DNA of 64,000 nucleotides from Enterobacter ludwigii (GTDB taxonomy: Bacteria; Pseudomonadota; Gammaproteobacteria; Enterobacterales; Enterobacteriaceae). The position numbers and the translations under genes were made by a program. Below the pieces are notes generated by a model. It was not told the DNA's origin. It ran no database searches and saw nothing but the letters and a program-made list of their open reading frames with translations. The stretch lies in assembly GCA_023023105.1 (NCBI GenBank), contig CP083824.1, forward strand, positions 2,294,001-2,358,000, written 5' to 3'. Shown in pieces: positions 1 through 64,000 of the stretch (its first letter is position 1; every line of letters starts with the position of its first letter).

Positions 1-1
1 C

Positions 2-469
2 GTTGACGGTGGAACAACGACCGCCGAACTGATTACGTTTTTACCTCCTGACTTGCACATCACCGTGGTAACGCACAGCCCGAGTATCGCTCTGGGACTG
101 GTTAATCATCCTTCTGTCGAGGTGATTCTGATAGGTGGCCGCCTGTATAAACACTCTATTGTTGCGGTCGGTGCGGGTGCCATTGAAGGTATCGAAAATA
201 TTCACGCAGATCTGTTCTTTATGGGAGTGACCGGCATCCACCCTGAGGCGGGACTGACGACCGGTGATTTTGAAGAAGCGTGCATCAAACGTGCATTTTC
301 CGGCAGAGCCGCCGAGACGGTTGTCCTGGCCTCACCGGAAAAAATAAACACCGCATCATCGTTTGTGATTGGCGATGTGTCTCTGGCGAATACCATCGTT
401 ATCGATGGCAACACCGATGAGGACTGGATCCGTGCGATATCGGAAAAAGGGGTATCTATCATTGCGTAA
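2..469 (+). CDS. DeoR-family transcriptional regulator, C-terminal part (5' end outside window)
   Basis: The reading frame is open from base 2 and lacks a start, so only the C-terminal effector domain is present. It begins with the D-G-G-T-T-T motif typical of the phosphosugar-binding (ribose-5-phosphate isomerase-like) domain of DeoR regulators. It continues through GGRLYKHSIVAVGAGA and DLFFMGVTGIHPEAGLT, also characteristic of this family. The N-terminal winged-helix DNA-binding domain would lie upstream of the window. Members usually repress sugar or polyol catabolic operons and are relieved by a phosphorylated sugar. The target cannot be inferred because the upstream neighbours are missing. 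The downstream mscS gene is separated by 89 bp and need not be co-regulated. Confidence 0.85.
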   Translation, partial: VDGGTTTAELITFLPPDLHITVVTHSPSIALGLVNHPSVEVILIGGRLYKHSIVAVGAGAIEGIENIHADLFFMGVTGIHPEAGLTTGDFEEACIKRAFSGRAAETVVLASPEKINTASSFVIGDVSLANTIVIDGNTDEDWIRAISEKGVSIIA

Positions 470-558
470 GTGAAGGGCTGGACTATGCTAAAAAAGCGAT
501 CGGCCTTGATTTGGCTTTTTGAAAAATAACGATAATTCTCGCGTTTTCGGTGGCGAAT

Positions 559-2172
559 ATGAACAGGATTGTGCTCGCGCTTTTAACGTGTTTTCTCTTC
601 TCTGTGCTTGTTAATTCCCATGCGGCGGAACCTCGACAGGAGCCCACTGAAAAGGAGCGCGCTCGCACGGTTTATATTTTCCATCAACCGATCGTCATGC
701 TACAGGCAAAGTTCGGTCTTACCACGCCAGAAGAACGGGTGTTACGCATCCGCAATACGCTACGAAATTTCACTGAAGCTGATGTTCGCGAACCGCTAAA
801 GATTGTGTCAGTAAATCGTTATAACCAGCCGGGACGGCTCATCGTGATGAACGGCAAACCGGTGATGCTACTGACAGCAGGCGATCTCGACGAGGGAGAC
901 GATCTTACGCTTGACCAGGCGGCGCAGCGCGTACTGGCGCGTATGGAAGCGCAACGCTCAGCCTTGAGCGATCAGTATAACAGCGGCTGGCTGGCGCTAT
1001 CGGCGGTGAAGACCGTAGCGGGACTGCTGGCACTGGTGCTGTTCTGGTACGGCACATACCGTTCATGGCGCTGGATCAAACGTGTTTATCGCCGGCGTAT
1101 TTTTGAGAATCGAAGCTGGATACCTCAGCGCTGGCGGCGGTTTATCGGTGCTATCGAAACGCGCCTGTATGCGTTGTTGATGATTTTACTGGGAATTGTC
1201 GCACTCTATGTCTGGCTGAGTTGGACCTTCAGCCTGTTCCCCTGGACGCGCGTCTGGGGAGAGTCTCTGGGAGAGTGGTCCGTACGCGTGGTACGCGATA
1301 TCGCGCTGTCTATTGTCTCAGCGTTACCGGGCCTGTTGATTGTTCTGATCATCTTCCTTATTACCGCCTTCATTTTGAAGTTGTTAAAGATGGTACTCAA
1401 TCAGGTGGAAGCAGGGCGTTTGCAACTGCCCGGTATCCATCCTGAAACAGTTGGTGCAACCCGCAAGCTGATTTCAGTCGTGGTGTGGCTCTTTGCGCTT
1501 TCGGCAGCTTATCCTTTTTTGCCCGGGGCCAATTCACTGGCTTTTAAAGGCATCAGTGTTTTCTTTGGCCTGATGCTCACGCTAGGCTCTGCCGGGGTGA
1601 TGAACCATGCAATGAGTGGTCTGGTTTTGATTTACTCGCGTGCTCTCCGCAAAGGAGACATGATTCGGGTGGCAGATAACGAGGGGCTGGTAAGTGAAAT
1701 TGGTATGCTTGCAACCAAAATTATCACCCGTGAAAACTACGTGGTTACCGTGCCGAACGCTGTCGTGGTAAGCGGTAAAATTACCAATTTGAGTGCGCAA
1801 AGTACAAACGGTGGCGTTAACCTGACTGTCGGCGTCACCATTGGTTACGACACGCCATGGCGTCAGGTGCATGCAATGTTGGAGTTGGCGGCCAAACGTG
1901 CCAAAGGAATCGATCTTTCACAGCCACCGTTGGTGCGACAGTTGAGTCTGATGGATTGGTACATTGCTTATGAATTACAGGTACGACTGCTGCCGGATTT
2001 GTCACTGGCAGATGGCCGTAACGAACTGCACAGCAATATTCAGGACGTCTTCAATGAATTTAACGTGCAGATCATGTCTCCGAACTTTGTATTGCAACCG
2101 GAAAACAGTGTGATGGTGCCAAAAGAGAACTGGTATAGCGCACCAGCGACGCCACCTGAAAACGGAAAATGA
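559..2172 (+). CDS. MscS-family mechanosensitive ion channel
   Basis: A 537-residue inner-membrane channel expected to release solutes on hypo-osmotic shock. ATG 559 is preferred over GTG 550 because it starts directly on a signal peptide (about residues 1-23, ending NSHAAE) and has GGTGG just upstream. A periplasmic domain (25-140) is followed by membrane segments near 146-170, 205-230, 243-275 and 300-335. The last leads into the pore helix and the beta domain: GSAGVMNHAMSGL, RKGDMIRVADNEGLVSEIG and TVPNAVVVSGKITN are the conserved MscS core. The extra N-terminal region makes it longer than MscS (about 286 aa), closer to the mid-sized paralogues. The specific paralogue is not assigned. Confidence 0.9.
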   Translation: MNRIVLALLTCFLFSVLVNSHAAEPRQEPTEKERARTVYIFHQPIVMLQAKFGLTTPEERVLRIRNTLRNFTEADVREPLKIVSVNRYNQPGRLIVMNGKPVMLLTAGDLDEGDDLTLDQAAQRVLARMEAQRSALSDQYNSGWLALSAVKTVAGLLALVLFWYGTYRSWRWIKRVYRRRIFENRSWIPQRWRRFIGAIETRLYALLMILLGIVALYVWLSWTFSLFPWTRVWGESLGEWSVRVVRDIALSIVSALPGLLIVLIIFLITAFILKLLKMVLNQVEAGRLQLPGIHPETVGATRKLISVVVWLFALSAAYPFLPGANSLAFKGISVFFGLMLTLGSAGVMNHAMSGLVLIYSRALRKGDMIRVADNEGLVSEIGMLATKIITRENYVVTVPNAVVVSGKITNLSAQSTNGGVNLTVGVTIGYDTPWRQVHAMLELAAKRAKGIDLSQPPLVRQLSLMDWYIAYELQVRLLPDLSLADGRNELHSNIQDVFNEFNVQIMSPNFVLQPENSVMVPKENWYSAPATPPENGK

Positions 2173-2281
2173 TGAACAGCGTCTGGAAGGTACTTTCAGT
2201 GGGCTCAATGACCAGGGCAATGACAACAGATAATGTGTAGATTTTCCATGGATTCATATTAGTGCGCATAATGTATATTAT

Positions 2282-2352
2282 GTTAAATTAAGTCTGTCGT
2301 TCATTTAGTTCATAACCGCCCGCAGACAACGACTAGTCATACACTTACCCAA
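2282..2352 (+). repeat. Imperfect direct repeat, left copy
   Basis: The segment gttaaat..agtctgtcgttcat, then cagacaacgactagtcatac and acttacccaacccttcaacta, matches 12690-12753 in the same orientation with about one mismatch in six to seven bases. This copy carries roughly 17 extra bases in the middle. The two copies bracket a 10.4-kb accessory block. Whether they are recombination scars, paralogous gene ends or an attachment-type duplication cannot be decided from sequence alone. Confidence 0.55.
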
Positions 2353-2444
2353 CCCTTCAACTATAGCAAGATGGCTTCTGGCTTTTTCACATTCCTGCTC
2401 CAGTCGTTTAAATACTTTTGTATTCATGCCCAGGGCGATTATAG

Positions 2445-2475
2445 AGAAGCCTGCTTTATAGCAGGCTTCTGCTTT
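2445..2475. terminator. Hairpin downstream of the lipase/PhoD operon
   Basis: AGAAGCCTGC and GCAGGCTTCT form a perfect 10-bp stem around TTTATA, followed on the plus strand by GCTTTT. It lies 10 bp beyond the stop of the minus-strand operon. The U-tract is better on the plus strand, but it could terminate transcription from either side. Confidence 0.55.
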
Positions 2476-2479
2476 TGAA

Positions 2480-3280
2480 TTAGTCTTCAGTGGACTTGTT
2501 CGCCCTTCCCGATGGCTTTTTATGCCCATCATTGATGTTGTAACTGTCGGGTGTGCAGAAGCGCCCTTTTGGCATTTTCAGCTTATTATTTTCAAAATGT
2601 TTATACCAGCGCGAGGCTGTAGCCCAGATGGCTTCAGGAGTCGATGCACGAGTTTCCAGCCCTGGGGTGAGATCCATCCCCGCACCACTATATAAACTTT
2701 CCAGCATGCAGGCGGTAGGCAGCCCAATACCATCATTAATCGGCGTGGGAGTTCTTGCGACACCCCACGCAAAAGCCAGCCAACGGAGAATATGCTCAAG
2801 TGCGTCAATATAGTTGCGTCCCCTCTGAAAATGAGGAAGCGAATTCAGTACGTCTTCTTGAGCTTTTGGAAAAGCTATCAATGCGATATTTTTCCAGTGC
2901 TCAGAATCCTTAAAAATTGAGACCGGTGATTCCACAACGCCATTGCGCTCAGTGGCAAAAAAACCTCCCTGGGGTTGGAAAAGTGGAATATGCAGCACTT
3001 TCGATTTATCCACATTTTCAGCATTAGCGCACAGCAGCGCCGAGGTAGACCAATACGAAGGCAACATATCAAAGCGCAGCTGTGACTGGCCAGCACGAAT
3101 TCGCCACGACAACGTATCCGTACCACCAAGCAGCAAAATGTATGACTGCGCCAAAGGCTCTTTACCTTTAAGCGCATTAAAGGCACGTAACAACCACTCA
3201 AGGTTGTTCTCATTATCGGCGCGTTTTTGCTCAACCAGTTTAGGGTTCTTTTCTGACCCTGGGGCATAATTCATGACCAT
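2480..3280 (-). CDS. Hypothetical protein, third gene of the lipase-PhoD operon
   Basis: A 266-residue protein I do not recognise. It has no signal peptide or membrane helix and appears globular and cytoplasmic. Visible stretches include YILLLGGTDTLSWRIR and FDMLPSYWSTSALLC near the N-terminus, HILRWLAFAWGVARTP in the middle, and INDGIGLPTACMLESLYSGA followed by a polar lysine-rich tail. It begins 16 bp after the stop of the PhoD-like gene on the same strand, so it is almost certainly co-transcribed with it and the lipase. Possible roles are an accessory or chaperone protein, or an immunity partner for the two putative lipid-acting enzymes; this is inference from position only. A strong hairpin ends the operon. 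Confidence 0.7.
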   Translation of the reverse strand: MVMNYAPGSEKNPKLVEQKRADNENNLEWLLRAFNALKGKEPLAQSYILLLGGTDTLSWRIRAGQSQLRFDMLPSYWSTSALLCANAENVDKSKVLHIPLFQPQGGFFATERNGVVESPVSIFKDSEHWKNIALIAFPKAQEDVLNSLPHFQRGRNYIDALEHILRWLAFAWGVARTPTPINDGIGLPTACMLESLYSGAGMDLTPGLETRASTPEAIWATASRWYKHFENNKLKMPKGRFCTPDSYNINDGHKKPSGRANKSTED

Positions 3281-3296
3281 TATTATTCTCCAGAAG

Positions 3297-4787
3297 CTAA
3301 GTATTAACGTTGATAATCGGATACGTTCTCGTAGAAACGGCAGGAGACGCTGGATAAGTAATGGGATAATAATTCACCGTCATATTTACCCCTGAACCTG
3401 AACGAGTAAATTCGATAATTGCGACGTGATTGCCTCTCATTCCGTAGAACTTTTCAAACGGGCTGAACTGATTTTTTTCACCAACATATTTCGGAGGGGT
3501 ATCGGGATCGGAATGTCTTTTCCAGTCAGAATTTTTACCGAATAATCCCCCTACCGTGTGTTTGGCAATATTCGCCTGGTCAACTCCTGGCGTCACACAC
3601 AAACTGGTCGGCGAGCAGATGACCTCCGTCAGAGTGGTCCTTTTCGTCCGGGTATGGTTAGCTTGAGCCACTCTGTTCCAGTGCACATCTCCCGTCAGGA
3701 AGATCACCTGTACACCACACTCACCAAGCTTATCAATTGATTCCATAAGTTTCGCAAACTGTGTTGTATAGTTCGCGAGCTCAGCATCTCCCATTTTGTT
3801 TAATAACCACCCCGTTGGTTCGCAAAACAAGGCCTGCCCTGTGGCAAGTACACCGATAAGCGGCTTACCGTTAATTTGGTGATCCAACAGATTATCCCGC
3901 CATTTCTCGACGGCCTTCCACGCGCTGTCAGGCATAAGTCCAGTCGGGCTGGTAAAGTTTTTCTGTCGATAGCTTCGCGTGTCCAGGAACAACATACTGA
4001 GTGGCTCAATTTCCAAAAACGTCCAGGGTTGTTGGGAAGCAGGAGCGCCTCCCAGTTGAAAATCCTGTAACAGCTCTCTTGCGACAACTTCCCAATGATT
4101 AATCCCATTTGCACCTGGCTCCGGCCCCGTCCCCTCTTTCCAGACTTGTTCCCAGGGATAGTTATTCCAGAATTCGTGATCATCAGGCAGACATAATGTC
4201 GGCGCTTTGGTTAACGCTTTCTGTAACCCCCTTTGCCCGGTGAAATCTGACAACCAGTTTCGACGGTACTTGGCGGCAATGTTTTTTCGGAGTTCCTCAG
4301 CAGAGTCCGGCATGTGAAAGAAAGGCGGTTGATCCAGATAAACCTGATCACCCGCAAAAAGCGTCATATCCGGACGTACCGGTATCTGTTGCACAAAATC
4401 ACCCACTCCCACTGCATCGGTACCCGCGCAGTAACATGACATCAGCATAATTTTGAAGCTGTTACCCAAAAATGGCACTTTCGCAGGGAGCGACTTCACA
4501 GCCAGAAATCGCGATGTGCCATCTTGCGGGATGCTCACATTAAAGCAGTGCTCACTGTCATTTCCCTGGACACTGAACTCATAAATCCCCTGATAACTTA
4601 GCGGCCGCTTGTTCAGACAGTCATCATCACGAATCGGAGCCAGAGGCTGACTACTTATTTCCGGGCTAACCGCTTTTTCATTCAACGTAAAGTTCAATAT
4701 CGGGGCTGTCTTATACCCAAAAACACCCACCCACAGCTGGATGACACCAACATTACCTAACAACGGTCGAACCATCAGATATGGCAT
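3297..4787 (-). CDS. PhoD-like metallophosphoesterase
   Basis: A 496-residue protein with the metal-binding blocks of the PhoD/alkaline phosphatase D family: AGDQVYLDQPP, LPDDHEFWNNYPW, LFLDTRSYR, GVLATGQ and IFLTGDVHWNRVAQ, in the expected order. Characterised PhoD enzymes are phosphomono/diesterases, some acting on phospholipids or teichoic acids. Here there is no Tat or Sec signal, which differs from classical secreted PhoD. The start at 4787 is chosen over an upstream in-frame codon at 4850 because it has GAGGTG at the right distance and begins 11 bp after the lipase stop instead of inside that gene. It sits between a class-3 lipase and an unknown protein, suggesting a lipid-modifying module. 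Confidence 0.85.
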   Translation of the reverse strand: MPYLMVRPLLGNVGVIQLWVGVFGYKTAPILNFTLNEKAVSPEISSQPLAPIRDDDCLNKRPLSYQGIYEFSVQGNDSEHCFNVSIPQDGTSRFLAVKSLPAKVPFLGNSFKIMLMSCYCAGTDAVGVGDFVQQIPVRPDMTLFAGDQVYLDQPPFFHMPDSAEELRKNIAAKYRRNWLSDFTGQRGLQKALTKAPTLCLPDDHEFWNNYPWEQVWKEGTGPEPGANGINHWEVVARELLQDFQLGGAPASQQPWTFLEIEPLSMLFLDTRSYRQKNFTSPTGLMPDSAWKAVEKWRDNLLDHQINGKPLIGVLATGQALFCEPTGWLLNKMGDAELANYTTQFAKLMESIDKLGECGVQVIFLTGDVHWNRVAQANHTRTKRTTLTEVICSPTSLCVTPGVDQANIAKHTVGGLFGKNSDWKRHSDPDTPPKYVGEKNQFSPFEKFYGMRGNHVAIIEFTRSGSGVNMTVNYYPITYPASPAVSTRTYPIINVNT

Positions 4788-4798
4788 TCCACACCTCG

Positions 4799-5656
4799 TT
4801 ATGGCCAGAAGGCCCGGATGTAATTGTGAGGGGCGTGATCGGCGAGCCAACGCACCGGAACATGATTCAGGCGGTCGGCTTCATAGAGCGGAGCATAGAT
4901 TTTACGCCCTGCCGCCCGATCGCTTTTCAGTGCGCTAGCGGTTGGGTTATGCAGAAGCTTTCCATTGCAATCAAGGTAGAGAGCATTTCCGGCATGCTCA
5001 TAGCCCAGGAATGTCGGGGGGACGGTCGGCACCGCATCGCAGCAGTTGACCACCCGGATTACCTGCAAATGAGGCTGGCCCAGCAGGGAACTGACAAATG
5101 CATCGTCTCCGACTCTGGGGCAACCTATAGTTATTAACGTGTCCGGCTGTAACGCCATCGCCAGCAAAGTAGCTATTGCCCCACCTAGGCTGTGGCCACA
5201 AATCAGCAAATGGGTTCGCTTTGCTGTCATTTTCTTGAGCCAGTTTTCCGCCAGAGGCTGTAGGGCTTGGGCGCTTTTTTGAAATCCGGTATGTACTCGT
5301 CCATAGCGACAATATTCAGGCAATGTCTGAATATTGGTCAGAAAATCCTGGTAGTGATCAATCTGCGTTCCCCGAAAGGCAAGCACGCACAGGCCGCTGG
5401 CATGACAGGTGGCAAACCCGTAAGCATCACGAGCAACATCGTTCAACAGTTCGGGCGCGCCAAACCCCGCCGCTTTTAATATGCCCGTTAACTTCTCTTT
5501 TTCTCCAGCCCCCTTTTTTTCTGCCCTCAGATATGCCAGCCGTGATAATTCTGCTGCCAGCGCGATTTCATCTGGCCAGTCAGAATCACACAATAATGTT
5601 ATATCTCGTTCAGGATGATAAAGTGATTGATTATCTGCACTATAAGCAACAGGCAT
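4799..5656 (-). CDS. Class 3 (Rhizomucor-type) lipase family protein
   Basis: A 285-residue alpha/beta hydrolase of the lipase class 3 fold. It shows the AFRGTQ oxyanion strand, the nucleophile elbow LLICGHSLGGAIATLLA, a CDAVPTVPP segment carrying the probable catalytic Asp, and HAPHNYI carrying the probable catalytic His. No signal peptide is visible, so secretion, if any, would use another route such as the T6SS; that is speculative. It is first in a three-gene minus-strand operon with the PhoD-like enzyme and an unknown protein. Together the two hydrolases could attack acyl and phospho-head-group bonds of the same lipid. The flanking upstream region is AT-rich and divergent from the GH19 operon. 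Confidence 0.88.
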   Translation of the reverse strand: MPVAYSADNQSLYHPERDITLLCDSDWPDEIALAAELSRLAYLRAEKKGAGEKEKLTGILKAAGFGAPELLNDVARDAYGFATCHASGLCVLAFRGTQIDHYQDFLTNIQTLPEYCRYGRVHTGFQKSAQALQPLAENWLKKMTAKRTHLLICGHSLGGAIATLLAMALQPDTLITIGCPRVGDDAFVSSLLGQPHLQVIRVVNCCDAVPTVPPTFLGYEHAGNALYLDCNGKLLHNPTASALKSDRAAGRKIYAPLYEADRLNHVPVRWLADHAPHNYIRAFWP

Positions 5657-6209
5657 ATATTTTCCCTATCTGTTGATACAAACGTTTATGGTCTCACGCT
5701 ACTGTCAGAAAGCTGCATTAATAATTATAAAAGCCATCATCCAGGCAACACACTGTCACTAAAGGAAAATCAGAACCCATATTTAAAGAAAGCAAGCGCC
5801 GATAATTATAAGGTTTTTTTTACTCCTCATCAGCAACGTATTCAGGATAATAAAAAACCAACAACTAGCTAAAATATTCTTGAGTGTAGTTTGAGTCTGC
5901 TATTTTCTCAACAATGCGACTCACAGAACGCACTGACTTTGCAAAGGCAGCGATAAACTGCTCGCTCTTCTGCCATCCATCACGGCCAGTATGACGGATT
6001 CATTACCTATCCACCTCGACATTACTCAAGCATCTGTTAAAACAATATTAGCTCCGCTTAACAGGTGGCTTCGACAAAATTATTCACCATGATAATGAAG
6101 TGCGATATTTTTTTTGTGTTTCACGCTTTTGTGCTATCGAACCCTGAACAAAAAAGAAAATACTTAAGCGTATTGTCCCTCGCACTTATCAGATTGCTGA
6201 GGAAACACT
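5657..6209. other. AT-rich divergent intergenic region
   Basis: A 553-bp gap between the divergent lipase and GH19 operons. It should hold both promoters, but no confident -35/-10 pair can be named. A plus-strand frame at 5627-5872 is low-complexity and lacks a credible ribosome site. A minus-strand frame around 5865-5998 looks weakly coding and is listed separately. GAGGAAAC just before 6210 is the ribosome site of the next gene. Confidence 0.5.
5865..5998 (-). pseudogene. Possible C-terminal fragment of a lost gene
   Basis: A minus-strand frame reads RHTGRDGWQKSEQFIAAF and then KSVRSVSRIVEKIADSNYTQ before a TAG stop. The composition is amphipathic and helical and more protein-like than random AT-rich sequence, but the frame is closed upstream by a TGA and no start with a ribosome site is seen. 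It may be the remnant of a gene that once preceded the lipase. Low confidence. Confidence 0.2.
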
Positions 6210-6644
6210 ATGTTCAGCCCTCTGGAAGATAATATTGCCGTATTTATGACAACATTGCGGATACGCAAGCCATTTGATTTTTGCAACCATCTTGATCCCT
6301 ACATGGATTCTGACGCGGACATTCAAAATGCAGGAAAGCAGCTGGAAGCGGCCATCAACAGCAGTGCAATCGCCGCTAGCATAATAGCACCAACCGCTAT
6401 GGTGGCGACGTCGCTGGCAGAAGAAGTACTCCAGGGCATTGCTCACGGCATGCAACAAAATAAAGACGCCCCCAATATGTTTGTACACGACAGTTGGCTT
6501 CAAGGGCTGACGCCGCCGTACGGGATTAATCAGTATAAATTACATGCCAGCGACAGTGCTGAAATCAGCCTGCGCGTCAGCCCAATCATGAAGCAATCTA
6601 AGCAGAATGTAGTGACTATTGCACATATTGAGGTGAATAAATGA
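6210..6644 (+). CDS. Hypothetical protein coupled to the GH19 gene
   Basis: A 144-residue protein of unknown family. The N-terminal third is polar (PFDFCNHLDPYMDSDADI), followed by an alanine-rich helical stretch (AAINSSAIAASIIAPTAMVATSLAEEVL) that could contact membrane or pack in a bundle. The C-terminal part resembles a beta-rich domain. There is no cleavable signal. TGAGGAAAC precedes the ATG with good spacing. The stop overlaps the start of the GH19 gene by ATGA, so the two are translationally coupled and probably work together. A partner or regulator of the muramidase-like protein is plausible but unproven. Confidence 0.7.
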   Translation: MFSPLEDNIAVFMTTLRIRKPFDFCNHLDPYMDSDADIQNAGKQLEAAINSSAIAASIIAPTAMVATSLAEEVLQGIAHGMQQNKDAPNMFVHDSWLQGLTPPYGINQYKLHASDSAEISLRVSPIMKQSKQNVVTIAHIEVNK

Positions 6645-7744
6645 GCGAATTAACATTAGGAACCGCGCTCTCTGCCTTGATTTTATGCGGTGTGGCGGGG
6701 ATGGTTGGACAAGGGATTCGGGCCGTTGTCGGGCTGAGAAAAGCAGGTTATCTGCAACTTGAAGCGGGCGACAGTAAGCAGAACTTCAGTGCCAGCTATT
6801 TAATGGTCACCCTGATGATCGGTTTTATTGCTGGCAGCCTTTCAGGGATAACAATGGGGTTGGACACATTTGCCGGAAAATTTCCTGCTGAATCGCTAAT
6901 GGCCGTGGTAGCCGCAGGATATGCCGGTGTCGATTTTATTGAGGGGAGTTTTAATTCTCGCATCAAATCTGCCGTATCCCCCTATATCGGTCCTGATGCC
7001 AAAAAAGCCGATGGTGGGGGATCGGTTGGCAGTATTGGCACAGGTGATGACACCCCACCCACGCCCGTCAGCCCTGCCTCACCCAAGCCAGCACCTGAGG
7101 CAGCCCCTGCCTATACGACGCTTCCACAATCGCCGCTTGCCAGCGCCTTAAAACAGGTAAGCCCACGCCTGAATATCGATATCTGGGCTCCGGCGCTTGG
7201 CAACGCATTTAATCACTACGAGATCCATTCCGAACGACGCATTGCCGCCGCTGTCGGGCAATTTATGGTGGAAGCAGGGGCAACGTTTTCCGAGCTTGAG
7301 GAAAATCTGCGATACACCACGCTGAACCAGTTAATAAAGATTTTTGGCCGTCACTTCAAAGACGACCAGGAAGCCGAACAGTTCTTACGTCAGCCAATGA
7401 AACTGGCAAACCGTGTCTATGCCAACCGACTGGGCAATGGCGATGAAGCCTCGGGAGACGGTTACCGCTATCGCGGGCGAGGTTTGATCCAGTTGACGGG
7501 AAAATCGGAATATCAGGAGTTTGCCAGATTTATCAACATGCCCGTTGAGGAAGCTGCCGAATGGTGTACAAGCCCTGAAGGAGCAGCCGCTTCAGGCTGC
7601 TGGTATCTGAAAACCCGCAACTGCCTGCCGCTCGCCGACAACTGGGATTTGGTGAAGTTAACAGAGCGAGTCAATGGCAAAGCCAAAGTGATCCTCGAAG
7701 ATCGAATCGCTTTCTCAAAGGCGATGCTGAAAGCCCTTTCATGA
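6641..7744 (+). CDS. Membrane-anchored GH19 (chitinase/lysozyme-like) glycoside hydrolase
   Basis: A 367-residue protein with two hydrophobic segments (about 6-25 and 52-72), a proline-rich linker (130-165) and a C-terminal GH19 domain (about 175-367). The domain shows QFMVEAGATFSELEENLRY, where E211 is the expected catalytic acid, and the signature YRYRGRGLIQLTGKSEYQEF, also seen in phage-type GH19 endolysins. GH19 enzymes cut chitin or the peptidoglycan glycan backbone; in a Gram-negative host peptidoglycan is likelier. The double membrane anchor is unusual for GH19 proteins, which are normally soluble. It is coupled by ATGA to the preceding 144-residue gene; 228 bp separate it from the NACHT gene, so co-transcription with that is possible but not shown. 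Confidence 0.85.
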   Translation: MSELTLGTALSALILCGVAGMVGQGIRAVVGLRKAGYLQLEAGDSKQNFSASYLMVTLMIGFIAGSLSGITMGLDTFAGKFPAESLMAVVAAGYAGVDFIEGSFNSRIKSAVSPYIGPDAKKADGGGSVGSIGTGDDTPPTPVSPASPKPAPEAAPAYTTLPQSPLASALKQVSPRLNIDIWAPALGNAFNHYEIHSERRIAAAVGQFMVEAGATFSELEENLRYTTLNQLIKIFGRHFKDDQEAEQFLRQPMKLANRVYANRLGNGDEASGDGYRYRGRGLIQLTGKSEYQEFARFINMPVEEAAEWCTSPEGAAASGCWYLKTRNCLPLADNWDLVKLTERVNGKAKVILEDRIAFSKAMLKALS

Positions 7745-7972
7745 GAGGGGGGCGTCAGGGAAGACGCTCAATTAAAAACCACATAAGTTGAATCATGTTG
7801 ATTGTTAACTTAATTCATGAACCAAGATGAACACCGGATTAACTATAGTGAAATTGTGCTATTCCGGATCATGACGTTATTTTTGGCTCCCCCGCAATTT
7901 TACCCAGACGAATCTGTTTCTTCTGAACTAAAATTGAGTAGTTGAACATATTCAACTGAGTAGGATTATCAT

Positions 7973-10822
7973 ATGGGCATTCATAATCGGCACAATTTAC
8001 TGCTGTATTTACTGCTTATTCTACAATATATAATCTTTTCCTCTAATGCTTGGAGCGAAACCATCCCTGCCGATGAGACAGATGTACTCTTTGTAGGTTA
8101 TGACAACAGTTCCCCTTTCTTTTTGGTTACGCAGGGTATTGCCCGCAAAGGCTCAGGTGATTTATTAAATATCGAGAACCCAGATAAGTTACCTGTTGAG
8201 CATGTCCGTGAAGACGGTTCCGGAGGTGCGTGGTTCACATTAGGTGGATTAAACCTTTACCATATTGACAGTAAAGGACAAACGATCAGGAGTGACTTAA
8301 CTACTTTACCTGTAGAAAATCCTGTTATTGAAGTCATCGCCTCAGAAAATTCAGCTACTGCGATTCAGTTGTGCGGAAGCATAACAAAGACAGATGCCAC
8401 CGGGAAAATAATTAAGAAAATTAATGTATTAGATGAGGGGGGATGTCAAAAAGTAGTTACTGCTGCCACCAGTACTGGTGAAAACACGTTATGGTTAAGC
8501 CTTAACGATGGGGAGATTTTTCAGGTAAACATCGATACCGGCGTAAAACTCAGTTCACAGTCACAGATTGATGCTGATGATTCTCCCATGACAATCACTG
8601 GTAGCGAGAATGGCACTGTAATAATGCAAACTGAAAAAGGTCTGCTTTTCTATGCGGCCTACCATGACGGTAGCATTAATATACAAAAAATGCCTTTTCC
8701 GCGAAAATTAGATTATGTGGCCAATCTATTTACTTTGGGAAGCCATGTAATTGTCGGATTTAAAAGCGGCGCTCTCGGGATTACAGACTCTTCGCAGATA
8801 AAAATTATTTCAAACCCGCAAAATATGCTAAGTGATAGTACAACTGGCACGTCTTTTTATGCTGCATTAATTAATGCTAAAAATAATTATGCCGTACTCG
8901 CAAACACTCGCGGGGAAATTTTCCAGTTATATAACAGCATTGTTAAAAAGATCGCCAGCGTGCAGTCACCAGTCATTGATGTAATACGTAGCACTGATGA
9001 TGGCGCCTGGATAATATGTCAGGATCAGGTGTATAAAGTCTTCCGTGAAAATATCTTTGAAGTTCCTGATTTATCAGACTCATCTAATCCCGTCGTACGC
9101 CTTTTTGAGGACTCCCATGGATTGTGGGCCGCACATTTTTACGGGGGGGCATCATTTTATTCAGAACCAGCGCCAGAGTTAGTGGCAGCCCTGAATAGTC
9201 GAAAAATATCTAACGGTAGGTTTTCTGCAAGCATGCCATCCGTAAGCCCTCTTGTAGCCTTTGCTGTACTGAATGATGGTAGTAAACAAAGTATTGTGAA
9301 TGCTCAGATTACAGATAAAGAACTAAAATTCAGTATCCCTCAGGATATGGATACTCCACAACTTACTGAATTACGGGCTTATTCATCAACGGGATTGCTC
9401 TTCCCCTGGCGCGAGCTATTACAGGCACCGTTAACATTGGAAATGGAAGACAGCGTAGTCTACACCATTGCCAAATATACCAAATATACGGCCGTAGCAC
9501 TCGCTATTGCCGAGTCATTGCTGCTTATCATGCTATTCCTGCGTTACCGAACATCAGCCACTACCCGTGCTATCATCTGGCAAAATCCCATGCTACGGAA
9601 AATTTTAACATTGGGCATACTGGATTTACTTCTTAATGTTCCGGGTGTCACACGATTCCTGATAAAACCTGTCGTCCAGCAAATTCATAAAAAACGCGCA
9701 GCTGTTACATTTTATTTCAATGGGATTAATGCCGAAGCACTCCTGGACAATGGCTCCTGGTCTGAGTCAAAGAATATCGCCGAAATGCTCGAAAAACCTT
9801 CCGGCTACACATTACTTACTGGCGTGTCAGGCTCAGGTAAAAGCGTGTATGTGAAGAGTCTTGTGCATCGAATGCAATCTCCGGTGATAATGATTGGTGC
9901 CCGTCAATGTGAAGAAGGTGTTATCGCTGCTGTTTATGCCAGATTACCGGAGGAAGCATCGGACTTTAAAATCATCGAAAGAGCACTGGCAACCGGTGCA
10001 CTTAGTATCATCATTGATGGCTATAATGAAGGCAGTCCTGTCGCGAGAATGCGGATCCAAGATTTTTGCCTGCGATACACCACAGCAAACGTCATTATAA
10101 CGTCACAGCCAGGTATTGTTCCTGAGTTGCAGGATTGCAAACAGTTACGCATTACACCATTGACTATGGACAGTGCCGAGAAGTATTTAACGGAAGCATT
10201 ACTCCACGATAAAATACAGACAACCTCGTTAGAAGAGATACGGAATATTATTCATGGCCTTCCTGCCAATTTTAAATTTGGTGAAGGATTGACGCCGTTC
10301 GATCTTGAAATTATCAAACAGCTATTTAAGCATAATGTTGCAGTGAGCAATGAAAATATTATATCTCAGTTTATGGAGAACATCTCACTACGTTATAAAG
10401 GTAAATTTTATCGAGAACTGCCACTCACCAGATTATCTGAACTGGCCTACAATGAGCGGAAAAACAATAGCTCATGTATTTCAGAGTCAGAATTTACAAC
10501 GGATGAGCTTACGTTTTTTCGGGATGAGCGATTAATCATCACCGGAGGGGGAATAACAGGCAATATTTATGCATTCAGACATGAGCGGTTGCAGGACTGG
10601 TTTGTGGCAAATTTCTTCAGGGCAAGACAAGACCTCTGGAAAGAAGCTGCTGCCGTCCCAGTAATGGCACAGGCTTTTGTCATGCTGATTGCGCTCATAC
10701 CTCGTGAGCGCTGGCAGATGGTCATTCATGTTGTCGCTGAAGTGGGGGCCGTGACGGGAGATCACACCATCATCGATCGGGTTATGATTCATCTTCATGT
10801 TATGGATGGTAAATATGTCTGA
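7973..10822 (+). CDS. Periplasmic propeller - transmembrane - NACHT/STAND NTPase
   Basis: A 949-residue three-part protein. Residues 1-28 form a signal peptide. About 35-410 consist of repeated beta strands with WFTLGG-, LWLSLNDGEIF- and GAWIICQDQVY-type motifs, as in periplasmic beta-propeller sensor domains, followed by an Ig-like segment near 420-490. One membrane helix lies at about 505-525. The cytoplasmic half has a Walker A (GVSGSGKS, G617-S624), a Walker B (IIIDGYNEG, D682), a NACHT-like ITSQPG strand and a C-terminal FRHERLQDWFVANF motif typical of STAND NTPases. The N-terminal half resembles propeller-type hybrid two-component sensors with the kinase replaced by a NACHT. Its stop overlaps the next gene. 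Function is unknown; sensing of an envelope signal is inferred. Confidence 0.82.
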   Translation: MGIHNRHNLLLYLLLILQYIIFSSNAWSETIPADETDVLFVGYDNSSPFFLVTQGIARKGSGDLLNIENPDKLPVEHVREDGSGGAWFTLGGLNLYHIDSKGQTIRSDLTTLPVENPVIEVIASENSATAIQLCGSITKTDATGKIIKKINVLDEGGCQKVVTAATSTGENTLWLSLNDGEIFQVNIDTGVKLSSQSQIDADDSPMTITGSENGTVIMQTEKGLLFYAAYHDGSINIQKMPFPRKLDYVANLFTLGSHVIVGFKSGALGITDSSQIKIISNPQNMLSDSTTGTSFYAALINAKNNYAVLANTRGEIFQLYNSIVKKIASVQSPVIDVIRSTDDGAWIICQDQVYKVFRENIFEVPDLSDSSNPVVRLFEDSHGLWAAHFYGGASFYSEPAPELVAALNSRKISNGRFSASMPSVSPLVAFAVLNDGSKQSIVNAQITDKELKFSIPQDMDTPQLTELRAYSSTGLLFPWRELLQAPLTLEMEDSVVYTIAKYTKYTAVALAIAESLLLIMLFLRYRTSATTRAIIWQNPMLRKILTLGILDLLLNVPGVTRFLIKPVVQQIHKKRAAVTFYFNGINAEALLDNGSWSESKNIAEMLEKPSGYTLLTGVSGSGKSVYVKSLVHRMQSPVIMIGARQCEEGVIAAVYARLPEEASDFKIIERALATGALSIIIDGYNEGSPVARMRIQDFCLRYTTANVIITSQPGIVPELQDCKQLRITPLTMDSAEKYLTEALLHDKIQTTSLEEIRNIIHGLPANFKFGEGLTPFDLEIIKQLFKHNVAVSNENIISQFMENISLRYKGKFYRELPLTRLSELAYNERKNNSSCISESEFTTDELTFFRDERLIITGGGITGNIYAFRHERLQDWFVANFFRARQDLWKEAAAVPVMAQAFVMLIALIPRERWQMVIHVVAEVGAVTGDHTIIDRVMIHLHVMDGKYV

Positions 10823-12458
10823 ACTCCTACGGCCTCGGCTTTTTATTTGCGCGCTGGCTATACTGTCGACGATGGTTTTTGCTGAGAAAGGTTTAGTGTC
10901 CCCGAATAATGCTAATTACATATATACAGCAAACCTTGAACGGTACGTGCATTCAGTCCCTCTCGATTTGACCTATAATTCACGTTCGCTGCTGAGATCA
11001 TCATTTGGTCTGGGCTGGTGCAGTGATATCGGCACTACACTTACTCTACAGGAAAATGGACTGGCAGTTAATATATGTGGCGGGGGAGTTAAAATAATAC
11101 TCAAGTCTCCTTCACACGAATTTAAATACCGACAATTTATAGAGCATCATAAAGAAGAGTTTGAGTCAAATATAGCTGGATATAATGAACCATCCAGTGA
11201 CCGCAGCCAACTTATTGCTGACTACCTTATCACTCAACATAATTATAATTGGTATGATGAATTCAATATCGAGCAGTATTCAAATGGGCCCAAAACCTTT
11301 CTGAGAAAATCCGGAAGTGGTGTGATTTCACAAATCGATTCTATAAGCTATAGATTTGACCGCTTCGGTAGGTTACTCAAAGAGAAACATACTCAGTTAT
11401 CTGACGATATCTCAGTTTATTATTTTGGAGGTAGCATCATCGGAATGAAGCGAGGAAACACAAGGCCTGTCATTAACATAGATCAGGATCAATTTGGTTT
11501 TATTACCCAATTGTTTGCAAAGGGAAAAGCCGTTCAGATAGCTTACTGGCCCCCCCCCTCCACTGAAAATTACTCAACCCTATCAAAATTAGAAATGGCC
11601 GGCATTACCATCAGTTTTCAGTACTCGGACTTATTTAATATGATCCGCAAAACTGAAACGGGCGAGCCAACAGAGGAGATGAGTTATGATGAAAAAAATG
11701 ACTGGGCGCTGACGCATAAATTTAGCAACGGTTGTAATTATAAAAACATATACACATTTGATACGCCGCATAGTGATATGCATTATTTCACAGAAGTTAT
11801 AGAGTCATGTAAAGATTCAGGTAAGCAGAGTTATTATTTCGAATTCAGGTATGAAGCTCCTAAGTCCGATGCGTTATATACCATTGCACGCACAGGTCAG
11901 AGAACCATTTCTTACGAATCAGGCACAAACCTTTTTCAATATTATTCCGATGATAGTGTTACTGAGCAACGCATTCTGGTACCTGTAAGCGGAAACTTCA
12001 TCACAACCACACCAAAGGGAGTTGTACAATATAAAACCGACCCCAGGTGTAACAGCGTCGCTGACAGAACATCCACGGATTTTCTGGCTATTCAATACAC
12101 GAACAATTGCAAGCCGCTAAGAGTTAGATGGCAAAACCATGGGAATTACCTGTTCGGATATGAAGGGCATGACGAACTCTCAACCATTACAGATCTGAGT
12201 CGACATCAGTCATACCGGCTCATTCAGGGTGCCAACGGCCAAATCCATGCCGTAGAAAAAAAAGGAAGCTGGACAAGGCTGGTCGGAAATCAGTCAAATA
12301 ATACGTCTGGTAAAGAAGATTTACAACGTCTCGTAGAGGTGTTAAAAGCGGTGAAAATGAATAGCATTGCCGGAATGGTCTTCCCCGAGAAAAATGATCC
12401 CTTCGCTGTCTGGTGTGAGTGCGACATTCCATTATTTCCACCGCAGCAATTACACTAG
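10815..12458 (+). CDS. Secreted Rhs/YD-repeat-like protein without a recognisable toxin tip
   Basis: About 547 residues from ATG 10815, which has GGATGGT upstream and overlaps the NACHT gene stop by 8 bases; an in-frame ATG at 10797 is the alternative. Residues 1-23 form a signal peptide ending VFA. The segment VPLDLTYNSRS, then SSFGLGWCSD, matches the N-terminal signature of Rhs/DUF6531-type shells. YD-like motifs recur, such as YRFDRFGRLLKEKH, DQFGFITQLFAKGK and GYEGHDELSTITDLSRH. It is far shorter than typical Rhs proteins, lacks the DPxGL cleavage motif, and ends in a short tail with no toxin domain I can identify. Translational coupling suggests it is the partner, ligand or effector of the membrane NACHT protein. 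Confidence 0.78.
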   Translation: MSELLRPRLFICALAILSTMVFAEKGLVSPNNANYIYTANLERYVHSVPLDLTYNSRSLLRSSFGLGWCSDIGTTLTLQENGLAVNICGGGVKIILKSPSHEFKYRQFIEHHKEEFESNIAGYNEPSSDRSQLIADYLITQHNYNWYDEFNIEQYSNGPKTFLRKSGSGVISQIDSISYRFDRFGRLLKEKHTQLSDDISVYYFGGSIIGMKRGNTRPVINIDQDQFGFITQLFAKGKAVQIAYWPPPSTENYSTLSKLEMAGITISFQYSDLFNMIRKTETGEPTEEMSYDEKNDWALTHKFSNGCNYKNIYTFDTPHSDMHYFTEVIESCKDSGKQSYYFEFRYEAPKSDALYTIARTGQRTISYESGTNLFQYYSDDSVTEQRILVPVSGNFITTTPKGVVQYKTDPRCNSVADRTSTDFLAIQYTNNCKPLRVRWQNHGNYLFGYEGHDELSTITDLSRHQSYRLIQGANGQIHAVEKKGSWTRLVGNQSNNTSGKEDLQRLVEVLKAVKMNSIAGMVFPEKNDPFAVWCECDIPLFPPQQLH

Positions 12459-12689
12459 AGTGTTATCTCCGTATGGCCGCTTTGTAAGCAAACATCGCAG
12501 AGATCCTCTCTCGAAACTAGTATCAGCATGATGCCATATAGATAACGATAAGGTCGACAAACATCACCTTTTATCTGTTAGTTCATGAAGTCATCTATGT
12601 AGCCAGTAGAATTTTTAATTTAAATATTCATTTAAAACAAGATCATATTGATGATTATTTCTTATGAACTAAATTCTTGCACAACATAA

Positions 12690-12753
12690 GTTAAATGGAG
12701 TCTGCCGTTCATACAGACTACGATTAATCATACACTTACCTATCCCCCCAACT
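12690..12753 (+). repeat. Imperfect direct repeat, right copy
   Basis: gttaaatggagtctgccgtt, cagactacgattaatcatac and acttacctatccccccaact align with 2282-2352 in the same orientation. This copy lacks the middle 17 bases of the left one. Both copies can be read on the minus strand as G-(L/I)-G-K-C-M-x-x-R, so they may be ends of paralogous small genes and not pure DNA sites. Confidence 0.55.
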
Positions 12754-12820
12754 ACCTGATTTTTCCTGGCGAACATTTTCATATTCACCTCTGTATATTA
12801 TCGATGTAAACCCTGACATT

Positions 12821-12838
12821 CATGACAAAGATGTCATT
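12821..12838. promoter_or_regulatory. Predicted SilR/CusR box upstream of silE
   Basis: catgacaaagatgtcatt is a near-perfect version of the CusR-type palindrome AATGACAAnnTTGTCATT and resembles the box at 26511-26528 between silC and silR. It lies 220 bp upstream of the silE start and is the only such site seen near it. It suggests that silE remains under SilRS control despite its distance from the rest of the cluster. Confidence 0.6.
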
Positions 12839-13057
12839 AGCATGTCATGCAGCAAACAGAAGCCATTCGATATAATTAGTGCGACTTATCAGAAAGGCTG
12901 AATCACTTCATCAATACTCGGCGTCAGAGTATGCCAGGAAATGAATATCCAGCCCTCTCCCGGATAAATAAACACTGCCGAACCTGTTTCAGTTATGGAA
13001 CTGAAAATATCGGTTGTACTTCCCCGGATATCACTAATTCAGAAATGGAGAGTTATC

Positions 13058-13393
13058 ATGAAAAATATCGTATTAACATCTTTGCTGGGCTTTGGTTTAA
13101 TTTCTTCGGCCTGGGCCACTGAAACCGTGGATATCCATGAGCGCGTCAACAATGCGCAAGCTCCTGCTCACCAGATGCAGTCTGCCGCGGCTCCTGTCAG
13201 GATCCAGGGTGTGGAAAGTCATCAGAAGACGATGGGAAATAACACTGTATCCATGACCGTCTCGTCAACGTCTTACGCAGCGATGGATGAGCATGAAAGA
13301 GCAGCGGTTGCCCATGAATTCATGAATAACGGTCAGTCCGGCCCACATGAGGCCATGGCCGAAGCGCACCGCCGCATGATCAATGCAGGCTGA
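13058..13393 (+). CDS. silE: Periplasmic silver-binding protein SilE, shortened form
   Basis: A 111-residue periplasmic metal-binding protein. ATG 13058 has GGAGAG upstream and starts the signal peptide (1-20, ending AWA). The mature N-terminus ETVDIHERVNNAQAPAHQMQ and the C-terminus MDEHERAAVAHEFMNNG followed by HEAMAEAHRRM match SilE as I remember it (about 143 aa). The middle is shorter by about 32 residues: of the two Met/His-rich segments in canonical SilE only the distal one and a trace of the first (VESHQKTMG) remain. SilE sequesters Ag+ via Met/His motifs, so this form should bind fewer ions. It is about 7 kb from silA, with an independent SilR-type box upstream. PcoE is the nearest alternative family. 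Confidence 0.85.
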   Translation: MKNIVLTSLLGFGLISSAWATETVDIHERVNNAQAPAHQMQSAAAPVRIQGVESHQKTMGNNTVSMTVSSTSYAAMDEHERAAVAHEFMNNGQSGPHEAMAEAHRRMINAG

Positions 13394-13483
13394 ATGCGAT
13401 TGCATTCCCTGCTCTGTTTTGTACCCCTCACCTTCAGCCAACAGCGCTGACGGTGTACCGCCTTCGGACGGAAACAAGCCTGT

Positions 13484-13505
13484 CTGCCCGGCGGTTACCG
13501 GGCAG
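13484..13505. terminator. Hairpin between silE and the toxin operon
   Basis: CTGCCCGG and CCGGGCAG form a perfect 8-bp stem around CGGTTA in the gap where the convergent silE and toxin genes meet. No good U-tract follows on either strand, so it may act as a weak bidirectional terminator or barrier. Confidence 0.4.
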
Positions 13506-14554
13506 CAGCAGCCAAATATTAATCTTCGCTTGTCATGCACTCGACTTCAGTTCATTTGCGGGAACAGTATTGAAAGGCAGCGGCCCTAACTGCATCACGC
13601 TTCCCGCCTGTTCACCTAGCTGTTGCCACTGGCGTTTCATCGCACTCAGCCTCAGTGCCAGATACCCCTTTGAACTCTGCTGCAGGTCGGTCAGCGTTTG
13701 CTGGTAGCTATCAGCAACGGTCTGCCATCCGTTGACCAGCAGCTTAGCGGAATCAATGGCAGACTGAGAAAGTCTTTCACTGGCCGTCAACTGGTTATAA
13801 ACCGTGTCAAAGACAGCCACCTCCAATTCAAGCCCGACGAGATTGGTCAACGTTGTGCTGTACTCTTTTTGCGCTTTGACAATATCGGCAGAGCTTATGG
13901 TCATCGCCAGCGTTCCGCCCGCGACCAGGGTAATACCCGCAGCCAGAAGCGTTTGTGTTGCCCCACCGGTTTCGATAATTGTTGTGGCCGCAATGACAAT
14001 CATGCCGATCCCTATAATGTCGCTCACCGCTCCCGCCGAAATCTGCACAATATCTGCATCCATCTGTTTATTCAGATCGTTTAGCTTCTGCCGGAGTGCC
14101 GATATTTCCCCTTTATCACCGGTAATTTGCGTCTGCACGGTTTCTTTAGCCGCTTTAAATGTGCTCTGACTGCTGTTGATCCCATTCACATAAACCTGGA
14201 CGTTATCGACAAACACCCCCGTGGAAGTGACGTTTTTCTGAGCAAGAGAAAGCAGCTGCTGGATGCCCTGCTGGATATAAGGAAGCTGGCTTTTATCCCC
14301 CATGTCATATTTTTGTGCCGCCGGAAGAAGTGCATCGACATAAGCCCCCACCTGATTCGAAAAATTACGCACATTCACCAGAGAAGAGATAGCCGCCGGA
14401 TTAATCGAGGACAACCATTCCTGCGCCTGATCGCGCGCAATAGCCTGCTGTGCAGGAAGGTCAGGTAAAATATCTAAATGAATGTTGGGTTGACATAATA
14501 CAGTGCTCGCATAAGTCTGTTGAGCAATCGAAGAAGCACCGATGCCCTGAATAC

Positions 14555-15610
14555 GGCTTTGTTGAATAAATAAGATTTCGTGCGAACGACCCTGTAGCTG
14601 GCTGGATTTTCAGGCAATACGCACGCTTTCTGGCATCCCAGCCTTTGTCATCCTGTTCAACGCACGCACCATGGCCATAGCTTCCGCTACCTGACCATCG
14701 TAGTCACGCAGCGTCAGTGAATCTCCCAACAACTGCTTCATTCTGTACATTGCCGTTTCCGCTATCGAGCGACGGTTATATTCCGTTGTCCATTTCCACC
14801 GTGCATTGCTTCCGCTCAGCCGCTGATTAGCAACGGCACGGTTGCGGTCTGCGTACTCACCGGGCCAGTAACCTGCTCCTTTTCGGGGAGGAATAAGCGC
14901 GCTGATTTTTTTGCGGCGCAGTTCATCGTGACAGAGCCGGGTATCGTAAGCCCCGTCTGCCGCGGCTGCCCTGATTTTTCTGTGAGTCTGCCGGATAAGG
15001 CCCGGGAAGGCTTCTGAGTCCGTGACGTTATTCAGCGACAGGTCTGCACAGACAACTTCATGTGTGTTGCTGTCAACAGCAAGATGCAACTTTCGCCAGA
15101 TACGACGGCGCTCTTTGCCGTGCTTTCTGACTTTCCATTCGCCTTCACCAAAGACCTTCAGCCCGGTGGAATCAATCACCAGGTGTGCGATTTCACCCCG
15201 GGTGGACGTTTTGAAACTGACATTAACCGACTTTGCCCGCTTACTGACACTGGTGTAATCCGGGCAGCGCAACGGAACGTTCATCAGGGCAAAAATGGAA
15301 TCAATAAAACCCTGCGCAGCCCGCAGGGTCAGCCGGAATACGCGTTTAATCACCAGAACGGTGGTGATGGCGAGATCAGAATAGCGCTGGGGCCTTCCTC
15401 GTGATGAAGGCGTTGCCGACTCATACCAGGCCTGAATCGCCTCATCATCCAGCCAGAAAGTGAGGGAGCCACGGTTGATGAGAGCTTTGTTGTAGGTGGA
15501 CCAGTTGGTGATTCTGAACTTTTGCTTTGCCACGGAATGGTCTGTGTTGTCGGGAGGATGCGTGATCTGATCCTTCAACTCAGCAAAAGTTCGATTTATT
15601 CAACAAAGCC
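14555..15610 (-). mobile_element. IS903-type insertion sequence (IS5 family), complete
   Basis: A 1056-bp element bounded by near-perfect terminal inverted repeats (GGCTTTGTTGAATAAAT at the left, its complement ending at 15610). It is flanked by a perfect 9-bp duplication cctgaatac (14546-14554 and 15611-15619), the size expected for IS903. It holds one intact transposase gene. The clean target duplication and undamaged host sequence on both sides indicate a simple and probably recent insertion. Confidence 0.95.
14610..15578 (-). CDS. IS903-type (IS5 family) DDE transposase
   Basis: A 322-residue transposase filling the element between the terminal repeats. It matches the IS5/IS903 group: an N-terminal RITNWSTYNKALINRGSL region, TLRAAQGFIDSIFALM, and a DDE catalytic domain. 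The first Asp is in HLVIDSTGLKVFGEGEWKV, the second in AAADGAYDTR, and the Glu near RRSIAETAMYRMKQLLGD. It looks intact and may be active. It is the only gene of the element and reads in the same direction as the interrupted toxin gene. Confidence 0.95.
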   Translation of the reverse strand: MKDQITHPPDNTDHSVAKQKFRITNWSTYNKALINRGSLTFWLDDEAIQAWYESATPSSRGRPQRYSDLAITTVLVIKRVFRLTLRAAQGFIDSIFALMNVPLRCPDYTSVSKRAKSVNVSFKTSTRGEIAHLVIDSTGLKVFGEGEWKVRKHGKERRRIWRKLHLAVDSNTHEVVCADLSLNNVTDSEAFPGLIRQTHRKIRAAAADGAYDTRLCHDELRRKKISALIPPRKGAGYWPGEYADRNRAVANQRLSGSNARWKWTTEYNRRSIAETAMYRMKQLLGDSLTLRDYDGQVAEAMAMVRALNRMTKAGMPESVRIA

Positions 15611-15724
15611 CCTGAATACCTGTCATTAAGGCATTGGTTGATGATGATTCAGTATCATTTTTCGCAGCTGCAATGGCTTGCATGATCATAATGAAAACCT
15701 CAAAGTCGTTAATTGGTTTTTGGC

Positions 15725-16612
15725 TTACTGCAATTGCTCAACGGTGCGCATCACTTCCTGCCAGTTCGCCTGCACGGCATTAACGGAGACTATAAGAAAA
15801 TCCGCAGTCACCTGTTGTTGAGTGACCTCCGACAGCTCGGCCGTCACGGTTTGCCAACCATATTGAAGAGATTGTGTCAGGCCACACAAAATAGCGGTTC
15901 CTTTGGTCAATGCGTTCAGTGCATCACTGGTGGCACCAAGTTGTCCTATTTCCTGATAAAGCATTCCCGTTTCCTGTTGCGCCTGAGCAATTGCCCGCTC
16001 CGTGCTTTGCACATAGCCTGTCAATTCCATAATCGCGGCGCCAATCCCAAGAGTAAAAATACCGATGATAATTTCCATCCTCTTTTTACTTTCAAGCTCA
16101 GCATTCAGCGCATTCAGCTGAGCGTTAAGAGCCTCTAACCTTGCCTGATCGGCAGCTAATAACTGTTGTGCCCTTTGCTGATCGGCTAGCAAGTTCCTTG
16201 AGTCCGTCGTAATGTCATTATTAAAGGAAATAATAACCTTATTGAAATCATTCAGAGAGGCGGATAGCGGCGCGCTGTCGGCGAGTAACTGCTTAATCTG
16301 CCCCTGAGCTTTTGTGAGATATTCCTGTCCGTCAGGACCATTTAATTCAGAACGGATGTTGGCAACCGTAGAATCCAGCTCACCTCCAAACTTGATAACC
16401 TCGGAATACAACGAATCCATTTTGACCACAATGTCAGACAGATAATAATTTGCATGATTGCGGACGGAAAAGATATTTTCATTCAGATCGGAGATCTGCG
16501 GATCGTTAATGGGCGGAAGCTGTTCTAATTGTTGTGCGACCTGCATCATCTGTTGACGCACATTTTGTTGAGCCGTTAATGCCTGAGTAAAGCTGACTTT
16601 CAATGCTGGCAT
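15725..16612 (-). CDS. Alpha-pore-forming toxin component (HBL/NHE-like), intact
   Basis: About 295 residues from ATG 16612, which has TAAGG upstream; a GTG at 16630 would add six residues. The protein is almost entirely helical, with long Q- and N-rich coiled-coil-like stretches (LLADQQRAQQLLAADQARLE, ALNAQLNALNAELESKK). One short hydrophobic segment (IIIGIFTLGIGAAIMEL) lies near two thirds of its length. This arrangement fits a component of a ClyA/HBL-type multi-component pore with a smaller membrane-contacting head than its neighbour. It has no signal peptide, as is usual for Gram-negative members of this superfamily. It lies between the 380-residue component and the IS-interrupted one on the same strand. 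Which of the A, B or C roles it plays cannot be decided by eye. Confidence 0.75.
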   Translation of the reverse strand: MPALKVSFTQALTAQQNVRQQMMQVAQQLEQLPPINDPQISDLNENIFSVRNHANYYLSDIVVKMDSLYSEVIKFGGELDSTVANIRSELNGPDGQEYLTKAQGQIKQLLADSAPLSASLNDFNKVIISFNNDITTDSRNLLADQQRAQQLLAADQARLEALNAQLNALNAELESKKRMEIIIGIFTLGIGAAIMELTGYVQSTERAIAQAQQETGMLYQEIGQLGATSDALNALTKGTAILCGLTQSLQYGWQTVTAELSEVTQQQVTADFLIVSVNAVQANWQEVMRTVEQLQ

Positions 16613-16723
16613 ACTCTGAACCTTAGACACGGGTCACTTATTGGCATCATCGTGAAACGATGCGTCCGGTTTGTCTGCTAAAACAATCAGACCCTCACGG
16701 GCCTGATTGATGATTGATGAACG

Positions 16724-17866
16724 CTATGCAGCAGCCAGCCGTGCAAATGTCGCCGTTGGGTTAGGCAACAGGATCCCACTGCTGGTGACCGATGCGTTGC
16801 TGACCGGTAAAGAACCATAATCCAATAGCTTACGGGCATGATTGCCAACATCATCCCAGTCCGCTTTCGCCGCATTGAGTTGCGCGATCAGGAAATAGCC
16901 TAAATCTGGGGTCGCGCTGGTCAGCGCCGACTGGAAGACAATAAAGTCCTGTTCAAGCGTCTGCCAACCTGCCAGTAAAGAACCCGCGGCCTGAACCGCA
17001 GCGGATGCCTGGCCCGAAAGATTCTGAACAATCGTATTCACGTTTTTGGTGGCAGAATACTGTTGTTGTAGTTTTGTTTTGGTCGTAATGGCCGTGCTGA
17101 GCGCGCTGGTTTGCTTGGCATAGTCAACCCCCCCGGCAATGGCAACACCAGCACCGGCCCCGACGACCACCAATCCACCGACAATCAGTGCGGTACTGAC
17201 GCCTGCGGTCGCAATTTCCGCCAGTACCCCCACGGCAATCATTAATCCTCCTACCACTGCGGCGGTTGAACCCGCTGCAATCATAGTTAAGTCCTTACTC
17301 ATGGCGGAATTAATAGCGTCGATTTGTTTTCCCAGAGCGGCAATTTGTCCGTCTTTACCGGCTAATGCCGCTTCTGCCGTAGTAAAATCACTGGCGAAAT
17401 TGCGGGCATCTTCGGCAAGCGTTGTCTGGAAACCGCCCACTGAATTAACCACGGTATGCGTAGCGGTTTGTTTTTGAGCGACCAGCGCCTGAAGTTGCTG
17501 AACACCCAGTTTAAAAGTATTAATTGATGCTGTGTCCGAAGGGTTTTGCTGTATTTTTACCGCCAGCTTAACCAAAGGATCATAATAGGAATCAAAATTG
17601 TTAGAGAAGCTTACAATATCCGTATTGGTTGAGATCATTTGCGGCTGTATGACATCACGCCAGGATGTGGCATGGTCTCTGGCCTTTGCCTGATGTTCCG
17701 GTAGATGAGGTAATATATCCGGCAGGGAGAGATCGGCCTGCGTTAAAATGGTGCCGACATAGTTTTGAATGATCACGGCTGCTGTGGTAGAGGCATCAGC
17801 GCTCGCTTTCATGTTATTACTGTTAATCGATGGATTGGTGCCAGCCTGTAGAATATGATTTAGCAT
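16724..17866 (-). CDS. Alpha-pore-forming toxin component with large hydrophobic hairpin
   Basis: A 380-residue protein, helical throughout, with a strongly hydrophobic double segment at about residues 200-260 (GSTAAVVGGLMIAVGVLA, then ALIVGGLVVVGAGAGVAIAGG). This is the membrane-inserting head expected of the B-type subunit in tripartite HBL/NHE/Smh/Ahl pores. The N-terminal half has amphipathic helices with DLSLPDILPHLPEHQAKARD, a motif echoed as DILPDLPAQQAIARD in the interrupted paralogue. AAAGGG precedes the ATG. In known systems such subunits lyse eukaryotic cells only when all components are present. The third component here is broken by an IS, so the operon may be inactive unless another copy exists. 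Confidence 0.8.
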   Translation of the reverse strand: MLNHILQAGTNPSINSNNMKASADASTTAAVIIQNYVGTILTQADLSLPDILPHLPEHQAKARDHATSWRDVIQPQMISTNTDIVSFSNNFDSYYDPLVKLAVKIQQNPSDTASINTFKLGVQQLQALVAQKQTATHTVVNSVGGFQTTLAEDARNFASDFTTAEAALAGKDGQIAALGKQIDAINSAMSKDLTMIAAGSTAAVVGGLMIAVGVLAEIATAGVSTALIVGGLVVVGAGAGVAIAGGVDYAKQTSALSTAITTKTKLQQQYSATKNVNTIVQNLSGQASAAVQAAGSLLAGWQTLEQDFIVFQSALTSATPDLGYFLIAQLNAAKADWDDVGNHARKLLDYGSLPVSNASVTSSGILLPNPTATFARLAAA

Positions 17867-18023
17867 TATTAAATACCCTTTCAGTTACTAAGAACGGAGT
17901 GGACTTTTTGAACTCGGTTAAATATAAAACACCAAGTTAATAAAAATCACTTATTTAAGAAATAGACCGTCAAAGTCTGGAATGCTTTCCTAAATCACGC
18001 ATTGACACAGTATTAATTAAAAT

Positions 18024-18293
18024 TCAGATTCTGGTGATTCCGACAATATGTGGAGCACCCTGCAAAGGCTGGAAGATTTCAACAATAGATTCCCACACCA
18101 CTAATGCAGGCGGAATTGAAGCAAGGCACTTGAAGCGATAATTTGTCCCGGCCACTAACTGCGTTGAGACGGCCTGCGGCTCATACGTTACACCAACAAA
18201 TCCCGCCATGGCTTCTTTAAATACCTGCCAATCTTTTTCGGTCAATGTATGATAAGCCGTCCAGCCACCAACAATAGTCTCTTGATTCGACAT
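18024..18293 (-). CDS. Small cystatin/stefin-like protein heading the toxin operon
   Basis: An 89-residue protein without a signal peptide. Its layout fits a single cystatin domain of the intracellular stefin size: an N-terminal glycine pair (VGGWTAYH), a helix (EKDWQVFKEAMAGF), then STQLVAGTNYRFKC, which contains the QxVxG protease-binding loop (here QLVAG) followed by the conserved NY and beta strand. Cystatins block papain-like cysteine proteases. GAGGAAA precedes the ATG at ideal spacing. It is first in the minus-strand run leading into the pore-forming toxin genes, 157 bp upstream of the next gene, so a role beside the toxin is inferred: host-protease inhibition or toxin protection. The fold assignment rests on motif recognition only. 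Confidence 0.68.
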   Translation of the reverse strand: MSNQETIVGGWTAYHTLTEKDWQVFKEAMAGFVGVTYEPQAVSTQLVAGTNYRFKCLASIPPALVVWESIVEIFQPLQGAPHIVGITRI

Positions 18294-18715
18294 GATATTT
18301 CCTCGATATTAGTCATCCTACTCATTTGGCTTTTCGGAGTTCGCCCCATCTATTTTGAAATGGTTTCTGGGATCCATTTATTTCCATACAGATTTGTCAA
18401 TAAAGCCCCCGCCAGCTTCAATCTGGCAGAAGCTGCTTGTGATATATTTTATATTTTTGCCAATGCAATAACTGGCAATCAGAACGTTCTTAAATATGGG
18501 TGGTGTAATCACTTCCCGCAACTGACTTTAATAATTCAGAATTTCATTTTGCTGCTCCATTAATCGCGCAATGCAATACACCACTTAATGACAAAAACAA
18601 AGCATCAATAACGACTATAAGCTCTTAATCAAGAACAATATCTCAAGTGCTTAATTATTATCAGGATAAATATCCCTCCATTCAGAAAAAGGCAAAAAAA
18701 CGGTTTTGTTTTAAA

Positions 18716-18744
18716 TTAACAATTAAGCAATCGTTAATTGTTAA
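18716..18744. repeat. Perfect 11-bp inverted repeat
   Basis: ttaacaattaa, a 7-base spacer gcaatcg, then ttaattgttaa. The arms are exact reverse complements, which suggests a dimeric regulator site. It lies about 420 bp upstream of the cystatin-like gene and just beyond the yjjJ terminator. High AT content makes chance palindromes commoner here, so the call is tentative. Confidence 0.45.
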
Positions 18745-18820
18745 TTTATTTTTCTTAATCAAAACTTAATTGCATAAATATTTTATATTTTGATTTGTCG
18801 ACCTTTTTGTGGCTGGAATA

Positions 18821-18850
18821 AAAAACCCGCAAAGTCATCTGCGGGTTTTC
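18821..18850 (-). terminator. Rho-independent terminator of the HipA-like gene
   Basis: On the minus strand AACCCGCA and TGCGGGTT form an 8-bp stem followed by a T-run, 33 bp beyond the stop of the HipA-like gene. The A-run on the other flank would let it act on the plus strand too. Confidence 0.85.
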
Positions 18851-18882
18851 AACTTCATAAGCCAAGGTCCGAATGCATTGCA

Positions 18883-20187
18883 TTATCCCAGACGCGATAT
18901 CCTTGACCTCGCCTCGTCAAGATGTGCGCGTAACGCCGCCACGCATGGCGCAAAGCTGGCAGAAAAACGGTTGCAATTGCTGACCAAAGCATAAAAGCGC
19001 TCAGCCAGTTCAAGTGACTCATGCCAGATTTCTCCCACAATCGCATCAAGGAGCATTGCCGGACGAAGTGTATTCAACATTCCGCCCCCCGACTTCGGCG
19101 CAAATCCCATGGGCAGCATGTCATAGGCAGGCGCAAGATGATAAGGACGCCCATGGGCGCTAATAAACGACAGATTCCCGTGGTGCATGTCGGTATTGCC
19201 GATCAACATGCCAAATGCCCAAAGCCGCGCCGTTCCTGCGATGGCATCAGGATGAACACATCCCTGCTTAACCAACTCGTTAACCAATACGGGCCAGGCC
19301 TCTCTTGCTCGGCCGACAAATTCCGCCTCCAGAGCCCGTAACGAAAAAAGACCTTTACGGCCAAGTGGTCCTACACGATCAAACCGTGGGATTTCAAGGA
19401 AACGCTGTCCACCAAAATCAAATACCTCTGTTTCAACATCAAGCACTTTTAACGCAAGATGTTCTGCCAGTAGAAGATCTCGCCAGCGTTCGCTTATGGG
19501 GTTATCGTCGGGAGCCGTGAACTTCACGATGACATGACCACGTTCTGTATAGGTGCAAAATTTTGGTTGCTCACCGCCAGCGGAGGAACCCGGCACCTCT
19601 CCGGAGCTAACGGCCAGAGCCAACGACGGATATGCCGTTGCCCGCTCCACTGCAACAGGCTGCGGCATATCCACAAAATGGTTTCGCGCTTGCTCTCCTA
19701 TTAATACGTTCCCTACCGCATCGTGCCCATGAGCCAGTAAGGCCCTTATAACATCGGAGTCTGTCCAGTTTTCAGGATTTGCCGGCAGGCCAAGTTCAGT
19801 TGAAAATCGGGATGCATACGCCCGGCCAAGATATCCCTGAGGCCGCATATCAAAGAGCCACCACGGCAGCCCATCGCTATGAAGACAGATGTTATCCGCT
19901 TGCTCCATCACAAAACCATCGGGATAAACCGGTATGAGCTGCCCCAGCGGCTTGACCTTGCCCTCTTCGGTGATGCGGTAAATAGGGGCCGAACTGAACC
20001 CACGAAGCGCATCGCGTAGTACGTAATGAATAGATGGACCAGAGCCAATACGCACCACTTCATCACCAAGCGCTTTAATCGCTCTCGAAGCCGTAGGCTG
20101 ACTAATTCCCATATTATCAGTAAGTTGCCTTACCGATATTGGGCCTTTCCTCAGCAACTGACGTAACGTTTCGGATCGATTTGTCAT
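18883..20187 (-). CDS. yjjJ: HipA-family kinase-like protein with N-terminal HTH (YjjJ type)
   Basis: A 434-residue protein combining an N-terminal winged helix (SVRQLTDNMGISQPTASRAI, about 17-40) with a HipA-like Ser/Thr kinase fold. Kinase landmarks are SSAGGEQPKFCTY (nucleotide loop), the catalytic loop IGNTDMHHGNLSF and the metal-binding LAPAYDMLPMGF. E. coli YjjJ has the same size and layout and is regarded as a HipA-like toxin that carries its own DNA-binding domain instead of a separate HipB. No hipB-like gene is adjacent, consistent with this. It lies between the toxin operon and silA, is not coupled to either, and ends in a clear terminator. Confidence 0.85.
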   Translation of the reverse strand: MTNRSETLRQLLRKGPISVRQLTDNMGISQPTASRAIKALGDEVVRIGSGPSIHYVLRDALRGFSSAPIYRITEEGKVKPLGQLIPVYPDGFVMEQADNICLHSDGLPWWLFDMRPQGYLGRAYASRFSTELGLPANPENWTDSDVIRALLAHGHDAVGNVLIGEQARNHFVDMPQPVAVERATAYPSLALAVSSGEVPGSSAGGEQPKFCTYTERGHVIVKFTAPDDNPISERWRDLLLAEHLALKVLDVETEVFDFGGQRFLEIPRFDRVGPLGRKGLFSLRALEAEFVGRAREAWPVLVNELVKQGCVHPDAIAGTARLWAFGMLIGNTDMHHGNLSFISAHGRPYHLAPAYDMLPMGFAPKSGGGMLNTLRPAMLLDAIVGEIWHESLELAERFYALVSNCNRFSASFAPCVAALRAHLDEARSRISRLG

Positions 20188-20231
20188 GGTGTTGAATCGC
20201 TTTATGAATAGGTTATTGAATAGCTAATTTA

Positions 20232-23200
20232 TCAGCTATCCGTTCCTCTGTCATCTTCACGAAATGCGCTCGCTGTTTTGTGCCTCCGCATCCAAACCAA
20301 TTTATACGCCGCAGGAATAATAAACAGTGATAACAGCGGAGCTGTGATCATCCCCCCAATCATTGGCGCTGCTATCCGGCTCATCACTTCTGACCCCGCA
20401 CCGGTTCCCCAGAGAATAGGCAGTAAACCTGCAATGATCACCGCAACGGTCATCGCCTTCGGTCGAACACGCAGTACGGCACCATGATAAAGCGCTTCAT
20501 CGAGCCCCTCTGCGGTAAATGTTTCCCGATGAGATAACTCCGGATGCGCTTCAATGGCATGTCGCAGATACATCAGCATGACCACACCAAACTCGGCTGC
20601 AACCCCGGCCAGGGCGATAAATCCGGTCCCGGTAGCCACAGACATATGGAAGCCCTGCCAGTACAAGAACCATATCCCCCCGACCAGGGCGAACGGTAGA
20701 CTCATCAGGATCAATAAGGCTTCATCTACGCGACGGAATGCCAGGTACAGCAGAATGAAGATGATCATCACCGTCACCGGCACCATCAGCTTCAGTTTCT
20801 TGTTCGCGTGCTCGAGCAGTTCAAACTGTCCAGAGAATGACACGCTGGTACCTGGCCGCAGCTTCACGTTCTGACTGATTGCCGTCTTAATGTCATTTAC
20901 CACCGATACCATATCCCTGCCCCGCGCATCGATGTAAATCCAGCTTGCTGGCCGGGCATTTTCCGTTTTCAGCATGGTCGGGCCGGAGACCACATTAACC
21001 TCCGCGACATCACCCAACGTGATCTGCTGCTTCATCGGCGTCAGGATCGGCATCTGTTTCAGCGCATTTGGACTGTTCCGGTAGTCCTGGGGATAGCGGA
21101 TATTTATTGGATAGCGAGCGACACCTTCTACTGTTTCACCCACCGTCGCCCCGCCGATGGCTGAGGAGACAAACAGCTGCACATCACCTACGGTCATACC
21201 GTAGCGAGCGGCCTTTTCCCGGTTGATGTCCACATCAATGTAGCGCCCCCCTTCCAGGCGCTCTGCCAGGGCTGAAACCACTCCAGGCACGGTTTTGGCG
21301 ACCGCCTCAATGTTCTGCGCCGTGGCGTCAATATCAGACAGAACCGTACCAGACACTTTGATACCTATCGGGCTTTTGATCCCGGTTGAGAGCATATCAA
21401 TTCGGTTACGAATGGGGGGTACCCAGAGGTTAGCCAGGCCCGGCAAACGTACCGTTTTGTCCAGTTCATCAATGATCTTGTCGATGGTCATGCCGGGCCG
21501 CCACTGATTTTCCGGTTTCAACTGAATCGTGGTTTCTACCATTTCGAGCGGTGCGGAATCCGTTGCCGTTTCGGCTTTCCCGGTTTTGCCAAAAACAGAA
21601 GCGACTTCAGGCACGGTTTTGATTAATTTATCCGTGGTCTGCAGGATCGCGGCGGCTTCAGCCGGCGAAACGCCTGGCAAGGTTGACGGCATGTACAGCA
21701 GGTCGCCCTCATTGATCTTCGGCAGAAACTCACCGCCAACCTGGCTCAGTGGCCAGATAACCGTGAAGATGGATAACGCCGCGACCAGCAAAGTGGTTTT
21801 CGGCCAGTGAAGCACCCTAATCAATAGCGGATGATAGGCCTTAATCAACAACCGGTTCAGTGGATTACGGGTCTCAGCAGGGATCTTCCCGCGTATCCAG
21901 AACCCCATCAGGATAGGAATCACGATGATAGCCAACGCGGCCGCACCCGCCATGGAATAGGTTTTTGTAAACGCCAGCGGACCAAACAACCGCCCTTCCT
22001 GCCCTTCAAGGGTAAAAATGGGGATGAACGATAAGGTGATGATCAGCAGACTAATAAACAGCGCAGGGCCCACTTCGACGGAGGCGTTAGTGATAACCTT
22101 CCAGCGCGTGTCGTTGTCAATCTGTTCCCCCGGATGCTGGTGATCCCACTCCTCCAGCCGTTTGTGTGCGTTTTCAATCATCACGATGGCCGCATCCACC
22201 ATCGCGCCAACGGCAATGGCAATACCTCCCAGTGACATAATATTGGCATTCAGCCCCTGGAAGTGCATGACAATAAAGGCAATACACAGCCCAAGCGGTA
22301 GTGAGATAATCGCCACCAGCGCAGAGCGTACATGCCACAGAAACAGCGCACAGACGATGGCGACCACAATAAATTCTTCGAGGAGTTTAGAACTCAGGTT
22401 ATCTATGGCCCGGTCAATTAACTGGCTGCGATCGTAAGTCGTCACGATCTCGACCCCTTCGGGCAAACTCGCCTTTAGCGTTTCCAGTTTATCTTTCACC
22501 GCCGTAATGACGTCGCGCGCATTTTTGCCCGAACGCAGGATCACGACGCCACCAGCGACCTCTCCCTGACCGTTAAACTCTGCTATCCCACGCCGCATTT
22601 CCGGGCCTGTTTGTACGCGGGCAACGTCACGCAGATAAACCGGGACCCCGTTTACACCGGTTTTCAGGACAATGTTATTGAAATCATCAATGGTCTGGAG
22701 ATAACCGCTGGCGCGGACCATATACTCCGCCTCCGCGATTTCAACAGATGATCCCCCTGCTTCCTGATTAGACGATTCAAGCGCCTGCTTAACTTCCGGC
22801 AGGCTGATACCGTACTGGGCCAGTTTTAACGGATTGACCTGAATCTGATACTGCTTAACCACACCGCCCACGGACGCGACTTCAGCCACGTTCGGGATGG
22901 TTTTGAGTTCAAATTTCAGGAACCAGTCCTGCAATGAGCGCAGTTCTGAAAGATCGTGCTTTCCACTGTGGTCAACCAGAGCATATTCAAATATCCAGCC
23001 CACGCCCGTGGCATCAGGGCCGATTTCAGAACTCACCCCCGCAGGCAGTTTGCCCTGAACCTGATTAAGGTATTCCAGAACGCGAGATCGGGCCCAGTAC
23101 AGATCGGTACCATCTTCAAAAATAACATATACATACGAGTCGCCGAACTGAGAAAATCCGCGCACGGTTTTTGCGCCTGGCACCGACAACATGGTAGTCG

Positions 23201-23408
23201 TGAGCGGATACGTGACCTGATTTTCAACAATCTGCGGGGCCTGGCCGGGATAGCTGGTTTTGATAATCACCTGAACGTCAGACAGATCGGGCAAGGCGTC
23301 GACCGGGGTATTGATGATGGTCCAGGTACCCCACACGCTGAGGAACAGCGCCCCCATCATCACCAGGAAACGGTTGGCGACTGACCGCCGGATAATCCAT
23401 TCAATCAT
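20232..23408 (-). CDS. silA: Silver/copper efflux RND transporter SilA (CusA family)
   Basis: A 1058-residue inner-membrane RND pump of the heavy-metal (HME) class, exporting Ag+/Cu+ with SilB and SilC. ATG 23408 follows AAGGAGACGATG at good spacing; an adjacent ATG at 23411 is possible, and the longer upstream extension overlaps silB and is rejected. The protein begins [20 protein letters not shown] and contains [20 protein letters not shown], the family's conserved membrane helix 4 region. From memory it agrees with SilA at most positions and is closer to SilA than to E. coli CusA. It is last in the silCFBA operon, 10 bp after silB. No silP or ORF105 follows, unlike plasmid sil clusters. 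Confidence 0.92.
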
Positions 23409-23418
23409 CATCGTCTCC

Positions 23419-24669
23419 TTAATGACCTGAATGCGTGTCGTCAGTTTTTTCAGCACGGCGCATACGTTCCAGCGCACCGGTAATATTGGCCTCGGAGTCA
23501 ATCAGGAACAGACCACTGACCACCACCGAATCCCCTTCGTTCAGTCCAGTATCAATAGCGGACTGCTGCTGAGATTCGTGCAGAACGTGGATCTTTTTGG
23601 GCACAAAACGACCATCAGCATCGACGGTAATCACACGCTGTTCTTTGCCGGTGTCTATCACGGCCTGGGACGGGATCAACAGCATTTCCGGGTTTTGGGT
23701 ATTCAGTTTCAGAAACGCATTCATGCCCGGTTTCAGGAGCTCATCCTTGTTTGATACCTGTAATCGCACCTGCAATGTGCGGGTCGTTTGATCCACGCTG
23801 GGCAGAAGGTTCCATTTTTCGACCGGGAACGATTTATCCGGATAAGCGGGTACGGAAATATCAAACTGCGACGAGTTTTTCAGCAGATAAGCGATAGATT
23901 CAGGTACTGCAGCGCTGATCCAGACCGGATCCATTCCCTGAATTTGCGCGACCACTTTCTCTTTAGAAATATTCATACCGGTACGCAGGTCAAAAGCCGT
24001 GATCACGCCGTCAATCGGTGCCTTTATGGTAAACCGGGTCTGGATAGTCCGGGTTGCACGTAGCCTCTGAATGTCATCGTCCGGCATGCCGGCAAGCCGA
24101 AGCCGTTCCAGAACCCCCTTTATTTGCGTGGGTGTACCGCCGGTACCGGATAACAGCAGAAACTCACTCTGCGCCTCTACCCAGTCCGGTATCGTGATAT
24201 CAATAAGTGGTGTCCCTTTCTTTACATGGTCGCCAATTGTCAGGGGGTACACTTTCTCAACAAAACCTTCCGAGCGTGCCTGGACAATGACGAATTGATA
24301 TTCGTTATAACTGACGTTAGCCGGGATCGTCTGGGAATAATTCAGTGTTCCACGGGTGACTTTTTGTGTTTTTAACCCCAGATTCTGGACCTGCGTCGGA
24401 TCAATACGTATACCGGCACTGCTTTTTTCGCTATTTTCATCCGCATATTTCGGCACCAGGTCCATATCCATAAACGGCGATTTACCGGGCTTATCGAATT
24501 TAACGTCTGGTTTCATCGGGTCATACCAGAAAAGTACCTTTCTTTCAGATGCGCTATTTTCTGTTTTTTCAGATGCATGAATTGTTTGCCATGCCGTCAC
24601 GGATATCACTCCTCCAATCAGGAGACTGCTGATAATCATGGCGGCATATTTTATTTTGAAAGAGGTCAT
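23419..24669 (-). CDS. silB: Silver/copper efflux periplasmic adaptor SilB (CusB family)
   Basis: A 416-residue membrane fusion protein that bridges SilA and the outer-membrane channel and receives metal from SilF. It has an N-terminal membrane anchor or signal (about 8-30) and the heavy-metal binding segment [10 protein letters not shown] followed by [14 protein letters not shown] at about 48-75. Lipoyl/hairpin and beta-barrel regions follow. The C-terminus is Asp/His-rich (DDTHSGH). Length and motifs are normal for CusB/SilB. It is third in silCFBA, 11 bp after silF and 10 bp before silA. Confidence 0.93.
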
Positions 24670-24680
24670 GCCATTCCTCT

Positions 24681-25022
24681 CTATTTAATGCTCTTAAGTA
24701 AAGAGATATTGCCCTGCTGAACAAATGAAAAATCAACATGACGACCTGGTTTTAAGGCATTGATGCTCTCGTCAGCATTAGTAAAAGTGAAACTCATGGT
24801 CATTGCAGGCCAGCCGATTGCAGGTATAGCTTCGTGAGAAATCGTGACTTTTTTATTCGTGAGGTCAACGTCTTTCACGACACCCGTGGCGTTGATGATT
24901 TGCTCTGCGCCGGCATCACTGGCGACACTCATCTCCTCATGCTGATGAACTTCAGCCTGAAGGCTGGCAGAGAACATCACAGAGATCGCACCGAATACAA
25001 CGGCTTTAAGAGAATTACGCAT
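24681..25022 (-). CDS. silF: Periplasmic Ag+/Cu+ chaperone SilF (CusF family)
   Basis: A 113-residue periplasmic metallochaperone that delivers Cu+/Ag+ to SilB. It has a signal peptide (1-23, ending LQAEV) and the CusF OB-fold signature VTISHEAIPAIGWPAMTMSF, giving the His, Trp and Met residues of the metal site. The family is about 110 residues, so it is full length. Spacing is 28 bp from silC and 11 bp to silB, consistent with one operon. Confidence 0.93.
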   Translation of the reverse strand: MRNSLKAVVFGAISVMFSASLQAEVHQHEEMSVASDAGAEQIINATGVVKDVDLTNKKVTISHEAIPAIGWPAMTMSFTFTNADESINALKPGRHVDFSFVQQGNISLLKSIK

Positions 25023-25050
25023 TTTTATTTTCCTGTTTAATTAAATAAGT

Positions 25051-26436
25051 TTACTCAGCCCAACCGCCACCCAGCGCGGTGAATAGATTAATTTCATTAA
25101 CCTGCCGGGAATAGATAAGGTCGAGGATGTTTTGTTGCGTAGAGAACAGCGAACGTTCCGCATCAAGCACATTTAAATAACTGACCGCACCACTGGAATA
25201 TAACCCTCGCGCACGCTGCAGCGTTATTTGCAGAGAATTAAGATAACGTTGTTGTGCATCAAGCTGCTGGTTGATGCTGTCTCGCAACGCGAGCGCGTCA
25301 GCAACCTGTTTGAAAGCGGACTGAATTTTCTGTTCATAATTAACAACAGATTGCTGCTGGCGAATTTCAGCCAGTTTCAGATTGGCTTTATTCCTGCCCG
25401 CATTAAAAATGGGGATCTCAATTTTAGGGATAAAATTCCACATTCCACTCCCTGTCGTAAAGAGACTGGATAATTCCGTACTGCTTGTCGAAAGACCACT
25501 GGTTAACGATATGGACGGGAAAAAGGCCGCACGTGCCGCGCCGATACTGGCATCAGCTGCTTTAAGCTGATACTCCGCTTCCATAATATCCGGGCGCTGC
25601 AACAGTATTTCTGATGAAAGATGCGGCGGCAGTTTTACTGGTGCGATATCGCTGGCGTTCATCTCTTTTTCGGATGGAAGCGCACGATAGGTTCCGAGGA
25701 CCAGCTGCAGGGCATTGTTGGCCTGCGACAGTTCCCCTTCTCTTTTGGCAATTTCTGCCCGGGTACTTTCAATTTGCCCCCGAGCTTGTTCAAGCGCCAG
25801 GACGTTCGTGCTGCCGGTCATAAGCTGTTGTTCAACGAACGCCAGGGACTGCTGGTAATTTTTCAGCGTATCCCGTGCAATACGCAGTTGTTTATACGCC
25901 AGTTGTTGGTTGAAATAACTCTGCGACACATTCGAGACGAGCAAAATATGCACGGCACGACGCGCCTCTTCGCTGGCGAAATAATTTTGTCGGTCAGCCT
26001 CACTCATGTTTCTGAGCTTGCCGAAGAAATCGAGATCGTAGCTAAGCGCAATACCTGCGTCATACTGTTGTGTGCCAGGTTTGTCACCTTTCAGACCACC
26101 GCTGTAAGTGATACCAGACGATCCATTCAGCTGAGGATAACGATCTGCGTCGGTCACATTGAACTGTGTCCGGGCCTCCTCAACCTTCAGCGCGGCCATT
26201 TTTAAATCACGATTGTTATTCAGGGCTTCGTTAATCAACCCGGCGACCTGAGAGTCGGTAAAAAAGTGACGCCAGCCAGTGTCCTGATATCCCGTCACTG
26301 CGGGTGTGAGGCTGTTGCGTGAAAGCGAAAACTGCTGAGGTACAGGCGCTGCCGGTCGCTGGTAGTCAGGTGCCAGCGAAACGCAGCCTGCGAGGATAAA
26401 TACTGTACTGATGCTAAGTCGTTTTAACAGGAACAT
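25051..26436 (-). CDS. silC: Outer-membrane efflux lipoprotein SilC (CusC/TolC family)
   Basis: A 461-residue outer-membrane channel of the NodT-type lipoprotein group. A lipobox (ILAGC, Cys17) ends the signal peptide. The body has the two repeats of long helices seen in CusC/OprM (AALKVEEARTQFNVTDADRY, SLAFVEQQLMTGSTNVLALE, LQRPDIMEAEYQLKAADASI). It is first in silCFBA and is transcribed divergently from silRS, with the SilR-type palindrome in between. CusC is the nearest alternative name. Confidence 0.92.
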   Translation of the reverse strand: MFLLKRLSISTVFILAGCVSLAPDYQRPAAPVPQQFSLSRNSLTPAVTGYQDTGWRHFFTDSQVAGLINEALNNNRDLKMAALKVEEARTQFNVTDADRYPQLNGSSGITYSGGLKGDKPGTQQYDAGIALSYDLDFFGKLRNMSEADRQNYFASEEARRAVHILLVSNVSQSYFNQQLAYKQLRIARDTLKNYQQSLAFVEQQLMTGSTNVLALEQARGQIESTRAEIAKREGELSQANNALQLVLGTYRALPSEKEMNASDIAPVKLPPHLSSEILLQRPDIMEAEYQLKAADASIGAARAAFFPSISLTSGLSTSSTELSSLFTTGSGMWNFIPKIEIPIFNAGRNKANLKLAEIRQQQSVVNYEQKIQSAFKQVADALALRDSINQQLDAQQRYLNSLQITLQRARGLYSSGAVSYLNVLDAERSLFSTQQNILDLIYSRQVNEINLFTALGGGWAE

Positions 26437-26510
26437 AACGGTTCAAATGAAATCCAGAGTATTTTTAGGGCTACTCTACTGAACGCATCCTGTTTGACGG
26501 GTGACAGGAT

Positions 26511-26528
26511 AATGACAATGTTGTCATT
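26511..26528. promoter_or_regulatory. SilR/CusR binding box between silC and silR
   Basis: aatgacaatgttgtcatt is a perfect palindrome matching the CusR/PcoR box consensus. It sits in the 162-bp divergent intergenic region and can serve both silCFBA and silRS. A slightly weaker copy precedes silE at 12821. Confidence 0.85.
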
Positions 26529-26598
26529 TTTACCGTAAGTCATTGTTAACGGTCGCAGGCTCACTAGAATGTCATCAGCAGTCAGTCAGGGGAGCAAG

Positions 26599-27282
26599 AT
26601 GAAAATATTGATCGTTGAAGATGAAATTAAAACCGGTGAATACCTCAGCAAGGGGCTCACTGAAGCAGGGTTTATTGTCGACCACGCTGACAATGGGCTG
26701 AATGGGTACCATCTCGCCATGACCGCCGAATATGATCTACTGATACTGGATATCATGCTTCCCGATGTGAACGGCTGGGATATTGTCCGCATGCTTCGTT
26801 CTGCCGGAAAAGGCATGCCGATACTGTTACTGACTGCCCTCGGCACGATCGAACACCGGGTTAAGGGGCTGGAGCTGGGGGCAGATGATTATCTGATAAA
26901 GCCATTTGCTTTTGCTGAGCTTCTCGCCCGGGTGAGAACGCTGCTAAGACGCGGAAATACGGTGATCACAGAAAGCCAGTTTCAGGTGGCGGACCTGACG
27001 GTAGATCTCGTTTCAAGAAAAGTGAGCCGCGCCGGAAACCGTATTCTGTTGACCAGCAAAGAATTCAGCTTGCTGGAATTTTTCATGCGTCATCAGGGAG
27101 AAGTGCTCCCCCGCTCCCTGATAGCCTCCCAGGTTTGGGACATGAACTTTGACAGCGACACAAATGCGATTGACGTTGCGGTGAAGCGGCTGCGGGCGAA
27201 AATAGATAGCGATTATGAGCCTAAACTTATCCAGACGGTGCGCGGCGTGGGCTATATGCTGGAGGTCCCGGATGCGCAGTAA
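26599..27282 (+). CDS. silR: Silver/copper response regulator SilR (OmpR family)
   Basis: A 227-residue response regulator. ATG 26599 is chosen because GGGGAG precedes it and the receiver domain starts at once ([20 protein letters not shown]); an upstream ATG at 26569 adds ten residues without support. The phospho-acceptor lies in [18 protein letters not shown] (about D51) and the conserved Lys in [19 protein letters not shown]-terminal winged helix ends [19 protein letters not shown] and VRGVGYMLE. It should bind the palindromes at 26511 and 12821. It overlaps silS by 11 bp. Confidence 0.93.
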
Positions 27283-28726
27283 GGCCCTCAGGCGCCCTTT
27301 TTCTCTTGCCCTGCGGCTGACCTTTTTTATCAGCCTCTCCACGATACTGGCCTTTTTCGCCTTTGCCTGGTTTATGCTGCATTCTGTTGAAAAACATTTT
27401 GCCGAGCAGGATATCAGCGATCTGCAGCAAATCAGCACCGCGATGCAGCGCATATTGCAGTCCCCGTCAGAACCTGACCAGAAGAAAGTCAGTAAAATCA
27501 AAGAGTCGATTGCCAGTTACCGCAACGTTGCCGTCCTGCTTCTTGATCCGCAGGGAAATGAACTGTTCAGCTCGGCACGAGGGGCGGCATTACGCCCGGC
27601 GATGAACTCGGCAGACTTTAGCACGCACCGTCGCGCACAGGACGTATTTCTCTGGTCGGTAGAGGAACCCGCCGGGTCAATGCACGCCGGGTCTGATATG
27701 AAAATGGAAACGTACCGGATTATCGCCTCTTCAGGAACGGCGACACTGCAGGGCAAAACGCAGCGCTATGTCATGCTGATCGGGCTCTCCATTAATTTCC
27801 ATCTGCACTACCTTGAGGCGCTGAAAAAGAATCTGTTCGCGATCGCCACGGTGATAAGCCTGCTGATTATTCTTATCGTTCGTATCGCGGTTCGCCAGGG
27901 GCACCTGCCACTGCGTAACGTCAGCACCGCCATCAAAAACATCACCTCTGAAAATCTCGATGCGCGGCTGGAGCCGTCCCGCGTGCCTGTCGAACTGGAA
28001 CAGCTGGTGATCTCATTCAACCATATGATTGAAAAGATTGAAGATGTCTTTACCCGCCAGGCTAACTTTTCTGCCGATATCGCACACGAAATCAGAACGC
28101 CCATCACGAATCTGGTGACGCAAACCGAAATCGCGCTGAGCCAGAACCGTTCGCAGAAGGAGCTGGAAGATGTACTCTACTCAAGCCTTGAAGAATACAA
28201 CCGGATGACCAGAATGGTCAGCGATATGCTTTTCCTCGCTCAGGCGGATAATAACCAGCTCATTCCTGACAAGGTCATGTTCGACCTGAGTGCAGAGGTC
28301 GTAAAAGTGTTCGATTTCTTTGAGGCGTGGGCGGAAGAACGCAACGTATCGCTGAAATTCAACGGTATGCCCTGCCTGACGGAAGGCGATCCGCAGATGT
28401 TCCGAAGAGCAATTAGTAATCTGATCTCTAATGCGCTGCGCTATACCCCGGGAGGAAAAGCGGTCACCGTCTCGATAAGAGAACAGGACAGCGATTTTGA
28501 ACTGGTGATTGAAAACCCCGGAACCCCCATCCCGGAAGAACATCTGCCAAGGTTGTTTGATCGTTTTTATCGGGTTGATCCATCCAGACAACGTAAAGGT
28601 GAAGGGAGCGGCATTGGGCTTGCCATCGTCAAGTCCATCGTCACTGCGCATCACGGTAAAGTGCATGTGGAATCGGATACCGTATCGACTCGCTTCATCC
28701 TCACCGTACCGCGAAAAGGTGTATAA
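27272..28726 (+). CDS. silS: Silver/copper sensor histidine kinase SilS
   Basis: A 484-residue membrane histidine kinase sensing periplasmic Ag+/Cu+. ATG 27272 has GGAGG upstream and overlaps the silR stop; the longer extension at 27215 is out of keeping with the family. It has membrane helices at about 14-36 and 190-210 flanking a periplasmic sensor domain and a HAMP region ([20 protein letters not shown]). The H-box is [20 protein letters not shown], followed by an N-box ([18 protein letters not shown]) and G-boxes ending [17 protein letters not shown]. The cus/sil naming rests on its pairing with silCFBA. Confidence 0.92.
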
Positions 28727-28730
28727 GTCG

Positions 28731-29636
28731 TCAGCGCACCGCCCGACACACGTCGCGAACTTTCTCTCTGAGCCACTGATGGCCAGGGTCCCTTTCCATT
28801 CGCGGGTGCCACATCTGTGAGACCGTGATAGTTCGGGCCCTGAAAGGCAGTTCAAAGACGTGCGCATACCCGGTCATCGGTTGATTCAGCAAATACAATG
28901 CCGGCACCATCGCGATCATATCAGACGTCAGCGCGACGGATAGCGCCGTCGGAAAACCCGGCACCACGCTGGCGACTTTACGTTTCATCCCCAATTCCGC
29001 CAGCGCCTCATCGACAAAACCGTGTAACGATCCGTCGGGTGAGGCGACCACATTCCCCCAGGAGACGTAATCATTCAGGCTTACCGTCGGGAGTGACGCC
29101 AGCGGATGCCCCTTGCGCACCACGCCAACAAACCGATCCTGAAATAACCTTTGCAGACGGATTTCAGGCCCCATATTGCTCTGCACACCAATTTCCAGGT
29201 CAACCAGCCCTTCGCGAAGATAGCGCGACGTTTTCTCCGGTTTCGGGGTGAAACGGATACACACGTCAGGTGCGACGTCCGCCACGGCGGCAATCAGCAA
29301 GGGCCCAAACGCCACCACAAAACCGTCGTTGGCTCTGATGGCGAACAGCCGCTCCAGACTTTCCACCTTCAGTGTGTCGGCAGAGGGTTGCAGCACCGCC
29401 CTCGCCTCATGCACGGCGCTTCTGGCGCGGTCCCGTGTGGCTTCGGCCCAGGGTGTCAGTACCATATGACGCCCGGCTCTCACCAGGATCGGATCGCCAG
29501 TCACCTCCCGAAGTCTGCTCAACGTACGGCTCATGGCGGAGGTACTCAGGTTTAAACGCCGCGCCGCGCCCGCAACACTGGCTTCAGCCAGCAGGATGTC
29601 GAGCGCAACAAGCAGATTAAAATCAGGATCGGTCAC
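28731..29636 (-). CDS. LysR-family transcriptional regulator
   Basis: A 301-residue LysR regulator. The N-terminal winged helix reads NLLVALDILLAEASVAGAAR, then STSAMSRTLSRLREVTGDPI (about 6-50), followed by a substrate-binding-type effector domain. It is convergent with silS, with stops 4 bp apart, and divergent from the DHA2 transporter gene whose start is 114 bp away. It is therefore the likely regulator of that exporter. The inducer is unknown. Confidence 0.9.
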   Translation of the reverse strand: MTDPDFNLLVALDILLAEASVAGAARRLNLSTSAMSRTLSRLREVTGDPILVRAGRHMVLTPWAEATRDRARSAVHEARAVLQPSADTLKVESLERLFAIRANDGFVVAFGPLLIAAVADVAPDVCIRFTPKPEKTSRYLREGLVDLEIGVQSNMGPEIRLQRLFQDRFVGVVRKGHPLASLPTVSLNDYVSWGNVVASPDGSLHGFVDEALAELGMKRKVASVVPGFPTALSVALTSDMIAMVPALYLLNQPMTGYAHVFELPFRARTITVSQMWHPRMERDPGHQWLREKVRDVCRAVR

Positions 29637-29750
29637 GGTGGTTCCTCATATAAGGCGTTTAATGCAACGATAAGTTGCAAATGCTGCGTCTTCCGCCCTG
29701 TATACCCCATGGTTATAGTTTCGTCATCAACATTCTTATCTGGAGTTACG

Positions 29751-31169
29751 ATGATGATGCTATTTTCAAATCAACCTGGTGATGAAGGGCTGCCGGGAGA
29801 TGAACGCGCCCGGGTCATGGCCGCAGTGATGACCACCACGCTGATGGGCGTCTTTGATGGCACCATGATCAACATAGCGCTGCCCTCCATGGCGAATGCC
29901 ATGCAGGTGTCCGCGAATGTCGCGGTCTGGTTTGCGAATGGTTATCTGTTGTCGGCGGCAATGACACTCGCCATTTTCGCTGCGCTGGCGGCTCGCATTG
30001 GCTATCGGCGGGTCTTTCTGGCCGGGCTTACCACCTTTACGCTCACCTCCCTCGGCTGCGCACTGGCGAAAACACCCGAGGTGTTGATCGGAATGCGTAT
30101 ATTGCAGGGTATCGGCGGTGCGGCCACCCTCAGTATAGCCCCGGCGATACTGCGTTCCGTGTTCCCCGGTCGACTGCTTGGCCGCATTCTGGGGTTACAC
30201 GCTCTGCTTATCGCCTCCAGCACCGCGATTGCGCCCGTGCTGGGCGGAACGATACTGGACACGCTGAGCTGGCAATGGTTGTTCGCCATTAACATTATTC
30301 CAGGAAGCATTGCCTTGCTGCTGGCCTGGAAGGCTTTACCGCGCAAAGCGGCTGTTGATAGTGCTCCCTTTGATACGATGGGGGCGGTGCTCTCTGCCGC
30401 ACTGTTAGGTTCGACGATCATGACGGCCAACAGTTTTCAGCACGTGTTGCAAAGCGCTGGTCAGGAAAGCGTGACGTGGGCGCTTATCGCCATGGTCAGT
30501 GCCATCGCCTTTATCTGGCATATTCGCCGCAGCCGGGCGCCATTACTGCCCCCCGTCATGTTCAAAAATAGCCGCTTTACACTTGCCGCGTTGACCTCTC
30601 TGGCTTCATTTGTGAGTCAGGGCATCACGTTTGTCGCGCTGCCGTTCCTGTTTCAGAGCGTCTATGGCTACAGTCCGGTCGTTTCCGCCCTGCTTTTCAC
30701 ACCGTGGCCAATCGGTATCGTGCTGATTGCCCCGCATGCCGGGCGTTGGGCGGATACGCTTTCAGCACCGCTGATTTCGACCATCGGACTGATTATTTTT
30801 GTCGTCGGGTTGGTTCTGCTGGCGACGTTACCTTCCAATCCTTCCGCATGGAATATCTGCCTGCGTAGCCTGGTTTGCGGTGTGGGGTTTGGTTGCTTCC
30901 AGAGCCCCAATAACCGGGAAATGCTCTCGAATGTGGCGCGGGAAAATGCCAGTTATGCATCCGGGGTGTTGTCTATCGTCCGAACATTTGGTCAGTGTCT
31001 CGGCGCTGCCGTGGTAGGCGTTCTGCTGACCATCGCCGCAGCACCCGAACATCAAACGCTTGATGAGCAAACGGTCCATCTGGCGCTGTGGATCGCCGTG
31101 ATTGCCTCAACGGGATCGGTATTGTTTAGCCTGAGCAGGCTACGTCCCGCAGTCCGGGCCGCAGCCTAA
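29751..31169 (+). CDS. DHA2-family MFS drug/compound exporter
   Basis: A 472-residue major facilitator of the 14-helix EmrB/QacA type. The start at 29751 has TGGAG upstream; 29709 would add unsupported residues. Conserved segments are the helix-1 motif GVFDGTMINIALPSMANAM and motif C-like GGTILDTLSWQWLFAINIIP. The QSPNNREMLSNVARENASYA segment between helices 11 and 12 is typical of DHA2 exporters. It should export cationic or amphipathic compounds by proton antiport; the substrate cannot be given. The divergent LysR gene suggests inducible expression, and a perfect 11-bp hairpin terminator follows. Confidence 0.88.
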   Translation: MMMLFSNQPGDEGLPGDERARVMAAVMTTTLMGVFDGTMINIALPSMANAMQVSANVAVWFANGYLLSAAMTLAIFAALAARIGYRRVFLAGLTTFTLTSLGCALAKTPEVLIGMRILQGIGGAATLSIAPAILRSVFPGRLLGRILGLHALLIASSTAIAPVLGGTILDTLSWQWLFAINIIPGSIALLLAWKALPRKAAVDSAPFDTMGAVLSAALLGSTIMTANSFQHVLQSAGQESVTWALIAMVSAIAFIWHIRRSRAPLLPPVMFKNSRFTLAALTSLASFVSQGITFVALPFLFQSVYGYSPVVSALLFTPWPIGIVLIAPHAGRWADTLSAPLISTIGLIIFVVGLVLLATLPSNPSAWNICLRSLVCGVGFGCFQSPNNREMLSNVARENASYASGVLSIVRTFGQCLGAAVVGVLLTIAAAPEHQTLDEQTVHLALWIAVIASTGSVLFSLSRLRPAVRAAA

Positions 31170-31173
31170 ACCT

Positions 31174-31199
31174 GGTGCAGCGCCTGACGGCGCTGCACC
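31174..31199. terminator. Bidirectional terminator hairpin
   Basis: GGTGCAGCGCC and GGCGCTGCACC form a perfect 11-bp stem around TGAC, between the convergent exporter gene and the DUF2891 operon. TTCGTTT follows on the plus strand. Confidence 0.8.
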
Positions 31200-31204
31200 T
31201 TCGT

Positions 31205-32200
31205 TTATTCCAGAGCGAGCAACGCAAAGCTCGCCAGCCAGTGTCCGCCGCTGTAGTGGCTACCCACCACATGCTCTACGCTTGCGGCAAGATGTTTTGT
31301 CACGGCATCACGCAATGCCTGCTGTGCCGGATGGTTTGCCGGCAATGCTTTGGCAATATGCTTCATACACCAGGCACGGCTCAGGTTTAATCCGTCCAGA
31401 TGAGCAATTTTCGGGTCGGTTCGGTCACTCACTTCCGCCGGGTTCATCAGTGCCGCAATCGACCCCACCTCCGGCAGAAACGCGTCAAACCACGCCGGGA
31501 AGTCCTCTGACACCTTGCTCATCAGTAACGCTTCGGTCAACGCGCCGGAAATATACTCATCGCCACCGGGTTCGTAGTGAGCCGGATAACGCGTGTCGGC
31601 AAGATAAAACCGCTCCGCCGCCGTCAGAATAGACTGCGCAAGCGCACTATCTTCCACTCCCCGGGCGTAATCGAGTGCCAGTGCGAGCGCAAACGCCGTG
31701 TTGTAGTGCGTCCCGACGCGGATCGGATAGGTGAGCTTATTCAGGTAATCTACCAGCCTGTCGCGAATGTCCAGCGTTAAGGGTTGTAGTGTCTGATACC
31801 AGCCAGCGGCCTGAGGCAACGACGACTGTTTCAGTTCCTGGGCCAGCGCCAGCAGCCAGCCGTAACCATACGGCCGCTCAAACGACGCGCGGAACGGGGC
31901 GGTGAAATAGGCCAACTCCTTTGCCACATTCTCTTCTGTCAGGTGCTCATCGATGAGCGCGACAATCTCCTCTCTGCACGGCAATTCTGGATAAAGACGC
32001 ACGCAGCGCAGCAGCAGCCAGTAGCCGTGCACCGCCGAATGCCAGTCAAAACAGCCGTAGAAAATCGGGTGCAATTCGCGAGGTGGCAGAACATCTCCAT
32101 CATCATTCAGCAGGTGCATAATGTGGTTCGGATATTCCTGGCGCAAATAGGTCAATGGCATGCGGGCAAACGCGTCAGCCTGATGTTGCGTTAATTCCAT
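31205..32200 (-). CDS. DUF2891 family protein
   Basis: A 331-residue protein, apparently cytoplasmic, with an all-helical, toroid-like pattern. Recognisable family stretches are LHPIFYGCFDWHSAVHGYW near residue 50, RPYGYGWLLALAQEL near 110, and YPIRVGTHYNTAFALALALD near 160. VGSHYSGGHWLASFALLAL closes the C-terminus. The repeated H/W/G motifs suggest a carbohydrate-binding or hydrolase-like (alpha/alpha-barrel) fold, but no activity is established. It is last in an operon with DUF979 and DUF969 membrane proteins, 9 bp after the DUF979 gene. Confidence 0.85.
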   Translation of the reverse strand: MELTQHQADAFARMPLTYLRQEYPNHIMHLLNDDGDVLPPRELHPIFYGCFDWHSAVHGYWLLLRCVRLYPELPCREEIVALIDEHLTEENVAKELAYFTAPFRASFERPYGYGWLLALAQELKQSSLPQAAGWYQTLQPLTLDIRDRLVDYLNKLTYPIRVGTHYNTAFALALALDYARGVEDSALAQSILTAAERFYLADTRYPAHYEPGGDEYISGALTEALLMSKVSEDFPAWFDAFLPEVGSIAALMNPAEVSDRTDPKIAHLDGLNLSRAWCMKHIAKALPANHPAQQALRDAVTKHLAASVEHVVGSHYSGGHWLASFALLALE

Positions 32201-32209
32201 AACAGCTCC

Positions 32210-33196
32210 TTAGCGAAACACGAGGAAATACATTAAGAACACGTTCACCACCAGCAGGGTTAACGCGGTTGGGATCTGGATCTTGATCACCTGATATTTG
32301 TCTTTCAGCTCCAGCAGCGCGGCGGGAACGATATTGAAATTCGCCGCCATCGGCGTCATTAACGTGCCGCAATAGCCCGCGTACATGCCAATCGCCAGCA
32401 GCGGCGCCGGGTTGCCGTGATGCACGTTGATCAGGAACGGTAAGGCGATGCCGGCACTCAGCACCGGGAAGGCCGCAAACGCGTTACCCATGATCATGGT
32501 GAACAGCGCCATACCCACGCAGTAGATGACCACCAGCATGAAGCGGCTATCCGGGTTAACGAACAGGCTCACCACCTTCTGCACTGAATCACCGGTATTG
32601 GCCGCCACGAACACGCCGCCGAGCATGGCCAGCATTTGCGGCAGGATCACCGCCCAGCCGATGGTATCGACAAGACGACGAGACTGACGAACCGCATGCA
32701 GCGGCGTGCCTTTGGTCAGCCACCAGCCGGTGAGGATCGCCGCGACACAAGCCACGCAAAGTGCCGCCAGGGTGAGTTGTTTCTGATCGAGCAGGAACAC
32801 ACCGCCTACAGAAACCCCTTTCAGGAATAACGTCCCGAGAACCGTCACCACCGGGATCATCAGTGCGGGCAGGAACAGCCAGTTTTTGAGCCGGTTTGAC
32901 GAGGCAACCCGCTCTTCATCGGAGGCCATTTTATAGTGCCCTTTCCCGACCAGCCCAAAACCCGCCAGCAGCGCGATAACGATGACACTGCCGCCAATGA
33001 TCCGGTAGGCCAGCGATTTACCGAGCTCCTGCACCATCAGGTCGCCAAACAGGAAGATCCCGCCGAATAAAAACCAGAACAGCGCAGTGGTAAAACGCTT
33101 AGGATTGGCACGATCGCGCAGGGTCATCACAACCAGCAGCATCACGACAAAGCCAATCAGGTAGTACACGCGGTTAATGGTAATAAGCGTCATCAT
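32210..33196 (-). CDS. DUF979 family inner-membrane protein
   Basis: A 328-residue polytopic membrane protein with about nine to ten hydrophobic segments, rich in permease-like motifs (FTMIMGNAFAAFPVLSAGIA, MYAGYCGTLMTPMAANFNIV). ATG 33196 overlaps the stop of the DUF969 gene (ATGA), giving translational coupling; a longer in-frame extension to 33322 runs inside that gene and is rejected. DUF969 and DUF979 occur as a pair and probably form a two-subunit transporter. The substrate is unknown from this sequence. Confidence 0.88.
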   Translation of the reverse strand: MMTLITINRVYYLIGFVVMLLVVMTLRDRANPKRFTTALFWFLFGGIFLFGDLMVQELGKSLAYRIIGGSVIVIALLAGFGLVGKGHYKMASDEERVASSNRLKNWLFLPALMIPVVTVLGTLFLKGVSVGGVFLLDQKQLTLAALCVACVAAILTGWWLTKGTPLHAVRQSRRLVDTIGWAVILPQMLAMLGGVFVAANTGDSVQKVVSLFVNPDSRFMLVVIYCVGMALFTMIMGNAFAAFPVLSAGIALPFLINVHHGNPAPLLAIGMYAGYCGTLMTPMAANFNIVPAALLELKDKYQVIKIQIPTALTLLVVNVFLMYFLVFR

Positions 33197-33915
33197 TGCG
33201 CGGCCTCCTGCGTTCCCTGCTCCGCGCGCCAGGCCATCACGTCGCGACGGATGCTCGCATCCAGACGCAGCAGGCGCGTCATATGAATAATCAATGCCGC
33301 AATCGCGGTCGGGATGGCCCACAGACCAATATGGAGCGGTTCAATGCCCTGAATGCCATTCTCTTTCAGGAACGCGTCAATCAGCAGCACCGCGCCAAAG
33401 GCAATAAAGATGTCTTCCCCAAAGAAGACCGCGATGTTGTCACACGCGGCGGCATGGGCTTTGATTTTGTCGCGAATGTGCTGCGGCAGCTCGCCATATT
33501 CGTTCAGCGCCGCCCCTTCGGCCATCGGTGCCAGCAGCGGACGTACCGTCTGTGCATGACCGCCCAGCGACATCAGACCCAGTGCAGCCGTACCTTCACG
33601 AGCGACAAAGTAGAGCATCAGAATACGCGCAGATGTGGCGCTGGCGATCTTCGCCACCCAGGCCTGGGCGCGCTCTTTAAGCCCGTAGTACTCCAGCAAA
33701 CCGATAACGGGCAGGATCAGAATGAAGGTCGCCAGCGATCGGCTATTCACAAACTTCTCGCCGAAGGTTTCCAGCAGCATACCGAAATCCATGCCGACCA
33801 GCAGACCCGTCGCCAGCCCCGCCACCACAACCACCAGTAGCGGGTTGAAGCGCAGTGCAAAACCAATAACCACGATCGGTATCCCGATCAGCGGTAACAG
33901 CGTAGTACCGTCCAT
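33193..33915 (-). CDS. DUF969 family inner-membrane protein
   Basis: A 240-residue membrane protein with several hydrophobic helices in the N-terminal half (PLIGIPIVVIGFALRF, LLVVVVAGLATGLLVG, SLATFILILPVIGLLEYYGL). The family motif GTAALGLMSLGGHAQTVRPL and the acidic FFGEDIFIAFGAV are present. It is the first gene of the DUF969-DUF979-DUF2891 operon and is divergent from a winged-helix regulator 200 bp away. It is likely a transporter half paired with DUF979. Confidence 0.88.
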   Translation of the reverse strand: MDGTTLLPLIGIPIVVIGFALRFNPLLVVVVAGLATGLLVGMDFGMLLETFGEKFVNSRSLATFILILPVIGLLEYYGLKERAQAWVAKIASATSARILMLYFVAREGTAALGLMSLGGHAQTVRPLLAPMAEGAALNEYGELPQHIRDKIKAHAAACDNIAVFFGEDIFIAFGAVLLIDAFLKENGIQGIEPLHIGLWAIPTAIAALIIHMTRLLRLDASIRRDVMAWRAEQGTQEAAQ

Positions 33916-34116
33916 AAACGTTTACCCTATCGAAAGTGAGCGTTGCGCGCCGACGGCTATTTTTTTAATTTGCGGCGAGCGATGTTGTGTTTTGTTGGCA
34001 GGCTTCGCAAAACCTGCGCTAAAAAGCTATATCTGAACCTCAAAAACATGTAAACAAATTATCAATAAAATGTTCTTATTTTATCGACGAGTTTACATTT
34101 CTGGCTAAGGACCCTT

Positions 34117-34662
34117 ATGACCACCAAAAAGAGTGCTTCATCACCTCGCGAAGATATCAATGATGGCCGTATCGTCTCTTCCCGCCATCTGGTATCCGAG
34201 CGCTGCGCAGAGTTATCAGAGCTGGAATACGCGCTGATCATGACCAGTAACGCGTTTAACAAATGGATGGTGCGCTGCATGGCGGCTGCCGGAGAGCCCG
34301 ATATGGGCGCGTTTGACGTTTCACTGCTGCATCACGTGAACCACCGTGACCGCAAGAAAAAGCTGGCCGATATCTGTTTCGTCCTCAACGTGGAAGATAC
34401 CCACGTAGTGACCTATGCCCTGAAAAAGCTGGTCAAAGCGGGCTACGTGACGAGCGAGAAAGCGGGTAAAGAGCTCTTCTTCTCCACTACGGAGGAAGGT
34501 AAAGCGTTATGCATGAAATACCGTGATGTTCGTGAGGCGTGCCTTATCAATATTCAGGCAGAGAGCGGCATTTCAGGGGGATCGATTGGAGACACCGCAC
34601 AACTGTTACGCACCATATCATCACTGTATGACACTGCGGCCCGGGCGGCAGCCTCACTGTAA
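34117..34662 (+). CDS. Winged-helix (MarR-like) transcriptional regulator
   Basis: A 181-residue protein with a MarR-type winged helix in the middle (VSLLHHVNHRDRKKKLADIC, DTHVVTYALKKLVKAGYVTS, then a wing KAGKELFFSTTEEGKAL). The N-terminal 35 residues are polar. It is transcribed divergently from the DUF969 operon, so it is the likely regulator of that operon. The ligand is unknown. Confidence 0.85.
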   Translation: MTTKKSASSPREDINDGRIVSSRHLVSERCAELSELEYALIMTSNAFNKWMVRCMAAAGEPDMGAFDVSLLHHVNHRDRKKKLADICFVLNVEDTHVVTYALKKLVKAGYVTSEKAGKELFFSTTEEGKALCMKYRDVREACLINIQAESGISGGSIGDTAQLLRTISSLYDTAARAAASL

Positions 34663-34747
34663 GTTGAGTTGCCACATAAGGTTCATTTTTCTGTCATTGA
34701 ACTCCATTACGCTTGCGGGATTTTAACAAGGTGTTGAGGAAAGAAGT

Positions 34748-35500
34748 GTGAATTCAATGGCTAAGGTATTACTGCTGGCATTACCCGTATTCAGTGCAAC
34801 GGCAATGGCGGCTAACCGTGACCTGTGTGAACCCAAAGCGTATGAAATGGCGCTGCGCTATCAGCAGAAATCGGCCGAGATTATGGCGCTTCAGATGCAG
34901 ACGTATCGGTTTGCTACTGAGCGTTTCAATGAAAAATTAAAAGATCTGAAAACGCCAGAGAATTACGCCGTCGTCATGGATCTGGATGAAACCGTCCTCG
35001 ATAACACCCCGTTACTGGTGCGCGACATGGAGCAGTGTCACGATTTTACCCAATGGGATACCTGGAGTGAGTGGGAGAAACACGGCAAACCCGGGTTGAT
35101 CCCCGGTGCGAAAGCCTTTCTTGACCACGTGAATCAAAGCAAAGTCCGTATTTATTATGTTTCGGATCGTATGCAGGAAAACAAAGCCGACACGCTCAAT
35201 ACGTTAAAATCTCTGGGACTTCCACAGGTTACAGACGAGAGCGTACTTCTGGATACGGTCAGCAAAGAAGAGCGTCGCCAGAGTATCCTCAAAAAACAGC
35301 AGATCGTGATGCTGTTCGGCGACAGCCTGCCGGATTTCGCCGTGCAATTTAAAAACAAAAAACCGAGCGAGCAGCAGCGTGAGCTGGTTGAGGCCAGCGC
35401 TGAACACTTCGGCAATGACTGGATTGTGCTGCCTAATGCTGCTTATGGCTCCTGGTCAAAATCGACGCCGGACAGCTGGAACGCACCGCTGAAAAAATAA
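34748..35500 (+). CDS. Secreted class C (lipoprotein e(P4)-type) acid phosphatase / 5'-nucleotidase
   Basis: A 250-residue HAD-superfamily phosphatase acting in the periplasm on nucleotides and other phosphomonoesters. A GTG start at 34748 is supported by GAGGA seven bases upstream; ATG 34757 is the alternative. The signal peptide ends SATAMAAN. HAD motif I is VVMDLDETVLDNTPLL (nucleophile D plus second D). Motif II is IYYVSDRM, and the FGDSLPDF segment supplies the C-terminal acidic residues. It is not a lipoprotein here, since no Cys lipobox is present, unlike Haemophilus e(P4). It is a stand-alone gene followed by a hairpin. Confidence 0.88.
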   Translation: MNSMAKVLLLALPVFSATAMAANRDLCEPKAYEMALRYQQKSAEIMALQMQTYRFATERFNEKLKDLKTPENYAVVMDLDETVLDNTPLLVRDMEQCHDFTQWDTWSEWEKHGKPGLIPGAKAFLDHVNQSKVRIYYVSDRMQENKADTLNTLKSLGLPQVTDESVLLDTVSKEERRQSILKKQQIVMLFGDSLPDFAVQFKNKKPSEQQRELVEASAEHFGNDWIVLPNAAYGSWSKSTPDSWNAPLKK

Positions 35501-35510
35501 CGTCTTACGG

Positions 35511-35538
35511 GCCGGGAATGGTGTCTGCACCACCCGGC
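35511..35538 (+). terminator. Hairpin after the acid phosphatase gene
   Basis: GCCGGG..TGGTG and CACCA.CCGGC form a long imperfect stem around TCTG, 11 bp beyond the stop. Only a short T-rich stretch follows, so termination may be partial. Confidence 0.5.
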
Positions 35539-35621
35539 TATTATGCTGGCTCCTGTCATTATTAGGTAGGTTCTTCTATTTTTACGGAGAAGTAAGATGA
35601 GCGCTTTCAAAGGAGACTCTT

Positions 35622-36608
35622 ATGCTTACCGTGAAAAAACTTGCTCTGTCCACGCTGATATCCAGTGCATTACTTCTCTACCCTTCATTACAGGTTTTGG
35701 CAAATACGCCTCAGCACGTTGTTGAACAACCAGCTGGCGGATACCGCGTTCAGATCGGCGATATTATCGTCACTTCGTTTACAGACGGGAGCGTCGCTCA
35801 GGATCTGCATAAATTACTGCGCCGGACAACGCCACAAAAGATTGATGCTTTGCTCGCGAAAAATTTCCAGACCAACCCGGCTGAAGTGTCCATTAACGCT
35901 TTCCTGATAGCGATGCCCGGACACAAAATCCTGGTGGATACCGGCTCAGGCCAGCTCTTTGGCCCCGGTAACGGTGGACGTCTGATTGAGAGCCTTGCCA
36001 CGCAGGGGGTTAAGCCGCAGGATATTACCGAAATCCTGCTCACTCACGTCCATTCCGATCATGCTGGCGGCCTGGTGAAGGACGGTAAAGTGGTGTTCAG
36101 CAACGCGCGCGTTTTCGTTGGAAAACCGGAAATCGACTTTTTCTTTAATGACGATAATCAGAAAAAAACAGGCTACGGCAAGAACTACTTTGACGTCGCT
36201 CAGAAAACGTTAAAACCTTACCTTGATGCAGGCAAAGTCGTGCCTTTTTCTGGCACTTCCGAGCTTATTCCAGGCATTACCGGCACGGTACATCCCGGCC
36301 ATACACCGGGATCAGCCTTCTATACGCTGACAAGTAAAGGCGAGAAGATCACCTTCGTGGGCGATATTATTCATGCTGCGGCGGTCCAGTTCCCGCAGCC
36401 CGACGTGACTATCACCTACGATGAAGATCAGAACAAAGCGGCACGCGTGCGCGAAGAGGCGTTTGCGGGCTTTGTGAGAAATAAAGACCTGGTTGCCGCG
36501 CCCCATCTACCGTTCCCGGGTATCGGCTATGTCACCAAAGGCGAAAACGGCGGCTATGGGTGGGTGCCTGTCACCTATACCAACCGGGACGCCAGCCGTG
36601 CGGAATAA
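35622..36608 (+). CDS. Periplasmic MBL-fold metallo-hydrolase
   Basis: A 328-residue secreted metallo-beta-lactamase-fold enzyme. The signal peptide (1-27) ends LQVLA. Metal ligands lie in LLTHVHSDHAGGL (HxHxDH), HPGHTPGS and FVGDIIHAA. This is the pattern of lactonase/thiol hydrolase-like MBL proteins, not of a typical beta-lactamase. AAAGGAG precedes the ATG. The substrate is unknown; quorum-quenching-type lactonase is one possibility but unproven. It stands alone between the acid phosphatase and the VF530 gene. Confidence 0.88.
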   Translation: MLTVKKLALSTLISSALLLYPSLQVLANTPQHVVEQPAGGYRVQIGDIIVTSFTDGSVAQDLHKLLRRTTPQKIDALLAKNFQTNPAEVSINAFLIAMPGHKILVDTGSGQLFGPGNGGRLIESLATQGVKPQDITEILLTHVHSDHAGGLVKDGKVVFSNARVFVGKPEIDFFFNDDNQKKTGYGKNYFDVAQKTLKPYLDAGKVVPFSGTSELIPGITGTVHPGHTPGSAFYTLTSKGEKITFVGDIIHAAAVQFPQPDVTITYDEDQNKAARVREEAFAGFVRNKDLVAAPHLPFPGIGYVTKGENGGYGWVPVTYTNRDASRAE

Positions 36609-36703
36609 GCATCAGCGCGGGATGTCATTGCCGCTTCCCGTGCTTTCTTGTACCCTTTCACCGGTTAACCCAACCCCATTAAAATTGAGACATCCGGACG
36701 CTT

Positions 36704-36991
36704 ATGACTGCACACATTTCTAACGATCCTTTGCATGGCGTAACGCTGGAGATGATGGTCAACGCCCTGGTGGCGAAATATGGCTGGAACGAGTTGGGCG
36801 ACCGAATCAAAATTAACTGTTTCAGAAAAGATCCCAGCGTTAAATCGAGCCTGAAATTTTTGCGCCGTACCCCCTGGGCACGCGCGGAAGTCGAAGCCCT
36901 GTATCTGGACTCCCTCAACGATGAAGGACACGCAGAACAGGAAACGCCCGCCTTTAATCCCTGGGCTAACAGTCGGATTATCAAGAGCTAA
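36704..36991 (+). CDS. VF530 (DUF2132) family protein
   Basis: A 95-residue protein with the VF530 signature: [60 protein letters not shown]. The family is a small helical fold structurally reported as DNA-binding-like, with no established cellular role. It ends 7 bp before the digH start, so the two may be co-transcribed. Confidence 0.88.
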
Positions 36992-36998
36992 TACGCAA

Positions 36999-38291
36999 AT
37001 GACGCGACATGTAAAACGGATTGGTGCGCTGGCTGGCTGCGCACTTTTACTTGTGAGCTGCTCCTCAAAACCACCGAAATCACTGATTACTCCCCTTCCT
37101 GGCGTGAGCGAACCAACGCAGCAGGCCAACGAGCCGATGCGCGGGATCTGGCTGGCGACCGTCTCCCGCCTCGACTGGCCCCCTGTCGCATCAGTGAATG
37201 GACGAAGCGCTGACCAGCGTATCGCGATGCAAAAACAAGCACTGACCAGCAAGCTCGACAATCTTAAGCGGCTAGGAATTAACACTGTCTTTTTCCAGGT
37301 GAAACCGGACAGCACGGCCCTCTGGTCGTCAAAAATTTTACCGTGGTCAGATATGCTGACGGGCAACATCGGCGAATATCCTGGATACGATCCGCTGCAG
37401 TTCATGCTCGATGAAGCGCACAAGCGCGGCATGAAAGTGCATGCCTGGTTCAACCCGTACCGCGTATCGACAAACACGAAACCCTCGACCATCGCCGCCC
37501 TGAACCGGACGTCATACCAGACCCCGTCCAGTGTCTATGTCCAGCACCCGGAGTGGGTACGCATTTCAGGCGATCGTTTCGTACTCGACCCGGGCATTCC
37601 GGAAGTGCGCGACTGGATCACCCGAGTGGTCACCGAAGTGGTTGCAAACTACCCGATAGACGGCGTGCAGTTTGATGATTACTTTTATGCCGAATCACCC
37701 GGTTCGGCGCTCAATGACGCGCAGACTTACCGGCAATACGGCCAGGGATTTGCCTCAAAAGCTGACTGGCGAAGACATAACACGCAGCAGTTGATCGTGC
37801 AGGTTTCCCGCGCGATTAAACAGACAAAACCCGGCGTTGCGTTTGGCGTCAGCCCGGCTGGCGTGTGGCGTAACCGTTCATTTGACCCGGCAGGCTCGGA
37901 CACACGGGGTGCTGCAGCCTATGATGAATCCTTCGCGGATACACGTCAGTGGGTACAACAAGGTTTACTCGACTACATCGCCCCCCAGATTTACTGGCCT
38001 TTCTCCCGGGATGCGGCGCGCTACGACGTGCTGACCAAATGGTGGGCAGATGTCGTGAAATCGACTCACACTCGCCTGTATATCGGCGTTGCGTTCTACA
38101 AAGTGGGTGAACCGTCGAAAAATGAACCGGACTGGATGGTTCAGGGCGGTGTACCGGAGCTGAAAAAACAGCTCGATCTGAACGATTCGCTGCCCAATGT
38201 GAATGGTACGATCCTGTTCAGGGAAGATTACCTGAACCAGCCGCAGACCCAGCAAGCAGTCAACTACCTCAGGGGGCGCTGGGGTAGCTAA
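36999..38291 (+). CDS. digH: Glycosyl hydrolase DigH (YddW), outer-membrane lipoprotein
   Basis: A 430-residue lipoprotein (lipobox LLLVSC, Cys23) with a GHL10/DUF187 TIM-barrel domain. E. coli DigH hydrolyses denuded glycan strands of peptidoglycan left by amidases at septa. Family blocks seen include GIWLATVSRLDWPPV, INTVFFQVKPDSTALW, KVHAWFNPYRVSTN, IDGVQFDDYFYAE and VAFGVSPAGVWRN, which carry the probable catalytic acidic residues. ATG 36999 is used because it directly begins the signal peptide; the upstream frame at 36921 overlaps the VF530 gene. A strong terminator follows. Confidence 0.9.
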   Translation: MTRHVKRIGALAGCALLLVSCSSKPPKSLITPLPGVSEPTQQANEPMRGIWLATVSRLDWPPVASVNGRSADQRIAMQKQALTSKLDNLKRLGINTVFFQVKPDSTALWSSKILPWSDMLTGNIGEYPGYDPLQFMLDEAHKRGMKVHAWFNPYRVSTNTKPSTIAALNRTSYQTPSSVYVQHPEWVRISGDRFVLDPGIPEVRDWITRVVTEVVANYPIDGVQFDDYFYAESPGSALNDAQTYRQYGQGFASKADWRRHNTQQLIVQVSRAIKQTKPGVAFGVSPAGVWRNRSFDPAGSDTRGAAAYDESFADTRQWVQQGLLDYIAPQIYWPFSRDAARYDVLTKWWADVVKSTHTRLYIGVAFYKVGEPSKNEPDWMVQGGVPELKKQLDLNDSLPNVNGTILFREDYLNQPQTQQAVNYLRGRWGS

Positions 38292-38299
38292 GAGAATAT

Positions 38300-38330
38300 C
38301 AGGCAGAAACGTCCCGTTTCTGCCTGTTTT
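38300..38330. terminator. Terminator between digH and dsbG
   Basis: CAGGCAGAAACG and CGTTTCTGCCTG form a perfect 12-bp stem with a TCC loop followed by TTTT on the plus strand. It ends digH and probably also dsbG, which converges on it. Confidence 0.85.
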
Positions 38331-38333
38331 CGC

Positions 38334-39092
38334 TTATGGCTTCGGCCCGAACATCGCCTCAAGCTGTTTTTCATCCGGCATACCCACCACCTGCTGAAGC
38401 TCATTTTCCGCATTCAGATAATAAATGGCTGGCGTGGCGTTAGCGCCCAGAGCGTCCATTAATGTCTGGTGTTTCTGCAGTATTTCAACGGTTTCACGGG
38501 ATGCGCTGCCTTCTGGTTTTGGCAATTTTTTGCCGCCAGATAATTCGTAATCACGCCAGGCCGAGACCGGATCTTTCGCATTCAGTATGGCGGCAGCATT
38601 ACGTCCGCTGTTGGGGTTGAGAAACGCCACCAGCAGCGTATTGAGCTGAACGTTACCGGCCTTCACCCACGGTTGCGCCTCTGACCAGAACTGTTTGCAG
38701 TACGGGCAGAACGGATCGGCAAAGACGAACACTTTACGCGGAGCGTTCTCCGCCCCTTCTTTCAGGGGGTGCGCCGCGTTAAGCTTTTTCCACATTTCAC
38801 GTCCCATCGGGGCATAGATCTCTTTCTGGAAATATTCTTCGCTGAGGTTTTTTCCTTTGTCATCGTACAGATACCCCGAGATCACGTGCTTGCCGTCCGG
38901 CGTTAAAAAGAGCGTCACGCCCATATCCTGATATTGTCCAAGCCAGGCTGGCACACCGCCAGGTGCATCCAGTTTCTTAATGATTTTGATGTCCTGCTGC
39001 TCGCTGAAGTGTTTTACCACATCCGGTATGGCTTCAGCCGCCTGCGCCAGCCCTGACGATACCAGCGCTGAAAGTAACAGTAATTTTTTCAT
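38334..39092 (-). CDS. dsbG: Thiol:disulfide interchange protein DsbG
   Basis: A 252-residue periplasmic disulfide isomerase/sulfenic-acid reductase. The signal peptide (1-18) ends LAQA. An N-terminal dimerisation domain is followed by a thioredoxin fold with FVFADPFCPYCKQFW (active site CPYC) and the cis-Pro loop in ANATPAIYYL. E. coli DsbG is 248 residues with the same CPYC. It lies 42 bp after scsC on the same strand, in the place where scsD sits in Salmonella, with a small hairpin in between. Confidence 0.92.
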   Translation of the reverse strand: MKKLLLLSALVSSGLAQAAEAIPDVVKHFSEQQDIKIIKKLDAPGGVPAWLGQYQDMGVTLFLTPDGKHVISGYLYDDKGKNLSEEYFQKEIYAPMGREMWKKLNAAHPLKEGAENAPRKVFVFADPFCPYCKQFWSEAQPWVKAGNVQLNTLLVAFLNPNSGRNAAAILNAKDPVSAWRDYELSGGKKLPKPEGSASRETVEILQKHQTLMDALGANATPAIYYLNAENELQQVVGMPDEKQLEAMFGPKP

Positions 39093-39110
39093 TTCCCTCT
39101 CCGGTTTATC

Positions 39111-39128
39111 GGGGGCATCAAGCCCCCT
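39111..39128. terminator. Small hairpin between scsC and dsbG
   Basis: GGGGGC and GCCCCC form a 6-bp GC stem around ATCAA in the 42-bp gap. It may attenuate read-through from scsC into dsbG or stabilise the scsBC message; there is no U-tract on the minus strand. Confidence 0.35.
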
Positions 39129-39134
39129 TTCAGG

Positions 39135-39746
39135 TTAGCGGTTTTTCAGTGCGTCACTGACCATTTCATCGAACTGTTCAAACGGGACCCAGCCGGGAAG
39201 CAATCCCTCGCCGATAAGCGTGGCGGGAGTGCCCTGAATCCCCATTTTCTCTGCAACGATCAGGCTGCGCTTAATCGTCATCAGGCTCTCCTCATCTGGC
39301 GTCGTGACACTCACCCCTGCCCGTTTTTGCGCCTCCTGAATGCTGGCGTCATCGTGGTACCCCTTTCTGGCCATCAGGGTATGGTTCAATTTCATAAACT
39401 GCTCCGGATGCGCGCGCCAGAGCGTTAAGGCGTCACGCGCTGCGGTCAGCGAACTTTCCGAGCGGAAAGGCAAAAACTTAAAGACCACTGCGACATCCGG
39501 GTATTTTTCGACAATTTTCTCCATGTACGGGTCGAATTTCTTACAGTACGGGCAGTTGTAGTCCGTAAAGACCACCAGGGTCAGTTTTGGGTTTTTCGCG
39601 CCGATGCGCGGGGAGTTCGGATCATTAAACAGGAAATCAGAGATCATCTTCTGCGCACGTTGTTCCTGGTCCGGCGTCAGGGGTGTTGCCGCCATCACCT
39701 GAACAGAGGCCAGAAGTAGCAGCAGCGTAATAAGGATTTTTTTCAT
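39135..39746 (-). CDS. scsC: DsbA-family thioredoxin ScsC (suppressor of copper sensitivity)
   Basis: A 203-residue periplasmic thiol oxidoreductase. The signal peptide ends VQVMA. The active site is VVFTDYNCPYCKKFDPYMEK (CPYC), the cis-Pro loop is GIQGTPATLIG, and the N-terminal LTPDQEQRAQKMISDFLF resembles the ScsC trimerisation stalk. ScsC is kept reduced by ScsB and protects against copper and oxidative stress in Salmonella and Proteus. It starts 7 bp after scsB, in the same operon. Confidence 0.9.
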   Translation of the reverse strand: MKKILITLLLLLASVQVMAATPLTPDQEQRAQKMISDFLFNDPNSPRIGAKNPKLTLVVFTDYNCPYCKKFDPYMEKIVEKYPDVAVVFKFLPFRSESSLTAARDALTLWRAHPEQFMKLNHTLMARKGYHDDASIQEAQKRAGVSVTTPDEESLMTIKRSLIVAEKMGIQGTPATLIGEGLLPGWVPFEQFDEMVSDALKNR

Positions 39747-39753
39747 AAAACGG

Positions 39754-41775
39754 TTAGCCTTTTGCGTTGTTCAGGGTAGTGACAAGGGTGCGCTTATCCA
39801 GCAGCGGCGAGAGGATCTCCCCGTCCGGGATACCGGGGCCATACACCTCATTAAACGGAATGGCGTAGCGATTTCGCTTCTCAAGAAACGCAGCGATAAG
39901 CGCGGAAGGCTGGCTCCAGTCTCCGCGCAGGGCCACTACGTCCGGCTGACTCAGTGCGGCAATGATGTCCGGCTGATTCAGTACCCGATGCTCGTTAACC
40001 TTACAGGTTACGCACCAGTCGGCAGAGATATCCACAAACACCCGTTTCCCCTGCGCAAGCGCCATCTGGATGGCCTCTTCACTTAGCGGCTGCCACGGGA
40101 TCGTCTGCTCCACACTTTGCGTTGCGAGAACAGGTGATGCGTTAAGCAACCCGCGCAGTTGGTATCCACCAAATACCGACAGGGAGATCACCACCAGCCA
40201 GAACAGTGGCGAGGACCTTTGCCCCTTCAATGCAAAAAGCGCCAGTGCGACAACAATCAGCACCAGCATCACGATCTGACCAATCGTATCACCCAGATGC
40301 AGGTTCAACAGCGTCGCCAGCCAGAGGCTGGAGGCCAGCATCATCAGGCCCAGGATCACCTTAAGCGTGTTCATCCAGCGGCCGGGTTTCGGCAGCAGCA
40401 TGGCCGTTTTGGGCACCAGGGCGACGAACAGCCACGGCAAACTCATTCCCACGCCGAGCATCAGAAAAATGAGCCACAGGGTCTGCAGCGGTGCGCCGAG
40501 GGCAAACGCCACGGCAGTACCGAGGAATGGCGCGGAGCACGGCGTGGCCAGCAGCGTGGCGAACATCCCTTCACAGAAACTGCCGCCCAGCCCCGCGCCG
40601 CCTGTTGCGGCCAGGCGTCCTGCGGTAGCAGAAGGCAGCAGCATCTCAAACACCCCAAACAGATTCAGCGCGAAGAGGAAGGTCACGGCGATCATCAGGC
40701 CGATAAACCACGGGTTCTGGAACTGAATACCCCAGCCCAGAGATGCCCCGGTCAGCTTAAGCGCAGTCACCATCGCGGCAAGCAGCATAAAGGAGGTGAG
40801 GATCCCGGCGCTGGTTGCCAGAAAACGCAGCCTGATCGTTCGTTTGTTCGAGCCTGCATGCAGGATACTGTTGAGCTTCATACCCATCACCGGCAACACG
40901 CAGGGCATCAGGTTCAGGATCAGCCCGCCCAACAGCGCAAAGAGCATCATTTTGCCCGTGCCGGGCGCTGCGGACGCAGCAGGCGTTGATCCAACCGTCA
41001 TTACGGTTTGCTGGGCTTTACTGCCATTAGTCAACACAAACGACAGAGCTTTACCTGCCAGCGAGGTGGGCTTATCTCCCCACTCATCGGTGACGGGAAC
41101 GGTCACCCGAAGCTGATGGCCGTCGTGTTTAATGACGGGTTCTCCCGGAAGAATATCCCCCTCCAGCGGGTCAAAATAGATCCCCGGATTGTCCCACTTT
41201 CCTTCCGTTGTCCCTGTAATGACCAGATTGCCGTCCGCCAGCCAGGCGGTGAGGTCAGATGAAACGCCAGACGAGCCGGGCATAGAGCGCATCGCATGGT
41301 CAAAAGCGTCACGAAAACCTGCATCGACCGGCTGGGTAAAATCAAGATGCAGCGGGTAGTCCGTCAGCAGACAGACGTTACTGCACGTGGAGAGCGTCAG
41401 CGTTCCGTCGAGCGCGTCTCCCTTCACCCCGTCGAGGACAATCGGGATCGTGACCTTGTCGTGATATCCCTGCGTGGTCATGCCGGAGATATCGAAACGC
41501 GAAGGCACTGGCCAGGACCAGCTGTCCGTTACGCCTTCCGGCCAGCTGATTTTCGGCGCGACACCGCCCTCGCCCGGCGCACGCCAGTAGGTTTTCCAGC
41601 CGGGCTTTAGCTCGACGGTGAGCAAACCCTGAATGCGGTTTTGATCCCTTTCCGCCTGAAAGCGGATACGGGCGTGATCGTTTTGTGGGGAGACCTGCCA
41701 GCCAGTGTCTGCCGCATGGGTAATACCGATGCAGGACAGCCACAGGAAGACGAACCCCCTGAAAAGGTTAAACAT
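39754..41775 (-). CDS. scsB: Membrane thiol:disulfide reductase ScsB (DsbD family)
   Basis: A 673-residue inner-membrane protein. The signal peptide ends THA. It has an N-terminal periplasmic domain (25-270) with a Cys pair in STCSNVCLLTDYP, a central membrane domain of about eight helices (290-560) with Cys in NLMPCVLPVMGMKL and TLLATPCSAPFLG, and a C-terminal thioredoxin domain with DISADWCVTCKVNEHR. These are the three redox centres that relay electrons from cytoplasmic thioredoxin to ScsC. Length and layout match ScsB, which is longer than DsbD in the alpha domain. Confidence 0.92.
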   Translation of the reverse strand: MFNLFRGFVFLWLSCIGITHAADTGWQVSPQNDHARIRFQAERDQNRIQGLLTVELKPGWKTYWRAPGEGGVAPKISWPEGVTDSWSWPVPSRFDISGMTTQGYHDKVTIPIVLDGVKGDALDGTLTLSTCSNVCLLTDYPLHLDFTQPVDAGFRDAFDHAMRSMPGSSGVSSDLTAWLADGNLVITGTTEGKWDNPGIYFDPLEGDILPGEPVIKHDGHQLRVTVPVTDEWGDKPTSLAGKALSFVLTNGSKAQQTVMTVGSTPAASAAPGTGKMMLFALLGGLILNLMPCVLPVMGMKLNSILHAGSNKRTIRLRFLATSAGILTSFMLLAAMVTALKLTGASLGWGIQFQNPWFIGLMIAVTFLFALNLFGVFEMLLPSATAGRLAATGGAGLGGSFCEGMFATLLATPCSAPFLGTAVAFALGAPLQTLWLIFLMLGVGMSLPWLFVALVPKTAMLLPKPGRWMNTLKVILGLMMLASSLWLATLLNLHLGDTIGQIVMLVLIVVALALFALKGQRSSPLFWLVVISLSVFGGYQLRGLLNASPVLATQSVEQTIPWQPLSEEAIQMALAQGKRVFVDISADWCVTCKVNEHRVLNQPDIIAALSQPDVVALRGDWSQPSALIAAFLEKRNRYAIPFNEVYGPGIPDGEILSPLLDKRTLVTTLNNAKG

Positions 41776-41822
41776 GTTTTACTCCGTGAATAGTGAAAAT
41801 TATCGTGTGGTGACGATGTTTT

Positions 41823-42194
41823 TCATTCACGGAAGACGCAGTTTTTAAGATGTATTCGGGGAGGCGGCGCCTGAACGGGTTGTTCTCTGGAAACAAATAC
41901 CCGCCCCTGCGTAAACAGCTGCAGGAGGGCAAAGAAGATAATAATGGCCGGTAGCGCACCGTCGAAGAACAGCGGCTGCGCGCAGAGAAGCGAGTGTGCG
42001 CCCAGTTGACAAGGTGACGGGCCGGGCTGTTCAGTGTTGCTGTTTTGAGCTGGGGCGTCAGCTATCTGGGACGTTTGCGGATCCAGTCCCTGTAAAAAAT
42101 GGTTGAGATACACCGCACGCTGCACGAGACAAAGTGCCATCGCGAGACAGGTGACGATCAAAAGCCATTTTCCGAGAAGCTGACGGTTGCGCAT
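41823..42194 (-). CDS. scsA: ScsA-like copper-tolerance membrane protein
   Basis: About 123 residues from ATG 42194; a TTG at 42212 would add six residues, but TGGA lies ahead of the ATG. One N-terminal membrane helix (LLGKWLLIVTCLAMALCLV), a polar loop with two cysteines (SPCQLGAHSLLC), a second hydrophobic stretch (LPAIIIFFALLQLF) and a PPPRIHLKNCVFRE tail. The gene precedes scsBC by 47 bp on the same strand, which is where scsA lies in Salmonella. The assignment rests on position and the tail motif. Confidence 0.68.
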   Translation of the reverse strand: MRNRQLLGKWLLIVTCLAMALCLVQRAVYLNHFLQGLDPQTSQIADAPAQNSNTEQPGPSPCQLGAHSLLCAQPLFFDGALPAIIIFFALLQLFTQGRVFVSREQPVQAPPPRIHLKNCVFRE

Positions 42195-42281
42195 AACATT
42201 CCAGAGTAACAAGACGCCCCGATCATAAACGATAGTGATGAATCTACAAGTGCCGGAAGTGTAAGGTTTTGTCTGTCGCCG

Positions 42282-42851
42282 CTATTCACCGGTCAGCGCG
42301 TCATAAACATCCCGCAGCCGCGTACGCAGAAACAATACCGCCTTGTGCTTACGGGATAACAGCGCCTGCTCGCTGGCACCCGTCTCCTCTGCCAGCATTT
42401 TAATGCTGTAGCCGTGAAGCTCGGTCTTTTCGAATACCTCCCGCTGCGGCGGTGGAAGTTCAGACAACGCCTGTTCCAGTTCTTCCCACAACAGCGTTTT
42501 GAGATACTCCTCTTCCGGTGTCTGCGGCACACCGAACAGGGTTTCGGCCAGCTCGTCTTCCGGAAAACCGTCTTCATCGTCGCCCGTAAAATAGCCGGAG
42601 AGCGAAACCTCGCGTTTTTTCCGCGACCGGTCAATCATCTCATTACGCGCCGCGCGGAACAGCCACGCAGCAACGTTCTCGACTGGCTGTTCCACTTTCA
42701 TCAGCTGATACGTGACTTCCTGCAAAATGTCCTCGGCATCATCACGGACGGACGTGCGCCCGCGTATGAAGGCTTTCAGCCTGGCGCGACAGGCATTGAG
42801 CGCCGACATCAGCATGGATCCGCCCGCCTCCCCGGCTTTCATTTCGCTCAC
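42282..42851 (-). CDS. ECF-type RNA polymerase sigma factor
   Basis: A 189-residue sigma-70 family factor. Region 2 is visible as RDDAEDILQEVTYQLMKVEQ and VAAWLFRAARNEMIDRSRKK. Region 4 is visible as LPPPQREVFEKTELHGYSIK, followed by MLAEETGASEQALLSRKHKA. There is an acidic insert (DDEDGFPEDELAE) between the regions. It overlaps the preceding histidine-rich membrane protein gene by ATGA, so that protein is its likely anti-sigma or signalling partner. It lies upstream of scsA on the same strand, 87 bp away, suggesting that it might control the scs genes; this is inference. Confidence 0.88.
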   Translation of the reverse strand: MSEMKAGEAGGSMLMSALNACRARLKAFIRGRTSVRDDAEDILQEVTYQLMKVEQPVENVAAWLFRAARNEMIDRSRKKREVSLSGYFTGDDEDGFPEDELAETLFGVPQTPEEEYLKTLLWEELEQALSELPPPQREVFEKTELHGYSIKMLAEETGASEQALLSRKHKAVLFLRTRLRDVYDALTGE

Positions 42852-43267
42852 TCTGCTTCCGGCGTTTTTGGCGCGTTGTCATCGCGCTTATCGTCACGAT
42901 GGCCGTGCCAGCCGCAGTGACCGCGCCCGTGGCGACCAAACCCTTCGCGACGCTGCTGAATAAACGCCTCGCGCTGTTCGGGGGTCATGTTCATCCAGCG
43001 CTCGTGCATCCGGCGGTGCGCGCCAAACATCCCGGGACGGAAACCTAGCCCGCCAAACAGAATGCGGCTCAGCACCAGTATGCCCAGCGCCTGCCAGAAC
43101 CCGATGGCTTTCACGCCGAGGATCGCCGGAAGCAAGGCGTTCCACAGGGACATTACCAGCAGGCCGAGTGCAACGAAGATCACTGCGCCGATGACTAAAC
43201 CCTTGCCCATACGGTGGCGACCGAATCCGCGTCCGTGACCTTTGTCGTGCATATCAAAATCTCTCAT
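42848..43267 (-). CDS. Histidine-rich two-helix membrane protein coupled to the sigma factor
   Basis: A 139-residue protein. The N-terminus is His/Gly/Lys-rich (MHDKGHGRGFGRHRMGKG), followed by two membrane helices (VIGAVIFVALGLLVMSLW, FWQALGILVLSRILFGG). The C-terminal tail has WMNMTPEQREAFIQQRREGF, reminiscent of the LTxxQ-type motif of metal-stress proteins such as CpxP/ZraP, and then a His-rich GRHGRGHCGWHGHRDDKRDD end. The His clusters suggest metal binding. Being translated first and coupled by ATGA to the ECF sigma, it is a good candidate for a metal-responsive anti-sigma factor. No family name is assigned. Confidence 0.75.
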   Translation of the reverse strand: MRDFDMHDKGHGRGFGRHRMGKGLVIGAVIFVALGLLVMSLWNALLPAILGVKAIGFWQALGILVLSRILFGGLGFRPGMFGAHRRMHERWMNMTPEQREAFIQQRREGFGRHGRGHCGWHGHRDDKRDDNAPKTPEAE

Positions 43268-43485
43268 GGTGTGTACCTCGTTTACAGTAACTGATTATGG
43301 CTTGTGATGAGGTAGACGAATGAGGGAGGGAAATATTGCTGGGATGAATAAAAAATTTTTGTGCTGACGAATTTGAATACATAGCGCTCACTGCTGGCTG
43401 GAGCTATCTCAGTACGGTCAATCTTCCGGCATGGCAGATTATCCTGATCGGATAGCAATCGGCAGGCTTGCCCGAATCATCGCGT

Positions 43486-44202
43486 TCATTGCTTAAGCCC
43501 TTTATCCGGGTTGCACTGCATATGATCCCAGCCTTTATAATTTCTGACTTCAGGTACATGAGTCGGCAAGTTTTGCCAGTTTGTCAGATATTGGTCAGTC
43601 AGTTGGTCGATTGTTTTGGGTGGGATATATGACAGCCCCCATTTTGGCCCGGCAGAACCGGGGGCCATATGATGTTTATCACCATCTTCATCGACATAAT
43701 CAACGCCGGTGCCCCCGGGTAAAATTCGCGGATCATCGAAGGGCTTTGAACTCATGTAAAGATTGCCCTGGCGAGTAAGCAAAAATCCCTGATCGTTAAC
43801 GACCGTGAACGAGAGCATATTTTCTCTGGATGGACTGTTTGAGCCATCCGGTTCTACCGTATGAAAACCGGTGTTGAATGGCGCAACTTGCCAGGTTTCA
43901 CCGTAATCTTTTGAAACTGCGAAGGCATCTGTATCCCATCCGGGAATGGCAATATAACGCTCGGAGGGATGCACGTACTTGTCAGCAAATGCCCGGTAAA
44001 ACTGGCTGGCGACTTCAGAGCGGATACCGCGCACCGGGTCAACGTAGTACAACGCGCCCTGGCAGTTCCAGCCCGTCAGTTCCAGGTAGCGATGATCGTC
44101 AAAACGGTAAATCACCTGCGTCGGCGCGTCCTGTGCCTGTGTGCATCCCGCCATCAACATCAGCCAGGCCAACGTTGCGTGGGCAACTCCTTTATTCATC
44201 AT
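43486..44202 (-). CDS. tli: T6SS phospholipase immunity lipoprotein (Tli3-like), intact copy
   Basis: A 238-residue periplasmic lipoprotein. The signal ends in a lipobox (LMLMAGC, Cys20). It has features of the Tli family that neutralises Tle phospholipase effectors in the periplasm, such as APTQVIYRFDDHRYLELTGW and SERYIAIPGWDTDAF. It is a second tandem copy: the first (44275-45767) is interrupted by IS1 and is nearly identical except in the segment before the last 30 residues (here PGSAGPKWGLSYIPPKTIDQ). The ATG overlaps a 56-bp copy of the 3' end of tle, so the duplication carried the original coupling site. It is the only functional immunity gene left. Confidence 0.88.
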   Translation of the reverse strand: MMNKGVAHATLAWLMLMAGCTQAQDAPTQVIYRFDDHRYLELTGWNCQGALYYVDPVRGIRSEVASQFYRAFADKYVHPSERYIAIPGWDTDAFAVSKDYGETWQVAPFNTGFHTVEPDGSNSPSRENMLSFTVVNDQGFLLTRQGNLYMSSKPFDDPRILPGGTGVDYVDEDGDKHHMAPGSAGPKWGLSYIPPKTIDQLTDQYLTNWQNLPTHVPEVRNYKGWDHMQCNPDKGLKQ

Positions 44203-44255
44203 CCGACTTTCCTTCTCGGTTCAGTGGGTACGGTGTTAAATCCTTCAACGGCAGG
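44199..44255 (-). pseudogene. Duplicated 3' tail of tle upstream of tli2
   Basis: On the minus strand this reads VEGFNTVPTEPRRKVG and then TGA, nearly the same as the true tle C-terminus (VEGFNTVPSEPRRKVG) at 45764-45815. The TGA overlaps the start codon of tli2 as ATGA, as in tle-tli1. It marks the breakpoint of a tandem duplication whose unit was the tle tail plus tli plus a short downstream stretch (ggcaggcttgcc.gaatca, also present near 43461). Confidence 0.85.
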
Positions 44256-44626
44256 CTTGCCTGAATCAGAGTGCTCATTGCTTAAGCCCTTTATCCGGGT
44301 TGCACTGCATATGATCCCAGCCTTTATAATTTCTGACTTCAGGTACGTGAGTCGGCAAGTTTTGCCAGTTAGCTAACTCAGAAGCTGTTAGATATTTAAG
44401 AGACTTCGGTGGAAGGTACGATAGCCCCCAGGTTGCACCAGCAAAACCCGGTCGAAGGCGATGTTTATCACCATCTTCATCGACATAATCAACGCCGGTG
44501 CCCCCGGGTAAAATTCGCGGATCATCGAAGGGCTTTGAACTCATGTAGAGATTGCCCTGACGAGTAAGCAAAAAACCCTGATCGTTAACGACCGTAAACG
44601 AGAGCATATTTGGTAATGACTCCAAC

Positions 44627-45130
44627 TTACTGATAGTGTTTTATGTTCAGATAATGCCCGATGACTTTGTCATGCAGCTCCACCGATTTTGAGAACGACA
44701 GTGACTTCCTGCCCAGCCTTGCCAGATGCTGCCTCAGATTCAGGTTATGCCGCTCAATGCGCTGCGTATATCGCTTGCTGATAACGTGCAGTTCTCCCTT
44801 CAGGCGTGATTCATACAGCGGCCAGCCATCCGTCATCCATACCACGACCTCAAAGGCCGACAGCAGGCCCAGAAGACGCTCCAGCGTGGCCAACGTGCGT
44901 TCACCGAATACGTGCGCCACAACCGTCCTCCGTATCCTGTCATACGCGTAAAACAACCAGCGCTGGCGTGATTTAGCGCCGACGTAACCCCACTGTTCGT
45001 CCATTTCCGCGCAAACAATGACGTCACTGCCCGGTTGTATGCGTGAGTTTACCGACTGCGGCCTGAGTTTTTTAAGTGTCGTAAAATCGTGTTGAGGCCA
45101 ACGCCCATAATGCGTGCACTGGCGCGACAT
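44627..45130 (-). CDS. insB: IS1 transposase ORF InsB
   Basis: A 167-residue frame covering the DDE-type catalytic half of the IS1 transposase ([58 protein letters not shown]). Functional transposase is made by -1 frameshifting from insA at the run of A residues near 45070. It looks intact. Confidence 0.93.
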
Positions 45131-45324
45131 CCGACGCCATTCATGGCCATATCAATGATTTTCTGATGCGTACCGGGTTGAGAAGCGGTGTAAGTGAACT
45201 GTAGCTGCCATGTTTTACGGCAGTGAGAGCAGAGATAGCGCTGATGTCCGGCAGTACTTTTACCGTTACGCACCACGCCTTCAGTAGCTGAACAGGAGGG
45301 ACAGCTGATAGAAACAGAAGCCAC
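45049..45324 (-). CDS. insA: IS1 repressor/transposase N-terminal ORF InsA
   Basis: A 91-residue protein with the IS1 zinc-finger-like N-terminus ([30 protein letters not shown]) and a helix-turn-helix ([20 protein letters not shown]). Alone it represses transposition; by frameshift it forms the N-terminus of the active InsAB' transposase. It overlaps insB. Confidence 0.94.
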
Positions 45325-45763
45325 TGGAGCACCTCAAAAACACCATCATACACTAAATCAGTAAGTTGGCACCATTACCGCATATTTTCTCTGCCTGGTC
45401 TGGTTGTTCCATCGGGTTCAACGCTATGCGTAGCCGGGGAGAATGGTGCTGACTGCCAGGTTTTACCGTAATCTTTTGAAACTGCAAAGGCATCCGTATC
45501 CCAGGACGGAATGGCAATATAACGCTCGGAGGGATGCACATACTTGTTCGCAAATGCCCGGTAAAACTGACTGGAAACCTCTGAACGTATACCGCGCTGC
45601 GGGTCAATATAGAATAATGCCCCCTCACAGTTCCATCCCTTCAACTCCAGGTAACGATGATCATCAAACCGGTAAATCACCTGCGTCGGCGCGTCCTGTG
45701 CCTGTGTGCATCCCGCCATCAACATCAGCCAGGCCAACGTTGCATGGGCAACTCCTTTATTCA

Positions 45764-48043
45764 TCATCCGACTTTCCTTCTCGGCTCAGAGGGTACGGTG
45801 TTAAAACCTTCAACGGGAGGCATCGGCCATTGCAGATTTGTCACTTCACGGTTATAGACTTCCGGGTAGCGGGCGGGGATCACTCGAGTTGCATTCATAA
45901 ACTGGTTCACTACACCAAACTCGCCGGTAGGCAAGACTGAACCTGGCTTGTTCATGAATTTTTTGGTGGTTTCAGAAGGTAGTTCGCCTGATCTGTAGTA
46001 TTTCGATGCATCACGATCATCTGACCAATCACTGCGCCAGTCGGCAATACGCAGTAATTTCTTCCAGAATGCACCATGCTCAAAATCAAACGATTTGCAC
46101 GGACCTATAGCCAGGTCATAGGCCATCGCCAGTTCCGGTACTTTAGGTGACATAACGATGGACGAATGCTGACTGAACATCACATCGTCTGAAGAACTGA
46201 ACAGCTTGTGCAGTTCGGCTTCGGTCAAATTCCGGCGTACAACGATTTTTTTGTTGGCATCGTTAACACCGGTGATTTCACCGCTGACGATATCGATATT
46301 GCGCCAATACTCAAGCGTGTTGATTTCGCTTTTCGTCAGGACATGGCCGGGCCGTAGATGTTTGAACGGTTCAAACGGCGGGCAGTCGAAAACGTCCTCC
46401 TTAGTTCGCCGGGAGTTGCTGGTTGCTCCCGCTTTGGCGTTATACGAAACCATAACGTCATTTCCCCCTGCAGGGGCTTTGTAGGCGTTGTCTTTGTCCG
46501 TACTAGTATCGAGAGGGTTTAGTTGCCCCATGAGAGTGAAAATAAACGGCTCAGGCAGGGCTTCACCGTTTGGAACCACATCGCTGTAATCCCAGCTTGC
46601 GTTCGTCAATGCGGAATAAGCGAAATCACCTTTCCCCACAGCAGGCTTACGGAACGGTTTTCCATCTGGCGCATGACCAACACTACTGTTCTGGAAAAAA
46701 ACGCGCTGGCGTAAATTGGGGATGGTGTCGGCCAGCTTTTGTGGAACCCCGCGCCAGCCGAAACCCTGAACAGGAAGCAGTGATACGGTCCCATCATTCG
46801 GGCAGAAATAGTTATAAACTTTGCCGAAGTTATTGCGCTGATTTAAAGGTGAATCATACCAGTTACTGCTGAACTCCTTGCGCGGAAGCGTCATCGTGTC
46901 GAGCAGCGTTTTTTGATCTGCGGCGGTCATTAACCCGTCACCGCTGGACGCAAATTTTTCATTCGTCGCCATCAGACGGCAGAAATTCACAAAGGTTTGC
47001 TGCCGGGCGGCATCTGTCTGGTGATGACCTGGCTGACCGTTCTCCAGCCAGCGATTTTCGAGCGAATACGGGGAGTGATTGAGGATCACGCAATCAGCCG
47101 GAGGCTCCCCCGCCTGCTTAACCAGCATGTTTGCCAACATGGTGATGATGGTTCCCTGGCTATGCGCAACGACATTAATTGTGTCTTTGGCGGTAGGCTT
47201 ATTTTGGCGAATGGTTAAAATCAGATTTGCCAGCCGTTGTGCGGCATAGAACTGATAAATACGGTGTGGGTTGCTGTATACCGGGTGGGTAAAGTCACCG
47301 CCGTTTGCCAGTTCAGTACGACTCAAAAAGCCGACCGCACCAAGCGCTGCGCCCCCTGCTCCCGGGCCAAGCATATCAGGGATGCTGGTCGTGGCATTGG
47401 CAAACGTTCCACCTCCCCAGACGCCATTTAGGTCCAGAGTATTGTGAAAGCAGTCCATTGCATACTTACCGCCGAATCGTTTCAGGATCGCCGGGTCATT
47501 TTCGCGATAAGCATCATACGGTAAGGGGGTTTCTGCGTTATTGCCGCTGTTGCGCATGGCTTCACGGTACTGCCGCTGGTCATCCTCCCACATAGCCTTA
47601 TCAACCGGGCGATATCCCCAATAAAACGGGATCACTGGTGAGCGCACGGGAGTATTTGAGCAGATCATTTGCTTTTTCTGTGAGTCAGGACAATCCTCCA
47701 TTACCCCATCCGCATTTCGGATTTTGTAGGTTTTTTCTTCCCACTCATGCGGCCATAAGTCATCGCGACCCAGTCGCTTTTTCAACCCTTCGATGATGCC
47801 GCGCTCCTGGTTCTGATAGGCTTCCCCCACGTCATTCACACCATGAACCAGGATCACAATGCCTGGCATTGGACGATGTACAGGGCAGTTCGTGGTGTAC
47901 ATCGGTTTACCGGCATTAACCGGAACACCGATACACTGCTCCGCCAGGAAACGTTTGTTGTGTGCGCCGAAACTTTGCGGATCCTGAGACTCTGGAGCCT
48001 CATCAAATGGGTTGGCGTTCTGCGCATCAGATGACTCACTCAT
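45764..48043 (-). CDS. tle: T6SS phospholipase effector, Tle3-like
   Basis: A 759-residue effector. A lipase-type alpha/beta hydrolase core starts at IVILVHGVNDVGEAYQNQER (about 70) and has the nucleophile motif VVAHSQGT with Ser at about residue 295. The C-terminal half resembles the DUF3274-type region of Tle3 effectors. It is translationally coupled to vgrG upstream and tli downstream (ATGA on both sides), the usual layout for a VgrG-delivered effector and its immunity gene. It should cleave phospholipids in the periplasmic membranes of competitor cells. No signal peptide is present, as expected for VgrG-loaded cargo. Confidence 0.87.
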   Translation of the reverse strand: MSESSDAQNANPFDEAPESQDPQSFGAHNKRFLAEQCIGVPVNAGKPMYTTNCPVHRPMPGIVILVHGVNDVGEAYQNQERGIIEGLKKRLGRDDLWPHEWEEKTYKIRNADGVMEDCPDSQKKQMICSNTPVRSPVIPFYWGYRPVDKAMWEDDQRQYREAMRNSGNNAETPLPYDAYRENDPAILKRFGGKYAMDCFHNTLDLNGVWGGGTFANATTSIPDMLGPGAGGAALGAVGFLSRTELANGGDFTHPVYSNPHRIYQFYAAQRLANLILTIRQNKPTAKDTINVVAHSQGTIITMLANMLVKQAGEPPADCVILNHSPYSLENRWLENGQPGHHQTDAARQQTFVNFCRLMATNEKFASSGDGLMTAADQKTLLDTMTLPRKEFSSNWYDSPLNQRNNFGKVYNYFCPNDGTVSLLPVQGFGWRGVPQKLADTIPNLRQRVFFQNSSVGHAPDGKPFRKPAVGKGDFAYSALTNASWDYSDVVPNGEALPEPFIFTLMGQLNPLDTSTDKDNAYKAPAGGNDVMVSYNAKAGATSNSRRTKEDVFDCPPFEPFKHLRPGHVLTKSEINTLEYWRNIDIVSGEITGVNDANKKIVVRRNLTEAELHKLFSSSDDVMFSQHSSIVMSPKVPELAMAYDLAIGPCKSFDFEHGAFWKKLLRIADWRSDWSDDRDASKYYRSGELPSETTKKFMNKPGSVLPTGEFGVVNQFMNATRVIPARYPEVYNREVTNLQWPMPPVEGFNTVPSEPRRKVG

Positions 48044-50604
48044 ACGGTTCCCTCCGGGGCTTCTAACTCATGGACTAATTCGAGTGACCAGGTATCAAGT
48101 TCAGACGTGTTAAGTAGCGGTGATTCGCCGTTATCATCGGTGATCCCCTCGATGACTTCGCCCTTTTTATGGAGCCTGAAGCGTTGACCTTTAAGAATAT
48201 GATCCGGATCGTCGGGGGCATGTAGCCGGAACTGCTGAGCCAGCTCGCCTTCTGAAAAGGTAGGCTTCAGATGGTCAAGACTTGCTTTCGCCATGTAATC
48301 GACGGCGGGCGCTTTTATACGGATGTAATGCGGGGCAATGAACTCCATTTCACCCTTCTTAAGGCGAATGCCTGCACCTCCGCACATCAACAGCAATTCA
48401 TCTTGCGCATTCAGTACAATTTTGCCCTGAGAGCTGGTGAGGTTAATGTTCTGATTCGCGACGACGTTAATTTCCCCCTTCTGTGCACTCAGCCGAATAG
48501 ACCCTTTTGCAGCGGTAAACACCATCCCTGCTTTACGGACGAATACGGAGAAGACTTCCCCAGCGGCCAGAGTCATGCGCCGGAAGGCGTTAGCATTCAT
48601 GTCCTGCCTGGACGTTGTGGTCATATTCTCCCCGGCATGCAGCAAGACTGATTTAGGGGATGTGAGAGCTATGCCGGTTTCACCATGAAGAGAGAGCGTG
48701 GCATCTTCTGGTTTTGCTACTCGCTGCCGAAATTCAGTCACCGACGATAGATCGGCGGCTGGCGTATCTGCTATTTCCGAACAGGCCTGAAGCGAACGGG
48801 CCAGTTGTAACGCAGATTCAAGCTGCGCTATGGTCGCAGCCATGTCGTTCTGATTGCCGGTTGCTTTTAGTTTCGCCTCTGTGGTGATGTGAAAGCCTTC
48901 AGCAGAACGAAGCGAAGCTTGCTTGTCGGTGCGTAACTCAACGCCTTCCCCGCGCCGCTTACCACTGGCATCGACCAGGTGTCCTAAATTCAGTTGCGAC
49001 TTGCCGTACTCCGTCGCGACTTTGATGTGTTCATGGTTTTTCTTATCCTCCATCCGAAATTTGTTATTTCGTGGAGTCCTGATGACGTTGCGTGTGCTGT
49101 TGCGGTCAGTAACTAAATCAGGGTTTATTTCATCATGGAAGGCATGGGCAATGAACGGTCGTTCCGGGTCGCCATTTTCAAACGCAATGCCAACTTCTGT
49201 ATTATCGAGCAGGGGAAAATGTATCCCATAGGTATCACCGGCGTACTGCCGCCCTAACCTGACAGGCATACTCTCCAGCCCCTTTTTCCATTCAGCCTGG
49301 TCAAAGTTAAACTGCACCCGATAACGACCCTGATTATCTATCCGCGAAAGCTGATCGTTAATGCTTATCCCCGACACTCTCGCCGGGATTGTACCTGTGA
49401 TGATGGGGCGTGGGAGACGTTCAGGGCGATAACACCAGATTTCGCTGAATGGAATTCCTTTAATTTCACTTTGAAAACTGCTCTTGCGTGAACCTGTGGA
49501 GCGGATGCTGGTGACAACCATCCCTTCGTCAAAGGCTGCTGGTTTATTGCCGGTGATATCGAGATCGAATCCAGGCACAATAGCGGGATCGTCGGCTACG
49601 GCTTCCAGCGTAATCATATTGGTAAGCAGGCATTCATGACGAATTCGCGCATAGTGCCAACTGGTTTCGGCGTGTTGGCCTTTGCCTATGGCATAACGAT
49701 CACCGGATGCCAGATGATTATCCGCGTAGTGATATTCGCCACCGTAAACCAGTTCCGACTGGCGTGATTTATCGGCCTGTGTTTCGAGTGCTCTGTAATT
49801 CCGACTCTCCCGATAGTTGTAGTTACGCACATCGACCGAGCCAGGAACGATGGTATGCCTGGTTGTCATTTTTCGCAGGCTGTAGATATTACCTACGGTT
49901 CCAGCAGGGTTGATTGCTGCGATCTTATGGTTGTGTACATAGTGCGCCCCGGAATCTCCGAACACGATAACAACAATATGGTCATGATCGGGATGTAGCT
50001 CAAACCGGAACCATATACCCACTTCAGACAGCAAGCGCTGGATGAACCCCAGATCGCTTTCTTTCCACTGAACAATCATTTCCCGCGGCGGATATTCCCA
50101 GTGAAGCTGGTCAAAATTGATTTCATATCCCTCAAAACCGTGTTCTTTAAGGATGCGTTTAACCAGTTCTGGTACAGATACATTCTGATAGATAGCGCTG
50201 CGATAGCGGGCGTTAAGAAGCGCCAGAGGATGTTCCAACACAGCTTCGTACAGCGTTTCTTCAACGCTGCTGCTGATTCTGCTGAGTTCAGTTATGACGC
50301 CAGGGATTTTACGCAAAGCGACCCATTTTTCACGATCGGGAAAATACTTTGACCATGCAGGGTTGGCGGCTCGAAGAATAAATGACGCTTCTTTCTGGAC
50401 GATATGAAAAGCTTCAGCGTCGTCAGTGGTGGAGGTGAAACGGATTGTATATCGATACGGGGTACTCAGCGCTTCTTCACCGGTAAATGATTCCACATCA
50501 GCAATCAAGTCAGACCCGCTGATGGTCAGGAGGTATTTATTCAGGCTTTCTTCGGGATTGAAAACGACCGGTAAGTGAGAAAACCGTATTTCGCGTCCAT
50601 TCAT
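48040..50604 (-). CDS. vgrG: T6SS spike protein VgrG (TssI)
   Basis: An 854-residue trimeric spike. ATG 50604 is used since AAGGACG precedes it; a TTG at 50649 adds an unlikely 15 residues. The N-terminal gp27-like hub shows KYLLTISGSDLIADVESFTG, followed by IIVQWKESDLGFIQRLLSEV (written here from VQWKESDLGFIQRLLSEVGI). A gp5-like OB fold (RYRVQFNFDQAEW) and needle repeats (GEINVVANQNINLTSSQGK) follow. The short C-terminal domain after residue 790 probably loads the adjacent Tle effector. The stop overlaps tle (ATGA). No structural T6SS genes are in the window, so this is an orphan vgrG island. Confidence 0.92.
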   Translation of the reverse strand: MNGREIRFSHLPVVFNPEESLNKYLLTISGSDLIADVESFTGEEALSTPYRYTIRFTSTTDDAEAFHIVQKEASFILRAANPAWSKYFPDREKWVALRKIPGVITELSRISSSVEETLYEAVLEHPLALLNARYRSAIYQNVSVPELVKRILKEHGFEGYEINFDQLHWEYPPREMIVQWKESDLGFIQRLLSEVGIWFRFELHPDHDHIVVIVFGDSGAHYVHNHKIAAINPAGTVGNIYSLRKMTTRHTIVPGSVDVRNYNYRESRNYRALETQADKSRQSELVYGGEYHYADNHLASGDRYAIGKGQHAETSWHYARIRHECLLTNMITLEAVADDPAIVPGFDLDITGNKPAAFDEGMVVTSIRSTGSRKSSFQSEIKGIPFSEIWCYRPERLPRPIITGTIPARVSGISINDQLSRIDNQGRYRVQFNFDQAEWKKGLESMPVRLGRQYAGDTYGIHFPLLDNTEVGIAFENGDPERPFIAHAFHDEINPDLVTDRNSTRNVIRTPRNNKFRMEDKKNHEHIKVATEYGKSQLNLGHLVDASGKRRGEGVELRTDKQASLRSAEGFHITTEAKLKATGNQNDMAATIAQLESALQLARSLQACSEIADTPAADLSSVTEFRQRVAKPEDATLSLHGETGIALTSPKSVLLHAGENMTTTSRQDMNANAFRRMTLAAGEVFSVFVRKAGMVFTAAKGSIRLSAQKGEINVVANQNINLTSSQGKIVLNAQDELLLMCGGAGIRLKKGEMEFIAPHYIRIKAPAVDYMAKASLDHLKPTFSEGELAQQFRLHAPDDPDHILKGQRFRLHKKGEVIEGITDDNGESPLLNTSELDTWSLELVHELEAPEGTV

Positions 50605-50770
50605 AAGCGTCCTTTTACAGTCACATGACCGATCTTTCCGCAATGGCAAATTTGCATTAAGTTCAAAGCAGGTGGCAAACTATACAACCAAAAACCTTAT
50701 AATTTTAATGGCTATTTACATAAGTATGCTTTAGCGCAAATTTTGACATTTCACTCAAGGAGGGATTCGG

Positions 50771-51046
50771 ATGAATCAGCGATTCATTTTAGTGGGTGAT
50801 ACCACGACTCACGGCGGCACAATCGTACAGGGTATTTACACGCACACCGTTGACCGTGCTGCAATGGTAGTTACCGGCCATAAGTTCAATTGCCCTCAAT
50901 GCGGTAAAGAGGCCACATTAATTGGATCGAGCCATGTCACTGTTAATGGTCAACGTCGCGTTCTGCATGGAGATAAAACAACTTGTGGGGCAACGGTAAT
51001 CGGTCAGTATAAAAGCAGTGTGTCAGAAACGGGAGCGAAAGGTTAA
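50771..51046 (+). CDS. PAAR-domain spike-tip protein
   Basis: A 91-residue protein that is almost entirely a PAAR domain: RFILVGDTTTHGGTIVQG at the start, two Cys in FNCPQCGKEATLIG, and NGQRRVLHGDKTTCGATVI at the end. PAAR proteins cap the VgrG spike and bind zinc through Cys/His residues. AAGGAGGG precedes the ATG. It is divergent from vgrG across a 166-bp gap and not in the same operon, which is less common than vgrG-PAAR tandem order. Confidence 0.9.
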   Translation: MNQRFILVGDTTTHGGTIVQGIYTHTVDRAAMVVTGHKFNCPQCGKEATLIGSSHVTVNGQRRVLHGDKTTCGATVIGQYKSSVSETGAKG

Positions 51047-51084
51047 GGAAAATCACACGATCTCCCCGCGACATCAGACACAAA

Positions 51085-51105
51085 AAAGGCTCCCTCAGGA
51101 GCCTC
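51085..51105 (-). terminator. Terminator of the chemoreceptor gene
   Basis: AGGCTCC and GGAGCCT form a 7-bp stem around CTCA, followed on the minus strand by TTTTTTG. It lies just beyond the chemoreceptor stop and may also stop plus-strand PAAR transcription. Confidence 0.8.
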
Positions 51106-51116
51106 CCTCCATTCAA

Positions 51117-52667
51117 TTAAGCCTGCACCGGCAAACTAAAACTCGAAATACTTCTCGAAAGCTGCTGCGCCTGCTCTTCCAGCGATGCCGCGGCCGCGGC
51201 GGACTGTTGCACCAGCGCGGCGTTCTGCTGGGTTACGCCATCCATCTCGGTTACCGCCTGTCCGACCTGGCTGATCCCACGGCTCTGCTCTTCAGAGGCG
51301 ACGGAGATCTGCTCCATCAGCGTATTCACTTTATTAACAGAACCAATAATGGAATCGATCACCTCGCCCGAACGGTTCACCAGCTCGGCACCGTTTTTCA
51401 CGCTGGAAACCGACTGCGCAATCAGGCTCTCGATGTCCTTAGCCGCCACTGCGCTTTTCTGTGCCAGGGTGCGAACTTCACTGGCCACAACCGCGAAACC
51501 GCGTCCCTGCGTACCGGCGCGCGCCGCTTCAACTGCCGCATTGAGCGCCAGAATATTGGTCTGGAAGGCGATGCTGTTGATAACGCTGGTAATGTCTTCG
51601 ATGCGCTTCGAGTTCGCCGCGATGGTATTCATGGTGTCGATGACTTCACGGGTCACCGCTTCACCGGTGTGGGCATTTTTCACCGCGTCCTGCACCAGTT
51701 TTCCGGCCTGATAGACGTTATCGGTATTGTTCGCCACGGTTGCGCTCAGTTCTTCCATGCTGGCCGCCGTCTGGGTTAACGCGGACGCCTGCTGTTCGGT
51801 ACGTGACGCCAGGTCAATATTCCCGGAGGCAATCTCTTGCGCTGCGTGGGTCACGGTATGGCTCGCATCGCGCACCTGGGCGATGGTCGCAAGCAGCGCC
51901 TGGCGCATCTGCTCCATCGAACTCATAAGATGGTCGATTTCGTTGCCAGAGCGTCCCTTCACCGGCACCGGGATGTCCAGCTTGCCTGCCGCAATCTGGC
52001 TGCAGTGTTCGCGTGCCAGGTTTACCGGGGCAAACACAAAGCGCTTCATCAGCAGGCTGACCGCGACAATCACCACCACAAACAGGCAGGCGATAGCGGC
52101 AATCATCACCAGGCCGGAGATGAAGTTGCTGCTCGCATCTTCGTTCAGGCTTTTGGCGTATTTCTGGTGGACCGAAAGCACCTGGTCGAGAACGATCTCG
52201 TACTGGCGGTCGAGGCGGGACACGTTCGGGATCAGGGCGTTAAATTTGGCAACATCGTGCGCTTCGGCAGCATTGATCAGCGGTACCAGTCCCTGGTTGC
52301 GGTAGTTTTGCCAGGCATCCTGATAGGCACTCACCAGCGGCGCTTCATCCGTCAGACGCGGTGAATCCATAAAGGCAGCAAAGGCGTGGTCCGCTTTGGT
52401 CAGCGCCTCTTTCACTGCGGCAAGCTTCGCAGACTCATCTGCCGAGTTGCCCGCTTCCACCATCTTCACATACTCCATCACCCGAACGCGCAGGGTGCGG
52501 CTGTGGTTGATGGGGTCAATAATCGACAGCACAACCTGGATCTCTTTGTTCACATTATCCAGGGAATTATTACTTTTAATGATGAGGCCAACGCTGGTGA
52601 CGGTGCTGACAACAAAGAAGAAAAGCAGTGAGAACAGGACAATCAGGGACGACTTTTTCAACGACAT
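51117..52667 (-). CDS. Methyl-accepting chemotaxis protein
   Basis: A 516-residue chemoreceptor. ATG 52667 is chosen; the upstream TTG at 52682 is unlikely. It has a first membrane helix ([20 protein letters not shown]), a four-helix-bundle periplasmic sensor domain (about 35-185) and a second helix ([20 protein letters not shown]). A HAMP domain and a cytoplasmic hairpin with the highly conserved tip [20 protein letters not shown] and [20 protein letters not shown] follow. It ends SFSLPVQA and lacks the NWETF-type CheR-binding pentapeptide, so it probably depends on other receptors for adaptation. The ligand is unknown. It resembles Tsr/Tar in overall layout. Confidence 0.9.
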
Positions 52668-52756
52668 AGACCAATACCTCAAGGAGAATTATTCCTTATG
52701 GTTATCGGCGCATCCAAAACTTAAATTAATTAAAGTTATTGATGTATCGGTCAGAG

Positions 52757-53773
52757 CTATATAGATGACTTATAGCGTCGTTGCAGGGTGGCATCCAGCT
52801 TGCGCTGCAAGGGCTGTGGTGTCTCCCCTTCGATCAATTTGCTAATTAAATCAAAGCAGTGCCAGGCCAGCTGGCGGTTATCCTGACGAATGGTATCGAC
52901 AGGGATCGTCAGCGAATCGTAGAGGTAGTGATCGTCAAAACTGGCTAACCTGATATCGCTTTGCAACAGGTAGTGTTGACCCATGTAGCGCAATACCCCT
53001 TCCAGCAGACCGCAGGCGGCGGTGAAAAGCGCTTTCGGCGGACGTCCCAGGCGGGCGCAAAGTTCAGCGAACATCTCGTATCCGGAGCTCGGATGATAGT
53101 TGCCGTGAATGATCCACTCCGGGCGCAGCGTTACATTGGCTTCACGCAAACCTTGCTTAAACCCTTCCAGGCGGTCGCGCGTCGGGGAAAGGCGTGGTTG
53201 ACCGCCGAGGAAGTAAAACTCATCAGGATGCTGACGCGCTATGTCAGCCACCAGTTCCGTCGTCGGGGTAATGGAATCGGTGATCACCAGCGGCAGCGCG
53301 CTGTCGTTGATGTGGCGGTCAAAAAGGACAACGGGCAGTTGCTCACTCAGCTTGTGGTAGTCCGCATCGTTAAGCATGCTGGAAGCCACAATCAGCCCGT
53401 CCACCTGACGCGCCACCATGTTGTTCACCACTACCGTCTCCTGCCCCGGGTTTTCATCGCTACAGGAGATCAGCAGCTGAACGCCAGCCTCACGGCACAG
53501 CGTCTCCAGCTCGTGAGAAAACACGGCAAAACCGTAGTTGGTAATTTCAGGAACCACCAGCCCAATGGTGTGGCTACGGTTATCACGCAGCGACCGGGCA
53601 TGAATGCTGGGCTGATAGTGGTGCTCTTTGGCAATCGCCAGCACGCGTTCACGCGTCTCTTCCGCTACGCGCAGCTCTTTGCTGCGTCCGTTCAGGACCA
53701 GGCTGGCGGTGGCTTTTGATACCCCCGCCAGTTCCGCGATGTCTTTAATGGTGACGCGTTTTGTTTTTCTCAC
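52757..53773 (-). CDS. scrR: Sucrose operon repressor ScrR (LacI family)
   Basis: A 338-residue LacI-type repressor. The HTH at the N-terminus ([20 protein letters not shown]) is followed by a hinge and a periplasmic-binding-protein-like effector domain. The protein agrees closely with enterobacterial ScrR. Fructose or fructose-1-phosphate is the known inducer. It should bind the CTAAACCGnTTTAG operators at 58205, 58265 and 59250. It lies 28 bp after scrB on the same strand, so it is partly autoregulated. Confidence 0.93.
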
Positions 53774-53801
53774 AACGACTTAGATCCGGCTGCCAAAACC
53801 C

Positions 53802-55208
53802 TCATTCTATCATGCAGGCGCGCAGCGACCAGTAGCGTAATGTGATGACGGACTCACCTTCGAATCGTACACGGGCTGGATGGTCAGGAAAATAGCGGCT
53901 GCTCAGCACTCCTTCACCGTGGTTGATGAAAATTTCAACGCTGGAGCGGTCGCACAGAACGCGTAAATGGCTGACGTCCCCCAGCCAGTAGCGGGTCAAT
54001 GTTTCCCCGGCTTTCAGACTGGCGCGTTCCAGACGCAGCCCCTGGCCATCGACCGTGAGACGCAAGGTTCCGCCGAAATCGACGTCCACGCGCGATGTAC
54101 TCAGTTCAAACTCCAGACGCGTCGCATCCAGTTCTGGCGCATCACTGGCGAACCCCTGCCAGCGTCGTTCACCTTCACGCAGCGCTTCCAGTTCACGAGC
54201 TGGGGTCTGCCAGAGCTTGCCGTCGTGGTAGCGTAATTCGCGCGGACAAGTCATCTGGTGCATCCAGCCATGCGTTCGTGTTGGCTGAAGCATCTCTTCT
54301 CCGTCCGGCACGCCCATCCAGCCGATCAGAATGCGTCGACCATCTTCCGCCAGCGTCGTTTGCGGTGCGTAAAACTCAAACCCGGCATCCAGCTCATGCA
54401 GCTCACCGTGTTCAAATGCGGCGCGCGCATAGTCAAACGCCCCGCTCATCCATGCGGCTGGATAGGTGTTGAGGTAGCGATGTGGCTCGCGCGCCAGCCC
54501 CTGCGGACAGCAGATCAGAACATGCGTCCCGTCGAGGGCAAACAGATCGGGGCACTCCCACATATACCCTGCGTCCATCAGGCCGTTAACGCCGTGACCG
54601 GCGATCTCACCGCAGGACGCCCAGGTGTGCAAATCAGCGGATTTGAACAGCAGCACTTTGCCGCGTTTTTGCAGATCCTGCGCGCCCAGCACCATGTACC
54701 ACTCCCCATTGTGCTGCCACACCTTCGGGTCACGCACGTGGCCGGTGTAACCTTCCGGTAGCGCAAGCACAGGTCCGAGTTTCTTAAAGCTGCCGTCCGG
54801 TTGTTCCACGGCCAGACACTGCCAGGCGGTGCGGTTGCCGTCATCGAATTTGACGTTGCCGGTGTAACACAGGGTCAAAACGCCCTCGTTATCCACGGCG
54901 CTACCAGAGTAGCAGCCGTTGCGGTCATACTCTTCGTCGGGCATCAGCGCCAGCGGCTCATGCTGCCAGTGCACCAGATCCGCAGAACTCCAGTGCCCCC
55001 AGCATTTAAACCGATGCTCGCAGTCCAGCGGGTTCCACTGATAAAACAGATGATAACGCCCGGCAAGCCAGATAAACCCGTTGGGATCGTTCATCAGCCC
55101 CGTCACCGGCGCGGCGTGCCATTGCGGATAATGGCTGTCTGCGAGCGCGCGCGGCTGGCCTTTCATAACGGCCTGCAGGATCGCAGGCCAGCGTGAAGGT
55201 AACGTCAT
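53802..55208 (-). CDS. scrB: Sucrose-6-phosphate hydrolase ScrB (GH32)
   Basis: A 468-residue GH32 enzyme splitting sucrose-6-phosphate into glucose-6-phosphate and fructose. It shows the nucleophile motif HAAPVTGLMNDPNGFIWLAG, GHVRDPKVWQHNGEWYMVLG with the transition-state Asp, and MWECPDLFALDG with the acid/base Glu, in order. A C-terminal beta-sandwich follows. The start overlaps the scrA stop by one base (TAATG), giving tight coupling. The protein is cytoplasmic. Confidence 0.95.
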   Translation of the reverse strand: MTLPSRWPAILQAVMKGQPRALADSHYPQWHAAPVTGLMNDPNGFIWLAGRYHLFYQWNPLDCEHRFKCWGHWSSADLVHWQHEPLALMPDEEYDRNGCYSGSAVDNEGVLTLCYTGNVKFDDGNRTAWQCLAVEQPDGSFKKLGPVLALPEGYTGHVRDPKVWQHNGEWYMVLGAQDLQKRGKVLLFKSADLHTWASCGEIAGHGVNGLMDAGYMWECPDLFALDGTHVLICCPQGLAREPHRYLNTYPAAWMSGAFDYARAAFEHGELHELDAGFEFYAPQTTLAEDGRRILIGWMGVPDGEEMLQPTRTHGWMHQMTCPRELRYHDGKLWQTPARELEALREGERRWQGFASDAPELDATRLEFELSTSRVDVDFGGTLRLTVDGQGLRLERASLKAGETLTRYWLGDVSHLRVLCDRSSVEIFINHGEGVLSSRYFPDHPARVRFEGESVITLRYWSLRACMIE

Positions 55209-56578
55209 TATTCTGAGTCCGTTTTATATTTCAGCAGCAGCGAGACGGTAAACGCCACGCCGAAGGCAATCACCATGCCGATAATATAGTTGAGCAGAGA
55301 GCTTGCCTGCACAATGGCCATACCTGGAATAGCGGTCAACCCAACGGCAGTCATATAAACATGCACTGAGACCACCCAGGCCCCGCCCACCGCACCGCCA
55401 ATCAACGCGGCAATAAACGGTTTTACGAAACGCAGGTTGATACCAAAAATGGCCGCTTCAGTAATACCGAGCATGGCAGAGAACGCCGAAGGTAAGGTAA
55501 TGGCTTTGATTTTGGCATCTTTGGTTTTGAACCACACCGCCAGACAGGCGCCGCCCTGTGCTACGTTCGCCATCGCCCAGATCGGCAGCAGGAAGTTAAC
55601 GCCAATCGACGGGTTACCCAGCAGACCTGCTTCAATCGCGTGGAAACTGTGGTGAATACCGGTGATCACAATCACCGAATACAGTCCGCCGAACAGCAGC
55701 CCGGCGAGCCAGCCCGTGTGGGCGATCAGCGTGCTCAGAATAAAGGAGATACCGTCGCCCAGGGCGCGCCCCGCCGGGCCGATAATCAGCAAGGCGATAA
55801 ATCCGGAGATAACGACGGTGAGGAACGGTGTCAGGATCAGGTCTAACGCATCCGGGATCGCGCGGCGCAGGTTTTTCTCCACGATGCTCATGAACCAGAC
55901 GGCCAGCAGCACCGGGAAAACCGTGCCCTGGTAACCAATCATTGCGATCTCAAGGCCGAAGAAATTCATGGTGTGGAAACCGGACGCCACGCCCCAGGCG
56001 TTGGTCAGCGCCGGGTGCGTCAGAATGCCGCCCAGCGTCGCGCCGAGATACGGGTTGCCGCCAAATTCCCGCGCGGCGGTAAAACCAATCAGAATAGGCA
56101 GAATGATAAACGCCGCCGAGCTGCACATGTCCAGCATGATGTAGATGGCGTTATCCGCATTGACCCAGCCGTAGGTTTTCACCATACCGAGCAGGCCCAT
56201 CAGCAGGCCGGACGCCACAATCGCGGGAATGATCGGCACAAAGATGTTGGAGAGCAGACGGGCAATGCGCTGGAACGGGTTCAGCTTGCGCGCCGCCAGA
56301 TCCGCGGCTTCGGATTTACTGGATTCGCTAATCCCCGCAGCCTGAATAAACGCGGCATAAACCTTGTTGACCACGCCCGTGCCAAAAATCACCTGCATCT
56401 GCCCGGCGTTACGGAAACAGCCCTTCACGCCCTCGACCTTGCCGATAGCCTGCTGATCTGCCAGCGCGTCATCGACCAGCACCAGACGAAGACGCGTTGC
56501 GCAATGCGCCGCGCTGGCGATATTTTCCTTGCCACCGAGCAGCGGAATAAGCTCGCGGGCGATTTGATTAAAATCCAT
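55208..56578 (-). CDS. scrA: PTS sucrose transporter subunit IIBC, ScrA
   Basis: A 456-residue EIIBC permease that imports sucrose and phosphorylates it. The IIB domain carries the phospho-Cys motif ASAAHCATRLRLVLVDD (Cys26). The IIC domain has about ten helices with GLYSVIVITGIHHSFHAIEA and the GITEAAIFGINLRF signature of the sucrose/beta-glucoside group. There is no IIA domain; the chromosomal glucose IIA is the usual donor in this family. It is followed directly by scrB. Confidence 0.95.
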   Translation of the reverse strand: MDFNQIARELIPLLGGKENIASAAHCATRLRLVLVDDALADQQAIGKVEGVKGCFRNAGQMQVIFGTGVVNKVYAAFIQAAGISESSKSEAADLAARKLNPFQRIARLLSNIFVPIIPAIVASGLLMGLLGMVKTYGWVNADNAIYIMLDMCSSAAFIILPILIGFTAAREFGGNPYLGATLGGILTHPALTNAWGVASGFHTMNFFGLEIAMIGYQGTVFPVLLAVWFMSIVEKNLRRAIPDALDLILTPFLTVVISGFIALLIIGPAGRALGDGISFILSTLIAHTGWLAGLLFGGLYSVIVITGIHHSFHAIEAGLLGNPSIGVNFLLPIWAMANVAQGGACLAVWFKTKDAKIKAITLPSAFSAMLGITEAAIFGINLRFVKPFIAALIGGAVGGAWVVSVHVYMTAVGLTAIPGMAIVQASSLLNYIIGMVIAFGVAFTVSLLLKYKTDSE

Positions 56579-56644
56579 AGATACCTCTGCCTGACTTCTT
56601 TTTATGATGTGCGAAACGCCCCCGCCAGGCGGGAGCGTGATGGG

Positions 56645-58174
<1,530 letters not shown>

Positions 58175-58204
58175 CTAAAAGAAGTCATTAAACGTGCTAA
58201 ATTG

Positions 58205-58218
58205 CTAAACCGGTTTAG
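58205..58218. promoter_or_regulatory. ScrR operator in the scrY promoter region, perfect palindrome
   Basis: ctaaaccggtttag is a perfect 14-bp palindrome 43 bp upstream of the scrY start and matches the LacI/ScrR-type operator. Confidence 0.85.
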
Positions 58219-58264
58219 GTTGCTGATACTAAACCTCTGAATTTTGGATCGGCAATCTTTTTTG

Positions 58265-58278
58265 CTAAACCGTTTTAG
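58265..58278. promoter_or_regulatory. Second ScrR operator between scrK and scrY
   Basis: ctaaaccgttttag differs from the 58205 palindrome by one base and lies about 103 bp upstream of the scrY start, so a repressor loop between the two is possible. Confidence 0.8.
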
Positions 58279-58335
58279 TAAGTGTGATCGAGGCGACAAT
58301 TCAGGCCGCCGGATGGCGGCCAGCAATGGGAGGAA

Positions 58336-59226
58336 TTACAGGGCGTGCTGATATGGCAGAGCCGTCATGGCGCCTTTTGCCGTGGTGGCTAACGCACCGC
58401 AGCGTTGAGCTAAAGCGATAACGGACGTCAACGGCTGACCGGCGGCCAGCCCGTAAAGCAGCCCCGCCACAAAGGCATCGCCTGCGCCGGTCGTATCGAC
58501 ACATTTCACAGGCGTGGCCGGATAGTGTTTCACGGTGCCCTCATGCCATGCGATGACGCCCTCTTTACCCTGTGTAACCAGCACCAGATGTGCCGGGCAG
58601 CGATTCATGAGCTTATCCAGACCGGTCTCCACCTGCGTTTCGCCAGTGAAAAAGGCCAGCTCTTCGAGAGAAAGTTTCACCACGTCTGCACCCTGCAGAG
58701 CGCGTTCGAGACAGCGGCGAAGCTCGTTCTCATCCTGCCAGAGGTCCGGGCGAATATTGGGATCGAAACTGACGTAACCACCCGCTTCCCGGATGGAGGC
58801 CATCGCCCTGAAGGTCGCAGAACGGCTTGGCTCTGCGCTCAACGCGATGGAACAGACATGCAGCCACTCCCCGGCGCTGAAGCTCGGGAGATCGGCCGTT
58901 TCCAGAAACAGATCGGCGCTCGGGCGCACCATGAAGGTAAACGAGCGTTCGCCGTGGTCATCCAGATCCACTACCACCGTAGAGGTACGATGCGCCGGGT
59001 CCAGGCGCATATACTTCACGTCGACTCGCTCGTCGGCTAATGTCTTAGACATAAAACGCCCGAACGGGTCATCGCCAACTCTGCCGATAAAGGCGCTTCG
59101 ACCGCCCAGCCGGGCTATACCGACGGCGACGTTTGCCGGTGCACCGCCGGGACACTGCAGTAATCTGCCTTCGCCGTCAGGCAGCAAATCCACTACCGCA
59201 TCGCCAAGTACCCAGATTTTTTTCAT
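58336..59226 (-). CDS. scrK: Fructokinase ScrK (PfkB family)
   Basis: A 296-residue ribokinase/PfkB-type sugar kinase that phosphorylates the fructose released by ScrB. It starts MKKIWVLGDAVVDLLPDGEG and has the PfkB signature GGAPANVAVGIARLGG near residue 28 and the ATP/anion-hole motif CVDTTGAGDAFVAGLL near residue 240, containing the catalytic Asp. It is the promoter-proximal gene of scrKYABR. Operators lie both before it and between it and scrY, so scrK and scrYAB can be regulated separately. Confidence 0.94.
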   Translation of the reverse strand: MKKIWVLGDAVVDLLPDGEGRLLQCPGGAPANVAVGIARLGGRSAFIGRVGDDPFGRFMSKTLADERVDVKYMRLDPAHRTSTVVVDLDDHGERSFTFMVRPSADLFLETADLPSFSAGEWLHVCSIALSAEPSRSATFRAMASIREAGGYVSFDPNIRPDLWQDENELRRCLERALQGADVVKLSLEELAFFTGETQVETGLDKLMNRCPAHLVLVTQGKEGVIAWHEGTVKHYPATPVKCVDTTGAGDAFVAGLLYGLAAGQPLTSVIALAQRCGALATTAKGAMTALPYQHAL

Positions 59227-59249
59227 GTGATCCTCTTAGCTAAACATTG

Positions 59250-59263
59250 TTAAACCGTTTTAG
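59250..59263. promoter_or_regulatory. ScrR operator upstream of scrK
   Basis: ttaaaccgttttag lies 24 bp upstream of the scrK start and is close to the two operators before scrY. A half-site (gctaaacattg) adjoins it. Confidence 0.78.
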
Positions 59264-59315
59264 CTATTTAAGCACAGGTCAGGAAAAGGGGAAATAACGA
59301 GGGTGGAAAATTGGC

Positions 59316-60527
59316 TTAACGCACCAGATGCGGCCAGTGAATATCGCCTACGCCATTAAGCTGTGGACGGGCAAACAGAAAGCCCTGGAAACGGCGGATC
59401 CCGGCTGATTCAAGCCAGCACCACTCCTCCATTTTCTCGATCCCTTCCGCCACCAGGGTGATTTCGAGGTCGGAGCAACAGCTGACAATCGAGCGCACGA
59501 TCGCCTGTTTCGGGCCGCTAAGATGAATATTGCTGACAATTTCCCGGTCAATTTTAATTTTATCCGGCTGGAACCGGGTCAGCAGCGAAAGCCCCGCATA
59601 GCCGGAACCAAAATCGTCAATCGCCAGGCCAATGCCTTCAGCACGAAGTTGTTTAATGGCGCTATTAAACTGGTTGAAGCCGGAAATCATCTCGTTTTCA
59701 GTGACTTCAATGACAACCTGCTCCGGTTTAAGCCCGTGTTTTTTAATTTGATCCGCCAGAAATGCCACGGCGCCAGGAACATTGACCAGCGACATCGGTA
59801 ACAGATTTACCGCAATTTTATGGTTACCAATACCGAGCTTTTCAGCCAGCGCAAAGGCATAGACTTTCGTCTGAAGGTCAATTTCGTAGATTTTGTCCGG
59901 GTCGAGGGAGCTGAAAAAATGCTCCGGACTGCCGCCATCATTACCGCGAATGAGGGCTTCAAGTGAACTAATCTTCCCTTCGGAGGGCTCAACAATGGGC
60001 TGGAGCGCAAACTGGCAAGATTGGTTAGCCAGCAGGCCCAGGCTATCACCAAACGGTAATGTCTCCGGTGAGAGCGTCCATTTTGTCGGGTCGTAACGTT
60101 CCCCAGACGAGGACGGTCGCTGATCTGTAATAAACCTCTGGATAAATTTGAATACCCGATCATCAGAGGCGAGATAGCTGTCCAGCTTGCTGTAACGCAG
60201 TACCGACTGTAGCACGTCTTTCGCCGACTGGATCTGCAGGTCGAAGAGCAGCATACCGACATTTTCGAACCGTCTGCGCGGGCCGTAGTCCCGCATCAGT
60301 TCAACCACACCACTGTGCCGTTTATCCTCACGGATGGTGTGGAACAATTTGACCACACTCTCTTCCGACCCTTCTAGGATTTGCATAACATCACTCCCTT
60401 TAGCCAGGAGGACGCCGGTAATATCCAGTTTTGTGTTGCGGCCCCTGGCCCGCTCCACCAGCTCCCGCAGTTCGGTGGACGGGTGGGATAAATTCAACTG
60501 GCTTCGGTAAATGAGCGTTGTCAGCAC
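59316..60527 (-). CDS. bluF: BLUF-EAL blue-light receptor (BluF/BlrP1-like)
   Basis: A 403-residue protein with an N-terminal BLUF domain (LTTLIYRSQ with the flavin-binding Tyr, VMQILEG with the conserved Gln, about 1-95) and a C-terminal EAL domain (about 155-400). A GTG start at 60527 is chosen because it aligns with the start of E. coli BluF and Klebsiella BlrP1; a TTG at 60542 adds five residues. The EAL residues look complete: SSLEALIRG, NLLP, IEVTENE, IDDFGSGY, KIDRE, AEGIE. This points to an active c-di-GMP phosphodiesterase like BlrP1 rather than the degenerate E. coli BluF anti-repressor. Confidence 0.87.
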   Translation of the reverse strand: MLTTLIYRSQLNLSHPSTELRELVERARGRNTKLDITGVLLAKGSDVMQILEGSEESVVKLFHTIREDKRHSGVVELMRDYGPRRRFENVGMLLFDLQIQSAKDVLQSVLRYSKLDSYLASDDRVFKFIQRFITDQRPSSSGERYDPTKWTLSPETLPFGDSLGLLANQSCQFALQPIVEPSEGKISSLEALIRGNDGGSPEHFFSSLDPDKIYEIDLQTKVYAFALAEKLGIGNHKIAVNLLPMSLVNVPGAVAFLADQIKKHGLKPEQVVIEVTENEMISGFNQFNSAIKQLRAEGIGLAIDDFGSGYAGLSLLTRFQPDKIKIDREIVSNIHLSGPKQAIVRSIVSCCSDLEITLVAEGIEKMEEWCWLESAGIRRFQGFLFARPQLNGVGDIHWPHLVR

Positions 60528-60628
60528 AAGAGCGGGTTCCAATGAGAGAGAAAGGTGCCTTGAACCTACTGTTTATCATAATTAATCAGTGCGACCTAAC
60601 ATATTCACGCCACAAGGGTTCTTTACGG

Positions 60629-62104
60629 TTATTGATCCCCGATCCGGCCGCCGATCCTCTCCAGCATGTAGTCGTAGAACGGGTTCGAGGTGACTCGCAT
60701 GAGCGCCTCTTTTCCGACGCTCAACACGGACGTTTCTCCCCAGAGCGCAATCGTCCCCAGGCTAATGCCATAGTGGTTTTTCACGCCAGGTTCGCGGCCA
60801 TACAGATCGTCATCCGGCGGGAACGGCACGGCAATATGCGACAGGGAGTAGACATCCTGCGGCCAGGACTGTGCAAGCGGTACGACTGTCTCATGGGTGC
60901 TGCCTGCCGGGGTTATTTTCGCCACCGTCGAGAAACTGTGCTCGCTGGCATTGGTGATAATCGTGACACTGTAACGCCTCTGTTCGACGGGCAGCAGCGA
61001 CGAGGCCGCCGTCCAGGATGACGGCTTAAACAAAGGACGGAAACTTGCCGCCTGGTTGATATCAAACATAACCAGTTCACTGCCGTTCTCCGGAAGCTGA
61101 TCAAATAACCCGGTTACCACCGCGCGGGTACTGACCGTGGAATCCATCACTGACTGAAACGCCAGAACCGGCGGCAACTGCCCCAGTTTGTGTTCCCGCG
61201 CCGCGCGGCCAATCTGCTCCTGAAGGGTCTTCGTCAACAGCCACGACTGGCGGGCAGCATTTACCGGGAACGAGTTGTATTTATACGGATTATATTCCGG
61301 CGAGATATTCAGCCACGCCGCTTTGGCAAACGCCGGCAGCAGCGCCGGTAACCCGGCGAAACCGGCAAACCGCGCAAAGGCCGTCACGCCAATCATCGGT
61401 GAAAGCAGTACCACCTGCTGCGGTCGATGAAGTGAAGTGGAATCCAGCGCATCAAGGGTATATTTCATCGCCAGCGCCCCGCCGTTGGAGTACCCCACCA
61501 GATGGAGTGGCGCACTCTCTCCCGCCAGACGCGTGGCTTCCCGCACAGCAAGGCGCGTTGCCGCCAGCCACATCTCCCAGTCAACGTCCGTCAGCGCGCC
61601 GGGCGCGGTGCCGTGTCCGGGTAGCCGCGGTACCACTGCCACAAACCCGTGCTGCTGATAATGCAAAGCCAGGTGTCTTACACTGTAAGGTGAGTCCGTC
61701 AATCCGTGCAGCAACACCACCGCACCGCGCGGCTTTCCGGCAGGCATCAGCACAAATGAACGGTTGGCATCTGGTGAAAACTGACCGGGCCACACCAGGC
61801 TCTGGCGGTAATAACGGTTTAACGGGGTTTGTTCCTCGCCCGCTGTTTTCGCCGTCACCGCGTTATCCAGATCGGTGAAAATCGCCTTTTCCCGGGCCTG
61901 ATACCCGGAAAAATCGGCTTTGTCCAGCTCGCGCACGGACATCTCATCTGCCCGCCAGGTATGCCAGGGGTGCAGTTCCGGCCCCTGCTGAGACAGATAC
62001 GCCCGCACAGCAAGCAGCACGACCAGGACGATCCCCGCTACCATCGCTATTTTTTTTGCGAGAGACATCAGGCGCACGCTGACACGCCAGGACAAATTCG
62101 CCAT
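60629..62104 (-). CDS. Membrane-anchored alpha/beta hydrolase (lysophospholipase-like)
   Basis: A 491-residue protein. ATG 62104 has AAGGGA upstream; the longer frame at 62146 lacks it. A single N-terminal membrane anchor (SLAKKIAMVAGIVLVVLLAV) is followed by a serine hydrolase domain with VVLLHGLTDSPYSVRHLALH and the elbow LHLVGYSNGGALAMKYTLDA (nucleophile Ser in GYSNGG). The rest of the protein is long compared with simple lysophospholipases. It stands alone, convergent with nothing obvious, so the substrate is unknown. Confidence 0.82.
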   Translation of the reverse strand: MANLSWRVSVRLMSLAKKIAMVAGIVLVVLLAVRAYLSQQGPELHPWHTWRADEMSVRELDKADFSGYQAREKAIFTDLDNAVTAKTAGEEQTPLNRYYRQSLVWPGQFSPDANRSFVLMPAGKPRGAVVLLHGLTDSPYSVRHLALHYQQHGFVAVVPRLPGHGTAPGALTDVDWEMWLAATRLAVREATRLAGESAPLHLVGYSNGGALAMKYTLDALDSTSLHRPQQVVLLSPMIGVTAFARFAGFAGLPALLPAFAKAAWLNISPEYNPYKYNSFPVNAARQSWLLTKTLQEQIGRAAREHKLGQLPPVLAFQSVMDSTVSTRAVVTGLFDQLPENGSELVMFDINQAASFRPLFKPSSWTAASSLLPVEQRRYSVTIITNASEHSFSTVAKITPAGSTHETVVPLAQSWPQDVYSLSHIAVPFPPDDDLYGREPGVKNHYGISLGTIALWGETSVLSVGKEALMRVTSNPFYDYMLERIGGRIGDQ

Positions 62105-62370
62105 GCCGGGATCCCTTTTATTTTCACTGTGTTTATATCTTATCAAAAATGTGAAGAAGCTGACGTATTCAACAAATTCATACCTGCCCGCTCAGCCAGT
62201 GCACCAAAAGTGAACTAGGCTGCACAAATGTTGATCATTGGTTAATTAAATATTGCATGAAGTTTGTGTCGCAGCAGGTTCTCACTGCCCTGTGACTCTG
62301 GCACGCGTCATGCATTGTTAATCAGGTAACACAATTCTGGCGACTGACAGCCTGTTAACAGCGAGGCGCT

Positions 62371-63225
62371 ATGACGACAAAACCCGAGATGTTGAGCCGT
62401 ATCGAAGCGACCTTCAGCCAACTGACGCCCAGCGAAAAACGGGTTGGCAGCTGGCTACTGGCGCACACCGCGCAAATTCCGTTTGAAACGGCAGAGAGCG
62501 TCGGTCTGGCGACCGGTACCAGCGGCATCACCGTCGGACGCTTCCTGCGCAAGCTGGGGTATCGTAACCTGGAAGACGCCAAGAAAAGCCTGCGCGACCC
62601 TTACCAGCCCTGGGGCATGAATGAGCGTCTGGACTCCTGGCAGCAGCAGCGCCCCCTGCCCAATCGCCTTCAGCACGCTTTGTCGCTGGAAGTGGATGCC
62701 ATCACGCAGGTGTATCAGTTGGCGCAAACGGACACCTTCCGCCAGGTGGTGCATCAGTTGGCTCACGCGGAGGCCGTTTTTGTGCTGGGAATTCAGTCGA
62801 CCCGCGGGATAGCCAACGCTTTCTTCAGCCACCTCGAGTATCTCCGCCCGGGCGTCAGCTATTCCGAGGGGGCATCCGGGAGCTGGGTTGAATCTCTGAA
62901 CTCAGGGTTTTCTCATCCCTATGTGGTGCTGACAGATACCCGTACCTACTCCGCTGTCGCTCGGCAGTACTGCCGTGTTGCAAGTGAGAAACAGATCCCC
63001 CTGGCCTTGATCACTGATATCTGGTGTCCGTGGGCACGCGATTATCAGATTGATTTACTGCAAGTGAAAACCGATACCGGCCATTTCTGGGATTCACTTG
63101 CCCCCGTGAGCTGTCTGTTCAACCTGCTGCTGTCGGGCGTGGTGGAAGCGTTAGGTGACGCGCTTCCGGCGCGCCTGGCCGTAAACCGACAATTACAACA
63201 AGAGTTTGGCCAATTCGAACGCTAA
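62371..63225 (+). CDS. MurR/RpiR-family transcriptional regulator of the ddp operon
   Basis: A 284-residue regulator. The N-terminal HTH_6 domain (IEATFSQLTPSEKRVGSWLL, ATGTSGITVGRFLRKLGY) is followed by a SIS sugar-isomerase-like effector domain (FVLGIQSTRGIANAFFSHLE). It precedes ddpX by 12 bp and lies in the same direction, so it probably controls the ddp genes, alone or with stationary-phase signals. The ligand may be a peptidoglycan-derived compound; this is inference. Confidence 0.88.
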   Translation: MTTKPEMLSRIEATFSQLTPSEKRVGSWLLAHTAQIPFETAESVGLATGTSGITVGRFLRKLGYRNLEDAKKSLRDPYQPWGMNERLDSWQQQRPLPNRLQHALSLEVDAITQVYQLAQTDTFRQVVHQLAHAEAVFVLGIQSTRGIANAFFSHLEYLRPGVSYSEGASGSWVESLNSGFSHPYVVLTDTRTYSAVARQYCRVASEKQIPLALITDIWCPWARDYQIDLLQVKTDTGHFWDSLAPVSCLFNLLLSGVVEALGDALPARLAVNRQLQQEFGQFER

Positions 63226-63237
63226 AGGAGCGGAGCT

Positions 63238-63813
63238 ATGCCCGAAGAGAGTGAACTGATTGATGTGGCGAAAGCGTTTCCCACGCTGCACATCGATCTG
63301 AAGTACGCCACCGCCGACAACATCACTGGTCGCCCGATCTATCAGGAAGCACAGTGCCTGCTGCATACCGACGCGGCCACCGCACTGGCGAAAGCCATCG
63401 GTATTGCCACGCTGGCCGGGTTGAAACTGGTGGTGTACGACGCCTATCGACCGCAACAGGCGCAGGCCCAGCTGTGGGATGCCTGCCCAAACCCGGAATA
63501 TGTGGTGGATGTGGCGATTGGCTCCAATCACAGCCGCGGTACGGCTATCGACGTCACGCTGATGGATGAACATAACACCGTGCTGGATATGGGTGCCGGT
63601 TTTGACGAAATGCATGACCGCTCGCATCCGTATCATCCCTCCGTGCCACCGCACGCACAGCGCAACCGTCTGCTGCTGAACGCCATCATGTTCGGCGGCG
63701 GTTTTGTGGGGATCAGCAGCGAATGGTGGCATTTCGAACTGCCGAATGCCGCCAGCTATCCGCTGCTTGACGACCGTTTTGCCTGTTTTCCATTGACGCA
63801 CCCCCCTCTTTGA
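63238..63813 (+). CDS. ddpX: D-Ala-D-Ala dipeptidase DdpX (VanX-like)
   Basis: A 191-residue zinc dipeptidase that hydrolyses D-alanyl-D-alanine, letting the cell reuse it as carbon source. It has the VanX motifs VYDAYRP (catalytic Arg), SNHSRGTAIDVTL (zinc His and Asp) and SSEWWHFEL (Glu base and zinc His). There is no signal peptide, as for E. coli DdpX. AAAGGAGCGGAGCT precedes the ATG. Confidence 0.93.
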   Translation: MPEESELIDVAKAFPTLHIDLKYATADNITGRPIYQEAQCLLHTDAATALAKAIGIATLAGLKLVVYDAYRPQQAQAQLWDACPNPEYVVDVAIGSNHSRGTAIDVTLMDEHNTVLDMGAGFDEMHDRSHPYHPSVPPHAQRNRLLLNAIMFGGGFVGISSEWWHFELPNAASYPLLDDRFACFPLTHPPL

Positions 63814-63828
63814 ACCTGGAGCACTGCC

Positions 63829-64000
63829 ATGAAAACAACGCTTCTCACGACCGTAATTGCCGCCACGCTGGCACTGAGCGCCCCGCTGGCGCTGGCTTCC
63901 GTCCCGAAAGACATGCTGGTGATCGGTAAAGCAGCTGACCCGCAAACGCTCGATCCTGCCGTAACGATTGATAACAACGACTGGACCGTCACCTATCCGT
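63829..64000 (+). CDS. ddpA: D-Ala-D-Ala ABC transporter substrate-binding protein DdpA, N-terminal part
   Basis: The first 57 codons of a periplasmic SBP of the DppA/OppA family. The signal peptide (MKTTLLTTVIAATLALSAPL, then ALAS) is followed by a mature start with DMLVIGKAADPQTLDPAVTI. It is the next gene after ddpX, 15 bp away, so it should be ddpA with ddpBCDF beyond the window edge. GGAGC precedes the ATG. Confidence 0.85.
   Translation, partial: MKTTLLTTVIAATLALSAPLALASVPKDMLVIGKAADPQTLDPAVTIDNNDWTVTYP

What the first reader, a model, noticed from the sequence alone, without database searches (positions are those of the whole stretch)
7973..12458. Membrane-spanning propeller-NACHT protein coupled to a secreted Rhs-like protein
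Seen: a signal peptide, a long periplasmic beta-rich propeller-like region, one membrane helix, then Walker A GVSGSGKS, Walker B IIIDGYNEG and a C-terminal FRHERLQDWFVANF motif, all in one 949-residue chain. The next gene starts within its last codons and encodes a secreted Rhs/YD-like protein. Known: bacterial NACHT/STAND proteins described so far are mostly cytoplasmic defence sensors, whereas propeller sensors are usually joined to histidine kinases. Inference: this may be an envelope sensor that activates a STAND NTPase, with the Rhs-like protein as ligand, trigger or effector. I know of no described system of this layout.
Basis: partly seen in the sequence, partly recalled or inferred. 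Interest (0 to 1): 0.85.

Follow-up and report, generated by a model that had tools for sequence, protein, structure and literature searches.

The report
Membrane-spanning NLR-like receptor with secreted partner
An enterobacterium, probably Raoultella, carries a rare two-gene unit in which an immune-receptor-type ATP switch inside the cell appears to be wired through the membrane to a propeller-shaped sensor outside, next to a gene for a secreted partner protein; it looks like an undescribed kind of envelope alarm, though what it detects and triggers is unknown.

Summary

The pair recurs: diverged versions of both genes occur in a metagenome (52%/47% identity, contigs of equal length) and in Pseudomonas fluorescens, whose sensor half is not proven to be a propeller.

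The membrane-NACHT module itself is not unique. It belongs to a broad family, mostly cyanobacterial among the loci kept, usually with HEAT repeats in front (70 of 78 ORFs). Rhizobial members have a different abutting secreted gene.

Most likely this is an envelope receptor in which periplasmic sensing, with the Rhs-like partner, switches a cytoplasmic NACHT. Architecture is supported; ligand, output and any defence role are inferred. It has no recognised effector domain and departs from the published bacterial NACHT layout. New variant of a known kind.

The parts
7973..8053 (+). signal-peptide-like N-terminus (residues 1-27, ...SNAWS-ETIP)
   Evidence: hydrophobic segment 9-27, helix 6-23 in the model at low confidence; hydrophobic N-termini also in P0003 and Pseudomonas P0127
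8084..9166 (+). periplasmic beta-propeller, residues 38-398, about eight blades by my count of strands
9254..9442 (+). small beta domain, residues 428-490, between propeller and membrane; Ig-like by my reading, fold not tested
   Evidence: strands 428-488 in the model, block pLDDT 51-76
9452..9547 (+). membrane helix, residues 494-525
   Evidence: hydropathy 2.19 at 505-523, helix 494-525 in the model, positive-inside pattern
9548..9718 (+). juxtamembrane coupling region, residues 526-582, with the WQNPMLRK motif
   Evidence: highest mean majority-residue fraction (0.735) of the eight regions measured on the 28-row alignment; N538 invariant; motif pattern in 13 of 13 and 28 of 28 rows
9719..10819 (+). 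cytoplasmic NACHT NTPase, residues 583-949; Walker A 617-624, Walker B 679-686, FRH 868-870
10815..12458 (+). secreted Rhs/YD-like partner (547 aa from ATG 10815; an upstream in-frame ATG at 10797 gives 553 aa), conserved C-terminal CxC...PLFPPQ tail
   Evidence: 8-base overlap with the NACHT gene; low-confidence model (pLDDT 42.5) whose 21 Foldseek matches at E<=0.001 are all Rhs or teneurin-type YD proteins, with TM-scores of 0.2 or less

Best explanation
This is a two-gene envelope receptor. Supported by sequence and model: the larger protein has a signal peptide, a periplasmic propeller and small beta stalk, a membrane helix, a conserved juxtamembrane element and a cytoplasmic NACHT switch; the smaller is a secreted, short Rhs/YD-like protein without recognised toxin, made from an overlapping gene. 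Inferred: the Rhs-like protein works in the periplasm or at the surface as ligand-binding partner of the propeller. A cue at the envelope (a competitor's or phage's particle, or envelope damage) changes this complex; the stalk, membrane helix and juxtamembrane helices pass the change inward and release an autoinhibited, probably ADP-bound NACHT; nucleotide exchange lets several copies assemble, as in other STAND NTPases (general knowledge). No soluble effector domain was recognised, so the output is most simply the cluster of membrane helices itself (leak or arrest), or recruitment of an unlinked protein. Rough odds: outside-in receptor 0.6; Rhs-like protein as its direct periplasmic partner 0.6; membrane disturbance as output 0.3; anti-phage or anti-competitor role 0.45.
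For: Fold of both halves and NLRC4 by profile. Topology. Walker A residues, D-G-x-N-E and R-H of the FRH motif are invariant in 13 diverse members, as expected of a working switch. The sensor changes faster than the NACHT (41% v 59-71% identity). The sensor is exchangeable on one conserved core: HEAT in 70 of 78 ORFs, a large part without Pfam match in rhizobia, the present type in Raoultella and the metagenome, an unclassified one in Pseudomonas. Of 59 complete relatives with a long N-terminal part, 55 have both an N-terminal hydrophobic segment and a membrane helix at the junction. The pair recurs: metagenome P0003 and P0005, each from one contig of length 15377, and Pseudomonas genes with 6 bases between them. 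Abutting genes with a signal-like N-terminus: all six loci that I group as non-HEAT (window, L007, L097, L098, L099, L112) against 2 of the other 75 examined; the grouping is partly circular, see the Against line. Some cyanobacterial relatives carry a second NTPase region behind the NACHT (nSTAND1 above cut-off in L064, below it in L043, L067 and L080) and rhizobial ones an unnamed tail, which fits inward signalling.
Against: No ligand, interaction or phenotype is known and no complex was modelled. pTM of the main model is 0.49 and its N-terminal half rests on four rows. A further hydrophobic segment 892-910 lies in the NACHT half. The Rhs model is poor. The Pseudomonas sensor shows no detectable sequence kinship to the window propeller (hhalign probability 0.5 of 100) and no Pfam match. 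One origin of the Rhs-linked type on the NTPase tree is neither shown nor rejected (p-AU 0.54; very long branches). Eight other module genomes tested have no match to the Rhs profile at E<=0.001, so the module does not need it. In the abutting-gene count, L099 and L112 were not scanned for HEAT and L112 was grouped by its partner; the signal cut (12-residue mean 1.7) was set by eye; an Archangium locus not in the count (L117) has an incomplete ORF with signal-like start overlapping a module gene. The annotated start of L099 shows no N-terminal hydrophobic segment. PADLOC gives only weak, P-loop-type matches (mad8 E 0.041; four models, each in one of 13 members, best 5.5e-5). The membrane helix is not tested for pore formation.
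Confidence: 0.5

Rival explanations
1. The NACHT protein is an energy-using assembly or export factor for the Rhs-like protein, not an alarm: the propeller holds the partner in the periplasm and the NTPase drives its folding, release or surface display.
For: Neighbourhood and overlap; the partner has a signal peptide; in rhizobia another secreted protein sits in the same place.
Against: The NTPase is of the NLR-like NACHT type, a switch rather than a motor in described cases (general knowledge); 73 of 75 other examined loci lack an abutting gene with signal-like start, so the module occurs without one.
Confidence: 0.2
2. Decoy or guard: the toxin-less Rhs-like shell imitates or binds incoming Rhs effectors of rivals, and the propeller-NACHT protein guards it, like integrated or guarded decoys of plant NLRs (general knowledge).
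For: Short YD-type protein with signal peptide and no recognised toxin; VgrG-like and lipase-like genes lie elsewhere in the window (my reading).
Against: Nothing links the pair to Rhs attack; no test made here bears on it.
Confidence: 0.15
3. Regulatory receptor: the NACHT binds or recruits an unlinked cytoplasmic protein and changes gene expression or physiology without killing, comparable in logic to propeller-bearing hybrid two-component sensors.
For: The propeller's first Foldseek match is the BT4663 type sensor; STAND regulators such as MalT exist (general knowledge).
Against: No DNA-binding or kinase domain recognised in either protein; no regulator directly beside the pair among the ORFs.
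Confidence: 0.25
4. Accidental neighbours: an ordinary orphan NACHT gene beside an Rhs fragment.
For: Rhs fragments are common in enterobacterial genomes (general knowledge).
Against: Both genes are intact, overlap, and recur together at about 50% identity and again in Pseudomonas.
Confidence: 0.04

Closest known systems
Bacterial NACHT (bNACHT) anti-phage proteins, e.g. bNACHT25 (PMC12169576, passages seen)
   Same: NACHT switch of the NLR type; the paper says that clade 14 has short C-terminal domains and no readily discernible effector
   Different: The paper describes N-terminal effector, central NACHT and C-terminal sensor; here an N-terminal periplasmic sensor, a membrane helix and a C-terminal NACHT, with a secreted partner gene
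Cyanobacterial and myxobacterial SP-HEAT-membrane-NACHT proteins, database entries such as Calothrix CAL7716_105820 (P0006)
   Same: Homologous membrane-juxtamembrane-NACHT module (26% over 453 residues)
   Different: HEAT sensor, rarely an abutting secreted gene; I came across no paper describing them in the listings
Hybrid two-component sensors with periplasmic propellers (BT4663, solved structure 4a2m)
   Same: Periplasmic propeller by fold, followed by a beta stalk and membrane helix in the model
   Different: NACHT NTPase in place of histidine kinase; Reg_prop only at E 0.11, below its cut-off
Rhs/YD-repeat polymorphic toxins
   Same: DUF6531 and RHS repeats above cut-off in the Pseudomonas relative; Rhs and teneurin proteins are the fold matches of a weak model
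   Different: About half the length of the solved Rhs shells listed, signal peptide, no recognised toxin part
Oyster TRADD-N proteins and bacterial EACC1/EACC2 systems (PMC8195603, passages; PMC7159879, passages and section 33)
   Same: Predicted receptors with an extracellular domain, a membrane helix and intracellular parts that can include a STAND NTPase
   Different: Other constant domains (DED, TRADD-N, caspase, EACC); no propeller-NACHT chain and no Rhs partner in the passages seen
DGR-diversified NACHT targets of Thiohalocapsa (PMC10907252, passages)
   Same: A NACHT locus with one target predicted in the periplasm
   Different: Lectin-type variable domains, other layout
Bdellovibrio hit-locus proteins Bd0108 and Bd0109 (PMC3818213, passages seen)
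   Same: A periplasmic YD-repeat protein that binds the product of the neighbouring gene in envelope signalling
   Different: Partner is a small secreted protein linked to pili; no NTPase in the passages seen

Membership tests
NACHT clade of STAND NTPases | Walker A and NACHT-type Walker B with a small residue after the Asp (DGxNE) | tested here: met
   GVSGSGKS, IIIDGYNE; I, D, G, N, E invariant in 13 of 13 members; the definition is recalled
NACHT clade of STAND NTPases | nucleotide-binding, helical and winged-helix fold of NLRs | tested here: met
NACHT clade of STAND NTPases | Pfam NACHT gathering score | tested here: not met
   window protein 18.0 v 26.7 bits; best of the 13 members of A8 25.8; one relative, L043, passes with 27.9
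bNACHT anti-phage proteins | N-terminal effector, central NACHT, C-terminal sensor | tested here: not met
   NACHT is C-terminal, N-terminal half has signal peptide and propeller; layout from passages of PMC12169576
bNACHT anti-phage proteins | protection against phage | not testable with these tools
   needs plating assays; only weak PADLOC matches
Propeller hybrid two-component sensors | periplasmic propeller and membrane helix | tested here: met
Propeller hybrid two-component sensors | Y_Y_Y-type Ig-like stalk and Reg_prop repeats | tested here: inconclusive
   beta domain 428-490 modelled at low confidence, no Y_Y_Y match, Reg_prop E 0.11 below cut-off
Propeller hybrid two-component sensors | histidine kinase module | tested here: not met
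   no such Pfam match at E<=1; NACHT instead
Rhs/YD proteins | DUF6531 and RHS/YD repeats | tested here: met
   above cut-off in P0128, below in P0005 and in the window protein; window family v P0128 hhalign probability 96, E 3e-9 over 316 columns
Rhs polymorphic toxins | RHS-associated core and C-terminal toxin | tested here: not met
   no Pfam or NCBIfam core or toxin match at E<=1; the model is too poor to exclude an unrecognised small domain

The most novel reading that the evidence does not exclude
An inverted NLR: a class of envelope-spanning STAND receptors in which exchangeable periplasmic sensors (propeller, HEAT, other), some with their own overlapping secreted partner genes, drive a cytoplasmic NACHT switch through one conserved membrane-juxtamembrane element, giving bacteria immune-type sensing outside the cytoplasm.
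Probability: 0.4. Interest if true: 0.9.

Novelty: new variant of a known kind. Interest (0 to 1): 0.74.

Why it matters
Bacterial NACHT proteins in the papers seen here mostly sense inside the cell. A NACHT wired to a periplasmic sensor would let a cell react before phage DNA or an effector enters, and would give a second way, beside histidine kinases, to read a propeller. The conserved juxtamembrane element makes outside-in activation of an NLR-type switch directly testable, and the module occurs in cyanobacteria, Myxococcota, Bacteroidota and Pseudomonadota. If an output through the membrane helix were shown, it would explain a NACHT protein without effector domain.

Tried and rejected
Chance or broken genes: rejected by full-length homologues and pair recurrence. 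Phage, plasmid or virus origin: no match among 50,697 phage records at E<=0.01; in 72,556 plasmids one module-level match for the window protein, four each for P0127 and P0003, none for the window Rhs-like protein and five partial Rhs matches for P0128; no relative in viral contigs (pattern-based scans of limited reach); no match in E. coli genomes by megablast. A first genome-contig scan with the window protein alone found nothing. Further pairs in whole genomes: the full-length type was found in 1 of 398 genomes of the Pseudomonas genus draw and 1 of 369 of the class draw, the same starting genome both times; the three further hits and nine cover only short parts of the query. The module alone: 3 of 398 in the phylum draw of the Pseudomonas genome, one of them short, 6 of 146 in that of Archangium, one short, 1 of 198 in that of Larkinella, the starting genome itself, 3 of 298 in the family of the unnamed G922, itself included.

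Rhs structure: a three-row alignment gave a poor model; its Foldseek list is used only as support. The window sensor alone finds no PDB chain by sequence. Rhizobial C-terminal tail and 168-aa partner: no PDB match better than E 0.4. Kibby et al. 2023 was not held; what I know of it is second-hand from PMC12169576. HEAT assignment used blastp against three HEAT and three non-HEAT references: 70 HEAT, 1 matching the Pseudomonas reference, which is itself, 5 none, 2 too short, of 78 ORFs; 2 of 80 loci (L021, L051) had no usable start and were dropped. Two of the five 'none' (L005, L062) have HEAT by Pfam. In the hydropathy count L036 and L050 lack the N-terminal segment and L064 and L066 the membrane helix at the place tested. 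L120 and L121 were fetched, but the script recognised no module ORF in them, so they are in no count; L117 was not in that count either. The Pseudomonas STAND-like weak hits L085-L087 gave no readable ORF.
Full report
Observation. Searches confirm two intact overlapping genes at 7973-10822 and 10797/10815-12458, with the named motifs. No genome is held for the window; the nearest protein, 99% identical, is from Raoultella ornithinolytica, so the window is probably from Raoultella. G+C is 0.43-0.41 in 8001-12000 against 0.46-0.59 in the other 2-kb steps of the window, in keeping with foreign origin.

Family. Three full-length homologues were found in the protein search. A Calothrix plasmid protein shares the membrane-juxtamembrane-NACHT part (26% over 453 residues, pairwise E 2e-29) but has HEAT repeats in front. 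With that part as query, 816 proteins matched among 7991 scored; the best 120 are listed and, where an organism is named, it is a cyanobacterium. In the one-genome-per-species collection, 152 stretches encoded relatives, of which the best 80 were kept: mostly cyanobacteria, also Myxococcota, Methylococcaceae, Competibacteraceae, Larkinella and Pseudomonas. Of 78 usable ORFs, 70 have HEAT-like N-termini. Of 59 complete ones with more than 250 residues in front, 57 have an N-terminal hydrophobic segment, 57 a membrane helix at the junction and 55 both; internal control stretches reach the first threshold in 32 of 1180 cases. The juxtamembrane stretch is the most conserved of eight regions measured.

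The pair. Metagenome proteins P0003 and P0005 (52% and 47% identical) each come from one contig of 15377 bases, very probably the same; I could not read the contig. In Pseudomonas fluorescens PS918 a 1035-aa membrane NACHT is followed after 6 bases by a 566-aa secreted protein with DUF6531 and RHS repeats above cut-off. The Rhs-like proteins are related (BLASTP pairwise E 2e-8; hhalign E 3e-9) and share a C-terminal CxC with a following F-x-P-Q; this tail is the best conserved of eight stretches between window and metagenome versions (68%), though not against the Pseudomonas one (23%). The sensor halves of window and Pseudomonas show no detectable sequence kinship; I call the latter propeller-like only from my reading of its repeated G-x-W motifs. 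On a tree of the NTPase part the window type lies on a very long branch; a single origin of the Rhs-linked type is not rejected (p-AU 0.54) and not shown. Of nine genomes with the module that were searched with the Rhs profile, only the Pseudomonas one has a match.

Abutting secreted partners. In Mesorhizobium and two R. leguminosarum plasmids the module protein (1404-1439 aa; no HEAT match in the two scanned; no N-terminal hydrophobic segment at the annotated start of L099) is overlapped by 4 bases by a gene for a 166-168-aa protein with signal-like start. Across 81 loci with enough downstream DNA, 20 have an ORF of at least 100 aa starting within -30 to +80 of the stop; 8 of these have a strongly hydrophobic start: window, L007, L097, L098, L099, L112, and two myxobacterial ones, L048 and L113. 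Outside this count, L117 of Archangium has an incomplete ORF with signal-like start overlapping a module gene. So partner genes go mainly, not only, with the non-HEAT types, and the grouping of L112 rests on its partner.

Mechanism. I take it as an outside-in receptor. Supported are the layout, topology, conserved switch residues, exchangeable sensors and recurrent partner. Inferred are ligand binding, direct contact of propeller and Rhs-like protein, oligomerisation, and the output. The chain ends 68 residues after the FRHERLQDWFVANF motif and no soluble effector domain is recognised, so either the membrane helices or an unlinked protein would have to act. Extra NTPase regions (nSTAND1 above cut-off in L064 only, below it in three others) and an unnamed tail in rhizobia show that other members have cytoplasmic add-ons.

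Literature. Searches of open full texts listed no title or abstract on a NACHT behind a periplasmic propeller or paired with an Rhs-like protein; one search listed 20 of 44 papers. PMC12169576 (passages) states the tripartite bNACHT layout, which this protein does not follow. PMC10907252 (passages) predicts one NACHT locus with a periplasmic target. PMC7159879 (passages and section 33) describes other membrane-associated systems. PMC8195603 (passages) reports oyster proteins with an extracellular domain, a membrane helix and, in some, a STAND NTPase, so the general idea of a membrane STAND receptor is in print for animals. PMC3818213 (passages) offers a periplasmic YD-repeat protein that binds its neighbour. 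PMC12799240 (passages) concerns nuclease-protease pairs. The main subscription papers on bNACHT and Avs were not available, so absence is claimed for these searches only.

Verdict. Real, rare in the draws made, recurrent and structurally clear in its main parts; function open. A new variant of NACHT/STAND systems rather than a wholly new kind.

Noticed in passing
window 13533-14414, 15725-16630, 16724-17866 (-): Three genes related to Bacillus HBL/Nhe-type alpha-pore-forming proteins, with a transposase-like ORF (my reading) at 14610-15578 between the first two.
   Followed up: no
window 6210-7744 (+): A 144-aa ORF and a 367-aa protein with hydrophobic N-terminus and an endolysin-like C-terminus (PHROG endolysin E 1.9e-53; PWe1 endolysin E 3e-30), upstream of the pair.
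   Followed up: partly
window 2480-5656 (-): Lipase_3 gene, PhoD-like phosphatase gene and a 266-aa unknown on the opposite strand.
   Followed up: no
window 18883-28726: HipA-like gene and metal-type RND efflux genes with a two-component regulator (names from my reading).
   Followed up: no
window 45764-50649 (-): VgrG-like gene followed by a large lipase-like gene, possibly type VI secretion (my reading).
   Followed up: no
L043, L064, L067, L080: Cyanobacterial relatives with a second NTPase region behind the NACHT (nSTAND1, above cut-off in L064 only); in L064, L066 and L080 another ORF starts about 15 bases before the end of the module gene.
   Followed up: partly
L001:2161-3540 and L097:8-2122: Trypsin-like peptidase genes upstream of the module gene in Calothrix (with TPR repeats) and Mesorhizobium.
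   Followed up: partly
L117:3-4159: In Archangium, whose genome has three module hits, an incomplete ORF with signal-like start overlaps the end of a module gene by 4 bases.
   Followed up: no
L097:7480-8037: Unnamed C-terminal part behind the NACHT of the rhizobial members, with a shared S-A-R-[DE]-L-Y motif near its end.
   Followed up: partly
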